A stretch of 64,000 nucleotides of DNA. Origin: Nitrospirota bacterium (lineage in GTDB: Bacteria > Nitrospirota > UBA9217). The stretch covers positions 1-64,000 of the forward strand of contig JAKAHZ010000002.1 of NCBI GenBank assembly GCA_021814615.1, written 5' to 3'. The translations under genes were made by a program, and so were the position numbers. Numbering within the stretch: position 1 is the stretch's first letter; each line of letters opens with the position of its first letter. The notes below the pieces were generated by a model. The model saw nothing but the letters and a program-made list of their open reading frames with translations, was not told where the DNA came from and did no database searches. Below, in pieces: positions 1-64,000 of the stretch.

Positions 1-1
1 G

Positions 2-367
2 GTCAGCGGGTACCGGCTCTCCGGCGAACTCCCCGAGGGAAGCGGCGCTACTCTGCCGGACAATCTCATTCTCCGTTTGAATGAGCTCCGCGTCTCGGCA
101 GGGCCGTCGGGATATCCCTCGGACTGGGCAGCCGACGTGGACCTCTACCGTGAGGGCAAGCGGATCGCCCAGGGCACGCTCGGCCCGAACCGGCCGCTCT
201 TCTACGGGAATGTGGGCGTGTACCTCAAAAGCTTCGACTTCTCGCGCGGCCCCGTTGCCTTCCTCATGGTCAACAAGGATCCCGGCGCGATCTGGGCGCT
301 CGTCGGAGGCATCCTCTTCTCCCTGGGATCGGTGGTGCTGCTCCTGCTCAAGTGGAAACAGGTATAA
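2..367 (+). CDS. ResB-like cytochrome c biogenesis protein, C-terminal fragment (5' truncated by window)
   Basis: Frame open from base 2 (VSGYRLSGELPEG...); C-terminal TM helix AIWALVGGILFSLGSVVLLLLKWKQV and layout typical of ResB C-terminus. Confidence 0.55.
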   Translation, partial: VSGYRLSGELPEGSGATLPDNLILRLNELRVSAGPSGYPSDWAADVDLYREGKRIAQGTLGPNRPLFYGNVGVYLKSFDFSRGPVAFLMVNKDPGAIWALVGGILFSLGSVVLLLLKWKQV

Positions 368-493
368 CAGCTTGCAGGCTGGCCGGCTTGAAATATACGT
401 TTCGCACAAAGACTCGATAAGCTCTTCACGCCTTGGCGCCTTCACGCCGAAAAACCGCTCCTCTGCTGTTCTTTGCCCGTGGTACAATGGGCC

Positions 494-1561
494 ATGCCTG
501 AACGCATCCTTGTCGCCATGAGTGGAGGGGTGGACAGCTCCCTCACTGCAGCCCTGCTCCGGGAACAGGGTTTCCTGGTCGAAGGCGTGACCATGAAACT
601 CACCGCGGGCATCTGCTGCGACATCGCCTCGGCGCAGGCGGTCTGTTCTCATCTCCAGATCCCTCATCACGTCGTCGACATGCAGGAGGAATTCACCCGC
701 GTCGTGATAAGGAACTTCGTGGACGAATACCGCTGCGGCCGCACTCCCAATCCCTGCATCGCCTGCAACGATCTCATCAAGTTCGAGCGTCTTCTTTCCT
801 ATGCGAACGAAAAGGGTTTTGCACGCCTCGCCACGGGCCATTATGCCCGCATCGAACAGGACGCTCGCTCGAAGTATCCGGCGTTGAAGAAAGGCGTCGA
901 TCCCGACAAGGACCAGAGCTATTTTCTCTACCGGCTCACGCGCAACCAGATGCACCACGTGCTCTTTCCAATGGGGGAATTACGCAAGACCGACGTGCGA
1001 AGGATGGCGGCGGAACGGGGCCTCCCCGCTGCCGAGCGGCCGGAAAGTCAGGATATCTGTTTTGTGCCGGAGAACGACTACCGGTCGTTCCTTGCGGAGC
1101 AGGCGCCGGAGACGGTGAGGGGCGGAGAGATGGTGCTTGCCGACGGGACCGTGGTGGGCAGGCATGAGGGCGTGGCCTTCTACACCGTCGGTCAGCGCCG
1201 CGGCCTGGGCGTGGCAGCGGAAAACCGCCTCTACGTGATCCGCATCGATCCCGAAAAGAACCGTGTGGTGCTCGGGAAAAAGGAGGATCTTGCCGTCACC
1301 GCCATGTCGGTCGGCGATTGCCGGTTTGCCGCCGGAGACGCCGTTGGTCCCTCTTTTACCGCCCAGGTGAAGGTCCGCTACCGCTCAACGCCAGCAGCCG
1401 CGACCGTTCGACGCACCTCGCCGACAATCGTGGCCGTCGATTTTTCCTCGCCCGTCGCCGGCGTCACTCCGGGCCAGGCCGCGGTGTTTTATGACGATGA
1501 TACGGTAATCGGCGGAGGGATCATCGAGAACGCTCCTATGCAGGATGCCATGGCCCGCTGA
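494..1561 (+). CDS. mnmA: tRNA-specific 2-thiouridylase MnmA
   Basis: ERILVAMSGGVDSS PP-loop, GRTPNPCIACN, KDQSYFLYRL, SQDICFV motifs. Confidence 0.95.
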   Translation: MPERILVAMSGGVDSSLTAALLREQGFLVEGVTMKLTAGICCDIASAQAVCSHLQIPHHVVDMQEEFTRVVIRNFVDEYRCGRTPNPCIACNDLIKFERLLSYANEKGFARLATGHYARIEQDARSKYPALKKGVDPDKDQSYFLYRLTRNQMHHVLFPMGELRKTDVRRMAAERGLPAAERPESQDICFVPENDYRSFLAEQAPETVRGGEMVLADGTVVGRHEGVAFYTVGQRRGLGVAAENRLYVIRIDPEKNRVVLGKKEDLAVTAMSVGDCRFAAGDAVGPSFTAQVKVRYRSTPAAATVRRTSPTIVAVDFSSPVAGVTPGQAAVFYDDDTVIGGGIIENAPMQDAMAR

Positions 1562-1587
1562 ACCGGTCAGCGTTGCCACCATCGGTC

Positions 1588-3219
1588 TCATCGCACCAGA
1601 TCTTTTCTCAGGTATCCGCTGAACATCCCCAGGGCATAATAGACATATCGATCATGGTGGCGCTGAAGAAACCGCTCAGCCTCTTCCGGCCAGCCTGGAG
1701 GCAGGTTGAATTCCAGCCAGTCGAGCGAAAGGAAGGCGGGCGGTCTCGCCTCCAGTTCCCGGCGGAATAGGAGGGGTGAAAACCGCTCCTGCAAAAGGTC
1801 ATCGGTTGCGAGCGCGTTGGCGAAGCTCGGCCTGTCATCCACACCGACGAAGGTCAGATCCCGGCGAAATAGCGGGTGACAGGGCCAGACAGCAACGACG
1901 GTCTCGTCCTTCGGCACGACCTGCAGGAGCTGCGCGTAGTCATAGAGATAGAAGGGGGCCGGAGCGGTCATGCCGACCCCGCCCAGCAGCTTTCTGCTCG
2001 CCTCTGTGCTTACCCGGCTGTTGAAGGTCGTTTCCCGGAAATCGCCCGCAGCTGTTCCGCATTGAAGGGCAAGGGCGGCCACGGCGCCCGCTGCCAGCAC
2101 GATCCGCGCGGCCTGACGCATTGCCGGCCGCCGGATGGCGGCGAACAGATAAGGCGCAAAAAGAGCAAGTCCCAGAAGCACCGGCAGCAGATACTGCTCC
2201 AGGAAGCCTTTGACCAGAAATGATGAAGCTGCCGCCCCGGCCAGGATTCCCCACCCTCCCCCGGCTGCACGGTCCTTTTTCAGCAGAGCCTCCCTGACCC
2301 AGACAACCACCCCCAGCGCCGCGATGACTCCGAAAACAGGATTGGCAAGAAGGAACCCGCCCACCGCCGCACTGAGCGGCCCCAGCCCCCGGGCATCCTT
2401 GCCGAAATAACCGGTCAACGAAGAATAGCGATACTGAAGCACGTGGGTCTGCCGGATGTTGTCGATCAGGGAAATACCTTCGAAATGAAGCAATGCCGCG
2501 ACCGCGAGCACCGTGACGCCTGCAGCAGCGAAGGATGCGACGACATGGGCTCGCAGCCGATCAAGCCCGAGGCCCCTTCCGATGATGTTTCCCGCCAAAG
2601 CACAAACGAGGATCAGGGCGTATTTGGGCATGATCATGACCGAAAGAACGCTGAGCGCCGTTGCCGCTCCCGTCGTCGTCGGCGCCGGCATCCCGAGAAG
2701 AAGAACGAGCGCGCCTATCGCCGAGACCGCTGCGAGATGGTCCACGCTGTACTCCACGAGATAGGAGGAGATTCCGGGCGCCACGATAACGAGCAGAAAG
2801 GGAATGAGCCCGGCTGCCCGGTCTCCGGCGACGCGGCGGCCATGAACGAAGAAGAGGAGGCCGATGAGGAGCGTCAGAACAAGGCTCAGACCGCGCAGGG
2901 CATAGACCACAAACGCAGAGTCGGGAAAAAGGCGCAGATAGGGCGCTTCCAGGATATAGCCGAGGCCCGGATAGAAACAGAAGAAATCCGTTCCCGGCCG
3001 CATGCCTTGTGCGGTCATCCAGAGATTGTGGATGCCTGTCGCCTCGTCGAAAAAAGGAACGTGCGTTACGAGCCGCACCAGGAGAACGATCGTGGTGATC
3101 GCAATCGCGATGAGCGTCAGGACCCTCACCGCCCGTTCGGCTGTTGTCGCTCCCCTTGCCGCACCATCCGGAACAGCATTCGGCTCTCGTTGGTCCATGG
3201 TCGGCATCAATCCGGACAT
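1588..3219 (-). CDS. Membrane glycosyltransferase (GT39/ArnT-like polyprenyl-sugar transferase)
   Basis: Multiple TM helices; last gene of minus-strand glycan operon; start chosen so it overlaps end of methyltransferase gene. Confidence 0.6.
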   Translation of the reverse strand: MSGLMPTMDQREPNAVPDGAARGATTAERAVRVLTLIAIAITTIVLLVRLVTHVPFFDEATGIHNLWMTAQGMRPGTDFFCFYPGLGYILEAPYLRLFPDSAFVVYALRGLSLVLTLLIGLLFFVHGRRVAGDRAAGLIPFLLVIVAPGISSYLVEYSVDHLAAVSAIGALVLLLGMPAPTTTGAATALSVLSVMIMPKYALILVCALAGNIIGRGLGLDRLRAHVVASFAAAGVTVLAVAALLHFEGISLIDNIRQTHVLQYRYSSLTGYFGKDARGLGPLSAAVGGFLLANPVFGVIAALGVVVWVREALLKKDRAAGGGWGILAGAAASSFLVKGFLEQYLLPVLLGLALFAPYLFAAIRRPAMRQAARIVLAAGAVAALALQCGTAAGDFRETTFNSRVSTEASRKLLGGVGMTAPAPFYLYDYAQLLQVVPKDETVVAVWPCHPLFRRDLTFVGVDDRPSFANALATDDLLQERFSPLLFRRELEARPPAFLSLDWLEFNLPPGWPEEAERFLQRHHDRYVYYALGMFSGYLRKDLVR

Positions 3220-3983
3220 GCCTCCCTCTTCACCTGCCGGCGAGACGCTTTTCTTGCCCGGATAAAGAGGGAACTCCCGAAGGGCAGGGAAATCCTGTCC
3301 AAGAGCCGGTTCTCCGCCTGAAGAATCCATCGCAAAACCGTGTTCAGCATGGGGGTGGGCATGGTCACGTCGGAATCCGGCGGGCGATCGCTCCTTCCCG
3401 GGAAAAACCGCCGGAGCAGCCGGAGTCCGGCGATAAGCGGAAAAAGCATGCTGACACGGTAGGTCGCGAACTCGACCGCGAAGCCGCATTCCCTGGCCTT
3501 CGCCAGGAGCTCCTTTTTTCGATACCGCCGCGCCGTATGCACGGCAACGTCGTGGCCGCTGCGCAGCCATTCGTACGCCGGCGCCTGGAGGATCAGCATG
3601 CCGCCGGGAGCCAGCGCATCGAAGAACCTGGCAAGAACCTGCCGGTCGTCGCGCACCCGGCGATGATACAGCACATCGATGCAGGTGATGACATCATAGG
3701 AACCGGGGGCAAGCCTGACCGTGTTCAGGTCCGCCTGCATCACCTTGCGCACGCCCCGTCTGGCGCAGAGGGCAAGCGCTTCTTCCGACACATCGCACCC
3801 CTGTGCTTCGCCGAACGGCGACAGCAGCTGCAGAAGCCCGCCGGTGCCGCAGCCTGCGTCGAAGATGCGGAGCGGCTTTCGCGGAGACCGGGAAAGCTGC
3901 CGCAGCACGAGATCGTGCGTCCCTGCGTACCACCAGTGCCCGTCTTCGCAGGCGTACATCCGTTCATATTCCCTGGGCTCCAC
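3207..3983 (-). CDS. Class I SAM-dependent methyltransferase
   Basis: IFDAGCGTGGLLQLL SAM motif; DVITCIDVLYH. Confidence 0.85.
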   Translation of the reverse strand: MEPREYERMYACEDGHWWYAGTHDLVLRQLSRSPRKPLRIFDAGCGTGGLLQLLSPFGEAQGCDVSEEALALCARRGVRKVMQADLNTVRLAPGSYDVITCIDVLYHRRVRDDRQVLARFFDALAPGGMLILQAPAYEWLRSGHDVAVHTARRYRKKELLAKARECGFAVEFATYRVSMLFPLIAGLRLLRRFFPGRSDRPPDSDVTMPTPMLNTVLRWILQAENRLLDRISLPFGSSLFIRARKASRRQVKREACPD

Positions 3984-3988
3984 GGCGT

Positions 3989-5107
3989 TCAGAGGCTCCG
4001 ATAGTAGGACTGCACGGCTTCGATCACCCGCCCGGCTTCGTCGTCGGTGAGGCCGGGATAGATCGGGAGCGAAAGGATCTCGCGTGCAAGACGTTCGGTC
4101 CGGGGCAGGGATCCCTGACCGTAGCCCAGGAATCCGTAGCCGCTCATGCGATGGACCGGCACGGGATAGTTCACTTTTATCTCGATACCACGGTCCCGGA
4201 GGAAGGCCGCGAGACCGTCGCGATGCTGAGTTCTCACAGTATAGGCATAGAACACGTGCGTCCTGCCCGGGGCGACTGCGGGTATCGCGAGGTCCCCCAT
4301 GCCGGCAAGCTCCCGCGAGTACCGACGGGCGATCTCCCGGCGCCGGGAGATCTTTTCGTCCAGCGATTGGAGCTGAAAATCCAGGAGCGCCGCCTGCAGC
4401 TCATCGAGCCGCGAATTATAACCCTCTTCCAGGGAATAATAAGCGCCCTGCATGCCGTAGAACCGCAGCCGCCTGACACGCGCCGCAAGATGCGCATCAG
4501 CGGTGACCACCATGCCCCCGTCGCCGAACCCGCCGAGCACCTTTGTGGGATAGAAGGAAAAAGCGCCCAGGTCGCCGAGGCTCCCCACCGGCACGCCGTC
4601 GACAAGCGCGCCTGCAGCCTGTGCGCAGTCCTCCACCACCCGCAGCCCCCGCCGCTTCGCGATCTCCCGGAGGGGCCCCATGTCGGCCGGCTGACCGAAG
4701 AGATGAACGGGCACGACGGCTTTCGCGGCAGGACCTATCGCGTCCTCGAGCCGCGCCACATCCATAAGGAACGAATCTTCCTCAACGTCCACGAAGACCG
4801 GCGTCGCTCCCGTTGCGCGAATGGCGGCGACGGTGGGGACCGCCGTGTTGGATACGGTGACCACCTCGTCGCCCGGCCCCACGCCGAGCGCCTTGAGCGA
4901 AAGGAAGAGCGCATCGGTGCCCGAATTGACCCCGATGCCGAAGGCGCTAAGGCACCGGGAGGAAAAGCGATTTTCAAACTTCTCGACCTCGGGGCCCAGG
5001 ATCAGGCGGCCCGATGAAAGAACCCGGTCCACGATCCCCTGCAGGGCCGGCCGGTCCCGTTCGTATTCGTCGAGATAGCGCCAATAGGGTATGGGTGCGG
5101 TTTCCAT
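3989..5107 (-). CDS. DegT/DnrJ/EryC1/StrS family sugar aminotransferase
   Basis: GVNSGTDALFLSLKALGVGPGDEVVTVSNTA..., EDCAQAAGA, SFYPTKVLGGFGDGG PLP-site motif. Confidence 0.93.
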   Translation of the reverse strand: METAPIPYWRYLDEYERDRPALQGIVDRVLSSGRLILGPEVEKFENRFSSRCLSAFGIGVNSGTDALFLSLKALGVGPGDEVVTVSNTAVPTVAAIRATGATPVFVDVEEDSFLMDVARLEDAIGPAAKAVVPVHLFGQPADMGPLREIAKRRGLRVVEDCAQAAGALVDGVPVGSLGDLGAFSFYPTKVLGGFGDGGMVVTADAHLAARVRRLRFYGMQGAYYSLEEGYNSRLDELQAALLDFQLQSLDEKISRRREIARRYSRELAGMGDLAIPAVAPGRTHVFYAYTVRTQHRDGLAAFLRDRGIEIKVNYPVPVHRMSGYGFLGYGQGSLPRTERLAREILSLPIYPGLTDDEAGRVIEAVQSYYRSL

Positions 5108-5110
5108 GCC

Positions 5111-6118
5111 TTAATTCTCCAGGTGAACCGGGACCGAATCCCGCCAGAGGAGGTCCGCTGCCTGGGCCAGCCGGGCAGCGTCGTCCAGGAGATCGTCGAA
5201 GGGGGAGCCCTGCAGCAGCAGGCCCGCGGTATGCTCGATCATCAGCTGGAAATGATCTGCAGGGGGAATCGTGAGATCGAGCGTCTCCCGGCCTCTCGCG
5301 ATCCTGACTCTGACGGGCTGGTCGGCGGGAGTCGTGAAGGCCCGATCGATCCTGATCGTCCCTTCGCTGCCGAGAAGTTCATACCAGCACTCATAGGGAT
5401 GCTCGAAACCGATGGAGCAGAAAATCCCTTCGTGCACCGTCGTGATCCCGCAGGCCTGCAAGCCCACATTGAGATCGCCGCGCATGTCCGCACATCCCGC
5501 AAACCGCTCCGGAAATCCGCGCAGGTGAAAGAGCGCCGCGCTCATCGGATACCGGGCCTGGTCGTGAAACGATCCCCCGCCCTGCGCAGGTTCGGCTCGA
5601 AATCCGCCCCCGGAGAACGTGAACCGGAACGCAGCGCGCACCGCCCGAACTGCGCCGATCGCTCCGTTGTGCACAATCTCCTTGACGGCTGCGTGCGCCG
5701 GATGGTGCAGATACGCCAAGTTCTCGCGGAGCAGCCGCTTGTTCTTTCGGGCCGCGGCGATCATGCGTTCCACCGATGCAACGGTCAGACCGAGCGGCTT
5801 TTCGCAGATCACGTGCTTACCCCGTTCCAGCGCTCTGATGACCCACGCTTCATGGAGATGATTCGGCACGGATATATACACAAGATCGACGTTCCCTGCC
5901 GCTAGCAACTCGTCGTATTCCAATGCATCATAGGGGACCCCTGCCAGGAAACCCTGCACCCTGCTCCGGCTTCTACTGGCAATCGCGGCAAGATGCGCAT
6001 TCCCGGCGCGGACCAACGCAGGAAGGAAGCGCCGCCGTGCGATATCCGAGCAGCCGAGCACGCCGATGTTGATGCGTCCGCTCGTCATCGTCGATATCTG
6101 CTCACAGCAGGCAGGCAA
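5111..6118 (-). CDS. Gfo/Idh/MocA family oxidoreductase (candidate sugar 3-ketoreductase)
   Basis: NIGVLGCSDIARRRFLPAL Rossmann motif, HVICEKPLG motif; adjacency to 2,3-dehydratase genes. Confidence 0.88.
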   Translation of the reverse strand: MPACCEQISTMTSGRINIGVLGCSDIARRRFLPALVRAGNAHLAAIASRSRSRVQGFLAGVPYDALEYDELLAAGNVDLVYISVPNHLHEAWVIRALERGKHVICEKPLGLTVASVERMIAAARKNKRLLRENLAYLHHPAHAAVKEIVHNGAIGAVRAVRAAFRFTFSGGGFRAEPAQGGGSFHDQARYPMSAALFHLRGFPERFAGCADMRGDLNVGLQACGITTVHEGIFCSIGFEHPYECWYELLGSEGTIRIDRAFTTPADQPVRVRIARGRETLDLTIPPADHFQLMIEHTAGLLLQGSPFDDLLDDAARLAQAADLLWRDSVPVHLEN

Positions 6119-6851
6119 GGATACTCCGGCAGCAGGAGTTGACCTGTTCTCCGCAGTGCAGAAAGTACCGGAGTTCGTTGGCGGTCATCCACCGGAAATC
6201 GGGAGGAAGGTCGAGCTCATACCGCTCGGGCAGCCGCAGGATGCGGTGCACCTGTTGCTCCCGGTAGAACCGCGCTCCCTCCTCGGACTGCCGGCTCTCG
6301 CGGATCAGCGGAAAGACGCCGGGGGAACTGAATTCGTCGAAGAGAAACGGCTTCTTGAGCTGCGGGCTGTCCGCATAGTTCTCCTGCGTGAACTGCACGG
6401 TCGGCGCAAGCTGCACCGCCTGCCGGTTGCCCACCTCCGCTTTCGCCTGCACCAGGAACGACGCGACTCCCTGCTCTTCCTTCACCAGCATGCCGATGAT
6501 CCCCGTACCGGCATTGTTCAGGATCGGCTGGCTCCACGACGCAACCTCCCGCGCCGGCGAAGAAACGCGGATGCCGATGATGGTGAAGAACCTTCCTTCC
6601 CTGTGCACGATCCGGCCCTGCGCGTCGCGTCGCCAGTCGGCAAGGCTGTTCAATCCCACCCGCTCCTGGAGCATATGGTTGCGCGCCTTTACGTCGTCAA
6701 GCCACTGCACGGCTTCGGCGATCGAACGCAGGAATGCCGGCTCGTCGCAATGGCCGAGAAGCCATTGCACAGCGGCATCGGCGGCCCGGCAGGCGACCAG
6801 GCTGCCGCGGCCCTCGGGGGGCGATAGGATATCCGCAGCTGTTCTCATCAT
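6102..6851 (-). CDS. NDP-hexose 2,3-dehydratase family protein, second half-length subunit
   Basis: GRFFTIIGIRVSSPAREVASWSQPIL, FLVQAKAEVGN, VQLAPTVQFTQENY; own ATG and RBS (gaggaaagg). Confidence 0.82.
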   Translation of the reverse strand: MMRTAADILSPPEGRGSLVACRAADAAVQWLLGHCDEPAFLRSIAEAVQWLDDVKARNHMLQERVGLNSLADWRRDAQGRIVHREGRFFTIIGIRVSSPAREVASWSQPILNNAGTGIIGMLVKEEQGVASFLVQAKAEVGNRQAVQLAPTVQFTQENYADSPQLKKPFLFDEFSSPGVFPLIRESRQSEEGARFYREQQVHRILRLPERYELDLPPDFRWMTANELRYFLHCGEQVNSCCRSILACLL

Positions 6852-6858
6852 CCTTTCC

Positions 6859-7650
6859 TCAGAGCAGGCAGGAGAGAACGCTCCGGGCGCAGGCGTTCAC
6901 CAGATTGTCCTCGCCGAGCAGCCTGCCGATCTGCCGGAGCGTCAGCCAGATGAATCCTTCGGGCAACGCACCCACGTCATGGTCGTCCACCAGCACGACC
7001 ATGTTACGGTTCGACTTGAAGAGGAAACGTCCTCCGTCCTCGGTCTGCAGTTTAGCGAACAGGATTCGCTCTTTCGGCGGATCGAGAAACAGCTCGACGA
7101 AGAGCGGCGCGGCCCCGCCGTGAACCAGCGTATAGTTGCTGTACGTGGCCTGCACGGTCGGCGAAAGCTGGACGCCGTGCAAATTGCCGGGCTCTTCCTT
7201 CGCCTGCAAGCAGAAATGCAGGATGCCGTCGATCTTTCTTGCCGCGATCCCGAGGATCCCGATCTCGGGTTGATCGATGATCGGCTGGTCCCAGGTCAGC
7301 TCACCGGCCGGAGACCGGTGCCGTACCCTCACGCCCCTGATGGTGAAGAACCTGCCGGTTTCGTGCCCGATGTTTCCCGTGTCCCCTTCGATGCGCCATC
7401 GCTCAAGCCTGTTGACGGAAACCTCGTCAATGCGCAGTTGCGAGCGGGAGCGCTGCGCTGCGATCCAGTGCCGGACGAAAACATCGTCATGACAGGACCA
7501 CACGACCATGCGGGAAACGGCAAGGTCGACAAGCGTGTCCACGGTGAATCCGAAATCGGGAATCGCCCGGCCGCGGCACTGCTCGGCCAGATGCCGTGCA
7601 AGACGCGACCGGAGGTCCTCAACTTGTTCGGTTCTGGTCTTTTCGTGCAT
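6859..7650 (-). CDS. NDP-hexose 2,3-dehydratase family protein, first half-length subunit
   Basis: GRFFTIRGVRVRHRSPAGELTWDQPII, FCLQAKEEPGN, VQLSPTVQATYSNYT; C-terminus NACARSVLSCLL parallels NSCCRSILACLL of next gene. Confidence 0.82.
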   Translation of the reverse strand: MHEKTRTEQVEDLRSRLARHLAEQCRGRAIPDFGFTVDTLVDLAVSRMVVWSCHDDVFVRHWIAAQRSRSQLRIDEVSVNRLERWRIEGDTGNIGHETGRFFTIRGVRVRHRSPAGELTWDQPIIDQPEIGILGIAARKIDGILHFCLQAKEEPGNLHGVQLSPTVQATYSNYTLVHGGAAPLFVELFLDPPKERILFAKLQTEDGGRFLFKSNRNMVVLVDDHDVGALPEGFIWLTLRQIGRLLGEDNLVNACARSVLSCLL

Positions 7651-8623
7651 TGCTTCCCCGGAAATCCTGGAGGTACGCAATCTGGTCGTCGTTCGCCGGT
7701 CTCGGCATGAGCCGTTCGCGCACCACAAACTGCGGCTCCTTGGCAAGCGACTGATAGATCCTGCCGATATATTCACCGACGATGCTCATCGCCATCAGCA
7801 CGAGGCCTCGAAAGACCAGATTGGCCGACATGAGCGTCTCGTAATTCGAGAGCGCCATCGGAAGCCCCGTCTGATCGAAGGCCTTGATCCCGCCGTACAC
7901 GAGGCCAAAGAGCGTTACGCAGAATCCGACCAGGCCGATGATCCGAAGCGGCACCAGGGAAAAGCTGAATATCATGTTCCCCCAGAGGGTGAAGAGCTTT
8001 CGCAGGGTGTAGCCCGATTCGCTGGCAGCTCGTTTTCCGTGTTCGAGCTGAATAACGCCGATGTTCTGCGTTGACCGCAGGACGATCGCGTCCAGATAGG
8101 GAGTGGGGCCGGTATAGCCGACGATCTCCCGGACGAGGAACCGGTTCAGGATCTTGAAGCTCGACAGGTAGAGCCCCACGGGCTTCTTGAGCACGATGTC
8201 CGCCATCCGGTTGTGCAGCCTGCTCCCGAGATTGCGGAAGAAACCGTCATTCTTGACGGCATAGGACGCGTATACCACGTCATAGCCCTTGCCCATCTCC
8301 CGGACAAGCCTGGCAACTTCCCCGGGCGGATTCTGAAAATCGTCGTCCATGATCACGCAGAAGTCTCCGGTAGCGTGGTGCAGGCCGGCCATGACGGCGT
8401 TGTGCTCGCCGAAGTTTCTCGCCAGTTTAATATAGGCAATGCGGTCCGGGTGTTCGGCATGAAGCCTCCGGCAGACCGCGTCGGAATCGTCGCGGCTGCC
8501 GTCATTGACGAGAATGATATCGAGGCGATAGGCGCCGGCGTAGAGCCCCATAAGCGCCTGGCACAGGGGCCCGATCGTCCTTTCCGAATTGTAGACAGGG
8601 ATTACGATCGAAAGCGATTGCAT
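7619..8623 (-). CDS. Family 2 glycosyltransferase (polyprenyl-phosphate sugar transferase, GtrB/ArnC-like)
   Basis: LSIVIPVYNSERTI, DIILVNDGSRDDS, VIMDDDFQNPP motifs; two C-terminal TM helices; start at MQSLS. Confidence 0.9.
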   Translation of the reverse strand: MQSLSIVIPVYNSERTIGPLCQALMGLYAGAYRLDIILVNDGSRDDSDAVCRRLHAEHPDRIAYIKLARNFGEHNAVMAGLHHATGDFCVIMDDDFQNPPGEVARLVREMGKGYDVVYASYAVKNDGFFRNLGSRLHNRMADIVLKKPVGLYLSSFKILNRFLVREIVGYTGPTPYLDAIVLRSTQNIGVIQLEHGKRAASESGYTLRKLFTLWGNMIFSFSLVPLRIIGLVGFCVTLFGLVYGGIKAFDQTGLPMALSNYETLMSANLVFRGLVLMAMSIVGEYIGRIYQSLAKEPQFVVRERLMPRPANDDQIAYLQDFRGSNARKDQNRTS

Positions 8624-8780
8624 AAGGCAGTTGCGCTCCTTTCTCGTTCCCGGGCCGCATAAACGTTCCGCGTTGCATGCTGACGGCACTCCGGCCACAC
8701 GTGCGGGAGGTCGTCGGACAGCGCGGCGCGGAGACCCTTCGGGTCCGCTTGTCATTGCAGCCGGGGGAAATACTGAACTG

Positions 8781-9230
8781 CTACGAGAGAGGATGGGGAG
8801 GCGACAGTCCTGCGTGAAGGGAGCTGAATCCGTCGGACTCGTGGTGCTTGAGATCCAGCGGCGCATCGGTGATATAAGAAGCAGGGACCGCGGTTTCTGC
8901 AAGAGCCGGAAACGTTCGGACAACGGAAACGGGCGGCGTCACTGCCAGTTGTTCACGCAAAACCGCCCGTTTCTTCTTGATGAGAAAATGCTCGGGATCC
9001 GGAGCAGCGACCGCGGAGGGCGAGGCAGCATTGTCACCGTCATCCTCCTGCAGCTCGGACAAGAGTACGTCGACCCAGACGATGCCCACCGTGTAGTGAG
9101 AAAGATGCTCTCGTTGATTGTGGAGGCGGTCGGTACAGCCGACCGTAGCGGACGCGTAGATCGGGGAAAGAGCATAGATTCCGTAGATAAACAGAAGAAG
9201 AATGCGTATGGCCAACGGCGCGCGAAGCAT
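8781..9230 (-). CDS. Uncharacterised small protein, paralog A of a three-member family in this window
   Basis: N-terminal hydrophobic helix, ALSPIYASA, VGIVWV, FLIKKKRAVL, C-terminal GLSPPHPLS; same layout at 21525 and 24703. Confidence 0.75.
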   Translation of the reverse strand: MLRAPLAIRILLLFIYGIYALSPIYASATVGCTDRLHNQREHLSHYTVGIVWVDVLLSELQEDDGDNAASPSAVAAPDPEHFLIKKKRAVLREQLAVTPPVSVVRTFPALAETAVPASYITDAPLDLKHHESDGFSSLHAGLSPPHPLS

Positions 9231-9235
9231 GGGGT

Positions 9236-9264
9236 ATTTTACTGTGGGTTTGCTCCTTTGGCAA
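9236..9264 (-). promoter_or_regulatory. Sigma70-type promoter of paralog A, predicted leaderless
   Basis: Minus strand TTGCCA-N17-TAAAAT-acccc-ATG. Confidence 0.6.
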
Positions 9265-9385
9265 GCCCTTTCCCGTCACGGCTCGCATCGTGCACCAGGC
9301 GTCTGCGGTCGCTGTCTTCCGTATCTAACTATGCATTCTCCTTTTTCACGATGATTCATCAGGAATGGGCTTGTCTTTTAAGCAT

Positions 9386-9405
9386 ATCCTACAGCCCTGT
9401 TGGAT
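9386..9405. promoter_or_regulatory. Candidate enhancer-binding dyad upstream of sigma54 promoter
   Basis: ATCCTACAG-CC-CTGTTGGAT, 9-bp arms with one mismatch, ~90 bp upstream of -24 element. Confidence 0.3.
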
Positions 9406-9492
9406 GATTCGCTACAAACGCCCAAGGACACGATTTATCCTCAAAAAGCAGATGCTGTTGTTTTTTTGAATGAAATCCCAGCCGGGAAGTTC

Positions 9493-9508
9493 TGGCACGG
9501 CTTATGCT
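9493..9508 (+). promoter_or_regulatory. Sigma54 (-24/-12) promoter
   Basis: TGGCACG-GCTT-ATGCT with GG/GC 12-nt register. Confidence 0.65.
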
Positions 9509-9682
9509 ATTTACTGGGACAAAGGCGATCGAATCCCTGTAACGGCACACCGGCCCCCCGGCCGGCATCGGTCAGGATGCAAAACCTCTGGGCTGCGAAA
9601 GGAGATGAAATGCTTTTCAGCCCCTGCCGATCGTCCCGACAGGTCGTAGAATAATACATTCCCGAAAGGAAAGGTGACTGCA

Positions 9683-10042
9683 ATGAAACACGTTCTCTCT
9701 CTAATAGGCGTTTTGGCTATGACATTGACTGCAGGAATCGTTTATGCTGACGACGATGCCCTCATGATGACTGATCATCGTCCTGTACCGGCTGTTGCTG
9801 CCGAAGGATTCACCTCCGTAATTCCCGCTGACGTGACCGCCCAGGCGAGTGATGAGCTCCCGATCATCGGGTTCGCTACCCCGGATATCGGCACCGTGCT
9901 CTACCAGGATGAGTTCGTCGTCGAGACGGCTGGCTCCGCTGCAGGCGGCGTTCGGAAAACGTCCACTGACACGCGGAACGCCCGGAATGTGGAAATCTGG
10001 GACAATCTTCTCGGACAGCCCGGCGGCTCCGACCTGCCGTAA
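9683..10042 (+). CDS. Small secreted protein of unknown function
   Basis: Signal peptide MKHVLSLIGVLAMTLTAGIVYADD; RBS aggaaagg; downstream of sigma54 promoter. Confidence 0.6.
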   Translation: MKHVLSLIGVLAMTLTAGIVYADDDALMMTDHRPVPAVAAEGFTSVIPADVTAQASDELPIIGFATPDIGTVLYQDEFVVETAGSAAGGVRKTSTDTRNARNVEIWDNLLGQPGGSDLP

Positions 10043-10068
10043 CGGCGGATCGTCGAGGAATCGCAACT

Positions 10069-10119
10069 TGAACGTAGCGGAGGATCCCGTTCTTTAGACG
10101 GGAGCCTTCGCTGCGTTCA
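10069..10119 (+). other. Long stem-loop (22-bp arms)
   Basis: TGAACGTAGCGGAGGATCCCGT-tctttag-ACGGGAGCCTTCGCTGCGTTCA; two wobbles and one mismatch. Confidence 0.6.
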
Positions 10120-10210
10120 GGCCTCTCCTCACCGGGGGCGGCAACGACGCCCTGCACCCGATAGGTGCCACCGATTCGTCGCCGGGATAACACGCGAGCG
10201 TAAAGAGAAC

Positions 10211-10245
10211 AGGCCGTCCGGTTGATCAGGACGGTCTCTTTTTTT
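10211..10245 (+). terminator. Rho-independent terminator
   Basis: AGGCCGTCC-ggttgatca-GGACGGTCT followed by T-run. Confidence 0.75.
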
Positions 10246-10299
10246 CCGAAAAATCTCCGTACCCGCGCAGCTGGCCGCGTGGCGGACCGTACGTCTTCT

Positions 10300-11508
10300 T
10301 CATTTGTTGTCCTCATCCACCGCCTTCTTGACCATCTCCAGGATGCCGGGAATTGCCGCGGTGACCCGGTTCCAGTTCGGGATGAGCGGCGTGCCCATGG
10401 GGCTCTCCATGAATATGGCTGAAGCCTGGACCATGGCGCGCGTGAAGGCCTCCACGGCCTTGGCCTCCTCGTGGCGGTCGAAGACGAGGCCGTTGATCGC
10501 CGCGTCTGCCTCGTACTTGAGCAGCGTGTCCTCGGCGTTGCGAAGATAGGCGACGGACAGGGACTTGAAGAACCCGTCGGAGAAGATCACGCCCTCCGAA
10601 GCAAGGGTACGGAAGATGGATTTGCAGATATCGATGGTCATCTTCATCAGGCCCTGTTCGGGATCCTCCGCAGAGAGCGCCTGGTGCTTGTGCTCGTAGG
10701 TCGCCGCGATGTCCACCTGACAGACCCGGCGGGGCGAGTAGTTCCGGTATACCTCGGCCAGGGACCCCACCTCGAGCCCCCAGTCCCAGGGGATGCGGTT
10801 CACGCGCGCCAGATCGGTGATCATGGCGAACTCGCCCGAAAGCGGGTACCGGAAGCTGTCCAGAAACGCCAGGAACCGGTGCGGCCCGACGAGATGCTGG
10901 AGCGACCGGACCAGCGGCGTTACCAGGAGCCGCGTGACCCTGCCGTGCATCTTGTTCGTCACCCTGCTGTAGAATCCCTTGCAGAAGACGTAATCCAGGT
11001 TCGGATGCGCGACGGGGTAGCAGAGACGCGCGAGCATCTCGCGATTGTAGTTCACGATGTCGCAATCATGGAGCGCGATCATGTCCGACTGCCCCCGCGC
11101 CAACACATACCCGTAGGCAAGCCACGCGGACCGTCCCTTGCCGCGCTGTCCCGCGTCCAGCCCGTTCCTGGCCAGGGTCTCGTAGATCTCCACGATCCGC
11201 TTGCCGTCGTTATGGATGACCTTGACCTCCGTCCGGATCGGCGACAGAAACTGCCGCGCGCGGTCAAACTCTTTCGGCGAAGCCTTGTCCAGGACAAGAA
11301 CGACCTCGCGGAGATAATCCACCTTGGACAGCTCCTGCACGATGCCCGGCATGGCAGGCCCTTCGAATTCCGAATAGAGCGCGGGCAGCACCAGCGCCAT
11401 CGGCCGAACGCGGCTGAATTCCCGGAGCTCCGCTTCGAGCCGTTCCAGCGATTGTTTCCCGATTTGATGCAACGTCGTGATGATCCCCGTCTGGTAGAAG
11501 TCGGACAT
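10300..11508 (-). CDS. Glucosyl-3-phosphoglycerate synthase-like glycosyltransferase (GT81/GT2)
   Basis: ALVLPALYSEFEGPAMPGIVQEL, MIALHDCDIVNYNREMLARLCYPV, PLSGEFAM, WGLEVGSLAE motifs. Confidence 0.75.
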   Translation of the reverse strand: MSDFYQTGIITTLHQIGKQSLERLEAELREFSRVRPMALVLPALYSEFEGPAMPGIVQELSKVDYLREVVLVLDKASPKEFDRARQFLSPIRTEVKVIHNDGKRIVEIYETLARNGLDAGQRGKGRSAWLAYGYVLARGQSDMIALHDCDIVNYNREMLARLCYPVAHPNLDYVFCKGFYSRVTNKMHGRVTRLLVTPLVRSLQHLVGPHRFLAFLDSFRYPLSGEFAMITDLARVNRIPWDWGLEVGSLAEVYRNYSPRRVCQVDIAATYEHKHQALSAEDPEQGLMKMTIDICKSIFRTLASEGVIFSDGFFKSLSVAYLRNAEDTLLKYEADAAINGLVFDRHEEAKAVEAFTRAMVQASAIFMESPMGTPLIPNWNRVTAAIPGILEMVKKAVDEDNK

Positions 11509-11676
11509 GGCCGTCCTCGAAACCCTTTCTGCCGCAAAGTCTCAAAGACGCAAAGAACATTTCGCCAAAAGCCAAAGCATTGGATGTTGCTGTCCTTCGC
11601 GTATCAGCGCCTTCGAGCCGGATGGCATCCGGCCTCTCTTTGAGCCTTCGCGCCTTCGCGGCGAAGATGTCTTCAT

Positions 11677-11834
11677 TCTAGAACCTATCTCATAATAGAC
11701 TTGCAATAATAGTTCGTCATGCCCGCGGAAGCGGGCATCCAGGAAACGTCAGAAAACCCCTGGATTCCCGTTTTCACGGGAATGACCATCAAACAAACAA
11801 AGCATCAGGATTTGATTTTGAGATAGGTTCTAGA
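11677..11834. mobile_element. MITE-like element with 16-bp perfect terminal inverted repeats
   Basis: TCTAGAACCTATCTCA ... TGAGATAGGTTCTAGA; internal gtcatgcccgcggaagcgggcat / ggattcccgttttcacgggaatgac repeats. Confidence 0.75.
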
Positions 11835-12540
11835 CATGTTCGATGTCCTGCTGCTCTTCCTTCCCTGCTTCCCGCCGCGTCTCGCGCTCGATGATCCGCT
11901 TTGCCGCGTCGATGCCGCCGACGCCGAAGGCAATGGCCAGGGCGGCCACGATGCCGCCGAAGATGATCGAAAACGCCGCCAGCACGATGCCCGGCGCAAC
12001 CCTGAGCTCCTCCAGGACCATGGCGAGAATCAGAACCGTCAGGAGCAGCCGGATCGACTCGGCCAGGAGCTTTGCCGCGCGGAATCCGCTGTTCACCGCC
12101 GTGATCAGGACGGCCCTGCTCAGGAAACCGGTGAACACGTACCCGACGACCAGGATGATCGACGCGGAAAGGGCGCGCGGCAGATACTGAAGGAACTGGG
12201 CGATCAGCTGATCGATCGCCGGGACCTTGAGTGCGCTCATGCCGGCGGTCAGGGTGCCGATGATCAGAAGCCAGAAGACGACCGCGGCGAGCGCCAGGGA
12301 GGGCTTTGCCCACAAGTCCCCCTTCCGCAGCATCGACGTCACGCCGATCCGGTCGGCCCAGCTGTCGAAATCAATGGCCTTCAGAAACCGGATGAGCAGC
12401 GCGCGGGAGATCCGCGCCGCGATGATCCCCAGGATCAGGATGACCAGCATGGCAAGCAGATTCGGCAAAAAGGCCGCGAATTTGCCGAACAGCTCGTTCA
12501 ACGGTTCGACGATGAGATTCAGAAAGTCCTTCATAGGCAC
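11830..12540 (-). CDS. Mechanosensitive-channel-like conserved TM helix protein
   Basis: Repeated hydrophobic helices with VILILGIIAARISRAL and IILVVGYVFTGFLSRA typical of MscS-type TM helix family. Confidence 0.7.
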   Translation of the reverse strand: MPMKDFLNLIVEPLNELFGKFAAFLPNLLAMLVILILGIIAARISRALLIRFLKAIDFDSWADRIGVTSMLRKGDLWAKPSLALAAVVFWLLIIGTLTAGMSALKVPAIDQLIAQFLQYLPRALSASIILVVGYVFTGFLSRAVLITAVNSGFRAAKLLAESIRLLLTVLILAMVLEELRVAPGIVLAAFSIIFGGIVAALAIAFGVGGIDAAKRIIERETRREAGKEEQQDIEHV

Positions 12541-12549
12541 CTCCCAGGT

Positions 12550-13809
12550 TCATTGCCAACGGGCGATCAGATAGTCCTTTGCCCGTTCAAACTCGCTGCA
12601 GAGTTTTTCGATCAACGCCTCCGCGTCCTCCTGCCCGAGACTCTCCGCCTCCAGGATGAACGACGCGGTCTTGCCCAGGTAGAGCGGCGTGAGCGATTTA
12701 AGGAGATGCTCGGCGGACAGCTGTTTTCGATGGTACGCGATGGCGTAGTCGTAGATGATGCGGGTCCAGAGCGACGGGGGAAAACGGAATTCCCGGTCCG
12801 GCAGCTCCGCGAGCCGCGTCACTTCAATCAAATCGCCCTTGCCGAGCACGTCCGACCAGATCTCCGTCAGGTTCCGCACTCCTTCGCGGAACACGCCGGT
12901 CATGCGGCCCACGTTCACCTGCACCGGCTCGAGGCCCACGGTATATTCGAACCCGAAGGAAGGGACCGCGTCCACGGTCCGGACGTCCCGCCAGATCGGG
13001 TGATAGGCTTCCATGAGCCCGAAGGCCGCGCTCACGACTTGGTAGAGCATGACCGAGAGATCGGAGCCGGGGTCCTTGGCATCGTGGATCTTGGCGCCCA
13101 GAAAGGATTGGGCCACGGAAAACCGATTCGCGATCGCCGTCGTGGTCATCCAGATGTCGATCCCGAAGCGGGCAACATCGGTCTGCCAGACGTCCTGCGC
13201 CAGATAGAAGGACGCCAGCTTGCCGGAGAATCCGAAATCGCCGCCGATGGGCTGGCGCACGCATTTCCCGTAAAGCGCGCGGGTGAGCGGATACACAATG
13301 CTGTTGGTGATGGTGCCGTCGTATTTGTGCCGGTGATAGAGGGGGGCGACGAACTCGGCCTCCCCGTTCAGGACTGGACGGATGAGCAGCTCGATCCATT
13401 CGGGCGTGATGCTCCGGAGATCGGAATCCACCACCGCGCAGGCCTTTGCCCCGAGGGCATCGGCAATCTCGAAGACGGCGCGGAACGCGCTCCCCTTGCC
13501 GGGAGGCCCGGTATAGGGCATGGCAATCACCGGCGTCGGATCAACGCGGTGATGCAGGAGCAGCGCCGCTTGATCCTCGATCCGCGTCCTCCGCACCACG
13601 TCCATGGTGCCGTCGCGGGACCCGCCGTCGGAATTCACCAGCACCGCCTTCCGGTTGGGGAAATATTTTGCCAGCCCTGCCTGAATCGCCCTGACCACAT
13701 GCCCGATCGTCCGGGCATTGTTATAGCTCGGGATGCCGACCAGGATGTCGGCGGAGCCGATCTGGTCCAGGAATGTCCTGACCTCCTGCCGCTGGGTGAT
13801 CTGTGCCAT
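12550..13809 (-). CDS. Family 2 glycosyltransferase (glucosyl/mannosylglycerate synthase-like)
   Basis: ADILVGIPSYNNARTIGHVV, VLVNSDGGSRDGT, AVVDSDLRSITPEW motifs. Confidence 0.75.
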   Translation of the reverse strand: MAQITQRQEVRTFLDQIGSADILVGIPSYNNARTIGHVVRAIQAGLAKYFPNRKAVLVNSDGGSRDGTMDVVRRTRIEDQAALLLHHRVDPTPVIAMPYTGPPGKGSAFRAVFEIADALGAKACAVVDSDLRSITPEWIELLIRPVLNGEAEFVAPLYHRHKYDGTITNSIVYPLTRALYGKCVRQPIGGDFGFSGKLASFYLAQDVWQTDVARFGIDIWMTTTAIANRFSVAQSFLGAKIHDAKDPGSDLSVMLYQVVSAAFGLMEAYHPIWRDVRTVDAVPSFGFEYTVGLEPVQVNVGRMTGVFREGVRNLTEIWSDVLGKGDLIEVTRLAELPDREFRFPPSLWTRIIYDYAIAYHRKQLSAEHLLKSLTPLYLGKTASFILEAESLGQEDAEALIEKLCSEFERAKDYLIARWQ

Positions 13810-13865
13810 GGCGCCGTGCCTCTGTATCAAGTATACCGGGCGATGCGGGCCTGCGGGCGAAATGC

Positions 13866-15227
13866 CTACTTTTCGATGATGATGATCTGAAGATCCATCA
13901 CGTTCGTTCCCGTGGGACCGGGCTTGAAGTGCGCCTGTCCGCCGCTCGCCGCATCGAGCCGCTGCAAGTACCTGTAGGAATCGTTGTCCGCGAGAAAAGC
14001 GTCTGCGTCAAGTCCGTGCTCGCGGCCCTGCCGGATCGTCTCCCCGTCCACGAACGCGCCTGCAGCATCGGTCGGCCCGTCGGTGCCGTCGGTGCCTGAG
14101 GAGAGCAAGGCGATCCCCGGAACGCCTGCGATCTCGGCCGCAAAGGCAAGGGCCAGCTCCTGGTTTCGCCCTCCCTTGCCCGATCCCGCAACCCGCACCG
14201 TGGTCTCCCCGCCGGACAGCAGGCAGCGGCGTTCTCCCGGCTTCAACGCCTCGCGCGATTTGCGGGCGGCTTGCGCGAGGAACTTCGCCGCCTCGCGCAC
14301 ATCGCCCCGGAGCTCTGTCGTTACGATCTCCGGCAGGAAGCCCTGCCTGCCTGCTTCCTCCCGGGCTGCTTCCATCGCCTGGCTGAGCCCGCCCACGATA
14401 ATGGCCCGGGCCTTCCCGAAGCACGCCTCTCCCTCTTTCGGCGTTTCGGGGACAAAGCCTGATATGCCCCGCATGAGACGATTTCGGACGGCGACCGGCA
14501 CGGCATCGGCAAGTCCGTATTTCCCGATCACCTCCCAGGCCTGACGGAACGTCGACGGATCGGGAACCGTCGGCCCCGAGGCGATAACGTCGAGCCGGTC
14601 GCCGAGCACATCGGAAAGGATCAGGGTGATCAGCGGGGCAGGCGCGATCTTCCGTGCCAGCAGCCCGCCCTTGACCGCGGAGAGATGCTTTCGCACCGCG
14701 TTCAGCTCGTCGATCGACGCCCCGGCCCGCAGAAGCAGGTTCGTCGCGTTTTGCTTGTCTTCGAGACGGATTCCGTCGGCTGGCGCGACAAGCAGCGAAG
14801 AACCGCCGCCGGAAAGAAGACAGAGAACAAGGGTCCGCTCATCGGCGCGTTCGGCGAGCTCCAGGATCCGGGCTGTTCCTTCCACGCCTGCCGTATCCGG
14901 AATCGGATGACCGGCCTCGACCTGCTCAATCCTCCCGAGCTTGCCCGCATGACCGTGTTTCACGATGATGAGGCCGTCGGAGATGCGACCTCCGAGCAGG
15001 ATTTCAACAGCCTCAGCCATGGCTGCCGTTGCTTTCCCCGCTCCGATCACGAGTACGCGCTGGAAGGCGGCCAGATCATCCTGCCTTTCCGCCGCGATGA
15101 GCCGGCCGTTCCGCAGCTGCAGCGCCTTTTGAACGGCAGCGGATGGATCAACCGCAGCGATCGCAGCGCGCCAGATGCCGGTGAGTTCCTTGGTCCTCTG
15201 CATTGGCTTCGTGAGCCGTCCTTTCAT
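13866..15227 (-). CDS. Glycerate 2-kinase, GckA/MOFRL family
   Basis: VLVIGAGKATAAMAEA, LLSGGGSSLL, LSGGETTVRVAGSGKGGRNQELAL, GTDGTDGPTDAAGA. Confidence 0.93.
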   Translation of the reverse strand: MKGRLTKPMQRTKELTGIWRAAIAAVDPSAAVQKALQLRNGRLIAAERQDDLAAFQRVLVIGAGKATAAMAEAVEILLGGRISDGLIIVKHGHAGKLGRIEQVEAGHPIPDTAGVEGTARILELAERADERTLVLCLLSGGGSSLLVAPADGIRLEDKQNATNLLLRAGASIDELNAVRKHLSAVKGGLLARKIAPAPLITLILSDVLGDRLDVIASGPTVPDPSTFRQAWEVIGKYGLADAVPVAVRNRLMRGISGFVPETPKEGEACFGKARAIIVGGLSQAMEAAREEAGRQGFLPEIVTTELRGDVREAAKFLAQAARKSREALKPGERRCLLSGGETTVRVAGSGKGGRNQELALAFAAEIAGVPGIALLSSGTDGTDGPTDAAGAFVDGETIRQGREHGLDADAFLADNDSYRYLQRLDAASGGQAHFKPGPTGTNVMDLQIIIIEK

Positions 15228-16033
15228 CGACCTCTTCCCTGATCCAGGAGTTTCAGCACGGCCTCGTTCCAGCCCGCCGGTCCCTCCCTGCCGGTCTGCA
15301 GAAGGCCGGGAAACGAGAACTGCTCGCGCTGCGCCTCCGGCGGTTTCCTCACCAGCACCGGCCGGTCGACAACGAGAAGAAACGGCAGGTCATTCAGGTT
15401 GTCGCCCATTCCCACGGTAGTGAGCGAGCCGAAGCGCCGGGCGTAAAGTCTGGAGAGCATCGTCACGGCGCGCCCCTTGTGGTGGTCGCCCATGATATGA
15501 AAGAACCGTCCCCGCGTCCAGCGAAGCCCCGCTCCCTCGATTTCCCGCAGGAAGAGATCGTCCGCTCCCGCCTCGAACACGAAGGGCTCGCTGAACTCGC
15601 GCTGCCGGGCGAGCACCGCCTCTTCCCGCGGCAGGTTCGTGAGAACCATGACCTCTTCGGCCGTCATATCGCCGAATCCGCGCACGGCTGCGCCCAGCCG
15701 CAGTCGCAGATCCGCGAACCGCCGCCGAATACTCTCGTAGGGCGTCCCCAGGGAGATCACGTCGTAGCCTTCCCGCGGTATGCCTTCCAGGGGAAAGGGG
15801 AAATAGCCTTTCGGAACGAAGATCCCTCCGCCGTTCTCGGAAATGAAGGGATGCTGATTGCCGAGTCGCGCTCGCCAAACTTCGATCTCGGCCCTCGTCT
15901 TGCTTGACACGAGAACAAGGGGAATCTCCCGCTTCCTGATCAGCTCCAGCGCCTTGCTCGCCTGCTCGAAGGAATACGTCGACGGGTCCAGCAACGTTCC
16001 GTCGAGGTCGGAAAAAATAACCGTCCGGTTCAT
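15224..16033 (-). CDS. HAD-IIB mannosyl/glucosyl-3-phosphoglycerate phosphatase
   Basis: VIFSDLDGTLLDP, SSKTRAEIE, SENGGGIFVP, GRFFHIMGDHHKGRA, GMGDNLNDLPFL. Confidence 0.88.
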   Translation of the reverse strand: MNRTVIFSDLDGTLLDPSTYSFEQASKALELIRKREIPLVLVSSKTRAEIEVWRARLGNQHPFISENGGGIFVPKGYFPFPLEGIPREGYDVISLGTPYESIRRRFADLRLRLGAAVRGFGDMTAEEVMVLTNLPREEAVLARQREFSEPFVFEAGADDLFLREIEGAGLRWTRGRFFHIMGDHHKGRAVTMLSRLYARRFGSLTTVGMGDNLNDLPFLLVVDRPVLVRKPPEAQREQFSFPGLLQTGREGPAGWNEAVLKLLDQGRGR

Positions 16034-17046
16034 TATTTTGTCTCCCGCAACGCGTAGAGAAGATACATGTTGAATCCGTAACCTGCAATCAGCGCGATGG
16101 CATCCCATCCCAGGCGCAGGAAGATCTTCTTTTCGAGCCGGTACGTGAGACTGATCATCGTGATTCCCGTCATGATCACCGCCATGAACGCGGTGATGGC
16201 ATGATTCTGCGACACGGAGGACAGGAGCGACCCGCGGAGATAGAACAGGTCGTCAACTGCGAGAATGAATATGTTGAACAGATTGCTTCCGAGCAGGTTC
16301 CCGATGGCCATATCGGCGGCACCGATCCGGAGAGCAACAAGGGAAACGACCAGTTCGGGAAGCGACGTGGTCATTGCCACGAATATGGTGCCGATAAAAC
16401 TTCTCCCCAGTCCCGTCTCCACAGCAAGACGGTCCCCGAGAAAGGGCAGCCACAGGGCCGCGAAGACGACGACCGCGGCGTTCAGCGCGTACTTGGTCGC
16501 CGTCTCCCGGACGGAAAGATGGTCATAGCGGGCGGCCTCGGCGATCTCGCCGACAAAGGTCGCGATCTTTTTCTTGTTGAAGAGAAATACGCTCCGCATG
16601 CCGATGCCGTAGATCACAATGATCGCGGGTGTATACATGCCGATCCAGCCGATCGGGGGGAGCTGGTCGTGCGCCAGGATCGAAACGGCGGCAACACCGA
16701 TCAGGACCACCCCGAAGCCGGCGGAAAGAACATGTCCGTGCTCGGCCTTGGAAAAGATGGGCGCCGGACCGTGCATGATATCCATGAGCGATATGATCGC
16801 CAGGTTGAAAACGCAGCTGCCCATGATGTCGCCCAGGGCGATATCGGGAGCATCCGCTATGGTGACCGAGCTGAGGCCGGTGATAAGTTCGGGCAGCGAT
16901 GTCACGCTCGCCATGAGGATAAGGCCGATCCAGGCGCGTCCGAGCCCGCTTTTTTCCGCGATCACATCGCCGTAGCGCGCCAGGTTCATCCCTCCGTAAA
17001 CGATCAGCCCGGAGCACAGGGCGAACTCAATCCAGGTCAGAGCCAT
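16033..17046 (-). CDS. CaCA-family sodium/calcium exchanger-like transporter
   Basis: SVTSLPELITGLSS...GDIMGSCVFNL and TSLPELVVSLVAL...GNLLGSNLFN alpha repeats. Confidence 0.88.
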   Translation of the reverse strand: MALTWIEFALCSGLIVYGGMNLARYGDVIAEKSGLGRAWIGLILMASVTSLPELITGLSSVTIADAPDIALGDIMGSCVFNLAIISLMDIMHGPAPIFSKAEHGHVLSAGFGVVLIGVAAVSILAHDQLPPIGWIGMYTPAIIVIYGIGMRSVFLFNKKKIATFVGEIAEAARYDHLSVRETATKYALNAAVVVFAALWLPFLGDRLAVETGLGRSFIGTIFVAMTTSLPELVVSLVALRIGAADMAIGNLLGSNLFNIFILAVDDLFYLRGSLLSSVSQNHAITAFMAVIMTGITMISLTYRLEKKIFLRLGWDAIALIAGYGFNMYLLYALRETK

Positions 17047-18295
17047 GGTCCTCCTTCCTTCCGCCGTGCGCTGTTGGCGATGCATCCGACCGACTGCGTC
17101 CTGCGGCTTCGCGCAGCATGAAACGCATGGCCAGGGGCGCAAGCAGCGTCGTCAGCGCGACGACGAAGACCACGACGGCATAGGACGCATCGTCGAAGAT
17201 CGCGCTCCGCTTCCCCACTTCGGCAAAGATGAGCCCGACCTCGCCGCGCGGAACCATGGCGATTCCCGTCGAGAGTTTTTCCCTGAATCCGCCCGGCGCC
17301 CATATGCCGCTCGCCATTTTGCTTACCACGGCGACGACCGTCAGGACGCCGGCGAATCCCCAGAATGCGCCCGATGTCATGTCGATGGCCCGCAGGTTGA
17401 TCGAGACGCCGACCATGACAAAGAAGACCGGCACAAAGAGATCGATGATCGGCGTCATGCTTGCCTCAAGCTGCTCGGCAAGCCGATGGCTGTAATGGTC
17501 GATGCTCGCTCCCAGAGGGAGAAAGAACCGTCGCGCCAAAGCTATGCCCGCGGCAAAGGAGCCCAGGATCTCGGGAGCGCCCACGCGGTGCGAAATGACC
17601 GCAAGTCCGAGGATCAGCGATACGATCAGCGTCGGGATCATCCCCTTGGTCCGGCCCGAATCGGCCAGTCTCGCCAGAAGGGGCACGAACAGCTTGGCGA
17701 TCACCGGCGCGAGAATGAGAAAGATGAGAATAAAAACGAGGATCCGCAAGGTCGCTGCGATGCTGACGGTCCCCTGCACCGCAAAATCGTAGAGTACCGC
17801 CAGAACCACCACCCCGATCACGTCATCCAAGACCGCCGCGCCCAGCACAATGCGCGCCATGCGGCCGGTATGCCGGTTCAAATCCTTGAGCACGCGCACC
17901 GTGATGCCGATGCTCGTGGCCACGATCGTACCTCCGACAAAGAGCGCGGGGATCGTCGCCATGCCGAACCCATAGCGGGACACCCAATAGCCGAAGGCGC
18001 CGGGGACAACGACTCCCGTCACGGCGACCAGCGTCGACCGGACGCCCTCCTTCACGAGCTGCCCCACATCCGTCTCGAGCCCCACCTCGAAGAGCAGCAG
18101 CAGGATCCCGATCTCCGCGAGCAGGTGCAAAGGCGTTTCGGGCGCGACAAAGCCCAGGACGCTGGGACCGATCACCAGCCCCGCAACCACCTCGCCCAGC
18201 ACCGACGGAATCGCCAGCCGGCTGGCGGACTCCGCGAACAGCTTGGCGGCCAGGAGGATCACCAGCAGTTTGAGAAAGAAATCGGAAGCCTCCAT
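17027..18295 (-). CDS. CPA2-family cation:proton antiporter
   Basis: VLGEVVAGLVIGPSVLG, LLLFEVGLE, VLDDVIGVVVLA motifs; multi-TM. Confidence 0.9.
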   Translation of the reverse strand: MEASDFFLKLLVILLAAKLFAESASRLAIPSVLGEVVAGLVIGPSVLGFVAPETPLHLLAEIGILLLLFEVGLETDVGQLVKEGVRSTLVAVTGVVVPGAFGYWVSRYGFGMATIPALFVGGTIVATSIGITVRVLKDLNRHTGRMARIVLGAAVLDDVIGVVVLAVLYDFAVQGTVSIAATLRILVFILIFLILAPVIAKLFVPLLARLADSGRTKGMIPTLIVSLILGLAVISHRVGAPEILGSFAAGIALARRFFLPLGASIDHYSHRLAEQLEASMTPIIDLFVPVFFVMVGVSINLRAIDMTSGAFWGFAGVLTVVAVVSKMASGIWAPGGFREKLSTGIAMVPRGEVGLIFAEVGKRSAIFDDASYAVVVFVVALTTLLAPLAMRFMLREAAGRSRSDASPTAHGGRKEDHGSDLD

Positions 18296-18480
18296 CGCGC
18301 CTGCACCCCCCCTGTACAAAACAAAAAAGGCCGGCAGAAGCATTTGTCATGCCCTTTGCCAGCCCCCTTTCCCGCGAAACAGCTTTTCGCGAGCGCGTCA
18401 GTCCGCCAAAAAACCCTATGTTCGCTTTTAGTATACGCACGAGAGCATCCCCTGTCAACTGCGTGGATTGTTCCTCGGCA

Positions 18481-19488
18481 TTATCTCTCATTGACGACGT
18501 GTCCCGGAATTGCCTTGCAGACCACAAACCAGAACAGGAACGGTGCGGCGATTCCGAATCCCCGGACGGTCCACATCACCGTAATCAGTGAAGGCTGATC
18601 CAAACCGCTCGCAAAAGCCACCGCGTATGCGGCGAGGGTTGCACTATGCTGAACACATAACAATCCGACGGCCAAAGCTCCGCGTTGAGCCGCTGTTGCT
18701 CCCTGGTTGAAGGGAAGGGAACCGCCGACGAGAGCGGCAACAATGATGCCGTTAAAAACCTCAAAAAACAGATCCACGTGCAGGATGCCGCCGGCCGTGC
18801 GCAACAGCACTACTCGCCCCCGGCTCGCGACCTCCAGCCCTGCGCTTGCTCCCGCTCCCACGATGTGCAGCAGCCCGTTCGTTGCCGCAGCAATACACCG
18901 CGCATAATCGTCGATTGCCAGAAGCATCAGCCCCAAAGCGCAGAGGCCGGCAAGAACCGACAAACCGACGGCCTTCGCGGTTTTTCTCGTGATTCGGACG
19001 CTTCTCGCAACCCAGAGATACCAGGTGACGAACACGGCGACGGCAAAAACGCCTTGCAGCAGGTAGGCATGGACGAGATCAAAGAGATTTCGCGCATAGT
19101 TCCCGACCATGCCAAGCACGCCGATACGGATGATATTCATCGAAAAGACCACCGCGACGCCCGCTGCTATGCCGACGCCGCGATACGCTCGGGAATATGC
19201 CGGATGCGCGACAACACCGGCGCTGAATATCGCCAGGTAATGCAAGGCCGTGCACTCGTGCGTAATTTCCATGGGAAAGGCAAACAGCGTCAGATAGGGC
19301 CCCGACTGCGCAACGGGGCCCGCAAAAAGCCCCCAGAATCGCGCAGCGACGCCGGCGGTGAAGCTGTTCAGCCAGGCAAGCGAAAGCAGCTGCGCAAGCG
19401 CCAGGAATGCGGTCGCATAGAGGGCGAACAGAAGAACGAATCGTCCGTTCAGACTGACGGCCTCCCAAGTGTCTGCATGGTTCCGCAT
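18481..19488 (-). CDS. Exosortase/archaeosortase-family protein
   Basis: Multi-TM with THECTALHY (Cys), NIIRIGVLGMVGNYA (Arg), LFDLVHAYLLQ (His) in exosortase order; RBS ggaggggaggag. Confidence 0.72.
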   Translation of the reverse strand: MRNHADTWEAVSLNGRFVLLFALYATAFLALAQLLSLAWLNSFTAGVAARFWGLFAGPVAQSGPYLTLFAFPMEITHECTALHYLAIFSAGVVAHPAYSRAYRGVGIAAGVAVVFSMNIIRIGVLGMVGNYARNLFDLVHAYLLQGVFAVAVFVTWYLWVARSVRITRKTAKAVGLSVLAGLCALGLMLLAIDDYARCIAAATNGLLHIVGAGASAGLEVASRGRVVLLRTAGGILHVDLFFEVFNGIIVAALVGGSLPFNQGATAAQRGALAVGLLCVQHSATLAAYAVAFASGLDQPSLITVMWTVRGFGIAAPFLFWFVVCKAIPGHVVNER

Positions 19489-19598
19489 AGGACTCCTCCC
19501 CTCCTTTCCCGGCAGTGGCACCCGAGACCCGCGGTCGATGAATGCCGATCCGCACGGGCCGGGAGAAACCTCCCGCCCGCCGGATCGACTTGCTCTCT

Positions 19599-21302
19599 CT
19601 AGCGTGTTTCAGCCCGCTTCTTGCGACTCCGCTGGGTAACGAAAAGCACCATGCCGGCGGCAAGGACTGCATAGACATACGCATTTCCGGCTGGTGACTG
19701 TGTTACGCCCGCAGGCGGTGCACCTGTTCCGACCGTGGACGAGACCGTGCTGCTCGTAACCGCCCCGTGGTTCGCATCCGCTGCCGTGGTAACGCTGGTT
19801 GTCGTGCTGGATCCGTTCGCCGCGCCCGCCGTCGCGCTGACCGTGAGATTCGTCGTCTGGAAGGATCCCCCCGTGATGGGGCCGATCGTCGCTGCCAGCG
19901 TCGAGGCGTTGAAATTCGCGTTGGGCGCTGCAGGAACATCGGCGGACGACAACGCAAAGGTCGTGTCCGCGCAGGACGCACTGTCATTGTTCGTAACCTG
20001 GACAACGTAGGTGATCGATCCGCCCGGAGCCAGGGTTTGCGAGGCCGGCGACAGGGTTATCGCGGGATTCGCCCGGGTGCAGACCGGGGCAGAGATGGTC
20101 AACGTGGCCGATGCCGTATCGCTGTAGGTCGGCGTTCCGAGGGTTCCGGACGCGCCCGTGACCCGCGCGCCCAGAGTGTTCCCGACGGTCGCGCCCGACG
20201 CTATATTCGCGGTGATGAGATAGTTCGCGGTCGCTGTGGAAACGTTCTCCGGCGACGTGAAGGTCACCGTGGCCGTTCCCGCTCCGATCGAGAACGAACT
20301 CGGGACCAACGTATCGACGCCTGCGTCATATACGCCGAGCGTGCCGGCATCCAGGTAAACGCCGATATTCGTCACATTTGCCGCCGTGAACTGCGCGCTC
20401 GTCGTGAGCGTGAGGGTGTTGATCTGACCGGCGCCGGACGACATGGCCGTGGTGAAGCTGTCGATTGCATTGTTGGTCGAGCCCTGCTGAGCGTTCGCAT
20501 TTGCCACTGACGCGCCGTCGCCGACGGTAAGATTGCCGGAAGCGCCGGATGCGGGATTGATGGTCGTGAACGCGAGACCGGCATAGGTGTTACCGGTCCA
20601 GGTGAGTGCCGGTCCCGTTGCGCCGGCGCTGGGAAAGGATTTAACGGCCACGCAGGAATACGCGGTGCCGACCGTTTGAGGCGTGTTCCCGGTGTATGAT
20701 TCGTTGTTCGTGGGAGCCCCGGCCAGGCTCTGGGTGGATCCGAAGATGCCGTATCCGCCCGCGTTGACGTTGAGCGTGCCGAGCGTGACGGATGCCGTAT
20801 TGCTGTTGTAGATCTGGTAGGTCCCGTTGATCGGGGTCGTCTGGTCCACGCCCGCGAGCGTTGCGATATATACGCTCATTCCGCTTCCCACGTTGTTGTT
20901 TGTCACAGTGACGGTAGTTCCCGACGCGGCGGCGATGTCGGATTCGTTGAGGTAAAAGAACCAGCTCTGCCTTCGTTGATTATTCGGCGAGTTCACGATC
21001 GCGCGAGCGGGAATGTTATTGGTTCCGTAGGAGACAGTGATCGTCGTTGCCGTCGTGTTGTTGGTGTGATCGTGAACGCTGATCAGGACGATCCTGTTCG
21101 AACCCGCCGAGGGCGTGAACGACGTCGTGGCGGGTGATGCGGCGACATTGGCGATCTGAGGCGCGGCAGGCCAGGGATCCAGCTCCGATACGGCGGCTTG
21201 AGCCTGTTGCGGGGCAATCCATCCCGTCGACGCCAGCGCGCAGAAGACGGCGGCCAGCAGCAGGATAACTATGTGTCGATTGTTCCGTGTATATTCGTTC
21301 AT
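19599..21302 (-). CDS. Secreted surface protein with C-terminal sorting-signal-like tail, candidate exosortase substrate
   Basis: Signal peptide; Thr/Ser/Ala-rich repeats; C-terminus SPAGNAYVYAVLAAGMVLFVTQRSRKKRAETR (motif-TM-basic). Confidence 0.72.
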   Translation of the reverse strand: MNEYTRNNRHIVILLLAAVFCALASTGWIAPQQAQAAVSELDPWPAAPQIANVAASPATTSFTPSAGSNRIVLISVHDHTNNTTATTITVSYGTNNIPARAIVNSPNNQRRQSWFFYLNESDIAAASGTTVTVTNNNVGSGMSVYIATLAGVDQTTPINGTYQIYNSNTASVTLGTLNVNAGGYGIFGSTQSLAGAPTNNESYTGNTPQTVGTAYSCVAVKSFPSAGATGPALTWTGNTYAGLAFTTINPASGASGNLTVGDGASVANANAQQGSTNNAIDSFTTAMSSGAGQINTLTLTTSAQFTAANVTNIGVYLDAGTLGVYDAGVDTLVPSSFSIGAGTATVTFTSPENVSTATANYLITANIASGATVGNTLGARVTGASGTLGTPTYSDTASATLTISAPVCTRANPAITLSPASQTLAPGGSITYVVQVTNNDSASCADTTFALSSADVPAAPNANFNASTLAATIGPITGGSFQTTNLTVSATAGAANGSSTTTSVTTAADANHGAVTSSTVSSTVGTGAPPAGVTQSPAGNAYVYAVLAAGMVLFVTQRSRKKRAETR

Positions 21303-21524
21303 GTTTTCCGAACTCCTCATGTTATTGACAGGCTCGCTGCACGGACGAGGGGCCGTGCTCGTCAAGGCCGGAATGCCGCCTGCAGGCGCATCCGTTCCTT
21401 TTCGCCGCAGCGGGGGCAAAACCGCATGGCGAGGTCAACGGGCGCGCATGCCGTCCTCGGCGCACCTCCGCTGTCAGCGCGGGCCGTCATGGTTTTGGGA
21501 AAGGGATTGAAAATGCTGTTGTGT

Positions 21525-21983
21525 CTAGGAAAGCAACGCGGGGGGAGACAAGCCGGTATTCAGTACGAGATAGCCGTCAGTTTCACGCAGGAGCGGGGCC
21601 GGTGTTTCGCGGAAAATAACGGATGCCGTTTCCGTCTCAAAACTGCTCTGAGGAAGAATGAGGATCCTGATGGTTGGTCTGAGGTCGAGGCGCTGGCGCA
21701 CGATGGTGCGTTTCTTCCTGACCAGCACAATATCTCCGTCCTGCTGTGTACCGATGGCCTGGGTGTCGCCGGAAGGAGGCTCATAAGCGTCGTCATCATC
21801 GGACAGACAGGCAAAAATAATGTTCTCCCAGACAATATCGGAGGGGGAATGCTTGACCGCCTTGCCGGACTTCGTCCCGAAGCACTGCCCCGCACCGACG
21901 GCGTACATGGACACCGGAGTCAGTGCATAGAGAGCATAGAAAAGGAAAAAAATCCGACCGATTACGCGCGTTTTATGCAGCAT
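21525..21983 (-). CDS. Uncharacterised small protein, paralog B
   Basis: YALYALTPVSMYA, DIVWENI, IVLVRKKRTIVRQRL, C-terminal GLSPPALLS. Confidence 0.72.
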   Translation of the reverse strand: MLHKTRVIGRIFFLFYALYALTPVSMYAVGAGQCFGTKSGKAVKHSPSDIVWENIIFACLSDDDDAYEPPSGDTQAIGTQQDGDIVLVRKKRTIVRQRLDLRPTIRILILPQSSFETETASVIFRETPAPLLRETDGYLVLNTGLSPPALLS

Positions 21984-21988
21984 GGGTC

Positions 21989-22017
21989 ATTGTACCATGT
22001 TTTATACTGCCCAACAA
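21989..22017 (-). promoter_or_regulatory. Sigma70-type promoter of paralog B, predicted leaderless
   Basis: Minus strand TTGTTG-N17-TACAAT-gaccc-ATG. Confidence 0.55.
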
Positions 22018-22058
22018 GTTTTATTATACTTTACTATTTTTTCGTGAACGTCATGTCT

Positions 22059-23846
22059 TCACGCCAGCCCGCCCTCTTTCCGGAGGACCTCCCGGTTGTA
22101 CGCCGCGATCACGTCCCTGCGCCGCACCATGCCGATGACGCTTTTCGAACCTGCCTCCCGCACCACGGGAATCTCCTCGATATCCTTGACCGAGAACTTT
22201 TCCATGGCCTTGTTCAAATCATCGTCAGGCGTGAGCACCATCACCTTTTCCGTGGCGATGTCCCCCGCATTCACGATGCGGGTGATCCGTTCCTCGAGCA
22301 GCACGGGACGCACGTCGTGGATGGAAACGATCCCCAGGAGGTCGCCCGACGCATCGACCACGGGGAGATAAAACCGCTCCTGCTCGACCATGATCTCCAG
22401 CAGACGGCGCAACGGCGTCTTGGGCAGGACCGTCGTTACGTCGGAAACCATGACCTGGGCGACCTTGATGCGGCCCATGACCGATCGTTCCTTGCCCGCA
22501 TGAAGCCGGATGCCTCTTCTCGCGAGTTCCGCCGTGTCGATGGAGTCATGGTACAGGCGTTTTGCGATCATGGTGCCGATGATGGCGCTGAACATGAGCG
22601 GGACAATGATCCGATAGTTGCCCGTCATTTCAAAGAGCAGGAATATGCCGGTGAGCGGAGCATGGGTTGCCGCTGCCAGGAACGCGCCGATCCCCACGGT
22701 CGCATAGGCGCCGGGAGTCGCCGTTGCCTGGGGGAACAGGGCATGCGCCACATACCCGAAACTGCCGCCGGTCATTGCTCCGATGAAAAGCGCCGGCGCA
22801 AACACGCCGCCCGCTCCGCCGGAACCCAGGGTGATGGATGTGGCCGCGATCTTCATGAGCACCAGGAGGGCCAGGACGGGAAAGAGCATGTCTTGTCGCA
22901 GCGCCGACTCAATGACGCCGTAGCCGTTTCCCATGACCTGCGGCAGGAATATGCCGATGCACCCCACCAGAAACGCTCCAAGGACGGGCTTCAGTTGCGG
23001 ATGGAGCCTCAGGGCGTCGAACTCGTCCTTCAGACGATAGAAGGTCCGGATATAGAAGACAGCGGCCAGACCGGTGACCACGCCGAGCAGGAGATAGAGC
23101 GGGAGTTCAGCGATACTCTGGAGCTCGTACTGCGGAACAAGGAACGCGGGATTGGCCCCGTAGTAACCGCGGGAGACTACCGTCGCCATGCCCGAGGCGA
23201 TCACAATGGCGGCGAAGGAAGCGATCTCGTAATCGCCGAGCAGCACGATCTCGGTGGCGAACATGACGCCGGCAATCGGCGCGTTGAAGGTTGCGGCAAT
23301 GCCGGCCGCCGACCCGGCTGCGATCAGGAGCTTCGTGCGGCCTTCCGATGTGCCGAGGAAGCGCCCGACCGCTGAGCCCACGGTCCCGCCGATGATGGCG
23401 ATCGGCCCTTCGACGCCCGCCGAACCGCCGGAGCCGATGGTAAGCGCCGGCCCGAGGATCTTGAGCATGATATTCCGGAGTTTCAGGAACCCGCCCCGGA
23501 TGTTCACCGCTTCGAGAAAGCCTGCGAATCCGTACCCGTTCACTTCGCCGGGAAAGCGGAGGGACAGGGGAATGAGCAAGAACGCGCCGGTCATGGGCAG
23601 AAGCGGGAGGAGCAGGCTGCGCCAGCCTCCCGATGCGACACCGAGCAACCGGGACCCCTGCTCGAACACGACCATATGGACGAAATGGAGGGTGGAACGG
23701 AACAGGATGTTCGCTGCAGCGGCCAGGAGCCCGACTATGACGGAGGAGAACACGAGGAACATGCCTTCGTTCGCCCGCATGTCCGCTCCCAGGCCCTGGA
23801 CCCGGCGCAGCATCTTCCTCAAGTGCGTGGACACGTCATCATTCAT
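22059..23846 (-). CDS. ClC-family chloride channel/transporter with C-terminal CBS pair
   Basis: GSGGSAGVEGPIAIIGG, FNAPIAGVMFATE, GSGGAGGVFAPALF; CBS domains at C-terminus. Confidence 0.93.
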   Translation of the reverse strand: MNDDVSTHLRKMLRRVQGLGADMRANEGMFLVFSSVIVGLLAAAANILFRSTLHFVHMVVFEQGSRLLGVASGGWRSLLLPLLPMTGAFLLIPLSLRFPGEVNGYGFAGFLEAVNIRGGFLKLRNIMLKILGPALTIGSGGSAGVEGPIAIIGGTVGSAVGRFLGTSEGRTKLLIAAGSAAGIAATFNAPIAGVMFATEIVLLGDYEIASFAAIVIASGMATVVSRGYYGANPAFLVPQYELQSIAELPLYLLLGVVTGLAAVFYIRTFYRLKDEFDALRLHPQLKPVLGAFLVGCIGIFLPQVMGNGYGVIESALRQDMLFPVLALLVLMKIAATSITLGSGGAGGVFAPALFIGAMTGGSFGYVAHALFPQATATPGAYATVGIGAFLAAATHAPLTGIFLLFEMTGNYRIIVPLMFSAIIGTMIAKRLYHDSIDTAELARRGIRLHAGKERSVMGRIKVAQVMVSDVTTVLPKTPLRRLLEIMVEQERFYLPVVDASGDLLGIVSIHDVRPVLLEERITRIVNAGDIATEKVMVLTPDDDLNKAMEKFSVKDIEEIPVVREAGSKSVIGMVRRRDVIAAYNREVLRKEGGLA

Positions 23847-23990
23847 GTGGTTCAGCGACGGCGCGGAGCGAACTCCCGGCGCATCTGCTGTGCCGACAGC
23901 TTAGCAAGTTCTCCCGGAAAAGGCAACCGTTGGCGATCGCTCGTGGGCGATCGCTCGCGAGATCGGGGCGCTTCAGTCTCTGCCAAGAAA

Positions 23991-24020
23991 ACAGGGTGCC
24001 GGATCATGCTTCCGGCACCC
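23991..24020 (-). terminator. Rho-independent terminator of pal-like gene
   Basis: 10-bp stem GGGTGCCGGA/TCCGGCACCC followed on minus strand by TGTTTTCTT. Confidence 0.65.
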
Positions 24021-24044
24021 GCATACGATGGGCTGCTTCGGTTT

Positions 24045-24593
24045 CTATTGCGCCACGAAATCGTCGCGCCGGTTCTTCTGCCAGCATGCGTCCGTATCCT
24101 CGGTGCACGCAGGCTTTTCCTTCCCGTAGCTGACAAGCGAAATGCGCTTCGCCGTGATCCCCATGGCGGTCAGATACTTCTTTGCCGATGAGCTCCGGCG
24201 CTGCCCGAGCGCCTGATTGTATTCGATGGTGCCGCGGTCGTCGCAGTTCCCTTCGATGGAGATCTTCATCTTCGGATTTGCCTTGAGATACTCCGCGTTC
24301 GCCTTCATTGCCGCCTTCGCGTCCTCCCGGATCGTTGCGCGGTCATAATCGAAATATACGGCCTGCAGGCCTGCGTTGGCGCGTGCCGCGGCCTCCTTTG
24401 CCTGTTCCTCCTCCGCTTTCCGCGCGGCGGTCGGTTCGCTGCTTTTCGCTCCCTCGGCAGCCGCAGGCGCGGGCGCGGCCGCCACCTTCTGAGCCTCCGG
24501 CGTGGAACTTACTTCCGTTTTCTTGGGACAGCCGGCAAGGACGACAAGTCCGAGACCGGCGATCATCATCAGAAACCAATGCGTCATCTTCAT
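24045..24593 (-). CDS. pal: Peptidoglycan-associated lipoprotein (OmpA-family)
   Basis: Lipobox VVLAGC; VYFDYDRATIREDAK, IEGNCDDRGTIEYNQALGQRRS. Confidence 0.93.
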   Translation of the reverse strand: MKMTHWFLMMIAGLGLVVLAGCPKKTEVSSTPEAQKVAAAPAPAAAEGAKSSEPTAARKAEEEQAKEAAARANAGLQAVYFDYDRATIREDAKAAMKANAEYLKANPKMKISIEGNCDDRGTIEYNQALGQRRSSSAKKYLTAMGITAKRISLVSYGKEKPACTEDTDACWQKNRRDDFVAQ

Positions 24594-24702
24594 GCGATCC
24601 TCCTTTGATCGGTTGTTCCGGGGCGTCGACCGGCGTCCGCGCGCCGCGTACGGCGGCGGAGCGTCATCGTCTCCGGAAGGATGGGACTGATGCGTTGCGA
24701 TA

Positions 24703-25143
24703 TCAGAGGAACAGAGGAGGAGAAAGGCCGAGGTGGCGCGACAGCGCCTGATCATCATAGGGAGAAAAGAGATGCAGGGAAATCTCGCGTGCCCGCGGAG
24801 GCAGGCCCTGCATGTTCAATCCATCGGCACGTACCGTCGCTCCGAACAGCGGCTCGATGCGAAGCGAATCGGGAAGGACCGCCCGTTTCTTCTTGATGAG
24901 GATGAATTCACCGTCCCGATCATCGGGGTCCCCGCTCTCGATGGCGGGCCGCTCCGGCCGGTCATGATCGACCAGGGAGGCAAGCAGCGCATTGACCCAG
25001 ACGATTCCCACGGTCACGCCTGACCCTCCCGCCGTCAAATCGCTTCTCCCGACAAAGGCGGAAGCATAGATCGGCGAGACGGCATAGACGGAATACAGCA
25101 GGAAGACGACAACCTGAACCGCATATTTTATTCGCGCGTTCAT
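24703..25143 (-). CDS. Uncharacterised small protein, paralog C
   Basis: YAVSPIYASAFVG, VTVGIVWVNALLASL, FILIKKKRAVLPDSL, C-terminal LGLSPPLFL. Confidence 0.75.
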   Translation of the reverse strand: MNARIKYAVQVVVFLLYSVYAVSPIYASAFVGRSDLTAGGSGVTVGIVWVNALLASLVDHDRPERPAIESGDPDDRDGEFILIKKKRAVLPDSLRIEPLFGATVRADGLNMQGLPPRAREISLHLFSPYDDQALSRHLGLSPPLFL

Positions 25144-25150
25144 CGGTGAT

Positions 25151-25179
25151 ATAGTAGCGCGGCCGGCAGCGCGCGGCAA
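25151..25179 (-). promoter_or_regulatory. Sigma70-type promoter of paralog C, predicted leaderless
   Basis: Minus strand TTGCCG-N17-TACTAT-atcaccg-ATG. Confidence 0.55.
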
Positions 25180-25325
25180 GTAATTTCTCCCGCCCCGCCG
25201 TTTTCCGCGGCTGCGTGAATCCCTTCGGTTTTTCGGGCTGTCCGTCCCGATCCGCGATCTTCCCGGATTCTGCTGCCCGCGATTCACTCTTGCCTGACGT
25301 TATTCCCTGTGATATATTACGACTC

Positions 25326-25700
25326 ATGTCAAAACCTTCGCGCAGGAGCCACCGAAGCGTCTCCGCGAAGCCGGACCTCCGCGGCCGCGTATGGATCGAC
25401 GGGCCGGAAGGAACCTTCTTCGGCCATGGCAGGGCGGTCCTGCTCGAGCGGATCATCGAATACGGTTCGATCACGAAAGCCGCGAAATCGATGAAGATGG
25501 CGTACCGCCATGCCTGGGATCTGGTGGACTCCATGAACCGCCAGGCAAAGGAGCCCTTTGTCGAAGTCGCCACAGGCGGCAGGGGCGGCGGCGGGGCTAC
25601 GGTGACGGCGGCGGGAAAACGCACAATCAGGCTTTTCTGGAAGTTCCAGAAGGACCTCGCTGACTTTTTGAAAAAAGAAGAAAAGAAACTCAAGCTCTAA
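25326..25700 (+). CDS. ModE-like LysR-type HTH regulator (no TOBE domain)
   Basis: LLERIIEYGSITKAAKSMKMAYRHAWDLVDSMN; GGRGGGGATVTAAGKR typical of ModE HTH. Confidence 0.88.
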   Translation: MSKPSRRSHRSVSAKPDLRGRVWIDGPEGTFFGHGRAVLLERIIEYGSITKAAKSMKMAYRHAWDLVDSMNRQAKEPFVEVATGGRGGGGATVTAAGKRTIRLFWKFQKDLADFLKKEEKKLKL

Positions 25701-25702
25701 GC

Positions 25703-26572
25703 ATGCTCAGGAGGACCACCGTGAAAAAATTCTTTCTGGCGATGTGCTTCGCCGCGGCTGCGCTCACCCTCATATGCGGTCCCGTCCCCGCGGACGAACC
25801 GTCGCCGAAAAAAATCATGCTCGCCAGCACCATCGGCCCCATCGACGCGGGCATCGTCGGCGCGCTGGAAAGCGCCTTCACGAAGAAGACCGGCATCGTT
25901 GTCGAGCATACCGGCGCCGGCACGGGCCAGGCGCTCAAACTGGCGGAAACGGGTAACTACGATCTCGTGCTAGTGCATGCCAAGGCGCTGGAGGAGAAAT
26001 TCGTTGCCGCAGGCTTCGGCACGAAGCGCTATGACCTCATGTATAACGACTTCGTCATCCTCGGCCCGGCCGCAGATCCTGCGAAGATCCGGGGAATGAA
26101 GGACGCCGCCGCTGCGCTCAGAAGGATCGCGGAAACGCAGGCTGCCTTCATCACTCGCGGCGACAAGTCGGGCACGCATGTCAAGGAACTGGAGGTCTGG
26201 AAAAAGGCGGGCATCGACCCGAAGGGTGCCTGGTACGCGGTCTTTCCCGAAGGCGCGAAAGGAAATGCCGCAACGCTCGCCTACACGAACGACAAGCAGG
26301 CCTACACCATCATGGACCGCGCCACCTGCATCACTCTGAAAGCGAAGATTTCCCTCCAGACACTGGTGGAACGAGACGATATTCTGCTGAACTACATCAC
26401 CTTGATCCCCGTCAACCCTGCCAAATTCCCGCAGGTCCGTCATGCCGAGGCCATGCAGTTCGTGGACTGGCTCCAGGGCAGGGAAGCGCAAACCATCATC
26501 CGCGATTTCGGCAAGGACCAGTACGACGAGCCGCTCTTCTTTCCCAACGCACCGGAGGGAAAGAAGTTGTAA
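25703..26572 (+). CDS. Tungstate/molybdate ABC substrate-binding protein (TupA-like), copy 1
   Basis: Signal peptide; IMLASTIGPIDAGIV, VVEHTGAGTGQALKLAETGNYDLVLVHA, FITRGDKSGTHVKE. Confidence 0.88.
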   Translation: MLRRTTVKKFFLAMCFAAAALTLICGPVPADEPSPKKIMLASTIGPIDAGIVGALESAFTKKTGIVVEHTGAGTGQALKLAETGNYDLVLVHAKALEEKFVAAGFGTKRYDLMYNDFVILGPAADPAKIRGMKDAAAALRRIAETQAAFITRGDKSGTHVKELEVWKKAGIDPKGAWYAVFPEGAKGNAATLAYTNDKQAYTIMDRATCITLKAKISLQTLVERDDILLNYITLIPVNPAKFPQVRHAEAMQFVDWLQGREAQTIIRDFGKDQYDEPLFFPNAPEGKKL

Positions 26573-26629
26573 CCCTGCCGACGATGGATTCGCCCCGTCT
26601 CGCCGATCTCATCTTCCGAGGAGGAACGC

Positions 26630-27445
26630 ATGTTGAAAAGAATTGTTCTGTCCGCCCTGACGCTGATCCTGATCGCCGCCGCTGTCGCAACGGCCGAGAC
26701 GCGCATCCGCATGGCCTCGACCACCAGCACCCAGAATTCCGGTCTCTTCGAATACCTGCTGCCGATCTTCGAGAAAAAGACGGGCATCAGGATCGATGTG
26801 GTTGCCGTGGGCACCGGCGCAGCGATCGAGATCGGAAAGCGCGGCGACGCGGACCTGGTCTTCGTCCATGCCAGGGAGCAGGAGCTGAAAGCGGTGGAGG
26901 AAGGGTTCTTCGTGAACCGGCACGACGTGATGTACAACGATTTCGTGATCATCGGGCCGCCCGCCGATCCCGCCAGGGTAAAAGGCATGCGATCGGCTGC
27001 CGACGCTCTGAAGGCGATCGCCGCTTCGGGCGCTCCCTTCGTATCGCGCGGCGACAAATCGGGCACGCACACGAAAGAGCTCTCGCTCTGGAAAAAGGCC
27101 GGCATCGAGCCGGCAGGCCAGAAATGGTATCTCGAGGTCGGCCAGGGCATGGAGAAGACCCAGCGCGTGGCCGACGAGAAGCGGGCATATACGCTCACGG
27201 ACCGCGGAACCTGGCTCGCGACAAAGGACAAGGATAAGCTGGACCTTGCCCTGCTCCTTGAAGGCGACCCCGCGCTCTTCAACCAGTACGGCGTCATGGC
27301 GGTGAATCCCGAAAAGAGCAAAGGCGTAAAATATAAGGAAGCCATGGAATTCGTGAACTGGATCATCTCGAAGGAGGGCCAGGACGCTGTCGCGGCCTTC
27401 AAGGACAAGAACGGGAACCCGCTCTTCATTCCGAACGCGAAATAA
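26630..27445 (+). CDS. tupA: Tungstate/molybdate ABC substrate-binding protein (TupA-like), copy 2
   Basis: RMASTTSTQNSGLFEYLLPIFEKKTGI, GTGAAIEIGKRGDADLVFVHA, FVSRGDKSGTHTKE. Confidence 0.92.
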   Translation: MLKRIVLSALTLILIAAAVATAETRIRMASTTSTQNSGLFEYLLPIFEKKTGIRIDVVAVGTGAAIEIGKRGDADLVFVHAREQELKAVEEGFFVNRHDVMYNDFVIIGPPADPARVKGMRSAADALKAIAASGAPFVSRGDKSGTHTKELSLWKKAGIEPAGQKWYLEVGQGMEKTQRVADEKRAYTLTDRGTWLATKDKDKLDLALLLEGDPALFNQYGVMAVNPEKSKGVKYKEAMEFVNWIISKEGQDAVAAFKDKNGNPLFIPNAK

Positions 27446-27529
27446 TAGCTTCAGCTGGCCCGGACCGGCGCGGAACACGGACCGATACCCCCCCTGGCCC
27501 TCCAGCCGGGTCCGGGTCTTTTTCGATAG

Positions 27530-28234
27530 ATGACCGCACTTCTTGACGGATTTCTTCAGGCGTTGCAGCTGATCCTCCGCCTCGACCGGCAGCTCGTCGA
27601 GATTATCCTGCTGTCCCTGGAGGTTTCCGGCCTCGCGCTTGCCATCGCCACGCTTGTCGGCCTTCCGCTGGGCGCCCTGCTCGGTCTTCGCCGGTTTCCG
27701 GGCAAAGACCTCGTCGTAAGCTCCGTCAACACCCTGATGGGCCTTCCTCCGGTGGTTGTCGGGCTCTTCCTCTATCTACTGCTGTCCCGCAAGGGAACGC
27801 TGGGGTTTCTCGGCCTGCTCTACACCCCCTCCGCCATGATCATTGCCCAGACAATCCTGGCCTTGCCCATCGTGATCGCGCTCTGCCATGCCGCCATCGT
27901 GGCCGTTGATCCGCTCCTGCACCAGGCGGCCCGCACCCTGGGAGCGACGAAGCGACAGCTGACGATCACGATCATCAACGAGGCGCGATACGGCATCCTG
28001 TCGGCAGTCATCGCTGCATTCGGACGCGTGGCGGCCGAGGTTGGCTCCATCCTGATCGTGGGCGGCAACATCGCGGGGTATACGCGGGTCATGACGACGA
28101 CGATCGCCCTGGAGACGGACAAGGGCAACTTCGAGCTGGCGCTCGCCCTGGGGATCATCCTGCTTCTGCTTTCCTTCCTCGTGAATGCGCTGTTACATTT
28201 CGTCCAGCAGAGAGGTCTGACGGGCCGGCCATGA
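27530..28234 (+). CDS. tupB: Tungstate/molybdate ABC permease (TupB-like)
   Basis: Permease EAA-type loop; GLPPVVVGLFLYLLLSRKG; adjacent to TupA and ATPase. Confidence 0.9.
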   Translation: MTALLDGFLQALQLILRLDRQLVEIILLSLEVSGLALAIATLVGLPLGALLGLRRFPGKDLVVSSVNTLMGLPPVVVGLFLYLLLSRKGTLGFLGLLYTPSAMIIAQTILALPIVIALCHAAIVAVDPLLHQAARTLGATKRQLTITIINEARYGILSAVIAAFGRVAAEVGSILIVGGNIAGYTRVMTTTIALETDKGNFELALALGIILLLLSFLVNALLHFVQQRGLTGRP

Positions 28235-28881
28235 TCCTGTCGCTCGATGACATAGCAAAACAGTACGAAGGCAAGCCCGTTCTCCGGAGATGCTCGTTCA
28301 CCTTCGAGCGCCGCGGCATTCATGTGCTCATGGGATCGAACGGCAGCGGCAAATCCACGCTTCTCCGGATCATGGCGCTCCTGGAAGCGCCGGACAGCGG
28401 AGCGGTCCTCTACCGTCAGCCGGACCGTATCCTCGCACAGGATCTGGATCTGCGGCGCAGGATCACGCTCGTCCTTTCCCGCACCGGCGTGTTCAATACG
28501 ACGGTATTCCGGAACGTGGCATACGGACTGAAGATCCGCGGCATCCATTCCGCATACCTGGAGGAACGGGTCGTCAAGGCGCTCGGCCAGGTCGGCCTGG
28601 ACGGTCAACGCGATCAGCGGGCCCTCACCCTTTCGAGCGGCGAAACCCAGCGATTGGGCCTCGCGCGCGCCCTGGTCATCGAACCCGACATCCTCTTCCT
28701 CGACGAGCCCACGGCATCCATCGACGACGAGAACACGGCGATCATCGAATCGATCATCCTCGGCCTGAAGAATGAAAAGAGGACCATGGTCGTGATGACG
28801 ACCCACGATAAGGATCAGGCCGAGCGGCTGGCGGACCGGTTGATCATGCTGAAGAACGGGGTGCTGGAGGCGGTGAAGTGA
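28231..28881 (+). CDS. tupC: Tungstate/molybdate ABC ATPase (TupC-like)
   Basis: Walker A GSNGSGKST, LSSGETQRLGLARAL, ILFLDEPTA. Confidence 0.93.
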   Translation: MILSLDDIAKQYEGKPVLRRCSFTFERRGIHVLMGSNGSGKSTLLRIMALLEAPDSGAVLYRQPDRILAQDLDLRRRITLVLSRTGVFNTTVFRNVAYGLKIRGIHSAYLEERVVKALGQVGLDGQRDQRALTLSSGETQRLGLARALVIEPDILFLDEPTASIDDENTAIIESIILGLKNEKRTMVVMTTHDKDQAERLADRLIMLKNGVLEAVK

Positions 28882-29078
28882 GATGAGAAGAGCCGGACCG
28901 ATGACAGAAACGCGTTCTTTTCCCGCGGAACGCAGAGAAAACAAAGGCTGAAATCCCTGGATCCCCGATAGAGTCATTGGGGAATGACGATCAGGGGCCA
29001 GATCCGCCGTTATCCGCGTTCATCCGCGTCTCAAACATTCCTTGCGTCTTCGCGTCTGCGATCTTGTCCTGAAAGAAC

Positions 29079-29726
29079 CTACCGGAAGGCGAAATTCCCC
29101 ATGAAGATCTGATAGCAGCTGAAGGCGATCAGGATGCCGCCGGTCACGTACCGGATGAGCGCTTCCTGCCGCGCCATCTTCCTGAGCGCATGCTGCAGCA
29201 GGTGGGAAGTATACGCCACGGCCAGCATGGGAATGGCCAGGCCGAGGGAGTAGAACCCGAGCAGGATGACGCCCTTCAGGAGCTGCCCGCTCGTGCCGAC
29301 CATGGTCAGGATGCTCGACAGGAACGGACCGATGCACGGAACCCAGACCAGCCCCAGGGCCATGCCCAGGACCAGCGCACTCCACCGCCCCTCGCCCTTC
29401 ACCCGGATGTTCGAGAGCTGATAGAACCGCTTGAAGATGTTGATGTTGAACAGGACCAGGATGCCCATGATCATGATGATCGCTGCGCCGGCGAGCTCGA
29501 TGTACCGGGTGCGTCCGATCAGGAGCGCGCCGAAGAGCGACGACACCGCGCCCATGAGCATGAAGGTGAGCGATAGTCCGAAGACCACCAGAAGCGGACG
29601 GAGCCGGTCATCCTTCTCCGCGCCTCCGGCGACCACCACAGGAACGACAGGCAGCACGCAGGGAGAGAGCACGCTCGCCAGGCCCGCGCCCACGGCGAGC
29701 AGAATATTGGAAATGCCGAGGTCCAT
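29079..29726 (-). CDS. Cytochrome c biogenesis CcdA-family membrane protein
   Basis: GLASVLSPCVLPVVPVVVAG, LGLVWVPCIGPFLSSILT. Confidence 0.93.
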   Translation of the reverse strand: MDLGISNILLAVGAGLASVLSPCVLPVVPVVVAGGAEKDDRLRPLLVVFGLSLTFMLMGAVSSLFGALLIGRTRYIELAGAAIIMIMGILVLFNINIFKRFYQLSNIRVKGEGRWSALVLGMALGLVWVPCIGPFLSSILTMVGTSGQLLKGVILLGFYSLGLAIPMLAVAYTSHLLQHALRKMARQEALIRYVTGGILIAFSCYQIFMGNFAFR

Positions 29727-29729
29727 CTG

Positions 29730-30134
29730 TTATTTCGTCTTGTCCAGGGTCGCGGCCAGGGTTTCGTAGGACTGAATGCCCGGCGGGAAAAACTGTGCGA
29801 TCTTGCCTTTCTTGTCCACGATCACCAGCGTGGGAAGACTGCGAATGCCGTACTCGTAGAACGCCTGCTGATCTTCCTGCTTCATGGTGCTCACCACCGC
29901 GACGTTGAAGTTGCCGCCCCGGTCCTTGAACAGCTGGTCGATGATCTGTTTCTGCGCATTGCACGGGCCCCCCATGGGATTCGCGAAGAATACAATGGTG
30001 TTCTTCTTGCCCGACCCGATGACCTTCTTGAGCTCCGGCGTGCTGAGCGGAGCAGCCGTGCCGCCGGCTGTTGCCGGACCCGCTGCAACGAACAGCGCAG
30101 CCACAAAGGACAGAACCACGATCATTCTTTTCAT
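29730..30134 (-). CDS. Secreted thioredoxin-fold protein
   Basis: Signal peptide; IVFFANPMGGPCNAQKQIIDQL, YGIRSLPTLVIVDKKGK. Confidence 0.85.
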   Translation of the reverse strand: MKRMIVVLSFVAALFVAAGPATAGGTAAPLSTPELKKVIGSGKKNTIVFFANPMGGPCNAQKQIIDQLFKDRGGNFNVAVVSTMKQEDQQAFYEYGIRSLPTLVIVDKKGKIAQFFPPGIQSYETLAATLDKTK

Positions 30135-30441
30135 GACATTCTCCTTCAGAGACAGTTTCAACATATTGCGACATAGTACCAACCCTTTACGGCAGTGTCA
30201 ATAAAACAGATGTCACATTTCGGCGTTTTTCATGGGAAGCGCTTTGTTTTATCCTGGAGAACGTTGTTTCGTTCGCATCCGTCAACCGAACATGACAATC
30301 AAGTGCTTCCGCACGCTGCATCGCGCGGGATTGTCTTTGTGTTCTCTTCTCTATATAATAAGCTTCGAATTGACGCCCGCTTGCATGTTGACAGCGGTCC
30401 GGCTAACTCGCCGAAGCCGGCGATGTGAATGCCGGGAGAGG

Positions 30442-31125
30442 ATGTGCATGGCCCAACCGTGGCAGACAATCGAGAAGGTAGGCACGCCCGACGGAGTGCT
30501 CGAACTCCGCAGGCGGGGAGACGGTGTTTTCCTGATCCTGGTCAACGGCCGAGTGCTCATGAACAGCTATGCGAACCGCTCGGAGCTCGCGCTGGGCGAA
30601 CTGGCAGCCACAGCGGTTTCCTCCCGGCCCCGGCCGCGGGTGCTGATCGGCGGACTCGGCATGGGCTTGACGCTCAGGGCGACGCTCGATAAGCTGCCCG
30701 GCGCCGCAGAGGTCGTGGTGGCTGAACTGAATCCCGTCGTCGTCACGTGGTGCAACGGTCCGCTTGCGGAGCTGAACAAGAACGCCGTCGCTGATCCTCG
30801 CGTCCGGATTGCCATCGATGATGTCGCAACGGTCATCGCTACGGCGGCCTTGCCGGCCTCTGAACGGTTTGACGCCGTCATCATCGATCTCTATGAGGGA
30901 CCAGGCGCGTCAACCGATGCTGTCAACGATCCCTTTTACGGGAATCGCGCGCTCACGACAACGAAGGCGGCGCTTTCTCCGGGAGGCGCGTTTGCGGTAT
31001 GGGGCGAGAATCCTGATGCAGGGTTTGAAAAGAGGCTCTCAAGCGCGGGCTTCACTTTTCAGCGGCTTCGGCCGGGAAAAGGCGGTCTCCGGCATGTGGT
31101 GTATCTGGCGAGGAAGGAACGGTAG
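30442..31125 (+). CDS. Spermidine synthase-like SAM-dependent protein
   Basis: VLIGGLGMGLTLRATLD, EVVVAELNPVVVTWCN, FDAVIIDLYEGP. Confidence 0.8.
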   Translation: MCMAQPWQTIEKVGTPDGVLELRRRGDGVFLILVNGRVLMNSYANRSELALGELAATAVSSRPRPRVLIGGLGMGLTLRATLDKLPGAAEVVVAELNPVVVTWCNGPLAELNKNAVADPRVRIAIDDVATVIATAALPASERFDAVIIDLYEGPGASTDAVNDPFYGNRALTTTKAALSPGGAFAVWGENPDAGFEKRLSSAGFTFQRLRPGKGGLRHVVYLARKER

Positions 31126-31291
31126 GGCGCTCAATTTCCGGCGTTTTGCGTTTTTTCCCGGAAAGCGCAATCGAGGCGTTTCTCAAGACCTCGCCGCGCT
31201 TCCACGATCACCAGGATATTCAGGTAAGATTCAGTTAAGCAAAATCCTATCTCTGTGTGCTCTGTGGCAAACTTTATTTACTCCGGCTCCA

Positions 31292-31747
31292 TTACCGATG
31301 GTCGAGCGACCAGATGAGCTTCGACGTCCCCTCGCCGAATCGGATGATCTTCCTGCCCTTGTGCTCTCGTAAAAACTGCTTCGCATCCGCTTCCGTTGTG
31401 AAGGGAATGGGCTCGTTCCCCATGGGGCCGAAGACATCGCTGCCGATCACGTAGAAGGCCTTCTTCGCATCGATCTCCTTCTTGGTGACATAATCCTTCA
31501 CCGTAATGGACGCCACATCCGCAGCGGTCTTGCCGGGAGCGTATTTCTTCACGTCGAGATAATACTTGAACGTGTCTTTCGGCCCGTCCATGACCGCACG
31601 GGTCGCATCGTTGAACGTGACGGTGCCCTGCCAGTCATGGTACGCATCGATGTACATGCCACAGACCGGGCAGCGCGCCCGCTCCTCGGCAAATGCAGGC
31701 GAGACGACAAGAAGCAGAAGAATTATGGCGAAAACGTGCCGTTGCAT
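31292..31747 (-). CDS. NosL-like protein 1
   Basis: Signal peptide; RCPVCGMYID, AFYVIGSDVFGPMGNEPIPF. Confidence 0.8.
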   Translation of the reverse strand: MQRHVFAIILLLLVVSPAFAEERARCPVCGMYIDAYHDWQGTVTFNDATRAVMDGPKDTFKYYLDVKKYAPGKTAADVASITVKDYVTKKEIDAKKAFYVIGSDVFGPMGNEPIPFTTEADAKQFLREHKGRKIIRFGEGTSKLIWSLDHR

Positions 31748-31827
31748 GTTCGACTCCCCGCTCTCCCTGCGGCCACGTCATCCTGCCCGCCCGGCCCGCT
31801 GCGGACGGGCAGCATGACGCATGATAC

Positions 31828-32370
31828 CTACATCTTGTGTTCCATATGTTCCATGTGTTCCATGGACTTCATCTTCTTCATCTTCCGCTTGTCACGGATC
31901 ATCTTCGTGTCTTCGTACATGTCCTCGTAAGCCAGCTTCATCGCTTCCTCGAAGGTAGCGAGCTTGCCCTGGTTGGTCTTGAGGAAATGCTCCGCATCCT
32001 CTTTCTTCTCAAAGGCCCATTTTCCCCGCTTCGACATCACGCCGGGCTTGTTCCCGCCCACGACCCAAAAGGCCTTCTCCGCGTCGATCAGCTGCTTGGT
32101 GTTGAAGTCGCCAACCATGATGGACTTCGGGGTCTTGTCGATATTCGTCGCCATGTCGATGGCAGCACAATGGATGCTGCAGGCGCCCATCTGGCTGCCG
32201 TCGTCATACTCCACCAGCATCCGCGAATAATCGAACATGCCCCGGTCCATGCCGCAAAACTTGCACGACTTGTGCGCTGCAACATCACTCTGCGCCAGCT
32301 GCGCAACAGCAATCCCCGCCACAACCACGCAGACTGCGAGAACCAAACCCAGAACCGGCAACCGTTTCAT
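31828..32370 (-). CDS. NosL-like protein 2 with Met/His-rich C-terminus
   Basis: CKFCGMDRGMF, MGACSIHC, AFWVVGGNKPGVMSKRGKWAF; tail MEHMEHMEHKM. Confidence 0.8.
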   Translation of the reverse strand: MKRLPVLGLVLAVCVVVAGIAVAQLAQSDVAAHKSCKFCGMDRGMFDYSRMLVEYDDGSQMGACSIHCAAIDMATNIDKTPKSIMVGDFNTKQLIDAEKAFWVVGGNKPGVMSKRGKWAFEKKEDAEHFLKTNQGKLATFEEAMKLAYEDMYEDTKMIRDKRKMKKMKSMEHMEHMEHKM

Positions 32371-32517
32371 GATGCACCTCCAGAAGATTTGGTCACATAC
32401 ACTGTCAAGTGTAGCGTGTCGGCGGTGTATGTCAAGGTTGAGTTTGAAAATCGGGATGCAGGTGATAGGGAAAGCGCAGGAGACCGCGGAACAGGATGTT
32501 TGAAAGACAGCCGGGAA

Positions 32518-33063
32518 TCAACGTCGGGAGCCGATCGCCTGCTCCAGCTTGATCTCGATGGTATTCTTTTCATCGGAAACCCAGGCTTGTCCTTCCTGAA
32601 TGGTAACCTGCAGGCGCATGCTCCGGCCAGCCATCCCGGCAAGAGCCTTGGTGGCAGCAGGCGGCAGAACGGTCACGCTCAGGTTCTCCGTTCGCGCCGG
32701 CAGGCTTTTCATCCCTTCGAGCCATGGGCCGTTGCCGCTCCCGTAGGCGTACACCACCACCTGCCTGCTTCGGCCGCAGGCCTTGCGAAGCCGCTTTTCA
32801 TCGGGCTGGCCCACGTCGATCCAGAGTTCCAGGGCCCCGGTAAGGTCCTTGCGCCACAGTGACGGTTCGTCCTCGTTCGCCACGCTGTCGCCCAGCGCCA
32901 GGGCCTCATCCGCATGCAGGGCGAAGGCCAGCAGCCGGACCATCATGCGTTCGTCGTTCTCCGAGGGGTGGCGCGCGAGCGTGACGCTATGGTCCGCGTA
33001 GTAGTTCCGCACCATGTCCGAGATGTTGAGCTCCGCCTTGAAGATCGTGGATCTGAGCGCCAT
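32518..33063 (-). CDS. YaeQ family protein
   Basis: MALRSTIFKAELNISDMVRNYY, LTLARHPSENDERMMVRLLAFA, DEPSLW, ELWIDVGQPDEKRLRKACGR. Confidence 0.93.
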   Translation of the reverse strand: MALRSTIFKAELNISDMVRNYYADHSVTLARHPSENDERMMVRLLAFALHADEALALGDSVANEDEPSLWRKDLTGALELWIDVGQPDEKRLRKACGRSRQVVVYAYGSGNGPWLEGMKSLPARTENLSVTVLPPAATKALAGMAGRSMRLQVTIQEGQAWVSDEKNTIEIKLEQAIGSRR

Positions 33064-33176
33064 GGGAACCTCCGGTCGAGCCAGATTATACGGCGGGCGG
33101 GAGCGAAAAGATAGGCATTCCGCGGCCTATCCTTGCCGTTGCGGTTTGGCGCCATATTGTGTAAGATTCCAGCAAT

Positions 33177-34112
33177 ATGCTGCGCTACATCGCCAAACGG
33201 CTGCTGCTTGCCGTTCCCACACTCTTCGGGATCACTCTCATTACCTTCCTGCTCATGCATTCCCTTTCCGGCGATCCGGTAATGAACATGGTGGGAGAGC
33301 GTGCGAGCCCGGAAACGATCGCGCGGATCCGGGCCGAGCTCGGGGCGGATCGCTCCCTGCCGCTCCAGTACCTGGGCTACCTGAAACTCCTGGGCCAAGG
33401 CGAGCTCGGCCGCTCGCTCTACACGAACCGGAAGGTAAGCGACGATCTCCTCCAGAAGTTCCCGAACACCCTCAGGCTCGCTGCAGCCGCCATCCTCTTC
33501 GCCTCCCTGGGAGGCATCGTTCTCGGGATCATTTCCGCCGCGCTGCGCGGAACCTTCTGGGACCGGCTGGCCTCGCTCATTTCGATCGGAGGAATTTCCA
33601 TCCCCGTGTTCTGGCTCGGCCTGACGCTCATGCTTGTCTTCGCGCTCTCCCTGCGCTGGCTCCCGCCCTCCGGCATGGGCAACAACGACCCTGCCTATCT
33701 CATCCTGCCCGCCATGACCCTGGGCGCCTTTTCCCTGGCCTACATCGCGCGGGTGACGCGTTCCTCGATGATCGAATCGCTTTCCCAGCCCTACGTTGCC
33801 GCCGCCCGCGCCAAGGGATTGCGGGAGATCGCGGTTGTGGGAAAGCATGCCTTCCGCAATTCGCTTATCCCCGTGGTCACGCTGATCGGTCTCGATCTGG
33901 GCTCCTACCTGAACGGCGCGGTCCTGACGGAAACGATCTTCGGCTGGGACGGCCTCGGCCGCTACGCGCTGGACGGCATCCTGAAGCGGGACTATCCGGT
34001 CATCATGGGCGTCGTGCTCTTCGGCGCCATGGTCTTCGTCGTCATGAACCTGCTCGTGGATATTTCCTATCACTACCTTGACCCGCGCATCCGGGTCAAG
34101 GCGGAATCGTAG
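33177..34112 (+). CDS. Peptide/nickel ABC permease, DppB-type
   Basis: MLRYIAKRLLLAVPTLFGITLITFLLMH; RAKGLREIAVVGKHAFRNSLIPVVT. Confidence 0.93.
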   Translation: MLRYIAKRLLLAVPTLFGITLITFLLMHSLSGDPVMNMVGERASPETIARIRAELGADRSLPLQYLGYLKLLGQGELGRSLYTNRKVSDDLLQKFPNTLRLAAAAILFASLGGIVLGIISAALRGTFWDRLASLISIGGISIPVFWLGLTLMLVFALSLRWLPPSGMGNNDPAYLILPAMTLGAFSLAYIARVTRSSMIESLSQPYVAAARAKGLREIAVVGKHAFRNSLIPVVTLIGLDLGSYLNGAVLTETIFGWDGLGRYALDGILKRDYPVIMGVVLFGAMVFVVMNLLVDISYHYLDPRIRVKAES

Positions 34113-34148
34113 ACACCAGTTGCGAGGGAACATGCGGGAATCCGGAGC

Positions 34149-34994
34149 ATGATCAAAACGCTTGTCAAAGACAGCACGGGCAATCTCCCGGTCCTCATCG
34201 CCGGCATCGTTGTCGCGCTTCTGGCGCTGACCGCGCTTTTCAGTCCCCTGCTCACGGCCTATGTCATCAAGCAGGATCCCCTTGCCATGGACCTGGACAG
34301 CCTGCGCGTGCCGCCCGGAAAGGCGCACCTGCTCGGCACGGACAGCAAGGGGCGGGACATCCTGAGCCGCATCATCGCAGGATCCAGGATCTCCCTTGCC
34401 GTGGGTCTCGCTGCCACAGCCCTGTCGCTGACCATCGGCGTCCTGCTCGGCCTGGCAGCGGGCTACTTCGGCGGCGCCGTCGATGCGGTGCTGTCCCAGA
34501 TCTTCGATGTCTTCCTGGCTTTTCCGAGCCTGCTGCTCGCCATCGGCATCAGCGCCGTGCTGCAGCCGGGGCTCGCATCGGCCATGCTGGCCATCACGCT
34601 CGTGAGCTGGGCCGGATTCGCCCGGCTCGTCCGCGGCATCGCGCTCTCGCTCCGCGAACAGACCTACGTCGAGGCCTCCCGCGCACTGGGTGCGTCATCC
34701 GCCAGGATCCTCTTTCGCCATATCCTGCCGAACGCTTTGCCGCTGTTGCTCGTTGCGGCCAGCCTTCGTGTCGGCGGGTTCATCCTGCTCGAGGCCGCTC
34801 TGTCCTTCCTGGGCCTGGGCGTCCAGCCGCCCACTCCCACCTGGGGCTCCATGATCAGCCTGAACCGCGCGTATATCAGTTCGGCGCCCTGGACCGTCCT
34901 CTTCCCGGGGCTCACGATCAGCGTCAGCGTGATCGCCTTCAATATTATCGGCGATTACCTGCGGGACAAGCTCGACCCGAGGTTCCAGGCGTGA
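34149..34994 (+). CDS. Peptide/nickel ABC permease, DppC-type
   Basis: HLLGTDSKGRDILSRIIAGSRISLAVG; ALGASSARILFRHILPNALP. Confidence 0.93.
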   Translation: MIKTLVKDSTGNLPVLIAGIVVALLALTALFSPLLTAYVIKQDPLAMDLDSLRVPPGKAHLLGTDSKGRDILSRIIAGSRISLAVGLAATALSLTIGVLLGLAAGYFGGAVDAVLSQIFDVFLAFPSLLLAIGISAVLQPGLASAMLAITLVSWAGFARLVRGIALSLREQTYVEASRALGASSARILFRHILPNALPLLLVAASLRVGGFILLEAALSFLGLGVQPPTPTWGSMISLNRAYISSAPWTVLFPGLTISVSVIAFNIIGDYLRDKLDPRFQA

Positions 34995-35106
34995 TCCGAT
35001 TCAGGCGCCGATATACACTTCGATTCGAAAGAGCCGGTGAATCTCCTGGGCTGGAAGCGATTTTCTTCGAGCCTTCCCGTCTTCGCGGCAGGCAGTTTGC
35101 TTTATC

Positions 35107-35919
35107 ATGACCGAACGCATCCAAGCAAAGAAATCCCTGGGCCAGAATTTCCTGAAGGATCCGCATTACCTTTCCCGGATCGCCGAAGCGGCGCACATCG
35201 CGCCGGATTCGCAGGTGATCGAGATCGGGCCGGGGATGGGGGACCTGACCCGCGAGCTTCTGCGGCGTGCCGGAAAACTGCTCCTGATCGAGCTGGACGA
35301 CCGGCTGATCCCGTTGCTGCGGAAGGAGTTCGGCGCTGATCCGCGCGTGACCATCGTGCATGCCGATGCCATGGAATTCGATTTCCGAGGACTTTCCGGG
35401 ACCTGGTCCGTCGTGGCAAACCTTCCCTATTACGTGGCAACGCCGCTGATCCAGCGGATGCTCCTCTTGCGCGGCACCCTCGGCTCCCTCACGCTCATGC
35501 TGCAGCAGGAGGTGGCCGACCGCATTTGCGCCGCGCCGGGCGGAAAGGAATACGGCTATCTTTCCGTGATCAGCCAGATGGATGCGGTACCTCGCAAGGA
35601 ATTCTCCGTTCCGCCTGCCGCATTTCAGCCCACGCCGAAGGTCTTCTCCGCGGTCATTACGCTTTCCCTCAGGCCGGAGTCGCTGGTGCCTGACAGGGAC
35701 CGCGATCTTTTCGTGCGCATGATCAAAGCCGGCTTCTCGCTGCGGCGCAAGACGCTCCGGAACGCCCTCGGCCAGCTGGGCATCCCGTCTGACGCCTGGG
35801 ACGGCATTGCGACAGCGTCAGGCATCGATCCCCGTCGGCGCGCAGAAACGCTTTCCATCGCCGAATTCCTCCGGCTTCTCGCCGCCCTGCAGCCATATGT
35901 GCAGAGCCCCTCTTCCTAG
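35107..35919 (+). CDS. rsmA: 16S rRNA dimethyladenosine transferase
   Basis: KKSLGQNFLKDPHYL, VIEIGPGMGDLT, VVANLPYYVATPLI. Confidence 0.96.
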   Translation: MTERIQAKKSLGQNFLKDPHYLSRIAEAAHIAPDSQVIEIGPGMGDLTRELLRRAGKLLLIELDDRLIPLLRKEFGADPRVTIVHADAMEFDFRGLSGTWSVVANLPYYVATPLIQRMLLLRGTLGSLTLMLQQEVADRICAAPGGKEYGYLSVISQMDAVPRKEFSVPPAAFQPTPKVFSAVITLSLRPESLVPDRDRDLFVRMIKAGFSLRRKTLRNALGQLGIPSDAWDGIATASGIDPRRRAETLSIAEFLRLLAALQPYVQSPSS

Positions 35920-35977
35920 CAGAACCAGCCTTGAACGGAACGCAGAGGCCTGCAAAAGAAAAGGAAACATGAAAAAC

Positions 35978-36005
35978 TTGACAAACCCAAAAAACGTGCT
36001 ATTCT
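35978..36005 (+). promoter_or_regulatory. Sigma70 promoter of candidate ncRNA
   Basis: TTGACA-N16-TATTCT. Confidence 0.6.
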
Positions 36006-36011
36006 TACCAT

Positions 36012-36125
36012 AACAGATTCCTTCAACCCTCGGCTCGCGGCGCTCTCAAGCGATTGGGCGCTGCGGGCGGGGTTCCCTCCCACAGCCCCGGCAAATCCAG
36101 CTTCGTTGCCGGGGCCCTGCTTTTT
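36012..36125 (+). ncRNA. Candidate intergenic small RNA
   Basis: Own promoter, no ORF, GCGGCGC/GCGCTGC helix, terminator hairpin CCCCGGCAA/TTGCCGGGG then CTTTTT. Confidence 0.45.
36086..36125 (+). terminator. Rho-independent terminator
   Basis: 9-bp perfect stem CCCCGGCAA/TTGCCGGGG followed by ccctgctttttcc. Confidence 0.6.
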
Positions 36126-36137
36126 CCGCGGATCAGC

Positions 36138-36165
36138 TTGACATTTCACCACTGTGTTTTATAAT
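36138..36165 (+). promoter_or_regulatory. Consensus sigma70 promoter of gmhA
   Basis: TTGACA-N16-TATAAT. Confidence 0.7.
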
Positions 36166-36191
36166 GACCCATCCCTGCAAGGAGCATCTGC

Positions 36192-36770
36192 GTGAATCAG
36201 CGAATCATCGGCATCTTTGAAGAAAGCGCCCGCGTCAAGACCGCCTTCGTCCGGGACAATGCGGACCGGATCGAGGACGTGGTCCGCCTGATCGCGGCTT
36301 CCTTTCGCGACGGAAAAAAGGTGATCCTCTTCGGCAACGGCGGAAGCGCCACCGACGCATCGCACATCGCCGCGGAATTCGTGAACCGCTTCCTGATGGA
36401 CCGCCCGCCCCTGCCCGCCATCGCCCTGAACACCGATCCGGCGGTCATCACGAGCATCGGCAACGATTTCGGTTTCGACCAGCTCTTTGCAAAACAGCTC
36501 GCCGCCCTGGGGCAGGAGGGCGACGTGGTCATCGCCATCAGCACGAGCGGGAATTCGCCCAACGTGCTCAAGGCGCTGGACGTGGCGAAACGGAAAAGCA
36601 TGAAGACCGTGGTCCTGACCGGCGGCACGGGCGGCAAGATGGCCAATCTCGCGGACCATACCTTCATCGTTCCCTCGACGCACACGCCGCACATCCAGGA
36701 AACCCATATCACCCTCGGCCATGTCATCTGCCAGATGGTCGACGAGCTGCTCTTCGGCGGAAAAGGGTAA
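36192..36770 (+). CDS. gmhA: Phosphoheptose isomerase (SIS domain)
   Basis: ILFGNGGSATDASHIAAEFVNRF, ISTSGNSPNVLKAL, HTPHIQETHITLGHVICQMVD. Confidence 0.93.
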   Translation: MNQRIIGIFEESARVKTAFVRDNADRIEDVVRLIAASFRDGKKVILFGNGGSATDASHIAAEFVNRFLMDRPPLPAIALNTDPAVITSIGNDFGFDQLFAKQLAALGQEGDVVIAISTSGNSPNVLKALDVAKRKSMKTVVLTGGTGGKMANLADHTFIVPSTHTPHIQETHITLGHVICQMVDELLFGGKG

Positions 36771-36772
36771 AC

Positions 36773-37708
36773 ATGAGCGAATTCGACCCTTCGAAGATCA
36801 GGACCTATTCCCTCAAGGACCGGCCGAGCAAGGTGCGCATCAACGAACTTGCAACGCCGCACCGCAGGGGGGGAAGCTTCCGCGGCTTTATCGATTCCCT
36901 CCCGGACATCCTTGCCGCAAAACACCTGAAAGATGTCGCCGCGGCGGTTGTGCAGGCGCGGAAGGACGGGCGGCCGGTCATGTTCGGCATGGGCGCCCAT
37001 GCCATCAAGGTCGGCCTGAATCCCGTGATCATCGACCTCCTGGAGCGGCGCATTCTGACCAGCCTCCACCTGAACGGCGCCGGCGTGATCCATGATTTCG
37101 AACTTGCCTTCATCGGCCAGACGTCCGAGGATGTGGACAAGGAGATCCTCACCGGCGCCTTCGGCATGGCCGAGGAGACCGGAAGCATGATCAACGGGGC
37201 GGTGAAGGCCGGCGCGGCCAGGGGCCTGGGGATCGGGAAATCGGTGGGAACGATGATCCAGGAAGGATCCTTCCCCTATCGGGACAAGAGCCTGCTGGCG
37301 GCATGCAGCCGGCTGAACGTGCCGGTCACCGTCCATGTTGCCATCGGCACCGACATCATCCACATGCATCCCTCCTTCGACGGCAGGGCAACCGGCGAGG
37401 CGGCGCAGACCGATTTTCGCGCCTTCTGCTCCCTTGTCGCGGACCTGGAGGGCGGCGTGTACATCAACCTCGGTTCGGCGGTCCTGCTTCCCGAGATCTT
37501 CCTCAAAGCAGTGACCCTCTGCCGGAACCTCGGTCATAGGCTGCAGCACTTCACCACCGTGAATATGGATTTCATCCAGCATTACCGGCCGAACACCAAT
37601 GTCGTGCGCCGGCCCACGCTCGGCGGAGGCAAAGGTTTCGCCCTCACCGGCCACCACGAGATCCTTCTTCCGCTCCTGGCAGCAACGGTCATCGAGCTGT
37701 CGGAATAA
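36773..37708 (+). CDS. Deoxyhypusine synthase-like family protein of uncertain function
   Basis: HLNGAGVIHDFELAF, GKSVGTMIQEGSFPYRDKSLLAA, YINLGSAVLLPEIFLKAV; 2 nt after gmhA stop. Confidence 0.5.
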   Translation: MSEFDPSKIRTYSLKDRPSKVRINELATPHRRGGSFRGFIDSLPDILAAKHLKDVAAAVVQARKDGRPVMFGMGAHAIKVGLNPVIIDLLERRILTSLHLNGAGVIHDFELAFIGQTSEDVDKEILTGAFGMAEETGSMINGAVKAGAARGLGIGKSVGTMIQEGSFPYRDKSLLAACSRLNVPVTVHVAIGTDIIHMHPSFDGRATGEAAQTDFRAFCSLVADLEGGVYINLGSAVLLPEIFLKAVTLCRNLGHRLQHFTTVNMDFIQHYRPNTNVVRRPTLGGGKGFALTGHHEILLPLLAATVIELSE

Positions 37709-37898
37709 CCATCTCCCCAAGACATTTCCGGGATTGTGACGAGGTAACCGCAAGAACGGCGCGGCATTGCCGCCGACGTGACGGGTTCATGCGGTGACGC
37801 GCCTGCGCGCGGCGCGAAGGGAACAGCTCAATCGCAGAATGGGCTGAAGAATGCGCAGGGAAGGAGGCGAGCTTCTCGGCCTGCCCGCCTGCGGCTGG

Positions 37899-38999
<1,101 letters not shown>

Positions 39000-39869
39000 T
39001 CATCCGTTCCGCCGGTGCACCGTGGAAATGATCCGCCGGAGCGGCAGATCGAAGCCGTGGATGCTCTCGGAATGCCCGAGGAAGAGATAGCCGTCGGGCC
39101 GGAGCACCCGGCAGAAACGGCCGAGCAGCCGCTCCTGGATCGCCCGGTCAAAATAGATGATCACGTTCCTGCAGAATATGGCATCGAACGGCTCTGTCGC
39201 CGTGATGCCTTCCTCCATCAGGTTCAGACGCCGGAACTGCACCTGCGACCGCAGGGACGGCACGATGCGAACGATGTTCTTCGCGGGGTCCTTGCTCCGG
39301 AGGAGATACTTTTTCTTGAGTTCCAAGGGAACGCCGGCAACGCGGTCCGCATCGTAGACGGCTTCCTTTGCGCGGTCGAGGACCTTCGTCGAAATGTCCG
39401 TCGCCAGGATGGAGAAGCGAAAACCGGGGTGCCGTTCGGCGTATTCCGTCAGGACCATGGCCAGGGTGTACGGTTCTTCGCCCGTGGAGCACCCGGCGCT
39501 CCAGACCAGAAAGGGATGTTCGTCCCCCGTTCCCGGCCCGTGGTCCTCCAGGAACTCGGGCAGGATGGTCTGCTCGAGGTACTGGAAGTGCGTCGGCTCC
39601 CGGAAGAAGTCGGTCTTGTTCGTCGTGACCGCGTTGAGCATGTGCACCAGCTCGTCGCGGCCGTCCTCTCCCGTCAGCCGTTCGAAATACTCGCCGAAGG
39701 AATCGATGCCGAGCGTCCGGAGCCGCTTTGCCAGCCTGGCCTCCAGCATCACTTTCTTGCTTTGCGGCATCTTGATGCCGCACTGGCTGCTGATGAACTC
39801 GCTGTAGCGGCTGAACTCGGCCTGCGTCATCGGCTTGACCGGATGGACGGAAAATCCCCTTTGTTCCAT
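39000..39869 (-). CDS. cheR: Chemotaxis methyltransferase CheR
   Basis: NKTDFFREPTHF, VWSAGCSTGEEPYTLAMVL, FCRNVIIYFD. Confidence 0.95.
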   Translation of the reverse strand: MEQRGFSVHPVKPMTQAEFSRYSEFISSQCGIKMPQSKKVMLEARLAKRLRTLGIDSFGEYFERLTGEDGRDELVHMLNAVTTNKTDFFREPTHFQYLEQTILPEFLEDHGPGTGDEHPFLVWSAGCSTGEEPYTLAMVLTEYAERHPGFRFSILATDISTKVLDRAKEAVYDADRVAGVPLELKKKYLLRSKDPAKNIVRIVPSLRSQVQFRRLNLMEEGITATEPFDAIFCRNVIIYFDRAIQERLLGRFCRVLRPDGYLFLGHSESIHGFDLPLRRIISTVHRRNG

Positions 39870-39888
39870 ATCGTCGCCGGACCCGCCG

Positions 39889-40386
39889 CTACGAGGCGCT
39901 CGCCGCCGTCTCGCCGGCCTGCACCAGGGCCAGCTCGTCCGCGGAGAACACCCGGTCGACATCGAGGATGATGATGAACCGGTCGTCCCGCTTCCCCATG
40001 CCCTTGATGAACTCGGTCCGGAGCTTCGTCCCGATCCGGGGCGGCGCGGAGATGCTCGCGGCGTCGAGCTCGATCACCTCCTGCACCGAATCGGCGAGCG
40101 CCCCCAGAATGGTCGTGTCGTCATCCACCGTCACTTCCGTGATGATCACGCAGGTGTTCACCGTTTTCTCGGTCATGGTCAGGCCGAACTTGAGCCGGAG
40201 GTCAACCACCGGCACCACGCTCCCGCGGAGATTGATGACGCCCCGCATGAAATCCGGCGTGCGCGGCACCTTGGTCACCGTGGTGAAATCCAGCACCTCG
40301 CGCACCTTGCCGATGTCCAGGGCATAGACCTCGTCGGAGAGTTTGAAGGTCAGATATTGTGTCGTCATGGTTTCCGTTACGGCCAT
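39889..40386 (-). CDS. cheW: Chemotaxis adaptor CheW
   Basis: QYLTFKLSDEVYALDIGKVREVL, MRGVINLRGSVVPVVDLRLKFG. Confidence 0.95.
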   Translation of the reverse strand: MAVTETMTTQYLTFKLSDEVYALDIGKVREVLDFTTVTKVPRTPDFMRGVINLRGSVVPVVDLRLKFGLTMTEKTVNTCVIITEVTVDDDTTILGALADSVQEVIELDAASISAPPRIGTKLRTEFIKGMGKRDDRFIIILDVDRVFSADELALVQAGETAASAS

Positions 40387-40491
40387 GGAAGCCTCCTGGT
40401 GAGGCAGGAGACAGGAGTCAGAAGTCAGTAGTCAGAAGAATTATTCGGCCTTCTCCTGGCTCCTGGATTCTGTATTCGGTCTCCTGTCTTT

Positions 40492-42198
40492 TTAGAACTT
40501 CTCAAACTCCTTGTCCTTGGCATCGCCCTTTGGGGCGGACTTGCCCATGTCAAGATGCACGCCCTTTGCGGCGGGCTCGGTCTTAGAATGGAGATGGGCC
40601 ACATGGACCTTCGATGCCGCAGGCAGAGCCTTTCTCTGAACCTCGCGGAACGCCTTCCGGTCGAGCCGATCACCCCCGGCCCCGGTCTTGAAGAAGGCGA
40701 CCGTGGTCTGGAGCTGGTCCGCCTGGGAGGAAAGTTCCTCTGCCGTGGAGGCCATCTCCTCCGCGGCGCCGGCGTTCTGCTGCACCACCTGGTTCAGCTG
40801 CTGGATCGCGCCGTTGATCTGGTCCGCACCCGATGCCTGTTCCTTGGACGACGCGCTGATCTCCTGCACCAGTTCCGAAGTCTTCTGGATATCCGGCACC
40901 AGCTTGGCCAGCATGGCGCCCGCCCGCTCGGCCACTTCCACGCTCGAGCCCGAGAGCTGGCTGATCTCCGCCGCAGCGGTCTGGCTCCGCTCCGCGAGCT
41001 TCCGCACTTCCGCGGCGACCACGGCGAAGCCCTTCCCGTGCTCGCCCGCCCGGGCAGCCTCGATCGCCGCGTTCAGGGCCAGGAGGTTGGTCTGGCGCGC
41101 GATCTCCTCGATGATGCCGATCTTCTCGGCGATCTGCTTCATGGCGACCACCGCGTCCGTCACCGCCCTGCCGCTCTCCTGCGCGTCGGCAGCCGATTTC
41201 TGCGCGATTTTCTCGGTCTGCATGGAGTTGTCGGCGTTCTGCCGGATCGTGGCATTCATCTCCTCAATCGACGACGATGCCTCTTCTGTGGACGCTGCCT
41301 GCTCCGTGGTACCCTGGGACATCTGCTGCGCGCCCGCAGAGAGCTGCTCGCTGCCCGAGGCCACGTTGTCCGCGGCGGTCTTCACATCGGCGACCACGGT
41401 CCGCAGCCGCTCCACCATGCCCTTCATGGTCATGAGCAGCTGGCCCAGTTCATCCTTGCCCCAGGCCGACACTTCCACGGTCAGGTCGCCGTTCGCCAGC
41501 TTGTCCGCGATATTCATGCCCTTCTGGAGCGGCAGCGTGATGGCCCGCGAAATGATCATGCTCGTCACGATGCTTAAGACAAGTGCGGTCAACGTCAGGA
41601 TCGCCATGATCCAGGTGGTTCGGCTCGTGATCCCTTCGATCAACGGCTGTTCTTCATCCATGCGCTTGTTCGCCGCGTCGGCAAGCTCCTGTGCGGTTTT
41701 CTCGAGTTTGTGAATCGATTCCTTGTATTCATTGATCGCAGCATTGCCGTCTTGCGGCGTCGTGATCTTCTGGGTCTGGACCATGCCGAACACCTTGGCC
41801 ATGCCGTTGGCATAGCTGTCCAGTTCCGCGCGCATCGTCCGGACCGCATCGGTATCCTCTTTCTTCTGGTCAGTGTATTCCGCTGCCTTTTCGATGTCGT
41901 TCAGCCGCGCGGTCAGATGCTCTTTCTGCTCGTTCCAGTCCTTCCAGTATCCCTGCTCCTTTTCGGCGTTCCCAATGTTCAGGAAGAGGTCTTTTTCAAA
42001 GCGCCTCAGACCGAGCACGTTCGCCCGGGCGCGCGCGGCATGCTCCGCAACGGTTGCATCGCCCTGAAGCAGATGAATCGTCGTGCCCGAGATGGAATGG
42101 ACACCCCAGTAGCCGAGCCCTCCCAGCAGCAGGAGAAAGACCAGCAAAACACCGAACCCGATTCCCAGCTTCATTCCCACTTTCAAGTTCGAAAGCAT
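40492..42198 (-). CDS. Methyl-accepting chemotaxis protein
   Basis: Two TM segments, HAMP, conserved hairpin [41 protein letters not shown]. Confidence 0.96.
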
Positions 42199-42282
42199 GG
42201 CCAGCTACCTCCTTCGGTATGAGTGCCTCCCCTCACGCACAGGTTGATGATGCTCTTCCTTCGATCCCTTCGTCGTGCGGGA

Positions 42283-44418
42283 TCATGCGATGCCCGTCTC
42301 CTCCCGCTCCACGCCCTGCACCAGCTTCGGCACGTCGAGGATCAGCGCCACGCTGCCGTCGCCCAGGATCGTTGCGCCCGACAGCCCCTCCACGCCCTTG
42401 TACATCTTTCCGAGGCTCTTGATCACCGTCTGATGCCCGCCGACGATATGGTCCACCACGAAACCGACGCGCAGGGCGTCCACCTTCACAATCACCACCT
42501 GTTCGATGGGCGGCCGCGCTCCCTCCACGGCGAACCGGTCGCGCAGCAGAATATAGGGAACGAGTTCGCCGCGCACCGGGAGGAGCGTGCGGCCGCTGGC
42601 GGACCGCTCCTCCGACGCCTTGAGCTCCACGCACTCATCGACAAGCGAGAGCGGGAACACGAAGTATCCACCGCCGATCTTGGTGAGGAACCCGTCGATG
42701 ATGGCGAGGGTCAACGGCAGGGAAAGGGTGATCGTGGTCCCGGCACCCCGCGTGCTTTCGATGTCGATCGTGCCGCGCAGGGCGTCGATGGCCTGCTTCA
42801 CCACGTCCATGCCCACGCCCCGGCCCGACACATCGGTCACCTGGCTGGCGGTGGAGAACCCCGGCAGCAGGACCAGCGAGAAGAGCTCCTTTTCGCTCAG
42901 GGAATCCTCGGGCGTGATCAGCTCCTTTTCGAGCGCCTTCTTTCTGATGGAGTCGGTGTTCATGCCACCGCCGTCGTCGCTGATGGTGATCAGCACGTGG
43001 GCGCCGGAATGCACCGCCGAGAGGTGAATGGTCCCGTGCCGCGGCTTGCCTGCCGCGACGCGGTCGCCGGGCATCTCGATGCCGTGGTCGATGCAGTTGC
43101 GGATCAGGTGCACGAGCGGATCGTGCAGCTTCTCGATCACCGTCTTGTCCAGCTCCGTCTCCGTGCCTTCCATGACCAGCTCGACCGCCTTGCCCAGGTT
43201 CTGCGAAAGGTCCCGGGCAACGCGCTTGAACTTGTTGAAGATCGTCCCGATGGGCAGCATGCGGATGCTCATCGTGTTGTCGCGAAGCTCGGCGGTGAGA
43301 CGCTCCACTTCCTCGGCGATGGAGATGAAGGTCCCGTCGTTGGCGATCAGGGATGCCTGGCTCAGCCTCGCCTGGACCGTCACCAGTTCTCCCACAAGGT
43401 CCACGAGCTTGTCCAGTTTGGGCGACGCGACCCGGATGCTGGACATCTCCTCGGTCTTCTGGCGCTCGCGCCTCAGCTCGCGCACATGCTGCTGCTCCGT
43501 GAGCGCGGTCTCGACCTGATCGTGCTGCACCAGGCCCTTTTCGACGAGAACCTCGCCGATCTTCTTCTGCCCCACGTTGAGCCCTTTGATGTCCTCGGGC
43601 CGGAGGTCGCCGCGCTCGACCAGGATATCGCCGAGCCGCTGGGCTTCCTCGCCGCCCGAAAGCAGCGCGTCCACGTCGAACTGCTCGATCTTTACCTCGC
43701 TCACATCCTCGACGAAGATGAAGACGTCCTTGATCGCATCCAGTCCGCGGTCCGTGGTCAGGATGATGTCCCAGTAGACGTAGCACTGCTCCGCCTCGAG
43801 TCCGTCGAGGCCGGGGATCTCGTTCAGCTGCGCCACGATCTTGCAGGAGCCGAGTCCGCGCAGCTCTTCCAGCACCCGCCCCGGATCGGTGCCGAGCTGG
43901 AAGATATTGTGGGCCGGCCGGAACCGGATGCGGTAGGTCGCCTGCATCCGGACCTCCGGGACCACCACGACCGGCGGCGCGGGTTTCGGCTTTTTGGATT
44001 TGCCAACATAGCCCGCCGGCAGGAACCGCCTCAGCTGAACGGCGACCTGTTCCGTGGCGTCGTCCTGCGCATCTCCCAGGTTGTAATGCCGGTTGAAGAG
44101 CGCGGTGATCTGGTCGCGCGCCGCGAGCGTGGCATTGATGATCTCCTTCGTCACTGCCAGCTGGTCGTTCCGGATAGCGTCGTAGACCGCCTCGACTTCG
44201 TGGGCGAAATTGGATATGTCTTCGAAGCCGCAGGCCCCGCCCGATCCCTTGATGGTGTGCAGCGCCCGGAACACGCGGCCGATCAGGTCCTTGTCCTGCG
44301 GCGACTGGTCGAGGGCGAGCAGCGCGCTCTCGAGTTCGGCCACGAGCTCATAGGCCTCGGCCTTGAACATCTCCCTGAGCACATTCAGGTCAAAACCGTC
44401 ATTCAGATCGTCGCTCAT
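42283..44418 (-). CDS. cheA: Chemotaxis histidine kinase CheA
   Basis: HPt FRALHTIKGSGGACGFEDI, LVHLIRNCIDHGIE, GRGVGMDVVKQAI, CheW-like C-terminus. Confidence 0.96.
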   Translation of the reverse strand: MSDDLNDGFDLNVLREMFKAEAYELVAELESALLALDQSPQDKDLIGRVFRALHTIKGSGGACGFEDISNFAHEVEAVYDAIRNDQLAVTKEIINATLAARDQITALFNRHYNLGDAQDDATEQVAVQLRRFLPAGYVGKSKKPKPAPPVVVVPEVRMQATYRIRFRPAHNIFQLGTDPGRVLEELRGLGSCKIVAQLNEIPGLDGLEAEQCYVYWDIILTTDRGLDAIKDVFIFVEDVSEVKIEQFDVDALLSGGEEAQRLGDILVERGDLRPEDIKGLNVGQKKIGEVLVEKGLVQHDQVETALTEQQHVRELRRERQKTEEMSSIRVASPKLDKLVDLVGELVTVQARLSQASLIANDGTFISIAEEVERLTAELRDNTMSIRMLPIGTIFNKFKRVARDLSQNLGKAVELVMEGTETELDKTVIEKLHDPLVHLIRNCIDHGIEMPGDRVAAGKPRHGTIHLSAVHSGAHVLITISDDGGGMNTDSIRKKALEKELITPEDSLSEKELFSLVLLPGFSTASQVTDVSGRGVGMDVVKQAIDALRGTIDIESTRGAGTTITLSLPLTLAIIDGFLTKIGGGYFVFPLSLVDECVELKASEERSASGRTLLPVRGELVPYILLRDRFAVEGARPPIEQVVIVKVDALRVGFVVDHIVGGHQTVIKSLGKMYKGVEGLSGATILGDGSVALILDVPKLVQGVEREETGIA

Positions 44419-44431
44419 ACGCCCCCGTCCC

Positions 44432-44782
44432 CTAGTGCGCGCCCTGCTTGCAGAGCCAGAAGCACGTGGTTCGCGTCGTTTCCCGGCATCCCACGTGCCG
44501 GGTGAACCCCATCTGGCCGATCAGCCGGACCAGCGGCTCCTGATCCAGTCCCTTGACGACCAGCTTCTTGCCGTGGTCGGCTGCGGAGCGGTGCGCAGAA
44601 CAGAGGAGCTGCAGCACCGTCAGGTCCGCGTCCCCGATCGCCTCGAAGGTCAGCTCGACCTCTCCCGCCTGCTGAAAAGCGGACAGCAGGACCTGCTTCA
44701 GCGATGCCGCCTCCGCCACGGTCGCCGCCCCGCTCACGGAAATGATCTCGCGATCGCCGTTCCGATGCTGCTTGATGTTCAC
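44432..44782 (-). CDS. STAS-domain protein
   Basis: Length and layout; ELTFEAIGDADLTVLQLLCSAHRSA typical of STAS; inside che operon. Confidence 0.75.
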   Translation of the reverse strand: MNIKQHRNGDREIISVSGAATVAEAASLKQVLLSAFQQAGEVELTFEAIGDADLTVLQLLCSAHRSAADHGKKLVVKGLDQEPLVRLIGQMGFTRHVGCRETTRTTCFWLCKQGAH

Positions 44783-44791
44783 CTCTACCTC

Positions 44792-45157
44792 CTACGCCAG
44801 GAAGCGCCGCACCACATCGAGGATCTGCTCGGCGGAAAAGGGCTTCACGATCCAGCCGCTCGCTCCGGCTGCGCGGCCTTCCCGCTTCTTCGCGTCCTGC
44901 ACTTCCGTGGTCAGCATGATAATGGGAGTGAATTTGTAGTCCGTCATGCCCCGGAGCATGCGGATGAACTCGATGCCGTCCGTCTCGGGCATGTTGAGAT
45001 CGGTAATGACGAGGTCGAATTTGCGGCTGGAGAGAAGCGACAACGCCTCTTTCGGGCCCGATGCCGTAACCACATCGTACCCCGAGCCCTTGACAGCCAG
45101 GGTTACGAGCTGCCGGATCGCGGCGGAATCGTCAACAACCAGGAACGCCTTATCCAT
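44792..45157 (-). CDS. CheY-like response regulator
   Basis: FLVVDDSAAIRQL, VITDLNMPETDGIEF, IIMLTTE, GWIVKPF. Confidence 0.93.
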   Translation of the reverse strand: MDKAFLVVDDSAAIRQLVTLAVKGSGYDVVTASGPKEALSLLSSRKFDLVITDLNMPETDGIEFIRMLRGMTDYKFTPIIMLTTEVQDAKKREGRAAGASGWIVKPFSAEQILDVVRRFLA

Positions 45158-45531
45158 GCATCTTATCCTTCCTGCCGAGAGATTCGGCAACCGCTTCCTG
45201 CGTGCATCTGCTGCCTGCCGGCAACGGACCGATGGCCGGCCGGCGTGAGGGTTCCTGCCGCGAATGGTCCTGCCCGATGGGCGCTCAGAAAGATCGGGGA
45301 TTGTACTACCTTCGACCGGGTTGACTGCGTACCTCAGCGCGCGCGTAGGATCTTCAGGGACTGTGACTCCTATTATAGCGAACAATTGCAGAGGCGCTAT
45401 GCTTTTTTTCCATCCTGTCGGGAAAGCTGGGGAACCGTGATTTTTGAATAACAAGAGGTTACGCGGGGGAAACGGACGGTTGTCGCGGAAGGGAACAGCT
45501 GGTCCTTGGGGGGCGCGGCGAACTCCCCGTC

Positions 45532-46329
45532 TTACGCGGGAAGTTCGCCCATCGGCACGAACAGAACGGGCCACCGGAGCCGTTCCGGCTCATCCTGAAG
45601 CATTGCCGAAGCTTTTGCCAGCTCCGACGGCGTTGCGCTTCCTGTGGGCAGAAGAACGAGCGACACCGTTTCGTCGGCGGCGGCACGCAGGATCTCTTCA
45701 TCGGGATATCCGGCTCGCTGCAGCGTTTTCGCTTCGATGCCCCGGGCTCGGAGCGTCTTTTGCAGAGCAAGAACGGCGTCGGTAATCCGCTCCTGCACGC
45801 GGCCGAGCTCTTCGCGCTCGGCGGGGCTGTAGAGATGAACGGGAACGATCCCGAGCACGAGCACCGTTGATCCCGTTGCCTTGGCTTCCTGCTCGATCAG
45901 ATCGATTTCCGCGGCAGGCGTTCCTGCGCTGTCCACAGGCGCCAGGATCGTGCCGGGGATCACCGCGACCGGCCGGTCGGACATGCGCGACACTGCTTTG
46001 TACTGGGGAGTGACCAGCACGAGATCCGGTTTGAGCGTTGCCGACTGGCCGAGAATGGCGGAAAGGGGATCGCCCTCTGCTGAAAGAAAACGGACCTCGA
46101 ATCCCCCGGCCTGCTCGGACACGATACTCCTTGCCTCGGCCTGGAACCGGGAGAACTCGGCCCGGGCCATTTCCTCTGCCCTCGGCCCGGCATCGTAATC
46201 GATAAACAGCGAAGGGTCGAACACCTGCAGGACCGTAATGTCGCCGCCACGGTCCTGCACCTTGCTCATGCCGTAGCGCAAGGCTTTCTTGGCGTGAAGT
46301 GTTCCGTCATATGCGATCAAGAGTTTCAT
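45532..46329 (-). CDS. Universal stress protein family
   Basis: MKLLIAYDGTLHAKKALRYGMSK; N-terminal UspA signature. Confidence 0.85.
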   Translation of the reverse strand: MKLLIAYDGTLHAKKALRYGMSKVQDRGGDITVLQVFDPSLFIDYDAGPRAEEMARAEFSRFQAEARSIVSEQAGGFEVRFLSAEGDPLSAILGQSATLKPDLVLVTPQYKAVSRMSDRPVAVIPGTILAPVDSAGTPAAEIDLIEQEAKATGSTVLVLGIVPVHLYSPAEREELGRVQERITDAVLALQKTLRARGIEAKTLQRAGYPDEEILRAAADETVSLVLLPTGSATPSELAKASAMLQDEPERLRWPVLFVPMGELPA

Positions 46330-46454
46330 GGCGCTCTTCCTTTAATATAATATCAATTAATTACCGCAACATCTTCAGACAGCGCTGCAGGATATTGTTG
46401 CATCTTATCTTTTTAAATAAAAGTTAAATAAAAGCGAAATCAATATGTTAGCCA

Positions 46455-46470
46455 TGGCACAGCGCTTGCT
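46455..46470 (+). promoter_or_regulatory. Sigma54 promoter
   Basis: TGGCACA-GCGC-TTGCT, GG/GC 12-nt register. Confidence 0.65.
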
Positions 46471-46515
46471 TTACCACTTGTTAGTCATTCATCTCCGGTG
46501 CAAGGGAGCGAACCC

Positions 46516-46734
46516 ATGAACCTGTCGATCAGCATCCTGCATCAGGCAGTCTGCATGTTCGGAATCCTGTTCACGCTGGCTGCCCTTCAGCCCGAGGCTG
46601 CTCTTTCGGCAGCCAGGCCTTTTCTTTCCCTCTGGCTCGCCTTCAAACGGTACCGACAATCGCTTGCCGTCAGATTCAAAAGCAACCGGTCCGAACGTTT
46701 CTGGGAGATCGATATGACCAAGTTCGAACCATGA
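46516..46734 (+). CDS. Small hydrophobic protein of unknown function
   Basis: 72 codons with RBS-like aagggag; downstream of sigma54 promoter. Confidence 0.4.
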   Translation: MNLSISILHQAVCMFGILFTLAALQPEAALSAARPFLSLWLAFKRYRQSLAVRFKSNRSERFWEIDMTKFEP

Positions 46735-46919
46735 TGTTTCCGTACATCGTCGATAGAGTTTATACTGATTGCCGCAAGCTTTAAAGGGGCGCGAAAAAAT
46801 TCGTTCAGAATACATCCGATTGCTGACCTTGATCCCGACTTCCTCGCGAGCTTCACTCCTTCGCGGTAAACAGTTTCCTTCTCCGTAAAAAATACCATCA
46901 TAATGACCATGAACCTGCA

Positions 46920-47123
46920 CTAGGACAACTTCGAAACCTCGTAGAGCATGTACAGCAAGAGACTGAAGGGTCCGATGGTCACCACAAGCGATGCGGTGGC
47001 GCTCAAGAACTTTCGGTACAGGTCCGCTCTTCCCATTGCCCCCGGCATCATCACCGATCCCAGGAACAGCAGCTGCAGCGCAAGCGCAAACCCGGAACTA
47101 TGAAACAGGTACTCTAACTCCAT
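46920..47123 (-). CDS. Small two-TM membrane protein
   Basis: RBS ggaggaagg before ATG; MELEYLFHSSGFALALQLLFLGSVMMP... and VVTIGPFSLLLYMLYEV helices. Confidence 0.55.
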   Translation of the reverse strand: MELEYLFHSSGFALALQLLFLGSVMMPGAMGRADLYRKFLSATASLVVTIGPFSLLLYMLYEVSKLS

Positions 47124-47180
47124 GCCTTCCTCCAAAGGACAGCCCCTCCCGCAGGAAGGGCGTGATGGTCCGTCCGTTCA

Positions 47181-47609
47181 TTACATCGACTTCTTCGATA
47201 CCGCCAGCGAGGCTACCTGCATCTTCGCCGTCTCGCTCTCCAGTTCGACGAACTGCCGATAATTGCCGATCACGGAGCGGAACTTCGGCGGGCAGAGCAA
47301 CACATCGACCTTCTCGCTCTTCGCGAAATCGATGACCTGCTGTTCGGGGTCGCCTTCGGTGCTGTACAGGCTCGCCGGGACGCCCTTCGCCGCGCCGGCG
47401 ATGATCGCTTTCGCTTCATCGATGAACCGGCCCGCCTCGGCGCGCGCCGCGTTCCGCGCGTTCGGCGTTGCGTCATAATCCGCCATTGCCGAGCTGTCGA
47501 AGACATGCAGCGCCACGACCTCGCCGCCCTTTACCCGTGCCTTCTCGATCCCGTACGCCAGCGCTTCCTTTGCCTGCAGCGTTCCGTCGTATGCCACCAT
47601 GATCTTCAT
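47181..47609 (-). CDS. Universal stress protein family
   Basis: MKIMVAYDGTLQAKEALAYGIEKA. Confidence 0.88.
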   Translation of the reverse strand: MKIMVAYDGTLQAKEALAYGIEKARVKGGEVVALHVFDSSAMADYDATPNARNAARAEAGRFIDEAKAIIAGAAKGVPASLYSTEGDPEQQVIDFAKSEKVDVLLCPPKFRSVIGNYRQFVELESETAKMQVASLAVSKKSM

Positions 47610-47660
47610 TGTCTGCCTCCTTACGAGAGATTGGTTTGTTTGCTTTCTTGACCTCTCTTA

Positions 47661-47677
47661 TAGCAGGAGGCGTGCCA
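47661..47677 (-). promoter_or_regulatory. Sigma54 promoter of usp-like gene
   Basis: Minus strand TGGCACG-CCTC-CTGCTA, correct -24/-12 register. Confidence 0.6.
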
Positions 47678-47955
47678 AAAAAGGCAGCTGAAAAAACAAG
47701 GGGTTATAGCGCCGGCGCAGTGAAAAAACTGCGATAGAGCCTGCAAGGATATACTGCAGGATAAGCAAATGTTCTTGACCGGCAAAGCCATTTCCGATAT
47801 TCTCGCGCTATCGGGAGACATTGCCCGGCAGTGCCTTCTTCATCAAGACTCTCCCGCAGCATGCAGAAGAACCCCGGAAATCAAGAGACCGCGAGGTCAC
47901 TGAACAGAAACAGATCAGGAACATATCAGAATCTGCGATCCTGGGGAGGTTCGCC

Positions 47956-48369
47956 ATGAAGAGCTTCACGATCACGAGGATGATTGCAGCGCCAACGGAG
48001 AAAGTGTGGTCAACGGTAAAGGATTTCCATCGTACGCCCGGACCGGGGGTGAAGGTCGAGATGGTGACGGCCGGCAGCGGCCCGGAAGGCGCGGGCGCGG
48101 AGCGGACCATCACGATCGGAAGCGTCAAGGTGCGTGAGCGGCTCCTGTCCATGGGCCCGGGAACAACGTTCACCTACCGCATCCTCGCCGGTGCGCCGAT
48201 GAAGGACCATAAGGCCACGGCAACATTAGCACCGAACGGGACATCGACCGAGATCCGCTGGGACGTGTCGTTTACGCCGAAGGTCCCGGGGATCGGCTGG
48301 ATCGTGGCGATGGTGACGAAGAAAGCGGTGAACCAGTACCTCGATGCCGTCGAACGGTCGATAAGGTAA
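47956..48369 (+). CDS. SRPBCC-family (START/polyketide cyclase-like) protein
   Basis: ITRMIAAPTEKVWSTVKDF; length and C-terminal amphipathic helix. Confidence 0.8.
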   Translation: MKSFTITRMIAAPTEKVWSTVKDFHRTPGPGVKVEMVTAGSGPEGAGAERTITIGSVKVRERLLSMGPGTTFTYRILAGAPMKDHKATATLAPNGTSTEIRWDVSFTPKVPGIGWIVAMVTKKAVNQYLDAVERSIR

Positions 48370-48511
48370 AAGGTAGACCCGAACGACGTTATCAAATGGA
48401 CCCTGCTGGGTCATTCCGGCATGTCCGGAATCTTTCTTCGACATTGCTCTCCACGCCTCACCTTTCACACGGCAACTCTAGCCCTTTACCCCTCACCGTT
48501 TCATCCCCCCC

Positions 48512-48525
48512 TACCCGAACGGGCA
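48512..48525. repeat. Short palindromic element copy 1 (TACCCGAACGGGCA)
   Basis: Near identical to 51726-51739 and 52684-52697. Confidence 0.55.
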
Positions 48526-48548
48526 GTGCTCCCGCCCCGTACTGTTCT

Positions 48549-48600
48549 GCAGTTTTTTCTTGCCACTCATAAGGGAAAATAGTATCCTCGCATTTGCAGG
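48549..48600 (+). repeat. 52-nt direct repeat carrying a promoter, copy 1
   Basis: gcagttttttcttgccactcataagggaaaatagtatcctcgcatttgcagg; contains TTGCCA-N17-TATCCT; identical to 49071-49122. Confidence 0.9.
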
Positions 48601-48706
48601 GCGCAGAAAAGCGCGTAGTCATCGCGCGGGTCACGCAAGGGACGGACGAGAGTGGTGGCGCAGGCGGAAGGTCTCCCTAATTGTCGAATGACATGAAGGA
48701 GAAGTA

Positions 48707-49030
48707 ATGGCTATTACCCGAAAGTTCAGAACAACGATCCTGCAGCGTGCGGAGTCGGATGCGGCATTCCGGCGGCATATGCTGACCGAGGCGGTCAATG
48801 AACTGCTTGCCGGGGATCTCGCCGCAGGCAAGGCCATGCTTCGCGACTATATCAACGCGACCATCACGTTTCAGCAGCTGGCGAAGAAGCTCAAGAAAAC
48901 GGATAAGAGCGTTCACCGCATGCTCGGACCGCGCGGCAATCCCCGGGCGGACAATATCCTGGAGATCATCAAGATCCTGCAGGTAAATGAGCGAGTTACA
49001 CTGCGGGTGGAAGCGAAGAGGGCGGCATAG
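48707..49030 (+). CDS. HTH addiction-module antidote-like protein (orphan)
   Basis: ITFQQLAKKLKKTDKSVHRMLGPRGNPRADNILEIIKILQ HTH; no adjacent toxin ORF. Confidence 0.75.
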   Translation: MAITRKFRTTILQRAESDAAFRRHMLTEAVNELLAGDLAAGKAMLRDYINATITFQQLAKKLKKTDKSVHRMLGPRGNPRADNILEIIKILQVNERVTLRVEAKRAA

Positions 49031-49070
49031 GAGAAACATAAACATTAAAGACCTGACCCCCGAGCGCTCC

Positions 49071-49122
49071 GCAGTTTTTTCTTGCCACTCATAAGGGAAA
49101 ATAGTATCCTCGCATTTGCAGG
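49071..49122 (+). repeat. 52-nt direct repeat carrying a promoter, copy 2
   Basis: Identical to 48549-48600. Confidence 0.9.
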
Positions 49123-49209
49123 ACACAGAAAGACGCGAAAAGCGCGCAACAGCTCAGAAGAACACAACCAGAAGATCGGCGGAGAATTGCAGGCTCAAGG
49201 AGATTTGAT

Positions 49210-49491
49210 ATGGCATGGAAGGAAGTAACTGCTGAAGAACTGGCAAAGACCCTGGGAGCGAACGTAGCCGAGGTCCGGGAGAAGCAGAGGCTGGTCAAGG
49301 TGATCGTCAAGACGCGGAAAGAAAAAGACCTGTCACAGGCTGCTCTGGCAAAGAAGCTCGGGATCAGCCAGGCGCGGGTGGCGCAGATCGAGTCCGGCAT
49401 AGGCACCGCGAAGGTCACATTCGATGTGCTCTTCAACATGCTTGTCGCCCTGGGGCTGGACTATAAGGTAGTGACGAAGAAGGCGGCGTAG
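49210..49491 (+). CDS. XRE-family HTH protein, antitoxin-like (orphan)
   Basis: DLSQAALAKKLGISQARVAQIESGIGTAKVTFDVLFNMLVALG. Confidence 0.85.
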   Translation: MAWKEVTAEELAKTLGANVAEVREKQRLVKVIVKTRKEKDLSQAALAKKLGISQARVAQIESGIGTAKVTFDVLFNMLVALGLDYKVVTKKAA

Positions 49492-49610
49492 GAGAAATAT
49501 AAACATTAAAGACCCCCGAGCGTTGGTGGCGTAGGCGGAAGAAGCGAGTCTGGCGAGACATAAATATTCAATACCTGACCCTCAGGGTCTTTTTGAACAG
49601 GGATATAAGA

Positions 49611-51068
49611 ATGAAAGTCCTTTTCTTCTGGATTGATATTGGTTCCGGCCATAAGCCCAGTTTTCATCATGGGATTGCATGGATATCGGGTAGGCTCATT
49701 TCCGAAGGACATGAAGTGAAATGCATGAGGGTGACGCAAGTGGATGATTTGAGCCCATACGGCCAGATTGTTGCAGACTTGCGTCCAGATGTCGTGGGCA
49801 TATCGATAACGACCAACCAAAGAAAATATTTGGAAACCGTAGTGGCGGAGGTCAGAAAAAGGCATTCAACGCCCATTGTCGTCGGTGGTGTGCACTGTAT
49901 CCTGGATCCTGCAGATGTGATCGCGTGCGATGGGATCGACGGGGTCTGCGTTGGTGAGGGTGATCTGCCGATGTCCGTGTTGATGAGTAAGCTCTCTCGT
50001 GCCGAGGGCTATAGTGATACTCCTTCTTTTTGGTGGAAGATTAAAGGCCTGCAAGAAAATAAGACGGAGATTGTAAAGAACGCATTAGCTCCTTTCGAGG
50101 ATGATCTCAATTCATTGCCACTTCCGAATTACTCGGTGTTCGACGCGGACGCGCTCTTAAAAGAGCTGGCCGGCTATTTCAATGTGATGGTGAGCCGGGG
50201 TTGCCCGTATAATTGTAGCTATTGTTGCAATCACGCGATCAGGTCGGCTTATCGACGGCTAAGCGGATACTTCAGGATTCTTACTCCGTCAAATGCCGTC
50301 TCTCTTATAAAGGGCTGCATGGATCGTCATTCCGGGATAAGAGGATTTATCTTTGAGGATGATCTCCTCCTTTGGGACAAAAACTGGTTTCTGGCCTTTG
50401 CCGATGAATATCGAATGAAAATAGGCCTTCCCTATATCTGTAACGGCCATATAAATTCTGTCGACCAAGACATAGTGAACGCACTTGTAATGTCAGGATG
50501 CAGATCTGTTATGCTTGGCCTGGAAAGCGGAGATGAAGAACTACGTGCTACGCTCTTGCGACGCCACTACAGTAATGAAAAGGTTATGGCTGTAGCCAAC
50601 CTATTTCATAAAAGTGGCATTCAATTTTTTACCTACAATATTTTCGGTTTTCCTTTTGAGACAAAAGAACAGATGGCGCGCACAGTGCAGATCAATACTG
50701 CAATCAGACCTCATTCCGGACAGGCGTTCTTTTTCTATCCTTATCCAGGAACTGATTTATATAATCTCTGCAAAGAGCATAATTTGCTTAATCGTTCCGA
50801 AATGGAATCAGTTTCAGGATATCGCGAAAAGCCAACGATTAGATTAACTAATTGCAGCATCGAAGACTGTATACGTCAACACAACACGCTGCAGCTATAC
50901 TTCATTTCTCGCAGATTTGCAAGAGTGTTGAGTCTGGATAGTAAACTGCTGGACAAAACGATCCATTCGTTATTAATGATATATCCCTCCTTCCTTGTGA
51001 GGTTGTTCTCCAAAGAAAATGTTATTAAAAAGGTTCTTCGATGGATCCAATACAGATTCTTGAGATAA
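49611..51068 (+). CDS. B12-binding-domain radical SAM protein
   Basis: N-terminal cobalamin-binding-like domain (VVGGVHCILDP), MVSRGCPYNCSYCCNHAIRSAYR CxxxCxxC motif. Confidence 0.9.
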   Translation: MKVLFFWIDIGSGHKPSFHHGIAWISGRLISEGHEVKCMRVTQVDDLSPYGQIVADLRPDVVGISITTNQRKYLETVVAEVRKRHSTPIVVGGVHCILDPADVIACDGIDGVCVGEGDLPMSVLMSKLSRAEGYSDTPSFWWKIKGLQENKTEIVKNALAPFEDDLNSLPLPNYSVFDADALLKELAGYFNVMVSRGCPYNCSYCCNHAIRSAYRRLSGYFRILTPSNAVSLIKGCMDRHSGIRGFIFEDDLLLWDKNWFLAFADEYRMKIGLPYICNGHINSVDQDIVNALVMSGCRSVMLGLESGDEELRATLLRRHYSNEKVMAVANLFHKSGIQFFTYNIFGFPFETKEQMARTVQINTAIRPHSGQAFFFYPYPGTDLYNLCKEHNLLNRSEMESVSGYREKPTIRLTNCSIEDCIRQHNTLQLYFISRRFARVLSLDSKLLDKTIHSLLMIYPSFLVRLFSKENVIKKVLRWIQYRFLR

Positions 51069-51095
51069 TCGGCCTTTCAGAGCGAAAGGCCTCAG

Positions 51096-51146
51096 GGTCC
51101 TGCGGTTTGACATTTTGTCTTACGAGAACCAATAGGTTCCTCACCT
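51096..51146. repeat. 51-nt direct repeat, copy 1
   Basis: ggtcctgcggtttgacattttgtcttacgagaaccaataggttcctcacct; identical to 51504-51554. Confidence 0.9.
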
Positions 51147-51167
51147 TCCCCCCACCCAGGGACGGTC

Positions 51168-51239
51168 TGGGGTCAGGCTTCAGAATTAGTATTTGAGCAG
51201 ATATTATGATGAGAATATGAATATTGAAGTCTGACCCCA
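51168..51239. repeat. REP-like inverted repeat
   Basis: TGGGGTCAGGCTTCA ... TGAAGTCTGACCCCA, 15-bp arms with one mismatch. Confidence 0.7.
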
Positions 51240-51292
51240 AACGGACTCGGTTCCGCTTTTCTTCGCAGCAACCCCACCGACAGCACCGCTAC

Positions 51293-51487
51293 CCTGGGGG
51301 AAGATTCGCGTCCTGCAGCAGCTTCCTTCCTTCATCAAATACGTGTATAATTTGGAAGGCCTCTATGCCGCTGGATTGCCTGCGGACCCGGAAACCACAC
51401 GGGCAATTCCGATCCGGAGCAATGGTCGTGTTCAACGGAGGAATGATCCGGTGAAATCCGAAACAAGCACCTGGTTTACCTTTTATG
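51293..51487. repeat. 195-nt direct repeat, copy 1 (promoter/5' end of truncated gene)
   Basis: Matches 55849-56043 with one substitution seen. Confidence 0.92.
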
Positions 51488-51543
51488 GGAGGCCTCAGGG
51501 TCAGGTCCTGCGGTTTGACATTTTGTCTTACGAGAACCAATAG
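51451..51543 (+). pseudogene. Truncated copy of the 56007-56306 gene
   Basis: GTG-KSETSTWFTFY then diverges into repeat sequence (GRPQGQVLRF...). Confidence 0.65.
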
Positions 51544-51554
51544 GTTCCTCACCT
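51504..51554. repeat. 51-nt direct repeat, copy 2
   Basis: Identical to 51096-51146. Confidence 0.9.
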
Positions 51555-51725
51555 CCCCCCACCCGGTTCCTCCTTTCTCCTCAGCAGCCCCACCGGCAGC
51601 ACTGCTATCCACAGCATCACCACCCCCAGCATCATCCGCGTTCTCTGCACTCTCGGCGAATAACGTTGCACGGCTTTTGACGTCCTCTGTTTTTCTCTGT
51701 GATCTCTGTGGCAAGGATTTCCCCC

Positions 51726-51739
51726 TACCCGTTCGGGTA
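51726..51739. repeat. Short palindromic element copy 2 (TACCCGTTCGGGTA)
   Basis: Direct comparison. Confidence 0.55.
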
Positions 51740-52683
51740 ATACCCATCCCACCCGGTATCCAGTACATTACTTCACATCACGAACCCGCGAATTGCGAGC
51801 GGGAGATAATTCCATGCCTATATCTCTTTTTAGATATGTCGACGTATTTGGTTATCCGGAGTCCGATCCGGCCACGGTTCTGGAGATGTTGTCGCAGTTC
51901 GAAGGGGAGAAACATCATTCATCCCCGCACTATATCTTTCGAAGGCCGTCTACTGAAAAAGGTGATACACGGAAATCCTCGGCAGATTCTGCGGTATCAT
52001 TCTTCCCAGCCGACCCTGGAATCTAGCTGCCTTCCTTCCGACGTTTTATCGGCCTGTCTACGCACTATCGATAAGCCATCATTCTTTCTATGTCTGCTCA
52101 AATAAAGCACAGACGATTAGTTCGTCGTTGCAGAAAGGAGCAAATAAAATGGTCAATCACAAAATATATTGACATTGGGTAATCTCGACCGTAATATCAT
52201 TGCTGCGACGCCCAAACAATCATGGCCTCTATTCCTGTAAAACTTCTTCATTCTCCTTGTCAGTCCTTCGAGGCCCGTCTCGCTCCCGAGACCGGATCAG
52301 CCTGGGATATATCTCACGCGTCGCTCGCGCTGAACGGTTTGTCCTTCGGTAATCGCCGGTTCGGCTGGCATGGCGCCTGGTCGTCCTGTTCGCGCTACTT
52401 CATGATAAACGAGTGGCTCAATGTGCACACCGCCAGATGCCCGGACATGCAGCTACTGGTCATCGATGTCCACGAAGGGAAGGAGTCCATTGTCGAAAAG
52501 GTCAGCTCTGGATTCATTGAACCGATGGGCTTCCGAGATGAAGAAATAAAGTACTGCAAAATCGCATCTGGCATTGGCAATCGTTCTGTTCACCATCTCC
52601 CTGTAAGCGCTCTCACCGAATGGCGCGTTGTTCGTTAGCATCGAACACGCGCCAATTTCTTTCCCCAGTTCATTTTGCACCCC

Positions 52684-52697
52684 TACCCGTTCGGGTA
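52684..52697. repeat. Short palindromic element copy 3 (TACCCGTTCGGGTA)
   Basis: Direct comparison. Confidence 0.55.
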
Positions 52698-52820
52698 CAA
52701 TCGGGGTATTGACCCTCTAGATCGTTTCTGTTTTAATTGATTTCATCATGAATATGTCAGTCGAGATGCACTTCGTTGCAGCATTTTCGACCACACACAA
52801 TTCTTGACGAGGAGGATCCC

Positions 52821-53888
52821 ATGCCCGCGAAGAAGGTTGGTACGGCCGGAGCGAAGCAGCGCCAGCGTCTTGTCAAGAAGCACGGAGTCACGACCAGTGA
52901 GAACGACAACCTCTCGAAGGGAATGTCGAGCCTCGTCCCGAAGGATTACCGGGATTCCGGTCGTTTCATCGACAGCGTTCAGTGGAACCTTGAGTGGTTC
53001 GGCGCGGCCAAGTCGCGCGAGAAGGACAAGCGGCGGTTCGATCTCGTGGTCGACATCCTGGCCACGCTGAACAGCGACCTCTTCGTACTCCAGGAAGTCG
53101 CCGGCCCGTCCGAGGACGGCCGGTATCCCGGGATCATGGACAGCGTAGCCGAGGAGCTGACCAGACGCGTCGCCGGGGATTACCGCGTCGCCTATACCAA
53201 TACCGGCGGGGAGCAGCGCGTGGCCATGATGTGGGACAGCGACTGGCTCCGTTCCAAGAGCGAGGTTGCAGAGCTGTTCGAGAGGGGACACTATGCCGGC
53301 AATAAAAAGAAGGACCCCTTCGCAGGTCGGACCCCGCTCCTGGGCTATTTCTCCCTCCGGATCCCTTCGGGCAAGAAACAGGAGCCTGGCGCCGACCGGT
53401 TCGACTTTCAGAACCTCGGCGTTCACTTGAAGGCAATGGAAGAGGGTGCAGCGCAGCGGCTCGAATCAGCCGGGATCCTCGCGGACTGGCTCAAGAACAA
53501 GGCCCCGCTCACCGATAACGACGTCATGATCATGGGTGATTGGAACGTCCCGCCGGACGCCGCCTGCTGGAAGCCCTTCCACGACATGGAGAGGGCGGAC
53601 ACCAACGTCCACTTCACCGACATCAACGACCAGAGCGACTTCTCCTATCTCTGGCACGCGAACCGCGACCAGAAGTTCGTGTCGCGCATTGATCTGACCG
53701 TCATGAGCCTGTCCTCGGAGACGGAGTATAAGATGGCCGGCAGGGTTGTCCGCTGGAAACCGATCCAGGACGCCATCAAGGAATCGAAGAACATCACGGA
53801 CAAGAAGGTGAAGGACGTGATGAAGGAGCTCAAGGACACCATCAGCGATCACATGCCGACGATTAGCAGGTTCTCCATTGCAAAATAA
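52821..53888 (+). CDS. Endonuclease/exonuclease/phosphatase (EEP, DNase I-like) family protein
   Basis: SVQWNLEWFG, LFVLQEV, MIMGDWNVPP, SDHMPTISRF catalytic motif set; RBS gaggagg. Confidence 0.87.
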   Translation: MPAKKVGTAGAKQRQRLVKKHGVTTSENDNLSKGMSSLVPKDYRDSGRFIDSVQWNLEWFGAAKSREKDKRRFDLVVDILATLNSDLFVLQEVAGPSEDGRYPGIMDSVAEELTRRVAGDYRVAYTNTGGEQRVAMMWDSDWLRSKSEVAELFERGHYAGNKKKDPFAGRTPLLGYFSLRIPSGKKQEPGADRFDFQNLGVHLKAMEEGAAQRLESAGILADWLKNKAPLTDNDVMIMGDWNVPPDAACWKPFHDMERADTNVHFTDINDQSDFSYLWHANRDQKFVSRIDLTVMSLSSETEYKMAGRVVRWKPIQDAIKESKNITDKKVKDVMKELKDTISDHMPTISRFSIAK

Positions 53889-53966
53889 CTTATGAGCAGA
53901 ATCCAATACAGATCAAAAACAGATGAGGTCTTCGTACGACCTGTCAATGTAGAAGAGGAGATAATT

Positions 53967-54446
53967 ATGCAACAGCAGATTGAACAGATAGAAATTCCAG
54001 CAGAAGAAATTGAGAAAGAAACCAAAGCAGCAGGGGAATCATCACTCGCTGAAAAGATCGTACAACAGAAATATCGTCAGTATTTGAAAAACAGCCGGAT
54101 GTACAAAAAGCTGTATTATTCGACTCGTCTTTTGGCAGCATTATCCGCTGGGCTCTTGCCATTCGTCGTTACGACGAAACCTTCGTTAGCTACTGCCCTA
54201 TCAATAGTAATTGTACTTTGTGCTGTCACTGACACTGTGTTCGATCCAAGAAGCAAATGGAGGCTTTATTCTAAAGCAACAGATCTTCTTGCTGTTGAAA
54301 TGATTAAGAGCCGAGGTGAATATGAAAAATATCAAAGGAATCTCGAAATACTGCTGGCCACCGAGGGAAAAGAGTTAGCCGGTTTGAAAGGGTTGGAAGA
54401 GATACTGCAAAGCATGCAGAAGGGGCAAAAAAATCCAACTCCTTAG
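53967..54446 (+). CDS. SLATT/DUF4231-like two-TM protein
   Basis: YKKLYYSTRLLAALSAGLLPFVV...ALSIVIVLCAVTDTVFDPRSKWRLYSKATDLLAVEMIKSRGEYEKY; RBS gaggag; alternative start 53892. Confidence 0.65.
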   Translation: MQQQIEQIEIPAEEIEKETKAAGESSLAEKIVQQKYRQYLKNSRMYKKLYYSTRLLAALSAGLLPFVVTTKPSLATALSIVIVLCAVTDTVFDPRSKWRLYSKATDLLAVEMIKSRGEYEKYQRNLEILLATEGKELAGLKGLEEILQSMQKGQKNPTP

Positions 54447-54571
54447 CCTTGTGGATTGATTGAATTATTCGCTGTGATAGTGAAAATCCGTTCGCTATAA
54501 GCCAGGTGGAGCTTAAACGATCGAGATAGAAATGTCCGCTCTTAGCTTTTCATTTGCATTGAGGGGGAGAC

Positions 54572-55246
54572 ATGCCGCTCAGTAATGGCTACGGTGTCGT
54601 GATCGGCACCATCGGCAACTACTATCGCGATCCGCCGGACAACTACGGAAAATATTATCACGGCAATGTCTACGTGAACACGCCGGCGGGGGACTATCAC
54701 TGCGCGATCGATGTCGATTCGAAGAAATCCTCGATCGGCGTCGAACGCCGGATCGTGCCCCTGACCAGCAGTCAACTAGCGAACCTCATCATGCTCGGGA
54801 CCGGCTATCATTCCCTGGCGTCGAATTCCATTTCCGGCGCGATCGATTACGTGCGGAGTCCCCTGCTGCCCCAGAGCATCACGCTCAGATGCCCCTACCT
54901 CTTCAGGGCGATGAGAGCGATCCTGCCCCTAGAGCTGGTCATAAAGTTTCCCTGGAAAAAAGGCACGGACATCGAGGCGCTCGGTGACCTGGAACCTCTG
55001 GTCTTTACCACGAAGAACAACGGGCTGAAGGCCTACATCTTCGGCGAGCCCTTCACGTCCGGACTCGGCGTTCACAATATCCATCAGAACCAGGGAGACC
55101 CGGCGGGAACGACGTGGTGGGCGGAGAACGGCATCTGGCAGGACGGGTGCACCATTCTCCAGCAGAGCAGCGATCTCTATATGGCCTTTTTGAACAAGTT
55201 CACATCACAATCCTATCTGACTGATGATAACGGACATCCCCTATAG
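54572..55246 (+). CDS. DUF2278 (YukJ-like) family protein
   Basis: YGVVIGTIG, AYIFGEPFTSGLGVHNIHQNQGDP, NGIWQDGCTIL. Confidence 0.82.
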   Translation: MPLSNGYGVVIGTIGNYYRDPPDNYGKYYHGNVYVNTPAGDYHCAIDVDSKKSSIGVERRIVPLTSSQLANLIMLGTGYHSLASNSISGAIDYVRSPLLPQSITLRCPYLFRAMRAILPLELVIKFPWKKGTDIEALGDLEPLVFTTKNNGLKAYIFGEPFTSGLGVHNIHQNQGDPAGTTWWAENGIWQDGCTILQQSSDLYMAFLNKFTSQSYLTDDNGHPL

Positions 55247-55254
55247 ACAACGAT

Positions 55255-55626
55255 ATGCTCACGATGAACATACGACGGCTCTCGGCGGCTCTGGTGTTCA
55301 TGATCTCTGGCTGCGCAGATCGATCTGACTGGAAGATGCTGTTTCGTTCGAATGACGGGTATATGTTCTTCTTCGCTCTTCTGTCGTATTTTATCGGCGG
55401 AATACTGATCATCAAACCGCCAAGCCTCTCAAGATGGAAACGTTCGCTGCAACGCATTCTTATTGGAGCATTCATTGCCCTTTTATTCGGAAATCTGATC
55501 GCCTGGTTTTATGCGCAAGGGACCGACAGGGGCGACACTGCCAGTGACATCCTGGTGGCGTTTTCCTACATGTTTGTTCTGCTCGCGATCATAGTCAACC
55601 ATGAGTGGTATGAAATAAAGAAATAA
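55255..55626 (+). CDS. Small membrane protein of unknown function
   Basis: Hydrophobic segments FFFALLSYFIGGILII, ILIGAFIALLFGNLIAWFY, DILVAFSYMFVLLAIIV; directly follows DUF2278 gene. Confidence 0.6.
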   Translation: MLTMNIRRLSAALVFMISGCADRSDWKMLFRSNDGYMFFFALLSYFIGGILIIKPPSLSRWKRSLQRILIGAFIALLFGNLIAWFYAQGTDRGDTASDILVAFSYMFVLLAIIVNHEWYEIKK

Positions 55627-55848
55627 TGTGTCCGTTCTTGAGCGACCGATGGCGCTGACAGCCGCGGTCCCGCAACGTCTTCCCCAGAGGCTGCCCCCCA
55701 GCCTCTGCAACTTGGCCCTCTTCCCCGACCATGACCCGGGGAGGAGGGCATTCTTCGCGGGCCAGACACCACCGTTCTGCTCCCCCACTCACCTCCCCGC
55801 ACCCGGTTCCGCCTTTCTCCTCAGCAGCCCCACTGACAGCACCGCTAT

Positions 55849-56043
55849 CCTGGGGGAAGATTCGCGTCCTGCAGCAGCTTCCTTCCTTCATCAAATACGT
55901 GTATAATTTGGAAGGCCTCTATGCCGCTGGATTGCCTGCGGACCCGGAAACCACACGGGCAATCCCGATCCGGAGCAATGGTCGTGTTCAACGGAGGAAT
56001 GATCCGGTGAAATCCGAAACAAGCACCTGGTTTACCTTTTATG
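55849..56043. repeat. 195-nt direct repeat, copy 2
   Basis: Matches 51293-51487. Confidence 0.92.
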
Positions 56044-56306
56044 TGATCCTGGTGACGTATGCATTCATCTCGAAACTGATGGTGAACGAGATGGCAAAAA
56101 AAGTGATGAAAACAAAACAATGGCCGCCGCCGGACGCTTCTCCCGATCCTTCCCGGAAAGGTTCGGTCCTGGATTCCCTCAGGCAGCCGCTGTTCGGCGA
56201 ACCTGCGATCAAGACCGCCAAGCGGTACGTGATCATGGCCGATGTCTTCCTGTGGTGCGTCGCGGGGTCGTTCGTTCTCTATGGGCTCTTCTTCCAGCGG
56301 TCCTAA
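56007..56306 (+). CDS. Small membrane protein, intact counterpart of 51451 fragment
   Basis: GTG start after cggagg RBS; TM segments WFTFYVILVTYAFI and VFLWCVAGSFVLYGLFF. Confidence 0.6.
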   Translation: MKSETSTWFTFYVILVTYAFISKLMVNEMAKKVMKTKQWPPPDASPDPSRKGSVLDSLRQPLFGEPAIKTAKRYVIMADVFLWCVAGSFVLYGLFFQRS

Positions 56307-56312
56307 CGTCCC

Positions 56313-56900
56313 ATGAGCACGCTCATCAGGCCGTTCACGAACGACCGTGCCGAAAACCGCCCGGGCGTCGAGCTGTTCATCTGGCGGGCCGGCGTTCTTT
56401 GCGTCCTGCTTGCCGCCACCGTCGTTCTCTTTGCTTTCCAGCTCGACCGCATGTCCCTTGCCAGGAAGGCTGTCACGGGGTCTTGGTGCCTTCTTCTGCT
56501 GCTCCTGCTTCTGTATCACCTCCATCTTATCTTCCTGTTCAAGAAGCTCTGCATTACCGTCGCGGCCGACAGCCTGACCATTCGATCCTTTCTGGTTCAC
56601 GAGGAGATACCGTTCCGCGACATCCGGGAGCTGAAAAGCCTGGCAAAGGAGAAGCTGGAGATCAGGAAGAAGGGGCTCTTTTCCTATTTCCGGGAGGCGC
56701 CGCAGATCGTCTATCCCGTGGCGCAGATCGGCTCCTGCACCCTGGAGAAGTTCGGCACGGTGAGGTTCTACAGTTTTCTGGACAGTCTCGGGCAGCCCAA
56801 AGACCTGCTCTTGATCAGAACCGGCGAAGACCGTCGGTTTGCTGTATCCCTGATCAACGCCGATGAGCTCAGGGACGCGATCGACCGGTCCAGGGGCTGA
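56313..56900 (+). CDS. Membrane protein with two TM helices and PH-like C-terminal domain
   Basis: Hydrophobic hairpin then ITVAADSLTIRSFLVHEEIPFRDIRELKSL. Confidence 0.6.
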   Translation: MSTLIRPFTNDRAENRPGVELFIWRAGVLCVLLAATVVLFAFQLDRMSLARKAVTGSWCLLLLLLLLYHLHLIFLFKKLCITVAADSLTIRSFLVHEEIPFRDIRELKSLAKEKLEIRKKGLFSYFREAPQIVYPVAQIGSCTLEKFGTVRFYSFLDSLGQPKDLLLIRTGEDRRFAVSLINADELRDAIDRSRG

Positions 56901-56957
56901 TCCTTTTCAGCAGGGACGCCCGAGGCGGGAAGGCGTGGAGTACCGGTCCCTGCAGTG

Positions 56958-58385
56958 TCATCCGCGCTCGTCCCCTTCTTCCTCGTTCTTATCGTCTTTC
57001 CGGAAAGCAGCCGAGGCAATGCCGTACTTCCGCATGATGTGCTGGAGCGATTGTCGCTCCATACCGGCGGACTGGGCAGCCAGGGAGACATTGCCCTGGC
57101 TCCGCCGGAGCAGGTTCGAGATATATTCGATGTTGAAGGAGGCGAGCACCTCCCTGCGCGCGTCCCGGTACGCGAGGCCGTCGGTCTCCGGTGCGGCGTT
57201 CCGCGCGACGACGGGTTCGGCGTTCGCGCGGAAGTCGGACGGGGAGAGCATCTCGCTCTTCGAGAAGATGACGGCCCGCTTTATCTCGTTCTGAAGTTCC
57301 CGCGCGTTGCCCTTCCACTGGCGCGAAACAAGGAACTGGATCGCCTCTTCCGTCAGCCGCTTCCGGTCCAATCCAAGCTCGCTGCAAAAGAGGGAGAGAA
57401 AGTGGTAGGCGATGAGGGGGATGTCCTCCGGGATGTCCCTGAGCGGCGGGGTATTGACCGAAACGACGTTGAGCCGGTAGTAGAGATCGGACCGGAACAG
57501 TCCGGCAGCCACGTTCCCGGCGAGGTCCCGGTTCGTTGCCGCAATGACCCGCACATCGACCCTCCGCGTGGCCGTATCGCCCAGCGGCTTCAGCTCCCGT
57601 TCCTGCAGGACCCGCAGCAGCTTCGCCTGCAGGGAGGAGGAGATGTCGCCGATCTCGTCCAGGAGCAGCGTGCCGCCCTGCGCCACCTGAAAAAGACCTT
57701 CCCGGTCCGTCAGGGCCCCCGTGAACGCGCCTTTGCGATACCCGAAGAGCTCGCTTTCCAGGATGGTCTCGGGGATCGCCGGACAGTTGACCGCCACAAA
57801 AGGCTTGCCCGTCCTGCCGCTGAGATTGTGGATCATGCGGGCCGCCAGTTCCTTGCCCGTGCCCGTTTCGCCGGTGATGAGCACGGTAACGTCCGCCCTG
57901 GCCACCAGCCTGATGGTGTCGATGAGCTCCTGCATGCGAGGCGACTCGCCGACGAAAAAGGTTTCCTTCTCCTTCTTTCGGATCCTTCTCTCGAGATCGG
58001 TGTTCTTGCGCCGGAGGTCCTCATGCTCCAGCGCCAGCCGCACCGTGTGCAGCAACCGCTCCTCCTCGAAGGGCTTGGTGATGAAGTCGTAGGCCCCCTC
58101 TTTCATGGCCTCCACCGCCGTTTCGATGGCGCCATACGCCGTCATGATGATCACCGGGACGGGGGCGTCTTGCTTCCTGACCTGCCGCAGGAGCTCCATG
58201 CCTCCCATGCCCGGCATCTTCATATCCACGAGCAGGCAGTTGACGATGTGCTCCCTGAGGACCCGCAGCGCCTCTTCCGCGCTGCCGGCAGCAAGGGTCT
58301 CCGCGTGCAGGGTGCTTCCGATCAGCCGCTCGAGCAGCCGGGTCATGTCCCGGTTGTCGTCAACGATAAGAACCTTCTGCTTCAT
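56958..58385 (-). CDS. NtrC-family sigma54-dependent response regulator
   Basis: Receiver ([10 protein letters not shown]...DMKMPGMGG), GETGTGKEL, ESELFGYRKGAFTGA (GAFTGA), C-terminal Fis-type HTH. Confidence 0.96.
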   Translation of the reverse strand: MKQKVLIVDDNRDMTRLLERLIGSTLHAETLAAGSAEEALRVLREHIVNCLLVDMKMPGMGGMELLRQVRKQDAPVPVIIMTAYGAIETAVEAMKEGAYDFITKPFEEERLLHTVRLALEHEDLRRKNTDLERRIRKKEKETFFVGESPRMQELIDTIRLVARADVTVLITGETGTGKELAARMIHNLSGRTGKPFVAVNCPAIPETILESELFGYRKGAFTGALTDREGLFQVAQGGTLLLDEIGDISSSLQAKLLRVLQERELKPLGDTATRRVDVRVIAATNRDLAGNVAAGLFRSDLYYRLNVVSVNTPPLRDIPEDIPLIAYHFLSLFCSELGLDRKRLTEEAIQFLVSRQWKGNARELQNEIKRAVIFSKSEMLSPSDFRANAEPVVARNAAPETDGLAYRDARREVLASFNIEYISNLLRRSQGNVSLAAQSAGMERQSLQHIMRKYGIASAAFRKDDKNEEEGDERG

Positions 58386-59991
58386 CCTTCTCTCCCGCAA
58401 GGGGGAGCCACAGCGTGAACGCCGACCCCTTTCCCTTTTCGCTCGCCACCGTAAGCTCTCCCCGGTGCTCCTTCACGATCCCGTAGCTAACCGCCAGCCC
58501 CAGCCCGGTTCCCTCGCCCGGGGGCTTTGTCGTAAAGAAGGGCTCGAAGATCTTGTTCCGGATCTCCTCGGGAATGCCGCAGCCGGTGTCGGAAAAGACG
58601 ATCCTCGCGCCCCTTCCTTCCCTGTCCCAGGAGGTCCTGACGGTAAGACGCCCCCCGGGCTGCATGGCCTGAAAGGCGTTCAGCAGGAGATTCGTGAAGA
58701 TCCGCTTCAGCTTGTCCTCGTCGGCGGCGACACGGGGCAGGCCGGGGGCGTACTCGCGGGTGACGGCGATCCCCCCGCTGCGGAACGTCTCTTCCAGTGG
58801 CACCAGCGCCGCCTCGACAGCGGCGTTGATGTCGGTGGGGATGAGAGTGGTCGTTGTCTGGCGCGAAAAGTAGAGAAGGTCCTCGACGATCTTCTTGCAC
58901 AGCCGGGCGTTCTTGTAAACGATGTCCAGGTCTTCCCTGACCTGCTGCGTCGCGTTGCATTCCTTGCGCAGCATGTTCGTATAGCCGAGGATCAGGCTGA
59001 GCGGATTGTTGATCTCGTGGGCCACGCCAGCGCCGAGCCTGCCGATGGACGCCAGCTTGTCGGCCTGCAGCACGCGCTCCTCCATCGCCATGCGCTCCTC
59101 CTCGGAGGTCTTCAGGTGCGCCATCATGCGATTGAAGGACCCGGCCAGCTCCGACACCTCGTGGTAGTCCGGCGCGTCGAAATGAATGTCCAGGCCCCGG
59201 TGCCGGTTCACCACGTCCTTGAAGAAGGAGCTCATCCGCTTCATGGGAAGGACCGCCACGCGGTAATGGAAGTAGTTGAGGAGGACGAACAGCATCCCGA
59301 TGACCGCGACTCGGATAAGGAAGAAGGAAAGGGCGGCGTGCCTCAGCTGCCTGAAGGCGCCGCTCACCGGCGCCGCGATCGACTCAAGGCCGACTACCTC
59401 GCCCACCTTCCAGTGACGGCCGTGTACCGTGCCGTAGTGCCGCGTGATGGACTCCGGGGAAGAGGCGGGGTTCCCGTGGCAGAGCAGGCACTCTTCCTCC
59501 GCAACGACCGCCTTCACGTGCAGAAAATAATCCTCGCCGTTCCTCGAGACCAGGCCCTTCCATTGCCGCTCGGAACCCGCTTCGGTGCGGAATCGCCTGA
59601 TAAAGCCTTCCTCAAAGGCATCGGCCTTGTTCTTAGGATTCATGGGGTCGAGGGCCACCCGCCGGTAGATGTAGTGGGGAAAGCGCTGCTTGAACCGCTT
59701 CATGATCCCCATGTTCATGAAGGTGCTGGACATGACCTGCTGAATGAAGACGTTCCCGGGGAGGGCGTGGAATATCTGGGGCCGGAGCTCGTCGCGGGCA
59801 TAGGCCATGGTGGCGTCGATATGCCCGAGCACGATGTCCGTCTTCTCGTAGGCTTCATTGATGTACATCTTCTTCTGATATTCGTAGGTGAGAAAGGAGA
59901 GGAGGGCGATAGCGCACAGAAGGAGAATGCTCAGGCCGATCATGAACTTGACCGAAAGCGTCAAGCCGCCCCGTTTTGGAATGCTGTTCAA
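58360..59991 (-). CDS. Sensor histidine kinase with DUF3365-like CXXCH-containing periplasmic domain
   Basis: [36 protein letters not shown]-box; ATPase [10 protein letters not shown]. Confidence 0.92.
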
Positions 59992-60138
59992 GGGTGAACC
60001 TCAAAAACCGGAACAACGATCCTGCGACAACGAAAAGGAGCCGAATACAACCGCTTGTTTAGAATACTGAGGTTTTCGAAATAATGCAACACATTCCGGG
60101 ACCAGTGAACTGCAGAAATCAGATGGCAGTGCCAGCGA

Positions 60139-60155
60139 TTTCTTGCTGCAAGAAA
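60139..60155. promoter_or_regulatory. Candidate response-regulator binding palindrome
   Basis: TTTCTTGC-t-GCAAGAAA perfect 8-bp arms, 65-80 bp upstream of sigma54 promoter. Confidence 0.5.
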
Positions 60156-60219
60156 ACGATCCGCCGAAAAGCCGCACAATAAAGCATCGTAATAACAATG
60201 TATTGGCAGCGGCCCGATC

Positions 60220-60235
60220 TGGCACGGCTATTGCT
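60220..60235 (+). promoter_or_regulatory. Sigma54 promoter
   Basis: TGGCACG-GCTA-TTGCT consensus. Confidence 0.75.
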
Positions 60236-60292
60236 CTATGCACCGTCCGGGTAGGGATAGTCAGCACGATCTTGAACACACGGGGTACTGAA

Positions 60293-62032
60293 ATGAGACC
60301 GAACGTGGAAAGAATACGAAAACGCATTCATGAACATGCCGGCGGGAAGTGGTTTCTGCTCTTCACCGTCCTGCTCGGCGCGGCCATGTCCGCGGTCGAT
60401 GTCAGCATCGTCAACGTGGCCCTGCCGACGCTCAAGCATACCTTCGGGGTCCCCATGGCAGTCATCGAGTGGGTCGCGCTGGCCTACATGCTCACGCTGA
60501 CCATCTTTCTTCCGCTCTTCGGCAGGCTCGCCGATATGTTCGGACGGTCGCGGCTCTACCACACGGGGTTCGTGGTTTTCACCGGGGGGTCGCTGCTCTG
60601 CGGCATGTCGCCCGGCGCGGGCTTCATGATCGCCGCCCGCGTCGTCCAGGCTGTCGGGGCCGGGCTGTTGCAGGCCAATTCCGTCGCCCTTCTTACGGAC
60701 GCATTTCCCGCGCAGGAGCGGGGCAAGGTCATCGGCATCCAGGCCGCCGTACAGGCAATAGCGATGTCGATCGGTCCTTTCATCGGCGGCATCCTGATCG
60801 CCACTGTGGGCTGGCAGGCCATCTTCTACGTAAATATCCCCATCGGCATCGCGGCGACGATCGCCGCCCTGTTCATCCTTCCACGCGACCGGAAGGCCGA
60901 GAAGAAGGAAAAAGTCGATTACCTCGGGGCGCTGCTCCTGGCCGCGGGACTGGCATGCATCGTCCTGGCCTTCAACGAGGGAGTAACGATCGAATCGGGC
61001 TCATCCACGACCATCGTGTTCCTCATGCATGCCGGCATCCTGCTCAGCCTGTTCATGATGACCGAGCTGCGGGTGGAACATCCGCTGATCGACCTCGCGC
61101 TGTTCCGGAACCGCACGTTTCTCATCGGCAACCTGACCAGCATGCTTTCCTATTTTGTCCTGTTCGCGGTCATGTTCCTCATGCCCTTCTATCTGGAAAA
61201 AGCCCTGGGCTGCAGCGTCACCCTCACCGGCGCGCTCCTGACCCCGCTGCTCCTTGCGATGGCGGTCACGGCCCCGTTCTCGGGCCACATCTCGGACCTC
61301 TACGGACCGCGGCTCATCACCACGGCGGGCATGCTCCTGTCCGCAGCGGCCTGCTTCGCGCTCCTGCGGATGGGGGCCTCCGCGCAGCTGCCCCTGCTGG
61401 CGGTGGTCCTGGCCCTTCTCGGCGTGGGCATGGGGATGTTCATTACGCCCAACAACAGCGCCGTCATCGGTTCGGCTCCCCAGGGAAAGCTGGGGGTGGC
61501 GGGCGGCGTCCTGAACATGATGCGGTCCCTCGGGCTTGTCTTCGGCGTGAATATCTCGGGACTGATCTTCACCACGCTGGAGCGCAGATACCTCTCCGAC
61601 AACGGCTATCCGAACATCGAACGCGTATTCGTGAACACCAGCATTCCCCTGTCGCTCAAATCCGGCGCGTTCATGCACGGGTTCATGATGGTGATCATGG
61701 TCCTTATGGCGGTTACCGTGCTGTCGGCGTTCCTTTCGTCCGTCAGGAACGTCGGGACAGCCCCCATCGTGGACCCTGAAGCAACGGAAAGGACGCTCGT
61801 CTCATCGGGATTCTTCAACGGCTTCAGCCGGGAGAGCAAGGGAATGGCCCTGTTCATCATGCTCCTTCTTGTTGCCGGGGTCACCGGAGCCTTCGCCTCT
61901 TCCCGGCTGGTCGATACGGCCTTTGCCGCCTCGAAAACGGCGCAGGGCCCGCAAGCCCGCTACCAGGACGGCCAGGGGCACAAGCCCGGCATGCGGGAAT
62001 GGGCCTACGACCTGTTCAGCAACGTCAATTAA
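60293..62032 (+). CDS. MFS DHA2/EmrB-type drug exporter
   Basis: 14-TM-like; LGAAMSAVDVSIVNVALPTL, GRLADMFGRSRLY, ANSVALLTDAFPAQERGK. Confidence 0.93.
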   Translation: MRPNVERIRKRIHEHAGGKWFLLFTVLLGAAMSAVDVSIVNVALPTLKHTFGVPMAVIEWVALAYMLTLTIFLPLFGRLADMFGRSRLYHTGFVVFTGGSLLCGMSPGAGFMIAARVVQAVGAGLLQANSVALLTDAFPAQERGKVIGIQAAVQAIAMSIGPFIGGILIATVGWQAIFYVNIPIGIAATIAALFILPRDRKAEKKEKVDYLGALLLAAGLACIVLAFNEGVTIESGSSTTIVFLMHAGILLSLFMMTELRVEHPLIDLALFRNRTFLIGNLTSMLSYFVLFAVMFLMPFYLEKALGCSVTLTGALLTPLLLAMAVTAPFSGHISDLYGPRLITTAGMLLSAAACFALLRMGASAQLPLLAVVLALLGVGMGMFITPNNSAVIGSAPQGKLGVAGGVLNMMRSLGLVFGVNISGLIFTTLERRYLSDNGYPNIERVFVNTSIPLSLKSGAFMHGFMMVIMVLMAVTVLSAFLSSVRNVGTAPIVDPEATERTLVSSGFFNGFSRESKGMALFIMLLLVAGVTGAFASSRLVDTAFAASKTAQGPQARYQDGQGHKPGMREWAYDLFSNVN

Positions 62033-62252
62033 GGATCAGAGCGCATCATTTTCACCAGGATATCCATCACAGGAGGTCATCGAAGAATGAGCGGTCCCCG
62101 AAGTCTTCATCCGTTCTTGTCGGGTTAGGTGCATAAAGCTTCCTTTCCGCGCCTGTCAGCCGAAACCTGGCAGCATGCCGGCAGGAGACGCTCCTCTCGG
62201 CGCTGGCTTGTATTGAATCGCATAAAAAATACCATCTCATGGAGGTCGCATC

Positions 62253-63017
62253 ATGGCAGCAAGTTGGCTTTTCTTACTCACCTGCAGTTTAAGCGGCGCT
62301 TTCCTGTCCAGTCTGCTCGGGATCGGTGGCGCCATCTTCATCATCCCGATCATCATGTTCTTTCAAAAGAGCGTGGGCCTGGACCTCGGGATGCATCAAA
62401 TAAGCGCCCTGACCACCCTTTTTGTCTTTGTCGCGGGGGTCATCGGCTTCTGGGCGCACGGCCGGCATTACAAAATAGAAAAACGGCTGGTGATCATCAC
62501 GGGCGCCTGCGCATCGGTCGGGGCGCTTGCAGGAGGAGTGGTCCAGTTCTATCTGCCGCATACGGTGATCCTGGCGACGTTCATCGGCCTTCTGTTCCTC
62601 ATCGGCGGCCTGATGATCTGGCCGATCAAGAACGAGAACACCGAGATTCCCGATTATTCGCTGACGAAGACGATCATCGGCTGCGTGACCGGCGGCTTCC
62701 TGGCGGGCATGGTGGGCATCGGGGGAGGCACGATCCTCGTTCCCTTCATGATCGTCTTCCTCCGCATCCCCACGCGGCCGGCGATCTCGACCGGCCTGGC
62801 CCTGGTGATGCTGGCGGGCTTCTTCGGATTGCTCGGCCGGCTGGGACATGCCTCCTCCGTTCCCTGGTCCCTGGGCATTCCCCTGGTGCTCGGGATCCTG
62901 CCGGGCAGTCTGCTGGGGACCTATACCAACAAGCGCATGCCGACTGCCGTGCTGCGCAAGAGCTTTGCGGTGGTGATCCTGGGCCTGGCAGTCCAGCAGG
63001 TCACGAGCTTGTTCTGA
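62253..63017 (+). CDS. TauE/SafE (TSUP) family permease
   Basis: SSLLGIGGAIFIIP, GMVGIGGGTILVPFMIVFLRIPTRPAISTGLA repeats. Confidence 0.92.
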   Translation: MAASWLFLLTCSLSGAFLSSLLGIGGAIFIIPIIMFFQKSVGLDLGMHQISALTTLFVFVAGVIGFWAHGRHYKIEKRLVIITGACASVGALAGGVVQFYLPHTVILATFIGLLFLIGGLMIWPIKNENTEIPDYSLTKTIIGCVTGGFLAGMVGIGGGTILVPFMIVFLRIPTRPAISTGLALVMLAGFFGLLGRLGHASSVPWSLGIPLVLGILPGSLLGTYTNKRMPTAVLRKSFAVVILGLAVQQVTSLF

Positions 63018-63045
63018 TCGATTTTTCAAAGGAGCGTGGGGAAGC

Positions 63046-64000
63046 ATGTCAATCAAGGGAAACGGATCGCCATCCGGAAGCTATATACGGAAACTATTGG
63101 AGCACTGGCGGGATTTCCGTCTGAAGCTGTTCTTTGAAGGTATCCTTGCGGGGGCCTTTGCCGGACTCGTCGTGGTCGGGTTCCGGCTGGTCCTGGCCTG
63201 GGCAGGGCCGGCGCGGGACCGTCTGTTCGGCGCTCTCCGGTCAAGCGCGCCCGGCTGGACCGCGCTCTGGGTGGTCTGTCTCATCGGCATCGCCGTGATC
63301 CTGGCGTGGCTGATCGAGAAAGTTCCGATGTCCACGGGCAGCGGGATTCCCCAGGTCAAGGGCATCCTTGCCGGACTGCTCCAGGCAGCGAGCTGGATCA
63401 AGATCGTGGGGGCGAAGTTCGCCGGCGGTTTCCTGGGCATCGGGGCCGGGCTTTCCCTCGGCCGGGAAGGTCCGTCGGTACAGCTGGGCGCCGCCGCGGG
63501 CCAGGGGGTGAGCCGGCTTCTCGGCCGGCCCGCGCTGGAGGAGCGATATATGCTCACCTGCGGGGCCAGCGCCGGACTGTCGGCAGCCTTCAACGCGCCG
63601 CTGGCGGGCGTGGTATTCGCGCTCGAGGAACTGCACAAGACCTTTTCCCCGGCGCTGCTTACCTCCGCTATCGGGGCTTCGGTCACGGCGGACCTGGTCA
63701 GCCGGTTCGTTTTCGGGCAGGGTCCGGTCTTCGACTTTCACAATATTCCGCTGATGCCGTTTCCGTATTACCTGCTCATCGTCATCCTCGGTCTCGTGGT
63801 CGGGGCCTTCGGGGTCCTGTTCAACGCGACCCTGGTCAATTCGCAGAAATTCTACGAGAAACTGCCGCTGCCCGCGCGGCTGAAGCCCGCGCTTCCTTTG
63901 CTCACGGCGGGGGTGCTCGGATTCGTTCTGCCCCAGGTGCTGGGCGGCGGCGCGAGACTGATCAACTCCTTGCCGCAGATGCATTACGCGCTCTCCCTGC
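63046..64000 (+). CDS. ClC-family chloride channel/transporter, 3' truncated by window
   Basis: ATG at 63046 read by eye: GSGIPQVKGIL, GREGPSVQLGAAAG, FNAPLAGVVFALEELHKTF; open to window end. Confidence 0.92.
   Translation, partial: MSIKGNGSPSGSYIRKLLEHWRDFRLKLFFEGILAGAFAGLVVVGFRLVLAWAGPARDRLFGALRSSAPGWTALWVVCLIGIAVILAWLIEKVPMSTGSGIPQVKGILAGLLQAASWIKIVGAKFAGGFLGIGAGLSLGREGPSVQLGAAAGQGVSRLLGRPALEERYMLTCGASAGLSAAFNAPLAGVVFALEELHKTFSPALLTSAIGASVTADLVSRFVFGQGPVFDFHNIPLMPFPYYLLIVILGLVVGAFGVLFNATLVNSQKFYEKLPLPARLKPALPLLTAGVLGFVLPQVLGGGARLINSLPQMHYALSL

Follow-up and report, generated by a model that had tools for sequence, protein, structure and literature searches.

A phylum-wide family of small exported proteins in Nitrospirota and its probable role as cis-acting nascent-chain leaders

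Three small proteins are encoded on the minus strand of a 64,000-nucleotide stretch of a Nitrospirota genome (contig JAKAHZ010000002.1, positions 1 to 64,000; hereafter the window). Each lies ahead of a different set of genes, and they probably serve in cis, as exported nascent-chain leaders of the arrest type represented by SecM and CutF, rather than as structural envelope proteins. Both the stalling and the sensed signal in this reading are what we infer. A cis-acting leader is favored because of the position at the head of operons, a Pro-Pro pair next to the stop codon, a long structured gap before the following gene, codons complementary to the Shine-Dalgarno (SD) sequence of that gene, and a protein predicted to be disordered. 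The family is real, undescribed and distributed across the phylum and, by analogy, it most likely constitutes a new non-metal branch of CutF/SecM-like control. The relevant features of the window are as follows.

8781..9230, minus strand: leader A, an exported or anchored small protein of 149 aa with the C-terminus HAGLSPPHPLS, directly before a sugar operon
8796..8804, minus strand: SPP codons of leader A (TCG CCT CCC), proposed pause site and anti-SD, from the pairing and accessibility computation
8624..8780, minus strand: structured gap of 157 nt between leader A and the glycosyltransferase gene, with SD AAGGAG near its 3' end
7619..8623, minus strand: GT2 polyprenyl-type glycosyltransferase (MQSLSIVIPVYN..), first gene downstream of leader A
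Down to 3989: NDP-hexose 2,3-dehydratase, Gfo/Idh and DegT genes after this glycosyltransferase, named from the homologous operon in L070/L057 (PF00535, PF03559, PF01041)
21525..21983, minus strand: leader B, 152 aa, C-terminus NTGLSPPALLS
21540..21548, minus strand: SPP codons of leader B (TCT CCC CCC), for which SD pairing is not predicted (link 0.03)
19599..21302, minus strand: exported surface-type protein with a C-terminal transmembrane (TM) segment and basic tail, a putative exosortase substrate, first downstream of leader B
18481..19521, minus strand: exosortase-family protein, second downstream of leader B (the L058 homolog matches PF09721 and TIGR04178)
24703..25143, minus strand: leader C, 146 aa, C-terminus HLGLSPPLFL
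24715..24723, minus strand: SPP codons of leader C (TCT CCT CCT), anti-SD by computed SD pairing and proposed pause site
24599..24604, minus strand: SD AGGAGG of the Pal gene, predicted from accessibility to be sequestered by the SPP codons of leader C
24045..24593, minus strand: Pal peptidoglycan-associated lipoprotein, downstream of leader C (the L081 homolog scores above the TIGR02802 cutoff)

An earlier sequence-only reading had described the three open reading frames as homologs of no known family that share a hydrophobic N-terminus ending in (A)(L/V)(S/T)P, an IVW motif, an acidic patch, KKR and GLSPP. All of these motifs are present, and the similarity is far above chance: leader C is 39% identical to A (E=1.9e-16) and 28% identical to B (E=5.7e-8). 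Pfam and NCBIfam scans of the three window proteins returned only sub-threshold matches to CcmB over about 24 residues, and a CcmB identity was dismissed as noise. The single hit in a Pfam scan of 42 members (E=0.002) was judged to be chance, and a PDB search matched no solved structure. No fourth paralog was found in the source genome (94% complete), which carries leaders A, B and C only. A search of a literature collection found nothing on a GLSPP arrest motif or on arrest peptides in osmoadaptation.

The same reading regarded the proteins as a lineage-specific envelope family, of which the undescribed small-protein family and the export or membrane-targeting N-terminus stood. A profile built from the three sequences recovered relatives within the same GTDB family only, a consequence of its low sensitivity. 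An 11-member profile raised the count to about 49 members, spread over 39 of 396 Nitrospirota genomes, and a 42-member profile matched 55 of the 396 genomes, in 33 of 170 genera across the phylum and with at most four copies per genome, the second-round members being recruited by a profile that includes the SPP motif. Restriction to one lineage was thereby ruled out. The envelope function is probably wrong as well, since the features described below fit a cis-acting regulatory leader better.

Members share a common layout, consisting of a short basic start, a hydrophobic helix ending in YAxSP(L/I), a variable acidic part, K(K)xRA, an unconserved linker, SG(L)SPP and a short tail. The helix ending in SP was found in nearly all members, as judged by sequence and hydropathy. 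A C-terminal [G/A]x(S/A/P)PP is present in 47 of 48 distinct first-round members, and in 44 it is followed by a tail of just 1-6 residues before the stop. Pairwise identity among members is often near 20%; at this level, the only invariant columns of the 42-member alignment are P144 and P145, with M1, P23, K86, G141 and S143 nearly invariant. Mean column conservation is 0.91 at the end motif, 0.55 in the helix and at KKKRA, and 0.23 in the linker just upstream. The sequence-only reading, which listed GLSPP as one shared motif among several and allowed that it might not be conserved in orthologs, understated it: GLSPP is strongly kept, and together with the K86 lysine it survives where overall identity falls to about 20%. 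The distance from K86 to P144 is 57-58 in 28 of 42 members and 56-60 in 37, despite the unconserved residues between them, and the P23-to-K86 spacing is looser (53-68). In five close pairs dN/dS was 0.29-0.54, indicating purifying selection on the coding frame and thus that the leader frame is translated and selected. An AlphaFold2 model, based on an alignment of five sequences, placed little outside the N-terminal helix above 70 pLDDT, and the rest is predicted to be disordered.

A sorting signal of the LPXTG or PEP-CTERM type was ruled out for GLSPP, as mostly 1-6 residues follow SPP and these include neither a TM segment nor a basic tail. In five members another hydrophobic segment lies between K(K)xRA and SPP (L059 5098-5664, L078 5002-5568, L064 1865-2290, L087 5016-5480 and L090 5071-5541). 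Their sequences suggest that these variants may be membrane-inserted rather than exported leaders, a difference comparable to that between MifM and SecM. The copy at L088 2831-3199 is missing the SGLSPP end (frameshifted or degenerate) and has no conserved operon behind it.

In 66 of 71 members the leader and the next gene share a strand, against the 79% expected from neighbor pairs (p=0.0017); the other five have no same-strand next gene. The gap between leader and next gene has a median of 137 nt (quartiles 102-193), compared with 28 nt for ordinary same-strand neighbors. Upstream, the neighbor is divergent in 35 of 68 members. A same-strand upstream gene lies within 60 nt in 8 of the 68, and therefore not all leaders clearly head a transcript. 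The downstream genes fall into classes that recur across the phylum:

Pal lipoprotein (TIGR02802), as for leader C; this arrangement recurs in about 11 loci
Glycosyltransferase, then NDP-hexose 2,3-dehydratase (PF03559) and DegT aminotransferase, as for leader A
Surface protein and exosortase (PF09721), as for leader B
Glucosyl-3-phosphoglycerate synthase (GpgS; NF040724 is the best hit, below its curated cutoff)
DUF5752 with trehalose synthase, an OtsA-like protein and trehalose phosphatase
M23, SLT or amidase wall enzymes with MscS
CBS protein and an ArsB/NhaD-type ion transporter (held-out members)

The codons of the S-P-P motif follow TCN-CCN-CCN, and the serine is encoded by TCN in 44 of 44 members, never by AGY. 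CCT is used at each proline in 24 of 47 members against a background of 23% (p=1.4e-5), and UCNCCUCC is complementary to the SD. The complementarity of these codons to the SD of the next gene was absent from the earlier reading. The third base of the codon before the serine is T in 32 of 47 members, though the encoded residue varies (Leu, His, Arg, Asn, Ile, Val). The conserved Gly, two positions ahead of the Ser, is encoded with all four third bases, and Pro-Pro is invariant though the first Pro codon differs from CCT in 23 of 47. Because Pro-Pro is invariant despite an imperfect CCU anti-SD in half of the members, selection must act on the encoded residues and the RNA alike.

We compared the predicted folding of native leader ends with synonymously recoded versions, with start codons of the downstream genes set by rule. 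Mean SD accessibility was 0.17 for native sequences and 0.25 after recoding (p=2e-5, n=42), and direct SPP-SD pairing was 0.52 and 0.25, respectively (p=1e-4, n=42), with p-values that overstate independence as the members are related to one another. Seventeen held-out members replicated both differences, for accessibility (0.14 versus 0.25 recoded, p=2.5e-4) and for pairing (0.45 versus 0.23, p=0.017). When a 27-nt ribosome footprint was masked on SPP, SD accessibility was 0.29, compared with 0.17 for a footprint placed elsewhere (p=4e-6). As masking removes pairing partners, a comparison of stalled with free leaders is biased when taken alone, and both the recoding and the displaced footprints were therefore included as controls.

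RNA support was strong for leader C, where SD accessibility rose from 0.04 in the free state to 0.63 with a ribosome on SPP, and pairing was 0.91 versus 0.18 in shuffled sequences. It was moderate for leader A (accessibility 0.14 to 0.37; pairing 0.29 versus 0.05 shuffled). Single-sequence folding did not support SD pairing for leader B and several other members. In consensus folding of ortholog groups, whose gaps are poorly alignable, the SPP-SD helix was kept only in a two-sequence exosortase group and a two-sequence Pal group. The leader-GpgS gap of L075 carries an inverted repeat (GCCCCCTCTTAAATTAAGAGGGGG) in its loop, with the SPP-SD ends intact; the repeat is absent from the close relatives L063 and L089.

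These features suggest a mechanism in which the leader would be a Sec-targeted nascent chain and the ribosome, within a few codons of the stop, would pause at the C-terminal SG(L)SPP. In the computed folds, the UCN-CCU-CCN codons of S-P-P pair with the SD of the next gene, about 140 nt further on, and would hide it. A ribosome resting on SPP would cover the anti-SD, leaving the SD free and the downstream operon on; pulling on the chain by export would end the pause, and the SD would be hidden again. The likely sensor element is K(K)xRA with the preceding acidic patch. The ribosome tunnel holds about 30-35 residues and the SecYEG channel about 20-25. As the distance of about 58 residues from K(K)xRA to the first proline approximates the tunnel plus the channel, K(K)xRA may be in or at the translocon when this proline is in the P site. 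The regulated operons suggest that the signal is osmotic, ionic or envelope/export stress.

The anatomy shared with CutF, SecM and CruR, along with the computed SD switch, is the basis for regarding these proteins as nascent-chain leaders that pause at SPP. CutF is exported co-translationally and carries a proline motif at its C-terminus, and the cutO SD is masked by a stem-loop (PMC9973294). Like CutF of Rhodobacter capsulatus and the CutF-like proteins, family members are small Sec-exported proteins that head an operon and end in a proline motif (PMC9973294). The SD of the next gene is likewise predicted to be hidden by an anti-SD, a feature that is statistical for the family, strong in C, moderate in A and not seen in B. 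Relatives found here also resemble CutF-like proteins in preceding OEP/HlyD/RND and HupE/UreJ genes. Unlike CutF, the window members have no Cys/His metal motif and no Pfam match, the anti-SD resides in the SPP codons of the leader themselves, and the downstream genes have osmoadaptation and envelope functions.

CruR, a DUF2946 protein of Bordetella pertussis, carries RAPP three residues from its end, at a fixed distance from its CxxC (PMC9426467). The family shares with it an exported upstream ORF product, an xxPP close to the stop, a fixed spacing between sensor and PP, and a long gap (PMC9426467). In contrast, RAPP and CxxC are lacking from the family, the spacing is about 58 rather than the 45 of CruR, and SD hiding is computed here whereas Rho termination has been shown for CruR. 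The DUF2946 profile did not match any of 42 members or three His-rich relatives.

In SecM, arrest at RAGP opens a stem-loop over the secA SD (PMC10987492). The SD stem-loop of the present family is similar, with its opening by a stalled ribosome computed or inferred. As with SecM, VemP, MifM, ApdA/ApdP and the RQH peptides, members combine a localization signal with a motif that ends in Pro near the stop (PMC10987492, PMC12992588). They differ from the RAPP-like (RQH) peptides in that G-L-S-P-P has no Arg (GRSPP or GHSPP occurs in a few members) and in that secA, secDF or yidC was not encountered among the identified downstream genes. No motif of the RAPP, RGPP, HAPP or QAPP type was found, and members carry G[L/H/R/I/N/V/M](S/A/P)PP instead. 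The residue at the position of the Arg of RAP is mostly Leu, and also His, Arg, Ile, Asn, Val or Met. The Arg was irreplaceable in mutagenesis of ApcA, ApdA and ApdP (PMC12992588). Judged by analogy, Leu at this position would be a point against arrest, but it has precedent: an LPPP class precedes secA in Planctomycetota, and LAGP is among the SecM-cluster motifs (PMC10987492). RSPP is on the published list of arrest-motif queries and LSPP is not (PMC10987492).

Several of these observations could also arise from translational coupling without programmed arrest, in which translation of the leader melts the anti-SD/SD pairing, SPP is kept only as anti-SD RNA, and the protein is incidental. The invariable TCN serine, the enrichment of CCT at both prolines, the preference for T at the third base of a codon whose residue varies (consistent with an RNA-level constraint), and the statistical support for pairing in the 42 members and 17 held-out members would all be expected. 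We nevertheless consider coupling unlikely, as it accounts neither for a Pro-Pro that is invariant where the first Pro codon is not CCT nor for a Gly conserved with all four third bases, and it has no need of protein-level features such as the export signal, K86 and a near-constant distance from K86 to the prolines. The view of the sequence-only reading, that this is an ordinary secreted or inner-membrane-anchored envelope family in which GLSPP is an interaction or processing motif, agrees with the N-terminal signal or TM helix, the purifying selection and the envelope genes nearby. It leaves unexplained why 1-6 residues separate the motif from the stop, why the genes sit as leaders ahead of long gaps, why the codons form an anti-SD, and why His/Cys-rich middles before metal-efflux operons carry the same C-terminus; the protein is also predicted to be largely disordered, and no TM segment follows GLSPP. 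We regard it as quite improbable.

Control of the CruR type, with a ribosome paused at SPP blocking Rho or an attenuator in the gap, would make transcription elongation the regulated step and SD pairing secondary. The layout of CruR is the same (an exported protein, RAPP three residues before the end, fixed spacing and a 162-nt gap; PMC9426467), the gaps of the Nitrospirota leaders are similar in length, and some such mechanism would be required in members such as copy B, for which no SD pairing is predicted. Native codons hide the SD beyond synonymous sequences, which points to translation initiation, and control at elongation is thus very unlikely in our estimate. An exported nascent-chain leader with an SD switch remains our preferred reading.

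The distant members L132, L138, L142, L147 and L128 keep the signal sequence and the SGLSPP end around His/Cys-rich middles. A Cys/His metal-binding motif, absent from the window members, is present in L132, L138, L142 and L147. Downstream of these relatives are genes for OEP, CusB-type HlyD and RND proteins, a gene for HupE/UreJ, or a locus that includes a cation-diffusion transporter. CutF-like metal sensors are reported from the same genomic surroundings (PMC9973294), and the relatives probably belong to the published CutF-like set. A plasmid search with a His-rich relative gave no match. The sensor part varies with the operon and the C-terminal end is constant. A tentative extension, to which we give somewhat less than even chances, is a modular superfamily of nascent-chain sensors in which the signal sequence and the SG(L)SPP end are both fixed and the codons of that end would serve as arrest site and anti-SD at once. 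The middles would be interchangeable, His/Cys-rich for metals and acidic with KxRA for osmotic, ionic or envelope stress, and wired separately before many operons in up to four copies per genome. If this modular reading is true, control of osmoadaptation (compatible solutes, MscS, ion antiporters and exopolymer export) by translation-arrest leaders would be seen for the first time in the acidic/KxRA group.

The arrest-peptide leaders known so far concern protein export and copper. If true, a non-metal branch spanning the phylum would bring a new class of signal within the reach of nascent-chain sensing and provide a genetic element whose stall codons and anti-SD occupy the same nucleotides. 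It would also hint at coordination of osmolyte, cell-wall and surface functions in environmental Nitrospirota. For poorly studied bacteria the family offers a search signature: a small exported ORF ending in SG-x-SPP, a gap of about 140 nt, and CCUCC complementary to the next SD.

By gene content, 10300-18343 and 22059-23846, between leaders A and C, form a dense osmoadaptation cluster. It encodes a GpgS-type glucosyl-3-phosphoglycerate synthase, an MscS-like channel, a second GpgS-like glycosyltransferase, a MOFRL glycerate kinase, a HAD protein resembling phosphoglycerate-sugar phosphatases, a CPA antiporter and, as we take them to be from sequence recognition, a CaCA antiporter and a ClC channel. 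Parts of this cluster have a GLSPP leader in front of them in other genomes. Divergent from leader A, a sigma54-like site (TGGCACGGCTTATGCT, 9493-9508, plus strand) is visible upstream of a small exported-protein gene (9674-10042, plus strand), and the sigma54 context proposed earlier for this gene is plausible. Divergent from leader C, 25215-28881 encodes a ModE-like regulator and, after it, a tandem pair of tungstate/molybdate-type binding proteins, a permease and an ATPase, an arrangement that is likewise found in L020.
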